Both the position numbers and the translations under genes were made by a program. The notes below the pieces were generated by a model. It had not been told where the DNA came from, did no database searches, and worked only from the letters and a program-made list of their open reading frames with translations. Shown piece by piece: positions 1-20,336 of a DNA stretch of 20,336 bases. This DNA is from a virus. Position 1 is the stretch's first letter; each line of letters opens with the position of its first letter. The stretch covers positions 1 through 20,336 of IMG/VR virus record IMGVR_UViG_3300042198_000011; one strand, written 5' to 3'.

Positions 1-726
1 CCAGAACTTTCTGCTGGTTCCAATGAAAACATTTTATATTTTTACAACAACGGCAGTAACACATTAAGAGTTACAGAAAATAATATTCAATTAGATACAA
101 TTGATACTATTACTTCTGTAACGTCAAATACTCTAAACCTAGATGCTCAACTGATTACATTCAATAGTTCAGCAGCTTCTATTGACACATCTTCGTTAAC
201 CAGCACTTTTATCTCTACAACGAAAGACAATTTAGATCTTGGACTTTCCAGTGGATTAACAAATGATCCTCTTTTGAGATTATCAGACACCGGTGACATT
301 TATTATAACTTAGGATTTGGAACAGGTGTTTATAATGGAGTAAAAGTATTTGATAATGAACTCAAGGAATTAGAAATTGCTGATTACAAAATATCAACAA
401 CAAAAGTTACTCTTACTCGTGGAACTGTTAATTCTGGAAATACAGTATTATATGATCCAGCATTACACACTTCTTCCAAAGTACAAATTATTGCTCATAA
501 TGAAACAACAGGTGATAAAGAGTTTATTGAATATTCTGTTATAGATAAAGGTACTGATATATTCTTTACCGATTTTGGTAATGTTAAGACTGGTGCTGAG
601 TTAATCTCTTGTGTTTTTGATTTTAACGCTAGCAACAACGTTCGTGTTACATTCACACTCAATACTTCTCTATCCACTGGAAATGTAGTAAAAGTGACTG
701 TTATCAGTAACATCATCAAGAGGTAA
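1..726 (+). CDS. C-terminal part of a large virion structural protein (5' truncated)
   Basis: The frame is open from base 1 to TAA at 724-726, giving 241 residues with no start in the window, so the gene begins upstream. The translation is rich in N, T, S and D with short beta-type segments, as in phage tail-fibre or baseplate-associated proteins. The last ~90 residues (VQIIAHNETTGDKEFIEYS, then a stretch of alternating hydrophobic and polar residues ending in IIKR) resemble a C-terminal module I associate with large cyanophage structural proteins. A TTG at 274 is an internal codon, not a start. An AAGAGG at 718-723 overlapping the stop serves the next gene. The family is inferred, and which T4 counterpart (if any) it matches cannot be told from this end. 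Confidence 0.75.
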   Translation, partial: PELSAGSNENILYFYNNGSNTLRVTENNIQLDTIDTITSVTSNTLNLDAQLITFNSSAASIDTSSLTSTFISTTKDNLDLGLSSGLTNDPLLRLSDTGDIYYNLGFGTGVYNGVKVFDNELKELEIADYKISTTKVTLTRGTVNSGNTVLYDPALHTSSKVQIIAHNETTGDKEFIEYSVIDKGTDIFFTDFGNVKTGAELISCVFDFNASNNVRVTFTLNTSLSTGNVVKVTVISNIIKR

Positions 727-728
727 AA

Positions 729-1238
729 ATGGCATCAAATTTACAAACATTAGATTCATTTGGTGGATTTTCTGTTGGAAATACCACATTAGTTAATGAT
801 AAAAAAGATATCAAGAATGCGAATTCTTTAGAGATTAAGAATTCTTTTTATCAAGATAGTTCAACATCTTATTATGTTTTAAGGGGAATTAATACATCTG
901 TTCTTTCATTGGATGATGTTGGTTCTCAAATTATATTGCCATCAAATACAATTAATTTTATCACAGCAAATATTGTTGCTGTGAATGATACTGGTGGAGG
1001 TCACTTATCATCAAAAATTGAGAGTGCTGTTTCGGTAGGATCTGCTGGAGCAGTTCAAGAGTTATCTTCAATGACCACTATTATCAAAGATAGTATTCCA
1101 GAAGGTCAAAATTGGACAATAGAACCTTTTGATAGTGGGGCATCTAACAGATATAGTTATTCTACAGTAAGAGCAGGCACAACAATTAATATCAAGTGGG
1201 TCGTTTATGTGAAAGTAGTGAGCATCACTTGGACTTGA
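729..1238 (+). CDS. Hypothetical virion protein, 169 aa
   Basis: ATG at 729 follows the previous stop by 2 nt and has an AAGAGG ribosome site at 718-723, so the two genes are probably co-translated. The protein has no signal peptide or membrane segment. It starts MASNLQTLDSFGGFSVGNTT and is mostly S/T/N-rich beta-type sequence, ending in a strongly beta C-terminus (INIKWVVYVKVVSITWT). I do not recognise a named family. Its position between two large fibre-like genes suggests a small structural or fibre-associated protein. It is followed by a late-promoter motif, which separates it from the giant gene downstream. Confidence 0.75.
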   Translation: MASNLQTLDSFGGFSVGNTTLVNDKKDIKNANSLEIKNSFYQDSSTSYYVLRGINTSVLSLDDVGSQIILPSNTINFITANIVAVNDTGGGHLSSKIESAVSVGSAGAVQELSSMTTIIKDSIPEGQNWTIEPFDSGASNRYSYSTVRAGTTINIKWVVYVKVVSITWT

Positions 1239-1239
1239 T

Positions 1240-1247
1240 GATAAATA
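1240..1247 (+). promoter_or_regulatory. T4-type late promoter motif (GATAAATA)
   Basis: GATAAATA lies 2 nt after the stop of the upstream gene and 38 nt before the ATG of the giant gene at 1286. It matches the (N)ATAAATA form of the T4 late promoter described in cyanophages. It is one of the few intergenic spots in this stretch, which supports function. A ribosome site for the giant gene (CAGAGG 1268-1273, or TGGA 1275-1278) lies between it and the start. Confidence 0.65.
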
Positions 1248-1285
1248 GAAAAGAATAAAACCTACGGCAGAGGCTGGATAGTACA

Positions 1286-4200
1286 ATGAGTTTTCAGTTT
1301 AATTCCGATAGAGAACAAATCAAAGCTACTAATCCTTCTCTAATCGGTAGTAATGAATTAACGATTCGTTCTGGTTCTGGATCTAATGAAAAAGAGGTTC
1401 TAAGAGCACAACTTGACTCAGTAACTACTTTGCCTCGCATTGGTATTAATAGAACTGGTAATAGAATTGACAGAATTGTTGTAACATCACAAGGTTCTGG
1501 ATACACATTACAACCAACAGTTACTTTATCGGCACCTCCAAATGGTGGAGTACAGGCTCTTGCTTCTGCTGTAATTAGTGATGGATCTGTCGTAGCAATC
1601 TTGGTTGATAATATTGGGCGTGGATATACATCTGCTCCTTCTGTAACTATTACTGGTGGTAATGGACAAGGAGCTGCTGCGACTGCTTTTCTTGATACTG
1701 TTGATTTTGAACTTGATATTAATGGTGCTATCAGAACATCCACTTCTATCATTTCTGATACGGCAAGAATTCTAAATCTTGATATTGACAATTTTGTTAC
1801 TCCAGATGCTCAGTTTAGAGCACCAAATTTAAAAACATACTTGAACTCTGGTGGTACTCCATGGGCTGCGGGAGTTATCATACAGCAAAATCAATATCGT
1901 TATCATAATACAAATGTTTATCAAGCATTAAATACTGGAACTCTTGGATCAACTCCTCCACAACATACAGATGGAATTGAGTTGAATGGAGAGGTTCAGT
2001 TAAAACATATTGGTATTAGAGCTGTTGATTCAAATAGACCATATTTCAATCAGGGTGGTCAAGCAGGAATTTTCCCAAGATCTATTACTCCATCATTTGG
2101 TGATAAGTCAGATAAAATTGCTACTACAGAATACGTTCTCAATCTTGCTACAAATGACGTTGGTGGTCGCATTTACGTTTCAGAACAAATTGGTTCTGAT
2201 TTAAATGATGGTCGTTCTGCTGTTAATCCAGTTAGAACTATCAAAAAAGCAGCACAATTAGCTTGGACAACTCCAGGAGTAAAGGAAACAATTGTTGTTT
2301 CTGGTGGTGATTATGTAGAAGACAACCCAATTTCACTTCCTCCAGATGCTTCAGTTGTTGGTGATAACTTACGTCTTGTTATTATTAGACCAAATAATCC
2401 ACGTAAGCACATCTTTAAGTTTGGAGACAAAAACTACGTAACTGGTGTCACATATAGAGATAAAGTTGATTCTAATGGTGATCCAGTCGCCACTTGGGAT
2501 TACGCGATGGTCTTTGATGACAAACAGCGTATTGAGATTGATGTAACAGCAAATGGTGATTATGGAGTTGATTTCCCAGTTGGTCATCAAATTTTTGGTC
2601 CAGAAAAATTCCGTGCTACCTATCAAACTAACACTGGATTATCTCAATTAACGGCTGGACAAAGAGTAAGAGGTGTTAATACTGGTGCTATTGGTCTTTT
2701 GACCGATGTAACATTTACTAGAACTACTGGAGCTAGTGCTTATGTAAATGGTACTGTTGATTTTACTGTTATTAGCGGTAGCTTTAATGCGGGTGAAACA
2801 TTCCAATATGGTGGTATTGGTTCGGTAAGTTTTGCTCCAAATACTGCTTATACATTAGGACAGTTGGTTTGGACTGGTGATAATGTTTATACTATAACAA
2901 CTGCTGGTACTTCAGCATCTTCTGCTCCATCTCATACTACTGGTGCTGTTACGAATGGAACCGCAGTATTCACATTTTTAAGAGCAGCATACGAATTTAT
3001 TTCAACTGATATTATTTCCATCAGAGCAGAAGGAGAAGTAGTATTCATAAATGAAGATGTAACTTCCGCTTTACCAATTGTAAGAATTGATTTCTCAAAA
3101 CAAGGTGATCCAGAAGTTGCTACTGGTGGTTTTGGAGATTATGGAACACCAGAAGATCTTGGTGGTATTGTATTCTATACAAATGCTCTGGTTGGAAGAC
3201 AAAATACTCATAACTTTAAAGAAGGTCAGGAAATCTTTATTTCAAACCTTCCAACATCATCACCAGATCTTTCATTTCTAAATGGAAAACAAAGAATTTA
3301 CAAAGTTATTGAAGATGCTGATGGTAGAGCGAGAAGATTTGTCATTCCAAAGAAAACTACAGTAACTCTTGATTCAAACTTTGATCCAGGTCAGTTTGCT
3401 AATGTAAAATCATATTCAAAATCAATTACTCTATCTCTACTAAACTCACCAAACAAATTCCCAGTCGCAACTCCAGTAGCAAGAAGATACCAAGATGCTT
3501 GCTTACAGATTAGAAACAATATTGACTTCATCGCTGATGAAGTTGTAAGAAAAATCAATGATCAATTTAAGAGAGAATATTTCCCTGTATATGGAATTAG
3601 TGGTGTTCAATTTAAAATATATCTAGGACCATCATCATTCGCACATACTTATGTAAGTGGTGGTACAGTAACATTTAATGGAACTGCTTACAATATAACT
3701 GGTTTTACATATGATAATGTTGTTACTGGAGAAGCAACGATTACAACATCAATTCCAGTTGCTTCTCTAGTAGAGGATAGTGTCGTAAGACTTGCTGGTA
3801 TTGTTGTTAGTTGCGTTATAAATGGAGTAACAACTCAAAAGACGTATCCAAGCTTTAATATTCCAGTAAGCGATGCTAAGTGCCGCAGAGACATCGGTCA
3901 CTTCCTAAATGCTATTTGTAGAGATTTGGAATTTGGAAGTAACTACAATGTAATTGATGCGGCAAAGAAATATATTTCTGCTGGGCAAATTGATCTTGTA
4001 GATTACGAGATTATTCAAACTGTTCGTGCTATTGAATATGCCAGAGAGTTAGCAATCTATGCGATGAGAAAGTGGAGAACCAAAAATGGAGCTCCTTCTG
4101 ATCCAATTTACACTCCACAGTATTCTTCAGTCACACGTTACTTTGATCCAACTGTAATTGATGATTTGGTATCACCAGCATGTGCTAACGTAGCATCTGC

Positions 4201-7200
4201 TATTAATACACTATCATATCTGTTTGTTGATGTTCTCACAAATAATGCTTCTGGAACTTATCTAGATGGTGCTTATCTAATTGCCAGAAACAGAGATCTA
4301 ATCGCAGATCAAGCATATCTAGCAACTAAAACACAATATCCATCACTTGGTTTATCAAATCTAAACGAAAGCAAGTGCCGTAGAGACATTAACTATATCA
4401 TTGATGGTTTGTTAAGAGATCTCGTTCTTGGTGGAAATGCTGGTATTGTTACTGCTGCCGAATCATATTTTACAAACACAGTACTTACTGGAATTCCAGA
4501 AGCACAAAGAGATGAAACAATCTATGCTTTCAATCAAGTAAGAGATTTAACCATTCAGGCAATTCGTAACTGGAGTGGTGGTACAGTAGCAACAAGAACT
4601 CCAACTGGTGCTACATACAACGCAACAACTGGTGTTCTAACAGTTACTTTCCCAAACCCAACAACTCCAGTTACAACTGCCCATAGACTTGCCTTTAAAG
4701 AAGGAGCATTAACATTCAGTTGTACTTCTGGTAGTGGTGGAAATCTAGCAAGTCCAACACCAACAGATCGTAACTATGGTAAGAGTTTAACAATCACCAA
4801 TGTATCAACTGCTGGTGGAAATACCACTGTTACAGTTAATGTTGGAGATGCTGGAACAGCATCTGGAGCAACTCACACATTTGTAAGTGCCCTAGCAAAT
4901 GGAACTATTATTATCTACAACCCAGTTACATCTGCTCTAACTTCACCAATACCAAAATATGAAGATTGGAATATCCTACTGTCATCAGAAAGTCCTCTTT
5001 GTGCTAACGTTGCTTCTTCAATCACAACTTCATTTACACTTCTAGAAGATATTTTAGATGGTACTATTGCTCCTGGAGCAACGACTAAAAACTTTGGTAC
5101 TTTGTATAGTACAGTTGGAATTGTAACTTATCCAGATAGTACAATTTATGACGCAGATGGTGTAATTTATACTCCACGTTCAGATTATGATGATTATCCA
5201 ATTATTGAAGCTTCTCCATATACACAAAACGCATCGGTAATCTCATTCTTAGGTGGAGGCGGTGCTCTTATTGATGGATCTAAAGTCAAACAACCAAACT
5301 GCCCATTCCCTGGTCTAGAACTTGATGGTTCTGCTACTTTCCCAAATCAGGGTAAGTCAATGGTTGCTGCTGCTTTCACCATTGTTTCATTTGGTGGAAC
5401 TGGATACAGAATTATCAATGATGGTTATGTACAGTTAGTTTCTGTATTCGTTATTTTCTGTACTGATGGTGTGTTAGCAGAAAGTGGTGGATATGCTTCT
5501 ATTACAAACTCTGCTACCAACTTTGGTATCTTTGCTTTGAGAGCAACTGGATACAATAGTTTTGCTTATTCTTTTGACGTTGGAACAATTACCAATGTTT
5601 CTTCTACTCCAACTGGAAGAACTATCTTCACTATTGATGGTCTTGGAAGAGAACCACTTGAGCACTATGTTGTCAAAATTGATGGATATGAAAACGTAAA
5701 TCCAGAAATTGAGTATTATATTGATACAGTTGGAGCAGTAACAGTTGGACCTCCTTTCTCTGCTCAAGTAACAATTGAATCAGGATCTGGTGGTCCAGCA
5801 GAATTTAAGTCAATTGCTACTGGACAAGCAGTTTCTAATTCTACTTTGACTGGTAAAACAATTAGATTGCGTCGTCCATCTATTGTCAATTCATCATCAC
5901 ACACTTGGGAATTTGCTGGATCTGGTACAAACTATAATGCTCTACCAGAAAATGGCGGTGTCAAAATTGAGGCATATGAACAAGTTTCCGAAAACTATGG
6001 TAGAACATATGTTTCTGGTACTGATGAACTTGGAGACTTTAAGGTTGGTACATTCGCAAGAATTGAAAACAGAACTGGTAATATTACCTTTACTGGTACG
6101 GTTACCATCTCAGAAGTTGAATTCCTCAAACTGAAAGGTGGAGACGTTGTTGTTACTGGATTTGACGCTTCTAATACTCTTGGCGGTGCTAACTCAACCG
6201 ACTCCAAACTGCCAACTCAGAAAGCAGTTAGGGACTATATCACAAATAACCTCGGTCCATACATCAATAAACCATACTCCACAAACGCTGTTCCTAGGGC
6301 GCTTGTAGAACTTACGGACAGTGGTAAGATCTCTATTGATCAGATCCCACCACTCAGACCATTCAGTGTCTTTACTGTTGCGGATCAGGCAGCTCGTCTT
6401 GCGATTGAAGGTGCTCTTGCTGGAGATATTGCTATTCAACAAGATACATCTGCTTCATACATTCTGAATAATGACAATGCGAGTTTATTTGTTTCATTCA
6501 ATGTGGATCCAACTCTACAATTCACTGCTAATGATGTATTTACTGGTAGTATTTCTGGTGGTAAAATTCAAGCAACAGAATATCGTCAAGGTGTAGTTTA
6601 TCAGATTAATATTACAGATCCAGGATCTGGATACACATCTGCTCCAGTAATTACAATTACTGGAGGAACTCCACAGGCAGGTTCTGTACCAGCATCAGCA
6701 ACATGTACAATTGCTAATGGTCAAGTTGTTACTGTTACAATTCAAATCTTTAATGGATTTAGAGGTGGTAAAGGATACACAACTCCACCAACAGTGACAT
6801 TTTCTGCTCCATCTGGTGCTGGAACACAAGCAACTGGTGTTGCTTTAATTGAAAGCAGATTGTATGGAAATATTGTTAATAACATTAAGATAACTGAAAC
6901 CGACACAATTCAGTCAAGTGACATCCCAGCAGAAACTATTAACATCAATAGAGTTGTAAATACTTCTGCTTCAAATAATAACAATTGGGTATCTCTTTCC
7001 ACTAACCAGATTGCTGCTTCTGATATTACGTCTGGTGTTATTGCCACATCAAGATTAGCAAATAACTCAGACGCTGCTAACTCCTTCACATTCCTTCGAG
7101 GAGATCAAGCATATGCTCCAGTTGTCCAATCAATTAAGGGAGCAGAGAGTAGATATTTCGCTAAATTATTCTCGCAGGCAAACAGTGGATCTTCGCAACT

Positions 7201-10200
7201 ACTGTTTACTACTAACTCTAATACATTAGTTGGTCACGAAGTAGTCAATAATATTACAGGAATTCAAGCAAATACCAACATTTCTGGTGTTGTTACTTCT
7301 GCTGGTATTACAACAGTAGCACTGAATAATCCTTTAACATCAACTCTTGCTGCTGGAACAATTATTGAATTTAGAAGAGGTGCCTCTCCTCTTGTATTTG
7401 AATCATCATTTACACAGGGAGGATTTGTTGATAACGTTGTAATTGCTAGCGGAGGAAGTGGATTTACAAATGGACAATATTTTGATGTTCCACTATCTGG
7501 TGGATCTGGAACTGGACTAAGATCCAATATTATTGTTACCAATGGAGCAGTAACAGAAGTAACTGTTACAAGTTCTGGAACAGGATATACAGCAGACTTT
7601 AACGTTTCATCAGCTCCAGCAGAAATTGGCGGTGGATCTGGACTTGTTCTTGCTGCTAAAATTAATACTGTTAGCAGACAATATGCCAATACATCTCTTG
7701 ATATTCAGAGAGTAACTGATCTTACAATTTCAGCAGATGAATTTGGTACAATTGGTGTTGCCAGATTTAAAAAATCTCAATTCCTGATTGGTCAATCTGG
7801 TAATGGTTCTATTGTTCTCAAGACAGGTGCTGATAGTGGTCTTGATGCTGACCTTCTTGATGGAGCACAAGGTTCTTACTATCTAAATGCTTCAAACTTA
7901 AACTCTGGTACAGTATCTGTAGATAGACTATCTGGAACATATAACATTAGTATTTCTGGTCAGTCTGGTAATACAATTCGTCTTCTTTCAAATACAACAA
8001 ACCCAACATCAAATCCTTCCCCAAATGCTTTCTCTGTTGGTATTGTTGCTGATACAAGAAATAATTCTGCCAATGGTTTGTCTGATGGTGGTACAAAAAA
8101 TATTGTTCTTTCTATCAGACCTGGCGGATCTGGATTTACTGTAGATGGTGGTGTAAAACAATTAGCATTTACAGACAACGATAACATGTGGTTACGTGGT
8201 TCTGGAACTGCGGTTGATACATTTGGTTCTTGGGCTAAGGTTTGGACTTCTCTAAATGATGGTCCTGGTACTGGTCTTGATGCCGATAGACTTGATAATC
8301 GTCAAGGCACTTGGTTCCAGAATGCCATCAATATGAATTTTGGAACTTTAAGTGATAATCGTTTGCCATCGTATCAAACCAGAAAAGATTTTCAAGACAC
8401 AGTAAGAGTTTTATCATTTACTGGACAACCAAGATATAGAATTTATATTCCAGATGAAACTTTAACGGCATCACCTTTCCTACCTGGATTGACAGTTAAT
8501 CTTTACAATTCTCTAGATCAGGGAACTGGTGTTATTTCAATTACAGATGTTACTGTAAATAATGATACGAATGATCCTTTTAATAACTATACAATTATTA
8601 CTGGTACTTTAACAACTGGTAATTTTATTGGCGCAACTAGTATTGGTATTACATCAAACAAAAAAGCATTTAGAGACTTTAGTATTGCTACATTAGATTC
8701 TAATGCTGATGGTATTCCAGATGGATCATTCGTTGCTGCTACTCTTGAGAGCGATGGTGGAACTGCCAATCTAAGACTTGGTAGAAAAGATGGTCAGGCA
8801 TCTTCACCTGGACTATACTTCAACTCATCAACACTTGCTGCTACCTATAATGCTGCTATCGTAGCTACTGGTGGTAATGGATCAACTTCCAGCGGTACTC
8901 TGGATGTCAAGGTAGTAAATGCTAATGGATTTACTCTAAATGGCAATACAATCTGGAACGCTGGTAACGTAACATTCAACAGCACAAATGTTGTTTCAAC
9001 TGCTGTTATTCGTGATGCTTCTGGTAACTTTGCTGCTGGAACAATCACAGCAAATCTAACTGGTGCTGCTTCAGCAAACGTTCTGAAAGCTGGCGACACT
9101 ATGACTGGTTCGCTAACCCTAACTGGTGCTGGAAGTAACCTAAGTGTTTCTGGAACTCTTGGAGTTACTGGTAATACTACATTAACTGCCAATCTTATAG
9201 TAGATACAAACACATTATATGTACAATCTACAGATAATCTTGTTGGTATTGGATTGGTGCCAAGCACAGCAGCATCCACAAATAGCAAACTTCAGGTATA
9301 TGGTGGAACTCTTGGTTCTACAGATGAAAGCAAATTGTATCTTGCTTCATTTGAAGCAGCAGTATCAAATTACAGTAGATTATTGATCTATAATAGAAAG
9401 TTCAATACAACTTTCACAGATTGGAGATCTGCTTCAACTAGAATTCAACAAAGAATTGATGTAACAGATCAAGCTTATATTGAGTTTAACCCAGAAGGTT
9501 CTGAATATGGACTTGCTTTGGGAACTCAAAATAATGAATCACTAAGATTAATTCAAACTGGAGAAGTTGGCATTCGTAAAACTCCTTCTACTGGATACAA
9601 TCTAGATGTTTCTGGAAAAGGTAGGTTTTCAACTTCATTAGAAATCCGTGATGCTTCTGATAACTCTGGAGCATCTATGTTGTTCCTTGGTTCTTCTGGT
9701 TTTAGAAACTTTAGAATTGGTAACCAGTTAGTTGGTAATGATATTTTTGAGATTACACCTTCTACTGCTGCTGGTGGGTCAACATGGGCAACAACTCCAG
9801 CGTTAGCAATTCAGGGTTCTACAAGTAGAGTTGGTCTTGGTACAACTACATTTAGCAGCACTGCTACAGGCGCTACTGTAAATTACCAACTTAATGTCCA
9901 AGGTAACATTAATATCAATGGTACTGTTTATCAAAATAATCTACCATTCGTTACTTCGAGATGGACTCAATCCACAAATGGAACAGACATTCATAGATTG
10001 TCTCGTGTTGGAATTGGTGTTGCTGATCCTACTTGGACTTTACAAGTTGGTGGATCTGGAAATAATGGTTTAAATATTCAGGGAACAAACTTCAGTAGTG
10101 GAGTAAATAATTCTGTTCTTTATGCTAATGGCGATAGACAATGGTTAGACAGTTTTGGTATATTTAAATCAAATAGAAATAATGTTTCGGAAAATGTTAC

Positions 10201-10300
10201 TATTCCAAATGGAGCAAACACTTTATCATCTGGGTCTATAGTTATAAATAGTGGAGTTACAGTGACAGTTCAAACTGGTGGTACTTGGAATATAGTATAA
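1286..10300 (+). CDS. Giant tail-fibre-like virion structural protein, 3004 aa
   Basis: A single uninterrupted 9-kb gene. Approximate layout by residue: 64-135, a pair of GxGYT beta-repeats; 290-380, a pectin-lyase-like start (GGRIYVSEQIGSDLNDGRSA; then GGDYVEDNPISLPPDASVVG), which suggests a parallel beta-helix; 734-1260, helical segments with CRRD at 866 and 1031 and CANVAS at 966 and 1239; 1320-1420, a Gly-rich segment; 1642-1740, a conserved LPTQKAVRDYI region; two further GxGYT pairs near 1780-1830 and 2056-2097; 2187 and 2331, LDAD(L/R)LD fibre repeats; 2600, AGDTMTGSLTLTGAG, a common fibre motif; and short VGIG repeats up to a beta-rich C-terminus. No S74-type chaperone end is visible. 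It probably forms a long trimeric fibre or fibre-like baseplate part contacting the host. The long-fibre role is inference; the structural nature is fairly sure. Confidence 0.9.
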   Translation: MSFQFNSDREQIKATNPSLIGSNELTIRSGSGSNEKEVLRAQLDSVTTLPRIGINRTGNRIDRIVVTSQGSGYTLQPTVTLSAPPNGGVQALASAVISDGSVVAILVDNIGRGYTSAPSVTITGGNGQGAAATAFLDTVDFELDINGAIRTSTSIISDTARILNLDIDNFVTPDAQFRAPNLKTYLNSGGTPWAAGVIIQQNQYRYHNTNVYQALNTGTLGSTPPQHTDGIELNGEVQLKHIGIRAVDSNRPYFNQGGQAGIFPRSITPSFGDKSDKIATTEYVLNLATNDVGGRIYVSEQIGSDLNDGRSAVNPVRTIKKAAQLAWTTPGVKETIVVSGGDYVEDNPISLPPDASVVGDNLRLVIIRPNNPRKHIFKFGDKNYVTGVTYRDKVDSNGDPVATWDYAMVFDDKQRIEIDVTANGDYGVDFPVGHQIFGPEKFRATYQTNTGLSQLTAGQRVRGVNTGAIGLLTDVTFTRTTGASAYVNGTVDFTVISGSFNAGETFQYGGIGSVSFAPNTAYTLGQLVWTGDNVYTITTAGTSASSAPSHTTGAVTNGTAVFTFLRAAYEFISTDIISIRAEGEVVFINEDVTSALPIVRIDFSKQGDPEVATGGFGDYGTPEDLGGIVFYTNALVGRQNTHNFKEGQEIFISNLPTSSPDLSFLNGKQRIYKVIEDADGRARRFVIPKKTTVTLDSNFDPGQFANVKSYSKSITLSLLNSPNKFPVATPVARRYQDACLQIRNNIDFIADEVVRKINDQFKREYFPVYGISGVQFKIYLGPSSFAHTYVSGGTVTFNGTAYNITGFTYDNVVTGEATITTSIPVASLVEDSVVRLAGIVVSCVINGVTTQKTYPSFNIPVSDAKCRRDIGHFLNAICRDLEFGSNYNVIDAAKKYISAGQIDLVDYEIIQTVRAIEYARELAIYAMRKWRTKNGAPSDPIYTPQYSSVTRYFDPTVIDDLVSPACANVASAINTLSYLFVDVLTNNASGTYLDGAYLIARNRDLIADQAYLATKTQYPSLGLSNLNESKCRRDINYIIDGLLRDLVLGGNAGIVTAAESYFTNTVLTGIPEAQRDETIYAFNQVRDLTIQAIRNWSGGTVATRTPTGATYNATTGVLTVTFPNPTTPVTTAHRLAFKEGALTFSCTSGSGGNLASPTPTDRNYGKSLTITNVSTAGGNTTVTVNVGDAGTASGATHTFVSALANGTIIIYNPVTSALTSPIPKYEDWNILLSSESPLCANVASSITTSFTLLEDILDGTIAPGATTKNFGTLYSTVGIVTYPDSTIYDADGVIYTPRSDYDDYPIIEASPYTQNASVISFLGGGGALIDGSKVKQPNCPFPGLELDGSATFPNQGKSMVAAAFTIVSFGGTGYRIINDGYVQLVSVFVIFCTDGVLAESGGYASITNSATNFGIFALRATGYNSFAYSFDVGTITNVSSTPTGRTIFTIDGLGREPLEHYVVKIDGYENVNPEIEYYIDTVGAVTVGPPFSAQVTIESGSGGPAEFKSIATGQAVSNSTLTGKTIRLRRPSIVNSSSHTWEFAGSGTNYNALPENGGVKIEAYEQVSENYGRTYVSGTDELGDFKVGTFARIENRTGNITFTGTVTISEVEFLKLKGGDVVVTGFDASNTLGGANSTDSKLPTQKAVRDYITNNLGPYINKPYSTNAVPRALVELTDSGKISIDQIPPLRPFSVFTVADQAARLAIEGALAGDIAIQQDTSASYILNNDNASLFVSFNVDPTLQFTANDVFTGSISGGKIQATEYRQGVVYQINITDPGSGYTSAPVITITGGTPQAGSVPASATCTIANGQVVTVTIQIFNGFRGGKGYTTPPTVTFSAPSGAGTQATGVALIESRLYGNIVNNIKITETDTIQSSDIPAETININRVVNTSASNNNNWVSLSTNQIAASDITSGVIATSRLANNSDAANSFTFLRGDQAYAPVVQSIKGAESRYFAKLFSQANSGSSQLLFTTNSNTLVGHEVVNNITGIQANTNISGVVTSAGITTVALNNPLTSTLAAGTIIEFRRGASPLVFESSFTQGGFVDNVVIASGGSGFTNGQYFDVPLSGGSGTGLRSNIIVTNGAVTEVTVTSSGTGYTADFNVSSAPAEIGGGSGLVLAAKINTVSRQYANTSLDIQRVTDLTISADEFGTIGVARFKKSQFLIGQSGNGSIVLKTGADSGLDADLLDGAQGSYYLNASNLNSGTVSVDRLSGTYNISISGQSGNTIRLLSNTTNPTSNPSPNAFSVGIVADTRNNSANGLSDGGTKNIVLSIRPGGSGFTVDGGVKQLAFTDNDNMWLRGSGTAVDTFGSWAKVWTSLNDGPGTGLDADRLDNRQGTWFQNAINMNFGTLSDNRLPSYQTRKDFQDTVRVLSFTGQPRYRIYIPDETLTASPFLPGLTVNLYNSLDQGTGVISITDVTVNNDTNDPFNNYTIITGTLTTGNFIGATSIGITSNKKAFRDFSIATLDSNADGIPDGSFVAATLESDGGTANLRLGRKDGQASSPGLYFNSSTLAATYNAAIVATGGNGSTSSGTLDVKVVNANGFTLNGNTIWNAGNVTFNSTNVVSTAVIRDASGNFAAGTITANLTGAASANVLKAGDTMTGSLTLTGAGSNLSVSGTLGVTGNTTLTANLIVDTNTLYVQSTDNLVGIGLVPSTAASTNSKLQVYGGTLGSTDESKLYLASFEAAVSNYSRLLIYNRKFNTTFTDWRSASTRIQQRIDVTDQAYIEFNPEGSEYGLALGTQNNESLRLIQTGEVGIRKTPSTGYNLDVSGKGRFSTSLEIRDASDNSGASMLFLGSSGFRNFRIGNQLVGNDIFEITPSTAAGGSTWATTPALAIQGSTSRVGLGTTTFSSTATGATVNYQLNVQGNININGTVYQNNLPFVTSRWTQSTNGTDIHRLSRVGIGVADPTWTLQVGGSGNNGLNIQGTNFSSGVNNSVLYANGDRQWLDSFGIFKSNRNNVSENVTIPNGANTLSSGSIVINSGVTVTVQTGGTWNIV
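1475..1691 (+). repeat. GxGYT beta-repeat pair 1 (in giant protein)
   Basis: Two linked motifs about 42 residues apart: QGSGYTLQPTVTLSAP and GRGYTSAPSVTITGG. Each is followed by a Gly/Ala-rich turn and a strand. The pair near 6605-6858 matches it closely at the protein level and partly at the DNA level (GGATAYACATCTGCTCC is shared), so duplication within the gene is likely. Confidence 0.7.
3872..4580 (+). repeat. Duplicated helical CRRD module (in giant protein)
   Basis: Copy A begins DAKCRRDIGHFLNAICRDL at 3872 and copy B begins ESKCRRDINYIIDGLLRDL at 4367. The CRRD cysteines (residues 866 and 1031) are 165 residues apart. Each copy continues with a short A-rich helix and ends in a basic-Trp segment (AMRKW, AIRNW). 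Each is followed later by a CANVAS helix, at 4181 and 5000. A weaker third relative (DACLQIRNNIDFIADEVVRK) lies near 3496. The copies share runs such as AAGTGCCG and TGTGCTAACGT. Confidence 0.7.
6605..6858 (+). repeat. GxGYT beta-repeat pair 2 (in giant protein)
   Basis: Motifs PGSGYTSAPVITITGG and GGKGYTTPPTVTFSAP are about 49 residues apart, again separated by an Ala/Ser-rich strand and a turn. The order and spacing copy pair 1, about 1700 residues away in the same protein. Confidence 0.7.
7430..7665 (+). repeat. GxGYT beta-repeat pair 3 (in giant protein)
   Basis: Motifs SGGSGFTNGQYFDVPLSGG and SSGTGYTADFNVSSAP are about 41 residues apart. The Pro-x-Val-Thr part has diverged compared with pairs 1 and 2, but the Gly-x-Gly-aromatic-Thr core and the spacing are kept. 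Confidence 0.6.
10243..10250 (+). promoter_or_regulatory. Exact T4 late promoter TATAAATA inside the giant gene's 3' end
   Basis: TATAAATA is identical to the T4 late consensus. It lies 48 nt before the end of the giant gene and 60 nt before the ATG of the first adhesin gene. A start about 6 nt downstream would give a leader of roughly 50 nt for the adhesin cassette. It is the only exact TATAAATA I found in the window. Confidence 0.55.
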
Positions 10301-10302
10301 AG

Positions 10303-10310
10303 AATAAATA
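10303..10310 (+). promoter_or_regulatory. Late-promoter-like AATAAATA at the adhesin start codon
   Basis: AATAAATA ends on the A of the ATG at 10310. If active, transcription would start inside the coding region, so it could not give the full protein from this ATG. It may instead be chance in AT-rich DNA. The exact TATAAATA 60 nt upstream is the better promoter for this gene. Confidence 0.25.
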
Positions 10311-11167
10311 TGGCAACTTCAAAATTAACAGCTGGTAATATAAATCCTTCTTCTGGTCTTGTCATTCCTGTTTTGGATAATGACCCAGGAGATGGTACTA
10401 TTGGGGAATTGGTGTATGTAAATGGACGTTTAAAGTATTTTGATGGAACTCAATGGTATTGGATAGGTGACACTAAAGGTGGTCTTGCTGTTACGAGTAA
10501 TTTAATTCTAAGACTAGATGCTAGTGAGGCCACTTCATATCCAGGATCTGGAGGAGTATGGTATGACCTGAGTGGTGCTGGTAATAACTTTAATGTTAAT
10601 TCCACTGCTTATAATTCTAGTGGAAAATATTTTGATTTTAATGGAAGTTACGGTTGTGCTAAAAATAGTAGTGATATTTCATTATCTGGTGATGTTACCT
10701 ATGTTGCTGTAACTAGAGTTAAAAATAGTACAGCAGAATGGAGAACATTAACTAGATCATATTCTAGTGATCACCATGTAATTATTCAGTCTGGTGGTTG
10801 GAATATTGGCATGTACGATAATGATGGTGCTGGGTTTATCGGCACTGGTTATTCTCAGCAATCCTTGCCAGGATATTCTACCAATACATTTGATGTACTG
10901 TGTTGGAGATGGAACGCTACAAGCGATTCTCCAACATATGATCTCAATGTAAATGGTGTACAAAGAGGGACAATTAATAATTCTAGCGCTAGATATAATA
11001 GAGGTTTTGGATCTATTGGTGCTTATCATAATGGAAATACCGATGTAAATAATGCTTCTCAATGGTGGGGAGATATTAAATTTTTTGCTGTTTATAATCG
11101 TCGCTTAACTGATACTGAAGTACAATCAAATTATACTTCTCTAAAAACAAAATTTGCTACTAACTGA
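10310..11167 (+). CDS. Adhesin-like virion protein with LamG/ConA-like domain, 285 aa
   Basis: Residues 1-55 form a short anchor-like module ending IGELVYVNGRLKYFDGTQWY. It follows the same G-x-L-x-Y...Y-x-G-x-x-W pattern as the N-termini of the next two genes. Residues 64-285 look like a laminin-G / concanavalin-A-type beta-sandwich: LILRLDASEATSYPGSGGVW, then WYDLSGAGNNF and YFDFNG, and near the C-terminus GDIKFFAVYNRRLTDTEVQ followed by NYTSLKTKF, the usual closing strand and helix of that fold. Such domains bind glycans, so a receptor-binding role at the fibre tip or baseplate is likely. No cleavage site or membrane segment is visible. A weak AAAGA precedes the start. The fold is fairly sure; the ligand is unknown. 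Confidence 0.85.
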   Translation: MATSKLTAGNINPSSGLVIPVLDNDPGDGTIGELVYVNGRLKYFDGTQWYWIGDTKGGLAVTSNLILRLDASEATSYPGSGGVWYDLSGAGNNFNVNSTAYNSSGKYFDFNGSYGCAKNSSDISLSGDVTYVAVTRVKNSTAEWRTLTRSYSSDHHVIIQSGGWNIGMYDNDGAGFIGTGYSQQSLPGYSTNTFDVLCWRWNATSDSPTYDLNVNGVQRGTINNSSARYNRGFGSIGAYHNGNTDVNNASQWWGDIKFFAVYNRRLTDTEVQSNYTSLKTKFATN

Positions 11168-11175
11168 TTGCTATT

Positions 11176-11931
11176 ATGTCTACTATAAACGCTGAAATCA
11201 TTAATATTACAGATAGATTAAAATTACCTGTTTACACAACAGCTCAAAGAAGTGCTCTATCTTCTCCAGTAGCAGGGTTATTAATCTATAATTCTACTAT
11301 AGGAAACATTGAAGTCTATACTGGAACTGCTTGGCAAACAGTTCAGCAAACTCCAGCAGATACAGGTGGAGGAAAAGGATGGTCTATTTCTCAGGGTGCT
11401 GATGGAAGTAATATAACGGGATTTACTAATAATAGTATGCTTCAGTATACTTTAAATACAGATAACCAAGGAGCAAACCAAGGAGCAACAAAACTATCAT
11501 ATTCTTCTGGTTGTCCTGGTGGTAATCAATTCTGTTATCACTCTGGTCACCAAGTTCCAGCGTGGTGGCCAATGTATCATGCTATCCAAGTTACTACAGA
11601 TACAAAAGGAAAGGTATTAAATCAGATTAATTGGCAAACTCATATTAATGCTATTGGTAACGTAGACTTTTTTGGAAGTAATAATGCTATTACAGCAGCA
11701 AATTACACCACAGAAAGTAATTGGACACATCTAGGAAGAGCACATTTTGGTGGATCTGGTGGAGGAAGTAGTGATTGTACGGTTTACACTAGAACATTTA
11801 ATCCAAATAATTATGGTTATCAGTGGTATATGATCAAAGGTGTTGATAACCAGTCATCTCCTGTTGCTTATCCAAATACTGGATCAAGAGGTGGGTGGGC
11901 TATGTATCGTTTAAGATTAAATAAGGTGTAG
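11176..11931 (+). CDS. Adhesin-like virion protein, shared N-terminal module, 251 aa
   Basis: Residues 1-56 carry the anchor module RLKLPVYTTAQRSALSSPVA followed by GLLIYNSTIGNIEVYTGTAW, nearly the same as in the next gene. A short Gly-rich linker (DTGGGKGW) leads to a C-terminal domain of ~185 residues rich in W, Y, N and G. It holds two Cys in CPGGNQFC and a third in SSDCTVYTRTF, and ends GWAMYRLRLNKV. I cannot name this C-terminal fold; it looks like a compact beta-rich globular domain of the size of a lectin. The gene lies 8 nt after the LamG-type gene and has no clear ribosome site, so translational coupling is possible. The role as an alternative or additional adhesin is inferred from the shared module. 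Confidence 0.8.
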   Translation: MSTINAEIINITDRLKLPVYTTAQRSALSSPVAGLLIYNSTIGNIEVYTGTAWQTVQQTPADTGGGKGWSISQGADGSNITGFTNNSMLQYTLNTDNQGANQGATKLSYSSGCPGGNQFCYHSGHQVPAWWPMYHAIQVTTDTKGKVLNQINWQTHINAIGNVDFFGSNNAITAANYTTESNWTHLGRAHFGGSGGGSSDCTVYTRTFNPNNYGYQWYMIKGVDNQSSPVAYPNTGSRGGWAMYRLRLNKV

Positions 11932-11944
11932 GAATTTAATAGAT

Positions 11945-12925
11945 ATGTCTAGAATAAATGTATCATCTTTAGTCTCAACGGAAAGATTAAGATTACCAGT
12001 TTTTACCACAGCACAGAGAGATGCTTTAACTCCAGAAGCGGGAATGCTGATTTTTAATTCAACTATTCAGGAGGTTCAAATTTATTTTGGAAATCCCGAT
12101 AATGGATACAAATGGCAATCCGCTGGAGCAGATTTAGCTCCTATAGCTACTAGCGGCGCAGCGGCTGTTAAAGATGGATCCACATCAGCTTTAGCAGCAG
12201 ATTCGGCAGCAGCAATAAAAACAGTAAAACCAAGTGCTACAGATGGTATTTACTGGATTAACTTACCTACTGTCGGTCCAAAACAAATTTATTGTATTAT
12301 GGATAGTGGATTTGATGGTGGTGGATGGATGATGGCAATGAAAGCAACTAGAGGAACTACTTTTAGTTTTGGATCTAGTTATTGGACAAGCACTAATACT
12401 TTAAATGAAACTGCTTATAATACCTCAGATGGAGACGCCAAATTTGAAACATTTAATAGATTTGCTGCTAAAGATCTATTAGCAGTTTGGCCAGACCTTG
12501 GTGCTAACTCTGGATGTTTTAATACAAGCAGAGGTCACATTTGGTTAGAAAATAATTTTTGGCAAAGTGGAACCAGAATTACATTAACAAGTCTCTTTAA
12601 TACTGCTAATGAATATTTTATTCGTGATGCTAATAACTTCTGTGGTATTGGTCAATTTTCAAGACAAACAGACGTTAGATTTTATGGATTTAATTATTCC
12701 AATGATCAAAACTTAGCAAGAGTTCGTTGGGGATTTGGTTGGAACGAAAATGGAGGCGGTCTTTGGCCAAATGGAAACCAAGGAAGTGATGACGTTGCTG
12801 GCGGTATTGGTATGACTGGTACACAGCAAGGTCAGGTTAATTATTCTGCTGGTGATTTTATTGGATGCTGTCAAAACGTAACTGGTTTCAATAGATCCGC
12901 TAGAGTAGAGGTGTATGTAAGATGA
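11945..12925 (+). CDS. Adhesin-like virion protein with fibrinogen/intelectin-like domain, 326 aa
   Basis: Residues 14-58 repeat the anchor module (RLRLPVFTTAQRDALTPEAG, then MLIFNST and YKWQS). An Ala-rich linker (61-97) follows. From residue 100 the sequence reads DGIYWINLPTVGPKQIYCIM then DSGFDGGGWMMAMKATRG. This is the start of a fibrinogen C-terminal-related domain, in which G-x-Y...Y-C-x-M-D...G-G-G-W is diagnostic. The Gly-rich middle (NGGGLWPNGN, DDVAGGIGM), the CC pair in FIGCCQNV and the end SARVEVYVR recall the intelectin branch, which closes with a similar hydrophobic strand plus YR. Fibrinogen-related and intelectin domains bind sugars in animals, so recognition of host glycans is inferred. 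A TAGGA at 11929-11933 precedes the start. The stop overlaps the next ATG by 4 nt. Confidence 0.85.
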   Translation: MSRINVSSLVSTERLRLPVFTTAQRDALTPEAGMLIFNSTIQEVQIYFGNPDNGYKWQSAGADLAPIATSGAAAVKDGSTSALAADSAAAIKTVKPSATDGIYWINLPTVGPKQIYCIMDSGFDGGGWMMAMKATRGTTFSFGSSYWTSTNTLNETAYNTSDGDAKFETFNRFAAKDLLAVWPDLGANSGCFNTSRGHIWLENNFWQSGTRITLTSLFNTANEYFIRDANNFCGIGQFSRQTDVRFYGFNYSNDQNLARVRWGFGWNENGGGLWPNGNQGSDDVAGGIGMTGTQQGQVNYSAGDFIGCCQNVTGFNRSARVEVYVR

Positions 12926-13290
12926 TTAATATAGATCTCACAGAAGAAGAATTTAATTTAATTATTAATTACAGAAAAGGTAAGTATAATATTGATATTA
13001 CAGAGGATGAATATAACGAAATTGTAAGTCGTCGTAATGGTGCTGTAAAAACATATGTAAAATACATACAAAATATCGAAAAACTAGTCAATCAAGAGAA
13101 TGAATTTGTTTCCGAAAAAGCAGCAATATTTTTAGAAATTGCCAACAAATTACATAACAAAGAAATTGATTTGGAAGAATATACAACAACAGAAGATATT
13201 GTTTATGGTGGGGAAGATGAGGATACGATTTTTAAAATCAGATCTTTGAATTATATTAAAAATGCTATAGCATTACATCATCCAAATTGA
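12922..13290 (+). CDS. Acidic 122-aa protein with N-terminal 20-residue tandem repeat
   Basis: ATG overlaps the stop of the fibrinogen-like adhesin (ATGA) and has AGAGG at 12907-12911, so the two are coupled. The first 40 residues hold two copies of I-D-(L/I)-T-E-(E/D)-E-(F/Y)-N-x-I, each ending in R-(K/N)-G, with a period of 20. The rest is helical and acidic (LEIANKLHNKEIDLEEYTTT, then GGEDEDTIF). There is no membrane segment. I do not recognise a family. Small soluble proteins encoded directly after phage adhesins are often fibre-assembly chaperones (as T4 gp38 and lambda Tfa are), and this one could be similar. That is inference from position only. Confidence 0.75.
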   Translation: MINIDLTEEEFNLIINYRKGKYNIDITEDEYNEIVSRRNGAVKTYVKYIQNIEKLVNQENEFVSEKAAIFLEIANKLHNKEIDLEEYTTTEDIVYGGEDEDTIFKIRSLNYIKNAIALHHPN

Positions 13291-13295
13291 GGTAT

Positions 13296-13303
13296 AATAA
13301 ATA
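13296..13303 (+). promoter_or_regulatory. T4-type late promoter motif (AATAAATA)
   Basis: AATAAATA lies 5 nt after the stop of the 122-aa gene and 28 nt before the ATG of the coiled-coil gene. A TATAAT overlaps it at 13293-13298. It would drive the 62-aa gene and the coupled oxygenase gene as a short late unit ending at the terminator at 14048-14085. Confidence 0.6.
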
Positions 13304-13331
13304 ATCGTACACACCATTACTTGTGATAACT

Positions 13332-13520
13332 ATGGATCCCGCAGCACTAAAGAAAAATTTCGAAGAGCAAATTGCTACTACTGATAAGCAAATTGCTGAA
13401 CTAGAAGAAAACCTCACTAAAGCAAAAGAATACAAGCTTAAGTTACAAGGTGGTCTAGAAACTCTAAGTCTCCTAGAAGAACCAGCAGCAGAAGAAGAAA
13501 CTGCCTCTGAACCTTCGTAA
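13332..13520 (+). CDS. Small acidic coiled-coil protein, 62 aa
   Basis: The ATG at 13332 (MDPAALKKNFEEQIATTDKQ) is preferred over the in-frame GTG at 13323, because the protein resembles short conserved cyanophage proteins beginning MDPAAL. Residues 8-45 are heptad-like and charged (KQIAELEENLTKAKEYKLKL), predicting one coiled coil. The last ~15 residues are a flexible acidic tail (EEPAAEEETASEPS). No strong ribosome site is visible. The stop overlaps the ATG of the oxygenase gene (TAATG), so the two proteins are probably made together. Function is unknown; an oligomerising or scaffold-like structural role fits. Confidence 0.7.
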   Translation: MDPAALKKNFEEQIATTDKQIAELEENLTKAKEYKLKLQGGLETLSLLEEPAAEEETASEPS

Positions 13521-14044
13521 TGATTGAAGTATATGACAATTTAATATCAAAAAATTATCTGAGAGATATTCAAAATTATTTTATTGGTGGAAATGCTCAG
13601 TGGACGTATATGCCATCAATGACGTATGGAAATACTGAAGAAAATATTCAATCTTTTGGATTTAGTATCGGAATTTGCGATCATGGAAATTTCCAAAATA
13701 CTTATCCCGCTACTTTGTTAAAAGGTCTTTTATATCAAATACAAGAAAAAACGAATAAAAATCAAATTTTAAGATCTAGGATTGATATGACTGTTTATAA
13801 TCCAAATAAATATAGACACGAAATTCATATAGATTTGCCAAAAGAAATTGATAATATTACCACTATTTTTTATTTAAATGATAGTGATGGTAATACATTA
13901 TTATATGATTTGAATGATAATGTATTACAAGAAGTCGAACCAGTAGAAAATAGATTATTAGTTTTTTCTGGTGATATACCTCATACTGGTCATTCTCCAT
14001 CAAAAAATAAATCAAGAGTTTTAATAAATACAAACTACATTTAG
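13520..14044 (+). CDS. 2-oxoglutarate/Fe(II)-dependent oxygenase-like protein, 174 aa
   Basis: The sequence fits the double-stranded beta-helix 2OG-Fe(II) oxygenase family (prolyl-4-hydroxylase-like). An H-x-D iron pair is present at His103 and Asp105 in RHEIHIDLP. A distal His lies at 155 in VFSGDIPHTGHSP, and Arg166 in KSRVLINTNY is placed to hold the 2-oxoglutarate carboxylate. The strand TTIFYLNDSDGNTLLYD between them is also typical (YLN...GGxL in relatives). Such enzymes use O2 and 2-oxoglutarate to hydroxylate proteins or small molecules. The substrate here is unknown. The gene is coupled to the small coiled-coil gene upstream, sits between adhesin and neck genes, and ends 3 nt before a terminator, so it is expressed with virion genes. 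Catalytic activity is likely but not shown. Confidence 0.82.
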   Translation: MIEVYDNLISKNYLRDIQNYFIGGNAQWTYMPSMTYGNTEENIQSFGFSIGICDHGNFQNTYPATLLKGLLYQIQEKTNKNQILRSRIDMTVYNPNKYRHEIHIDLPKEIDNITTIFYLNDSDGNTLLYDLNDNVLQEVEPVENRLLVFSGDIPHTGHSPSKNKSRVLINTNYI

Positions 14045-14047
14045 ATT

Positions 14048-14085
14048 AAATCCCTTCTTACTAAATAGGTATGAAGGGATTTTTT
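14048..14085 (+). terminator. Intrinsic terminator before gene 13
   Basis: AAATCCCTTC at 14048-14057 pairs perfectly with GAAGGGATTT at 14073-14082, giving 10 bp around a 15-nt loop, with a T run at 14080-14085. It starts 3 nt after the oxygenase stop. The loop holds CTAAATA, a late-promoter-like motif (see the separate entry). Confidence 0.8.
14060..14067 (+). promoter_or_regulatory. Late-promoter-like ACTAAATA in the terminator loop
   Basis: ACTAAATA differs by one base from (N)ATAAATA and lies entirely in the loop of the terminator hairpin. A late start about 6 nt downstream would fall near 14073, in the second arm. The late RNA for gp13 would then lack the hairpin and keep AGGG (14075-14078) upstream of the ATG at 14093. 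CTAAATA recurs at 20271-20277, just before the gp17 start. Confidence 0.5.
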
Positions 14086-14092
14086 GTGTCTA

Positions 14093-14893
14093 ATGGCAAA
14101 ACCAAGCTCACGATCCGAACTCATCACATACTGTAAGAGGCAGCTTGGTGAACCTGTCCTTCAGATTAACATTGATGATGAGCAGGTCAGTAACGTTATT
14201 GATGATACTATTCAGTTCTTCCAAGAGAACTGCTATAACGGTATGGAGCGTTGCTACCTAAGACACGAAATTAATGCTGATGATAAGACAAGATTGGAAG
14301 GTGAAGTTACAACCACGAATGGAACTACAAATTGGGAAGAGGCAACAAATTATATTCCAATTCCAGATCATGTCGTGGGTGTTAGCAGAGTGTTTGGAGT
14401 GGTTGGAAATAGCATTCGCAGTAATTTATTTGGTATTGAATATCAGATCTTCCTTAATGACCTCTATGCTTTTGGATCACTTGACATTCTGAATTATTAT
14501 ATGACAAAACAATATCTGGAAACTCTGGATATGGTTTTGAACAATGGATCATTTCAACAGTTTAGATACACGATGCGTCGTGATCGTTTGTATCTTGATG
14601 TGGATAAGGATTTTCTACAAGAAGGTCAGTGGTTGTTGATTGAAGCACACCGTCTTGTCAATCCAAATGATGCTACTGAAATGTACAATGATATGTTTGT
14701 GAAGCGTTATGCCACTGCCCTTATGAAAAAGCAGTGGGGGCAGAACCTCATCAAATACAATAATGTTCAATTGCCTGGTGGATTAACATTAAATGGTAGG
14801 CAGTTGTATGAGGATGCGATTGGTGAAATTGAAAAGATAGAGAGTGAAGTCCTCAGTAAGTATGCCGAACCACCTATGGATATGATCGGATAA
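14093..14893 (+). CDS. 13: Neck protein gp13
   Basis: The start is set at ATG 14093 (MAKPSSRSELITYCKRQLGE), not the in-frame TTG at 14084, which lies in the terminator T run. At 266 aa it is close to T4 gp13 (309 aa). The N-terminus S-S-R-S-E-L-I-x-Y-C-x-R-x-L-G-x-P and the following INIDDEQVSNVIDDTIQFFQ are characteristic of gp13 in T4-like phages. gp13 joins the filled head after DNA packaging and, with gp14, forms the neck to which the tail attaches. The next gene starts 1 nt after the stop, as expected for the 13-14-15-16 block. Confidence 0.93.
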   Translation: MAKPSSRSELITYCKRQLGEPVLQINIDDEQVSNVIDDTIQFFQENCYNGMERCYLRHEINADDKTRLEGEVTTTNGTTNWEEATNYIPIPDHVVGVSRVFGVVGNSIRSNLFGIEYQIFLNDLYAFGSLDILNYYMTKQYLETLDMVLNNGSFQQFRYTMRRDRLYLDVDKDFLQEGQWLLIEAHRLVNPNDATEMYNDMFVKRYATALMKKQWGQNLIKYNNVQLPGGLTLNGRQLYEDAIGEIEKIESEVLSKYAEPPMDMIG

Positions 14894-14894
14894 G

Positions 14895-15779
14895 ATGCCT
14901 ACCAGTCCTTATTTTCCTACCTACTATCAAGGTCACCCAGGAGAACAGAACCTGGCACAGGATCTTGCTGACGAACAGATCAAGCTGTTCGGAACAGATA
15001 TCTATTATCTACCGAGGACTATTCTTAGAGATAACACACTTGATGATGTTATCTATTCTAAGTATCAAGATCAATTTCAAGTAGAGATGCTTCTACAGAA
15101 TGTAGAAGGTTTTGGTGCTCAATCAGAATTCATCAGTAAGTTTGGCATTCGTATTACTGATGAAGTAAAATTTATTGTTTCTTCCAGAAGATGGGACCAG
15201 GCGGAAGCACAATACACTCCAACGCTCACTGTTCCTGGAAGACCAAACGAAGGAGATCTTTTGTATTTCCCTCTCACAAAGGATATCTACGAAATCAAAT
15301 TTGTAGAAAGAGAAACTCCATTCTATCAGTTTGGTAAAATTCAGTTTCTGATTATAACTGCTGAGATCTATGAGGTTGGAAATGATCTCATTGATACCGG
15401 TATTGCTGATATTGATGAGATAGAAACACTATTCAGTTCTGCGATATCGTTGGTAATGAATACAGGTGGTACTGGAACATTTACTGTGGGTGAGTTGGTC
15501 ACTGGCGGAACAAGCAATACAGAAGCTACAGTTAAGTCTTGGACTGCTGCTACCAGAACTCTTCAGGTCATCAATCGAACAGGAACTTTTGTAGCGACTG
15601 AAACAATTACTGGCGATGATAGTAATGCTGTATGGGTTCTTGGATCATTTGACACTCTAAATAATACAAACAGCGAATACGATCAAAATAGAGAAATTGA
15701 AGACGAAGCTGATAATATCATAAATTGGACTGAAAAAAATCCATTTGGTGAATTTGGAAATTATACAGGTAGCATCTGA
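14895..15779 (+). CDS. 14: Neck protein gp14
   Basis: The N-terminus MPTSPYFPTYYQGHPGEQNL and the core LFGTDIYYLPRTILRDNTLD, VEMLLQNVEGFGAQSEFISK and FGIRITDEVKFIVSSRRW are diagnostic of gp14, the neck partner of gp13. It is 294 aa against 256 in T4. Much of the excess is a beta-type segment at about residues 184-254 (GTFTVGELVTGGTSNTEATV, then TGTFVATETITGDDS), which reads as an inserted or added domain before the conserved C-terminal acidic segment ending in NPFGEFGNYTGSI. The start lies 1 nt after gp13 and the stop overlaps the gp15 ATG (TGATG), indicating coupled translation. Confidence 0.93.
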   Translation: MPTSPYFPTYYQGHPGEQNLAQDLADEQIKLFGTDIYYLPRTILRDNTLDDVIYSKYQDQFQVEMLLQNVEGFGAQSEFISKFGIRITDEVKFIVSSRRWDQAEAQYTPTLTVPGRPNEGDLLYFPLTKDIYEIKFVERETPFYQFGKIQFLIITAEIYEVGNDLIDTGIADIDEIETLFSSAISLVMNTGGTGTFTVGELVTGGTSNTEATVKSWTAATRTLQVINRTGTFVATETITGDDSNAVWVLGSFDTLNNTNSEYDQNREIEDEADNIINWTEKNPFGEFGNYTGSI

Positions 15780-16582
15780 TGTTAGGATCTCATTTTTACA
15801 ACGAAATCACGCGCAAGAACATCATTGCGTTTGGAACTCTTTTTAACAACATCACACTGAGAAAGAAAAATCCAGCAAACGGTGATGTATTAGAGGAAGA
15901 GAAAGTTCCTTTGGCTTATGGTCCAAAGCAAAAGTTTCTTGCTCGCTTAGAACAAAATCCAGAGGTTGGCAGAAAGGTAGCGATCACATTGCCACGTTTA
16001 TATTTTGAGATGACTGGCATTGAATATGATGCTTCCCGTAAAACATCTCCAATTCAAAAGTATAAGACAGTCATCAACAATGATGGTGATGAAGTCAGAG
16101 TTCAGTATGTTCCTGTTCCTTATAACATGAACTTTGATCTTGGTATCATCGCAAAGTCACAAGATGATGCGCTACAAATTGTTGAACAAATCATTCCATA
16201 TTTCCAACCATCATTTTCTGTGACGTTGAATATGATCCCAGATATGAATGAAAAGAAAGATGTTGCCATCGTATTAAATGATATCTCGTATGAAGATGAG
16301 TGGGAAGATGACTACATGCAGCGTAGATTTATTGTCTACACTTTAAGATTTACTGCCAGAACATACTTCTATGGTCCATACAGCACTTCTGACATCATCA
16401 GGCAGGCAATCATTCACGAGACCGTTGGTGATGCTGCTGTCAACAGAAGAGCAATTACCAGAACATATACTCCTGTTGCCACTACAGACCTTGATGGTGA
16501 TAATGATGTAGATGCGGCTGATACAGCAATTGTAACTGCTGATGATGATTTTGGATTTAATGAAGGTATTACGATCTATTAA
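15779..16582 (+). CDS. 15: Tail sheath stabiliser / tail completion protein gp15
   Basis: 267 aa, matching T4 gp15 (272 aa). The opening MLGSHFYNEITRKNIIAFGT, the stretch VPLAYGPKQKFLARLEQNPE and RLYFEMTGIEYDASRKTSPI are typical of gp15, which caps the tail tube and sheath and docks onto the neck. FDLGIIAKSQDDALQIVEQI and FTARTYFYGP further support the assignment. The C-terminus is unusual: DLDGDNDVDAAD at residues 237-248 matches a dockerin-type calcium-binding loop (D1, D3, D5, V8, D9, D12) and is followed by an acidic tail DDDFGFNEGITIY. The gene is translationally coupled to gp14 and followed after 2 nt by gp16. Confidence 0.93.
   Translation: MLGSHFYNEITRKNIIAFGTLFNNITLRKKNPANGDVLEEEKVPLAYGPKQKFLARLEQNPEVGRKVAITLPRLYFEMTGIEYDASRKTSPIQKYKTVINNDGDEVRVQYVPVPYNMNFDLGIIAKSQDDALQIVEQIIPYFQPSFSVTLNMIPDMNEKKDVAIVLNDISYEDEWEDDYMQRRFIVYTLRFTARTYFYGPYSTSDIIRQAIIHETVGDAAVNRRAITRTYTPVATTDLDGDNDVDAADTAIVTADDDFGFNEGITIY
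16487..16522 (+). other. Dockerin/EF-hand-like calcium-loop codons in gp15
   Basis: These codons encode DLDGDNDVDAAD, with acidic residues at loop positions 1, 3, 5, 7, 9 and 12 and Val at position 8. This is the pattern of one dockerin repeat. Only one loop is visible; full dockerins have two. Calcium binding is inferred. Confidence 0.6.
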
Positions 16583-16584
16583 TT

Positions 16585-16998
16585 ATGGAAGACTTAGAAA
16601 AAAACATGGAAAACATTCTGAACATTGAAGTTCAGGATGTTGAATGCTTGCCAAAAAAAGAGGTCGTTGAAAGCATTGATCCTCTTCAAGATAGATTAAA
16701 AGATTATGAATATACGAGAGGAGAATTATACAACCTCATCAGCAAGGGTCAGGAGGCGGTACAAGGCGCTTTAGAGGTCGCACAGGAGAGTGGGCACCCA
16801 AGAGCGTATGAAGTCGCTGTGAACGCCATGAAGCAGGTAGCAGACATGACTGACAAGCTTGTAGATCTTCAGAAGAAAATGAAAGATCTTGATGCGGAGA
16901 ACAAGAAGGTCACAAATGTTACAAACAATGCGATGTTTGTTGGCAGCACCACAGAGCTACAGAAGATGCTCAAACAGATGGGTGGCAACAAAAGATAA
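16585..16998 (+). CDS. 16: Terminase small subunit gp16
   Basis: 137 aa, a little shorter than T4 gp16 (164 aa). The middle YEYTRGELYNLISKGQEAVQ, GALEVAQESGHPRAYEVAVN and AMKQVADMTDKLVDLQKKMK are the conserved gp16 features: a helix-turn-helix hairpin that makes ring oligomers and recognises concatemeric DNA for the gp17 packaging motor. A charged coiled-coil-like segment leads into a C-terminal TELQKMLKQMGGNKR. The N-terminus is acidic and variable. The start follows gp15 by 2 nt. The stop overlaps a late-promoter motif GATAAATA that serves the following genes. Confidence 0.9.
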   Translation: MEDLEKNMENILNIEVQDVECLPKKEVVESIDPLQDRLKDYEYTRGELYNLISKGQEAVQGALEVAQESGHPRAYEVAVNAMKQVADMTDKLVDLQKKMKDLDAENKKVTNVTNNAMFVGSTTELQKMLKQMGGNKR

Positions 16999-17001
16999 AT
17001 A
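16994..17001 (+). promoter_or_regulatory. T4-type late promoter motif (GATAAATA) over the gp16 stop
   Basis: GATAAATA overlaps the gp16 TAA (16996-16998) and precedes the ATG at 17028 by 26 nt. The predicted start about 6 nt downstream lies inside the first arm of the hairpin at 17001-17024. Confidence 0.6.
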
Positions 17002-17024
17002 AGTTGTTACCGTTGTGACAACTT
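17001..17024 (+). promoter_or_regulatory. 10-bp hairpin in the leader of the 69-aa gene
   Basis: AAGTTGTTAC (17001-17010) pairs with GTGACAACTT (17015-17024), with one G·T pair, around a CGTT tetraloop. It ends 3 nt before the ATG at 17028 and has no T run after it, so it is not an ordinary terminator. Read-through RNA from gp16 would carry it and could mask the start region. RNA starting at the overlapping late promoter would lack most of the first arm. Confidence 0.6.
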
Positions 17025-17027
17025 TAT

Positions 17028-17237
17028 ATGCCACGCGAATGGAATACCTCGTTTAGGGAACCGTGGAACCCTATCATTAAGAGGTGTTTAGATGGCGCAG
17101 ATCTCCACACACAAATTTACATAGAAACCGGCGATAGGTTTCACGAAATTCAAGCAGAAAAATTAAGAGACTACGTTAGATCATTAAAAGATTGGATCCA
17201 TGCGACAGAACCGGAAGGATTTCATAGAAATAAATAA
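17028..17237 (+). CDS. Conserved cyanophage-type hypothetical protein, 69 aa
   Basis: The translation (MPREWNTSFREPWNPIIKRC, then GADLHTQIYIETGDRFHEIQ and LRDYVRSLKDWIH) resembles small proteins I associate with the 16-17 interval of cyanomyoviruses. It is soluble and mixed helical, with a W-rich N-terminus and no recognisable motif. The ATG has no clear Shine-Dalgarno and sits 3 nt after a 10-bp hairpin. The stop overlaps a further late-promoter motif. Function is unknown. Confidence 0.8.
   Translation: MPREWNTSFREPWNPIIKRCLDGADLHTQIYIETGDRFHEIQAEKLRDYVRSLKDWIHATEPEGFHRNK
17229..17236 (+). promoter_or_regulatory. T4-type late promoter motif (AATAAATA)
   Basis: AATAAATA overlaps the stop of the 69-aa gene and lies 20 nt before the ATG at 17256. 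A start about 6 nt downstream would leave a short leader with CGGA (17249-17252) as the ribosome site. Confidence 0.5.
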
Positions 17238-17255
17238 AATATATGTGGTCGGAAA

Positions 17256-17534
17256 ATGTCGGTTCCAACAACTAATACAAACTATGTCAGAAATGACATA
17301 AATTGTGATCCATTAGTAACACAACCTGCTTCAACTACTATTGATGTATTCAATAGTACCGAGGGTTGGACGGCATTTCAATACAAAGATTTCAACGGTG
17401 ATTATGTTGCCAGAAATTATGATAATACGGTGAGAACACCCGGCACATTTCAAGCAAGGAACTACGATAATACTGTTAGAACTCCTGCTGATTATCAACG
17501 TTATGATGAAACCAATACCGCAGTATTAGCATAA
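17256..17534 (+). CDS. Small protein with a 15-residue tandem repeat, 92 aa
   Basis: The N-terminal half (MSVPTTNTNYVRNDINCDPL, then STEGWTAFQYKDFNGDY) has no motif I can name. Residues 52-62 and 67-77 are the identical 11-mer ARNYDNTVRTP, giving two 15-residue units. The C-terminus is YQRYDETNTAVLA. Its stop overlaps the start of the 463-aa structural gene (TAATG), so it is probably made with that protein and may be a minor virion part or a chaperone. It is preceded by a late-promoter motif and a CGGA site. Function is unknown. Confidence 0.78.
   Translation: MSVPTTNTNYVRNDINCDPLVTQPASTTIDVFNSTEGWTAFQYKDFNGDYVARNYDNTVRTPGTFQARNYDNTVRTPADYQRYDETNTAVLA
17409..17498 (+). repeat. Two 45-nt tandem coding repeats
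   Basis: Units 17409-17453 and 17454-17498 both begin with codons for ARNYDNTVRTP. The 11 residues are identical, but the codons differ at several synonymous positions (for example AAT TAT versus AAC TAC). The repeat is therefore not recent, or is held by selection on the protein. Confidence 0.85.
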
Positions 17535-18925
17535 TGGCACAGTATAGTAAACACTACGAAGATTTCCTACCGCAGGAAAAAACAAACTTTGAAGTAGTTA
17601 TGATTGCCGATAACTTCGGCAAACTTACTGCTGGAACTGGAGCAACTGCTACTGATGCCTTTGGTCGTTTGAGAGTTGCCGAGACATTTACTCTTGGTGA
17701 CTATAAGCACATCTATGCGATTGACCCAAACTTTCTTGATGTAAAAGCAAATGGCGGTGATATTCAATTTACCACCAACAAAGCAGCTGCCACGATGACT
17801 ACAACATCCAATACTGCTTCTAGTGCTGTCCATCAAACAAAGTTCTATCATCATTACCAACCAGGCAAATCACAAGTTATCTTCAGTTCTGTGTGCTTTG
17901 GTTACGCCCAGCAGAATGTAACCAAGAGAACTGGATACTTTGATGATAGAGATGGCATTTACTTCGAGCAAGTTGGTGGTGCTACTGCTAACGGAACAAA
18001 CAACGGCACACTCAATTTTGTAGTTCGTTCTTATACTATCGGTAGTGCTAGTGAAGCAACAGTAGGAAATTACAAGAGAAGAGTTCCTCAATCAGAATGG
18101 AATATTGATCCTTGTGATGGAACTGGTCCTTCCAAGTTCAATATCAATACTTCAAAAACTCAACTAGTTTATATTGACTTCCAGTGGCTTGGAGTTGGTA
18201 GAATTCGCTGTGGATTTGTTCATGATGGTCAGATTGTTTTAGCACATGAATACTACTGCTCCAACGAACTATCAGAAGTTTATATGTCAAATCCCAATCT
18301 CCCAGTAAGATGCGAGATTAGAAATACTGGAACAACTACTGGTGGATCTATGGATCAGATTTGTTCTACAGTAATGTCTGAAGGTGGATATGTTGAAAGT
18401 GGTATTGACTGGGCGGTTACTTCTCCAGCAATCAGAACAAGTATTGCTCCTGGGGGAACAAGATTTCCTCTAATGGCAATTCGTCTGAAAAATGATTTCA
18501 AAGGTTATCCAAATAGAATTAGTGTAAGACCAAACACGATTGGTATTTTTGCTCAATCTGGTGATTGCTATTATGAGTTAATCAAACTATCAAATGCCAG
18601 TCAATTAACTACATCTTTAAATGGTGGCACTTTGACTTGGACCGATGCTGATGATGATAGTGGTGTTCAATATTGTGTAAATGCTGAAGCAATTACTGGA
18701 AGTGTTGATGTATTTGCTGCTGGCATCGTAACTGCTGGAGCATCACCAAACTCACTAACTCCAGTGGCATCTGGTGGTCTAACGACGGCGAAGAAAAATA
18801 TTATCGTTCAGAATTTAGACTCGACAAATTCCGAAGTGTTTGTTATTGCTGTAAAAACTATTAGTACTGCTAGTAATGCTACTGCTAATGCTGCCGCTAC
18901 TATCCAATGGAGGGAGATTTACTAA
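17534..18925 (+). CDS. Virion structural protein of the cyanophage 16-17 interval, 463 aa
   Basis: A 463-aa soluble protein starting MAQYSKHYEDFLPQEKTNFE. Recognisable stretches are ATDAFGRLRVAETFTLGDYK, YQPGKSQVIFSSVCFGYAQQ, KRTGYFDDRDGIYFEQVGG, VYIDFQWLGVGRIRCGFVHD and PLMAIRLKNDFKGYPNRISV. It ends in a beta-rich segment NIIVQNLDSTNSEVFVIAVK before IQWREIY. I associate this type with structural proteins of cyanomyoviruses encoded between the small and large terminase genes; it has no T4 counterpart I can name. The fold seems beta-rich with a jelly-roll-like middle. Its start is coupled to the 92-aa gene, and its end overlaps the next ATG by one base. Whether it is in head, neck or fibre is unknown. 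Confidence 0.82.
   Translation: MAQYSKHYEDFLPQEKTNFEVVMIADNFGKLTAGTGATATDAFGRLRVAETFTLGDYKHIYAIDPNFLDVKANGGDIQFTTNKAAATMTTTSNTASSAVHQTKFYHHYQPGKSQVIFSSVCFGYAQQNVTKRTGYFDDRDGIYFEQVGGATANGTNNGTLNFVVRSYTIGSASEATVGNYKRRVPQSEWNIDPCDGTGPSKFNINTSKTQLVYIDFQWLGVGRIRCGFVHDGQIVLAHEYYCSNELSEVYMSNPNLPVRCEIRNTGTTTGGSMDQICSTVMSEGGYVESGIDWAVTSPAIRTSIAPGGTRFPLMAIRLKNDFKGYPNRISVRPNTIGIFAQSGDCYYELIKLSNASQLTTSLNGGTLTWTDADDDSGVQYCVNAEAITGSVDVFAAGIVTAGASPNSLTPVASGGLTTAKKNIIVQNLDSTNSEVFVIAVKTISTASNATANAAATIQWREIY
18909..18916 (+). promoter_or_regulatory. Strong ribosome site fixing the next start
   Basis: GGAGGGAG, 8 nt before ATG 18925, is the best Shine-Dalgarno in the window. It decides for ATG 18925 over the in-frame ATG 18907, which it overlaps. 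It lies inside the last codons of the 463-aa gene. Confidence 0.8.
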
Positions 18926-19356
18926 TGAAAAACTTTAAAGAAATCAAACATCTTGCTGAAGAAGCAAAGAAAAAAGAGCAAGAAGAAAAGCGTTTCTGTA
19001 AGCTCTGTCAAAAACCAGAGACCAGAAGTGAATGTTCCTATGGAGAGAAAGCATGGGATCGTTTTGCTGTTCCCATCAAGTCAGTCAAGAAAGAAGAGGT
19101 AGAATTAGACGAAGCTGCTTGGACACGAAAGGAGGGTCAAAACAAGAATGGTGGTCTCAACGAGAAAGGTAGAAAGTCATATGAAAGAGCTAATCCTGGA
19201 AGCGACCTTAAGGCACCTTCAAAGAAAGTTGGAAATCCCCGCAGGGCGTCATTTTGTGCCAGAATGAAGGGCATGAAATCAAAGCTCACCAGTAAGAAAA
19301 CTGCCAGAGATCCAGATAGCAGGATCAACAAATCGCTTCGTGCGTGGAATTGCTGA
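18925..19356 (+). CDS. Basic Cys-containing hypothetical protein, 143 aa
   Basis: Residues 1-23 form a charged helix (LAEEAKKKEQEEKR). Residues 25-37 carry C-x2-C and a third Cys (FCKLCQKPETRSEC), a possible metal site. Residues 57-65 read EEVELDEAA, which fits the T4 prohead-protease pattern L-x-E before a small residue. From 66 on, WTRKEGQNKNGGLNEKGRKS, YERANPGSDLKAP and NPRRASFCARMKGMKSKL make a very basic domain I recall from short phage proteins of unknown function, ending RDPDSRINKSLRAWNC. The base composition and the site suggest a DNA-associated or head-internal protein. That is inference. The start is at 18925, overlapping the upstream stop. Confidence 0.82.
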   Translation: MKNFKEIKHLAEEAKKKEQEEKRFCKLCQKPETRSECSYGEKAWDRFAVPIKSVKKEEVELDEAAWTRKEGQNKNGGLNEKGRKSYERANPGSDLKAPSKKVGNPRRASFCARMKGMKSKLTSKKTARDPDSRINKSLRAWNC

Positions 19357-19410
19357 CAAACACCCGCCGATAAAATTTAAATTATTATAATTAGTTTTGA
19401 GATCTCTCAA

Positions 19411-19569
19411 ATGAAAATGAGACTGAAAGAAGAAGATGTAGTGAGGCTTATTCTTGCCTGCGAACTTTATAAAGATAGTACAGGATCTGAGTATATTTGG
19501 GATGAATACAATGAACTTGTAGGGAAACTCAAAACATATTTGGAACAATATTCCACAAACGATGAATAA
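19411..19569 (+). CDS. Small hypothetical protein, 52 aa
   Basis: ATG 19411 to TAA 19567-19569 gives 52 residues: MKMRLKEEDVVRLILACELY followed by KDSTGSEYIWDEYNELVGKL. It is a soluble helical protein resembling short conserved cyanophage proteins with a TGSEY-hydrophobic-WD-x-Y pattern. The second Met (19417) is an alternative start. No strong ribosome site is visible. Its stop region overlaps the 29-aa frame by 8 nt. Function is unknown. Confidence 0.7.
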   Translation: MKMRLKEEDVVRLILACELYKDSTGSEYIWDEYNELVGKLKTYLEQYSTNDE

Positions 19570-19651
19570 TACAATCTTCAATGCTATAGTGCTTTTTTCC
19601 GCTATAGCATTTTTCATTTACTGGGGACTTACAAATGCTTACCCTCATTGA
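19562..19651 (+). CDS. Possible 29-aa membrane peptide
   Basis: ATG 19562 overlaps the end of the 52-aa gene and runs to TGA 19649-19651. The peptide MNNTIFNAIVLFSAIAFFIY, then WGLTNAYPH, is a single predicted membrane helix (about residues 5-23) with an aromatic cap, so it reads like a real tiny membrane protein. It also contains a terminator-like hairpin and overlaps the next start by 17 nt, so it could be a chance frame. Confidence 0.45.
   Translation: MNNTIFNAIVLFSAIAFFIYWGLTNAYPH
19580..19614 (+). terminator. Terminator-like hairpin AATGCTATAG / CTATAGCATT
   Basis: AATGCTATAG (19580-19589) is the exact reverse complement of CTATAGCATT (19602-19611), with a further T·G pair inside, a loop of ~10 nt rich in T, and a T run at 19610-19614. 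The stem is AT-rich, so termination may be weak. It lies 11 nt after the 52-aa gene's stop. Confidence 0.6.
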
Positions 19652-19757
19652 ACATTTAGCAGAAAGTCAAATCTGGTTAGGATTATGCGGATTTGGAGTT
19701 ATCGTAGTTCCTATTCTTGGTATTCAATACATCCATAGAAAAAAAGAGGAAGAATAA
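19635..19757 (+). CDS. Small single-membrane-span protein, 40 aa
   Basis: ATG 19635 has GGGGA at 19623-19627 as a ribosome site and runs to TAA 19755-19757. The 40 residues are MLTLIEHLAESQIWLGLCGF, then GVIVVPILGIQYIHRKKEEE. Residues 13-33 are a strong membrane helix. The basic-acidic tail HRKKEEE would stay in the cytoplasm, giving an N-out topology. It could be an accessory lysis or membrane-modifying peptide, but no family is recognised. Confidence 0.65.
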   Translation: MLTLIEHLAESQIWLGLCGFGVIVVPILGIQYIHRKKEEE

Positions 19758-19826
19758 TTTATACAAGTGTAAAGTTATTCTTATTAAATCTTAACATATT
19801 GTAACACTATTTTTTCCTACATATCT

Positions 19827-19832
19827 TATAAT
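19827..19832 (+). promoter_or_regulatory. TATAAT -10 element (early, host-type promoter candidate)
   Basis: An exact TATAAT sits 21 nt before the ATG at 19854 in a ~95-nt non-coding gap (19758-19853), one of the longest in the window. No good TTGACA lies at the usual distance; TTGTAA at 19799-19804 is about 22 nt upstream. A host-sigma promoter for the two genes before gp17 is possible. There is no (N)ATAAATA in this gap, unlike most other gaps here. Confidence 0.4.
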
Positions 19833-19853
19833 GAATGTAGCAGAGAGTTACAT

Positions 19854-20084
19854 ATGTACGGGACTTATTTCATTGTTGTGTTTTTTGCGATCCTGGTAGC
19901 ATATGCTGGGATTGAGGAAACTATGAAACTCTTTGCTTATGCTGATCTTCAACTACGCTATGCGTTTGTAAGAGTTCAGATGAGATGGATGGGTTGGAAA
20001 CTCAAGAGGCAACTTGTGAGAGATACAACCGATTTCAAAAAGTTCCTCGCAAATTACGAAAATGAACACGAAGACCTGCCCTAA
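19854..20084 (+). CDS. Conserved cyanophage-type small membrane protein, 76 aa
   Basis: MYGTYFIVVFFAILVAYAGI is an N-terminal membrane helix (about residues 4-20). EETMKLFAYADLQLRYAFVR and QMRWMGWKLKRQLVRDTTD follow, a basic amphipathic stretch expected in the cytoplasm, then an acidic end NEHEDLP. I recall close relatives just upstream of gene 17 in cyanomyoviruses. AGAGAG at 19842-19847 is the ribosome site. The last 23 nt overlap the next gene. It may be membrane-anchored and act on host membrane or protein traffic, but the role is unknown. Confidence 0.82.
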   Translation: MYGTYFIVVFFAILVAYAGIEETMKLFAYADLQLRYAFVRVQMRWMGWKLKRQLVRDTTDFKKFLANYENEHEDLP

Positions 20085-20274
20085 GTGTGGTGCTAATTGG
20101 ATCAACGAACAGCACTACTGGACGGGAACAAACAAGCCAGGTAATGAACTTGACCTGGCGGGGTTAGTATGTAACAAGTTGGGAGATGATACTTGTATCA
20201 ATCCTTGCCGTGGCAAAGAAGGTGGTGTTACATGGGAGAAGAGATTGAAAGAGTTGGAAGAAGACCACCCCTAA
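20062..20274 (+). CDS. Cys-rich, putative zinc-binding protein, 70 aa
   Basis: ATG 20062 overlaps the previous gene by 23 nt, so translation is probably coupled. The N-terminus CPKCGANW (Cys6, Cys9) is a zinc-ribbon-type knuckle. Cys37, Cys45 and Cys49 in VCNKLGDDTCINPCRGKEGG could complete the site. The end, TWEKRLKELEEDHP, is a charged helix. Similar short proteins (CPxCGAxW...LAGLVCN...CINP...KEGG.TWEKR) recur next to gene 17 in cyanophages as far as I recall. The biochemical role is unknown; zinc binding is inferred from the cysteines. Confidence 0.8.
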   Translation: MNTKTCPKCGANWINEQHYWTGTNKPGNELDLAGLVCNKLGDDTCINPCRGKEGGVTWEKRLKELEEDHP

Positions 20275-20277
20275 ATA
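20270..20277 (+). promoter_or_regulatory. Late-promoter-like CCTAAATA before gp17
   Basis: CCTAAATA overlaps the stop of the Cys-rich gene and lies 22 nt before GTG 20300. It is two bases from TATAAATA, but CTAAATA is the same core seen in the terminator loop before gene 13. A weak 5-bp hairpin (20278-20292) follows, then TTTTATT. Confidence 0.4.
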
Positions 20278-20299
20278 CCAGTAGTGACTAGGTTTTATT

Positions 20300-20336
20300 G
20301 TGGCAGCTGGTACTGATGTATATTTGGGTAATCCTA
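20300..20336 (+). CDS. 17: Start of large terminase gp17 (3' truncated)
   Basis: GTG 20300 opens VAAGTDVYLGNP and runs off the window. The stretch DVYLGNP matches how I recall cyanomyovirus gp17 starting, and gene 17 is expected next after the 16-to-17 interval. In-frame stops at 20282-20287 limit the start to this region. TAGG at 20289-20292 lies 7 nt upstream. gp17 is the ATPase-nuclease motor that packages DNA with gp16. Only 12 residues are visible. Confidence 0.6.
   Translation, partial: MAAGTDVYLGNP

What the first reader, a model, noticed from the sequence alone, without database searches (positions are those of the whole stretch)
10310..12925. Cassette of three adhesins: shared N-terminal anchor, three different C-terminal folds
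All three consecutive proteins begin with a G-x-L-x-(Y/F)...Y-x-G...W module, and two share the nearly identical LPV(Y/F)TTAQR(S/D)AL. They then diverge into LamG-like, unassigned and fibrinogen-like domains. This looks like one docking socket with exchangeable receptor-binding tips, a plausible unit for host-range change. It also has its own exact TATAAATA upstream.
Basis: partly seen in the sequence, partly recalled or inferred. Interest (0 to 1): 0.6.

Follow-up and report, generated by a model that had tools for sequence, protein, structure and literature searches.

The report
Cyanophage adhesin cassette with exchangeable lectin tips
A virus of marine cyanobacteria carries three neighbouring tail-protein genes that share one small front-end module but end in three different sugar-binding-type folds; related viruses show that the whole cassette, and single tips, are exchanged, a likely way for such viruses to change what they stick to.

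Summary
Three co-directional genes (10310-11167, 11176-11931, 11945-12925) lie between a 3004-aa tail-fibre gene and the neck gene gp13 of a T4-like cyanophage.

Exchange is shown by comparison. A contig 99.0% identical in DNA over gp13 and the genes after it has an unrelated cassette. In another phage the intelectin-like tip (83% identical) sits on a module of the first gene's type, with a sharp junction at codon 76. The module carries 37 tip clusters in the sampled loci. The upstream TATAAATA is a conserved late-promoter-type motif: 42 of 51 loci have NATAAATA there, about 2 expected.

'One socket' is too simple: module subtypes keep a fixed gene order, 19 of 48 slots lack the module, and it also occurs inside another virion protein. 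The exchanged block also carries the last ~80 residues of the giant fibre and a small coupled gene, probably an assembly partner.

Docking and receptor binding remain inferred. The locus is a known kind (host recognition cluster); the anatomy is a new variant.

The parts
10243..10250 (+). TATAAATA, T4-late-promoter-type motif, coded within the last codons of the giant fibre gene (57 nt before its stop)
   Evidence: Only TATAAATA in the window; NATAAATA within 150 bp upstream of the first slot gene in 42 of 51 loci vs about 2.3 expected; Ile-Asn-x codons spelt ATA-AAT-A in 10/13 cases in the last 35 codons vs 2/169 elsewhere in the giant genes, Fisher p 2e-12
1286..10300 (+). giant tail-fibre protein (3004 aa); its last ~80 residues lie inside the exchanged block and end in a family-wide C-terminal motif
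   Evidence: ORF; DNA homology to L003 stops at 10053; C-termini compared; S-PM2 and others annotated tail fibre
10310..10480 (+). N-module of adhesin 1 (P1-type)
   Evidence: iterated HMM; 57-62% identical to three tandem modules in L083
10496..11167 (+). tip of adhesin 1: LamG/ConA-like
   Evidence: Laminin_G_3 E=1.3e-4, below cut-off; relative L180 12169-13086 in the same cluster at 2.8e-16
11176..11349 (+). N-module of adhesin 2 (TTAQR-type)
   Evidence: HMM and alignment; AF2
11350..11931 (+). tip of adhesin 2: F5/8C / CBM32 / SUN-like beta sandwich
   Evidence: AF2 pLDDT 83.0; Foldseek PDB best E 5.5e-5 (SUN2), CBM modules 2.6e-4 to 5.4e-4; no Pfam match
11945..12130 (+). N-module of adhesin 3 (TTAQR-type)
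   Evidence: HMM and alignment; AF2 pLDDT about 82-94 over residues 1-50
12131..12169 (+). flexible linker; junction at codon 76
   Evidence: pLDDT < 50 at residues 64-71; DNA homology to the L083 chimera starts at nt 226 of the gene
12170..12925 (+). tip of adhesin 3: fibrinogen/intelectin (X-type lectin)-like
   Evidence: NF040941 above cut-off; Foldseek ranks 1-6 are intelectin-family lectins, best E 1.1e-6; profile vs human intelectin-1 E 0.0011
12922..13290 (+). 122-aa protein overlapping adhesin 3 by 4 nt; probable cognate assembly partner or chaperone of the intelectin-like tip
   Evidence: family of about 30 members found mostly directly behind genes with this tip, mostly with a 4-nt overlap; function inferred
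13323..13520 (+). 65-aa conserved protein marking the right edge of the slot
   Evidence: 94% DNA identity to L003; present before gp13 in nearly all complete slots
10054..13295 (.). block with no DNA homology to L003, although the flanks are 78-82% (left) and 94-99% (right) identical: the exchanged cassette
   Evidence: blastn

Best explanation
This is the receptor-contact cassette of a T4-like cyanophage's host recognition cluster. Each of three late-expressed tail proteins carries an N-terminal assembly module of about 55 aa that fastens it to the fibre apparatus, most likely the end of the giant fibre encoded just upstream, and a separate lectin-like C-terminal tip that touches surface glycans. 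Recombination with other cyanophages replaces the whole cassette, from the last ~80 residues of the giant fibre to the edge of a conserved 65-aa gene, and sometimes only a tip behind the module. The 122-aa gene coupled to adhesin 3 is probably its assembly partner. Shown: gene order, module homology, tip folds by sequence or model, whole-cassette and single-tip exchange, conserved promoter motif, conserved pairing with the small gene. Inferred: incorporation into this virion, docking on the giant fibre, glycan binding, effect on host range, chaperone role.
For: Locus: conserved between the giant fibre gene and the 65-aa/gp13 genes in dozens of loci. Whole-cassette exchange: L003 is 99.0% identical over 14048-17541, with no homology at 10054-13295; two ACG-2014j isolates (97.7% on the gp13 side) and two S-RIM44 isolates (93.5%) also differ across the slot. 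Tip exchange: L083 5833-6756 has a tip 83% identical (79% DNA over 759 bp) to P3's, but a module 57% identical to P1's and 24% to P3's; its module is 90% DNA-identical to that of the neighbouring gene, which has a different tip. Breadth: 143 distinct module-bearing proteins in 37 tip clusters. Modules follow the genome more than chance: 0.386 vs 0.303 mean identity, 0/2000 shuffles; gp13-slot loci only, 0.332 vs 0.294, 7/2000. Tips are all folds with known glycan binders. Virion and host link: S-PM2's three slot genes carry the module and are annotated virion structural proteins; two of them (S-PM2d089, d090) gained early mutations during coexistence with Synechococcus (PMC9910659). Promoter. 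Coupled small gene.
Against: No proteomics or binding data for this phage. Docking on the giant fibre rests on gene position and joint exchange; the correlation between giant-tip similarity and cassette content is weak (partial r 0.12). The module also occurs inside another virion protein, so it may be a general fibre-building unit rather than a specific plug. The chimera L083 lacks the small partner gene next to its intelectin-like tip. Intelectin calcium and ligand residues were not mapped.
Confidence: 0.75

Rival explanations
1. The N-module is not a docking plug but a generic fibre-building or trimerisation unit; attachment is by another part, and its spread reflects that it folds well in front of any tip.
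For: Two internal copies lie in the ~1,250-1,711-aa virion protein upstream of the giant gene in S-PM2, S-H9-1, L003 and L083; 29 PHROG families match the module; a weak match lies at the C-terminus of a solved tailspike subunit, probably phage B2 gp49 (E 0.043).
Against: In 171 of 193 matches the module starts within the first 40 residues; modules resemble each other more within than between genomes although tips differ; subtypes keep gene order. These fit position-specific assembly better.
Confidence: 0.35
2. The three proteins form one hetero-oligomeric tip or a chain in which each adhesin docks on the previous one, rather than three independent adhesins on equal sockets.
For: Fixed order of module subtypes: in nine mixed slots all 14 long-leader/short-leader pairs have the long-leader gene first (without L191, about 1 in 3,000 by enumeration); P1-type modules precede TTAQR-type ones in window, L083 and L081. 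Branched complexes with ordered docking exist in Ackermannviridae (PMC11721090).
Against: The number of module-bearing adhesins per slot varies from 0 to 5, and S-H9-1 has only one, so no partner set is obligatory. Order could simply be inherited positional homology.
Confidence: 0.3
3. The C-domains are decoration or particle-stability domains rather than receptor binders, and their turnover is neutral.
For: No binding data; many marine phage structural proteins carry LamG or Ig-like domains (general knowledge).
Against: The locus is hypervariable between near-identical phages; the homologous S-PM2 genes mutate early under host coexistence (PMC9910659); three different lectin-type folds share one cassette.
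Confidence: 0.12

Closest known systems
Host recognition cluster (HRC) of cyano- and pelagimyophages (PMC7029224)
   Same: Variable island in the structural region ending at the neck genes, with tail fibres and carbohydrate-binding domains such as ConA. This cassette lies in that region.
   Different: As read here, that work describes the island and its domains; the passages read do not describe the shared N-module, the tip chimera, the promoter coded inside the fibre gene, or the coupled small gene.
Branched tailspike complex of Ackermannviridae (CBA120 TSP1-4; PMC11721090)
   Same: A cassette of several receptor-binding proteins with conserved N-terminal assembly domains and variable C-terminal receptor domains.
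   Different: There the N-domains are gp10-like XD domains on enzymatic tailspikes. Here a ~55-aa module with no such match carries lectin-like tips.
Anchor / conserved-peptide RBP systems of Klebsiella phages (PMC6872550)
   Same: Several RBPs built from re-used N-terminal attachment units and exchangeable specificity domains with cognate chaperones.
   Different: Depolymerase spikes with T4 gp10-like branch points; no lectin tips; different N-units.
Intelectin / X-type lectin and fibrinogen-related domain lectins
   Same: P3's tip matches by fold (Foldseek ranks 1-6, best E 1.1e-6) and weakly by profile (E 0.0011).
   Different: About 16% identity, TM about 0.5; ligand and calcium residues not mapped; phage virion context.
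F5/8 type C (discoidin) / CBM32 modules
   Same: P2's tip has this beta-sandwich fold in the AF2 model (CBM matches E 2.6e-4 to 5.4e-4).
   Different: No sequence match; best-ranked matches are SUN domains; TM 0.3-0.65.

Membership tests
Host recognition cluster of T4-like cyanophages | variable island in the structural region next to the neck genes gp13/gp14 | tested here: met
   Slot between the giant fibre gene and 65-aa/gp13/gp14 in window and relatives
Host recognition cluster of T4-like cyanophages | content not syntenic between close relatives | tested here: met
   L003, ACG-2014j and S-RIM44 comparisons
Host recognition cluster of T4-like cyanophages | left edge at the VrlC baseplate gene | not testable with these tools
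   The window is a 20,336-base fragment that does not reach that gene
Modular receptor-binding proteins (conserved N-terminal attachment + variable C-terminal specificity) | homologous N-module on different C-domains | tested here: met
   37 tip clusters on one module family; chimera L083
Modular receptor-binding proteins (conserved N-terminal attachment + variable C-terminal specificity) | N-module attaches the protein to the tail | not testable with these tools
   Complex prediction not available; inferred from position and genome-specific similarity
Modular receptor-binding proteins (conserved N-terminal attachment + variable C-terminal specificity) | C-domain binds the host receptor | not testable with these tools
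   Only fold class is known
Branched Ackermannviridae-type RBP complex | T4 gp10-like XD domains in the N-terminal parts | tested here: not met
   No such Pfam, PHROG or NCBIfam match in the three proteins
Intelectin (X-type lectin) fold | fibrinogen-like GGGW core and intelectin fold | tested here: met
   NF040941 41.6 bits vs cut-off 30; Foldseek ranks 1-6
Intelectin (X-type lectin) fold | calcium- and diol-binding residues of intelectin | not tested
   No residue-level structural alignment was available
LamG / ConA-like lectin (adhesin 1) | Pfam Laminin_G_3 above cut-off | tested here: inconclusive
   22.6 bits vs 27.6 for P1 itself; cluster relative 60.4 bits
F5/8C / CBM32 (adhesin 2) | jelly-roll beta-sandwich fold | tested here: inconclusive
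   Model matches SUN/CBM modules at E 5.5e-5 to 5.4e-4 with TM 0.3-0.65; no sequence match
T4-type late promoter | TATAAATA (NATAAATA in cyanophages) a short distance upstream of the gene | tested here: met
   67 bp upstream; conserved in 42 of 51 loci; motif definition from PMC2984593

The most novel reading that the evidence does not exclude
T4-like cyanophages use a positional code for adhesins: a family of ~55-aa N-modules with subtypes specific for distinct docking positions, in gene order, each able to carry any of dozens of lectin-type tips. Tip, module set, giant-fibre end and an internally coded late promoter then form an exchangeable host-range cartridge shared across cyanophage genera.
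Probability: 0.3. Interest if true: 0.72.

Novelty: new variant of a known kind. Interest (0 to 1): 0.52.

Why it matters
Receptor-binding proteins of marine T4-like cyanophages are poorly known, since several T4 fibre genes have no counterparts there (PMC2984593). A recognisable module that marks which proteins carry exchangeable tips, plus a defined slot, makes it possible to list candidate receptor binders across hundreds of cyanophage genomes and to test which tip goes with which host. Natural pairs with near-identical backbones and different cassettes are ready-made experiments.

Tried and rejected
- Chance motif: rejected; HMM, PHROG, fold and chimera evidence all agree.
- TATAAATA as chance: by count in the window it is unremarkable. 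Also checked whether the conserved Ile-Asn peptide motif alone explains it: rejected by codon choice (10/13 vs 2/169).
- Lactoferrin matches of P1 (E about 6e-4): taken as chance; short stretch, no fold or domain logic.
- Giant-fibre end as the matched socket of the cassette: only weak support (partial r 0.12, 6/999 permutations); kept as inference.
- First pass of tip clustering merged LamG and intelectin tips through multidomain proteins; redone with coverage limits.
- Gene-order test: S-PM2 (L191) was first counted with a frame that is the cut end of the gene upstream of the giant gene, not a slot gene (14/17 pairs, 377/20000 shuffles). Without it 14/14. This exclusion was made after seeing the result, and the loci are not all independent.
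- First P2 alignment misaligned the domain onto the module; rebuilt with upstream context.
- P2 profile vs PDB sequences: nothing.
- Pfam on the small partner gene: nothing convincing.

Full report
SETTING. The window is a 20,336-base viral record. Its genes are those of a T4-like cyanomyovirus: a 3004-aa giant fibre (1286-10300), the finding, a 122-aa gene, a conserved 65-aa gene, a 2OG-Fe(II) oxygenase-like gene, then gp13 and gp14. All DNA-similar phage records are cyanophages.

OBSERVATION. The three ORFs exist as described. P2 and P3 N-termini are 56% identical over 50 aa. P1's is more divergent, but an HMM begun from P1 alone recruits P2 in its second round at E=5.7e-4 and then the whole family; one PHROG matches all three. 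P18, G34 and W53 are invariant in a 22-row alignment. AlphaFold2 models of P2 and P3 give the module the same secondary structure: short strand, helix 22-26, three strands.

TIPS. P3: mean pLDDT 87.8; Foldseek ranks 1-6 are intelectin-family lectins (best E 1.1e-6), then ficolins. NCBIfam's fibrinogen-like GGGW model passes its cut-off, and the profile matches human intelectin-1 at E=0.0011. So 'fibrinogen-like' is right, and intelectin-like is more precise. P2: pLDDT 83.0; the best matches are SUN domains and CBM32-type modules, E 5.5e-5 to 5.4e-4, an F5/8C-like sandwich. P1: LamG/ConA-like, weak by itself, supported by a relative in the same tip cluster. All three are folds in which glycan binders are common (general knowledge).

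THE SLOT. 120 loci hold gp13, 64 of them with a long upstream (giant-type) gene in view. Of 48 distinct complete slots, 29 hold one to five module-bearing proteins and 19 hold none. Some of the latter use other small fibre-like proteins, for example triplets of 185-255 aa.

EXCHANGE OF THE WHOLE CASSETTE. L003 is 99.0% identical in DNA over 14048-17541 and 94% at the 65-aa gene, 78-82% over matching parts of the giant gene as far as 10053, and not detectably similar in between. Its slot holds four other module-bearing proteins, with LamG and glycine-rich tips where Pfam names them. Two ACG-2014j isolates and two S-RIM44 isolates show the same pattern. The block takes in the last ~80 residues of the giant fibre.

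EXCHANGE OF A SINGLE TIP. In L083 (gp13 53% identical to the window's) the gene at 5833-6756 has a C-domain 83% identical to P3's. DNA similarity starts sharply at P3 nt 226 (79% over 759 bp). Its N-module is 57% identical to P1's, 24% to P3's, and 90% DNA-identical to that of the neighbouring L083 gene, whose tip differs. L083 also has TTAQR-type modules resembling P3's, one of them on a tip that Pfam calls glycine-rich.

BREADTH AND STATISTICS. 143 distinct module-bearing proteins fall into 37 tip clusters. Between proteins with different tips, module identity is higher within a genome than between genomes: 0.386 vs 0.303, 0/2000 shuffles; slot loci only, 0.332 vs 0.294, 7/2000. This fits adaptation of modules to each phage's own apparatus, or duplication within a genome. 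In nine slots with both long-leader and short-leader modules the long-leader gene always comes first (14/14 pairs once a mis-assigned S-PM2 frame is set aside), about 1 in 3,000 by enumeration if loci were independent. P1-type modules precede TTAQR-type ones in window, L083 and L081.

PROMOTER. TATAAATA is the T4 late promoter and NATAAATA the cyanophage form (PMC2984593). Counted over the window it is not enriched. Across loci, 42 of 51 have NATAAATA within 150 bp before the first slot gene, about 2.3 expected. In many loci it lies exactly 57 nt before the giant gene's stop, coded through a conserved Ile-Asn pair; in others it lies at or just after the stop, where there is room. Ile-Asn-x is spelt ATA-AAT-A in 10 of 13 cases there and 2 of 169 elsewhere in the same genes (Fisher p 2e-12). 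The DNA motif itself therefore appears selected.

SMALL PARTNER. The 122-aa protein overlaps P3 by 4 nt. Its family (about 30 members) sits mostly directly behind genes with the intelectin-like tip, mostly with a 4-nt overlap; S-MbCM7-type slots have two such pairs. The chimera L083 lacks it. A cognate folding or assembly partner is the likeliest role; this is inference.

VIRION AND HOST. In S-PM2 the three slot genes carry the module and are annotated virion structural proteins. Two of them, S-PM2d089 and d090, collected a series of SNPs early in coexistence with Synechococcus WH7803, and the giant gene S-PM2d088 was mutated too (PMC9910659). The basis of the 'virion structural' labels was not checked here.

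LIMITS. No experiment on this phage. Models are monomers. The module also occurs twice inside the long virion protein upstream of the giant gene in four relatives, so 'docking socket' is one of two readings, the other being a general fibre-building unit. The giant fibre's end co-varies only weakly with cassette content.

VERDICT. A real, exchangeable adhesin cassette in a known host-recognition island (PMC7029224): known in kind, with a new and testable anatomy.

Noticed in passing
window 13520-14044: A 2OG-Fe(II) oxygenase-like gene (PHROG labels it DNA endonuclease V) is inserted between the 65-aa gene and gp13; in L003 these two are adjacent and a related oxygenase lies between the adhesins. 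Such oxygenases recur in many slots and may modify fibre proteins.
   Followed up: partly
window 13323-13520: A 65-aa, highly conserved, apparently coiled-coil protein marks the right edge of the slot before gp13 in nearly all complete slots; function unknown.
   Followed up: partly
window 10240-10256 and the same place in relatives: Late-promoter motif coded inside the conserved C-terminal peptide of the giant fibre, with codon choice that preserves it.
   Followed up: yes
L181 11827-14301 (-), L195 2-1861: Two internal copies of the adhesin N-module in the long virion protein upstream of the giant gene; only the last 241 aa of its likely counterpart are in the window (1-726).
   Followed up: partly
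L007 1703-3386, L184, L190 9887-12176, L196, L197: Alternative slot contents without the N-module: triplets of similar-sized fibre-like proteins (185-255 aa) followed by a 107-156-aa gene, some with glycine-rich tips, some followed by tryptophan halogenase-like genes.
   Followed up: no
L083 4705-5828: An adhesin with a Pfam Fibrinogen_C tip is followed by an 81-aa gene with a 4-nt overlap, a second possible adhesin-partner pair.
   Followed up: no
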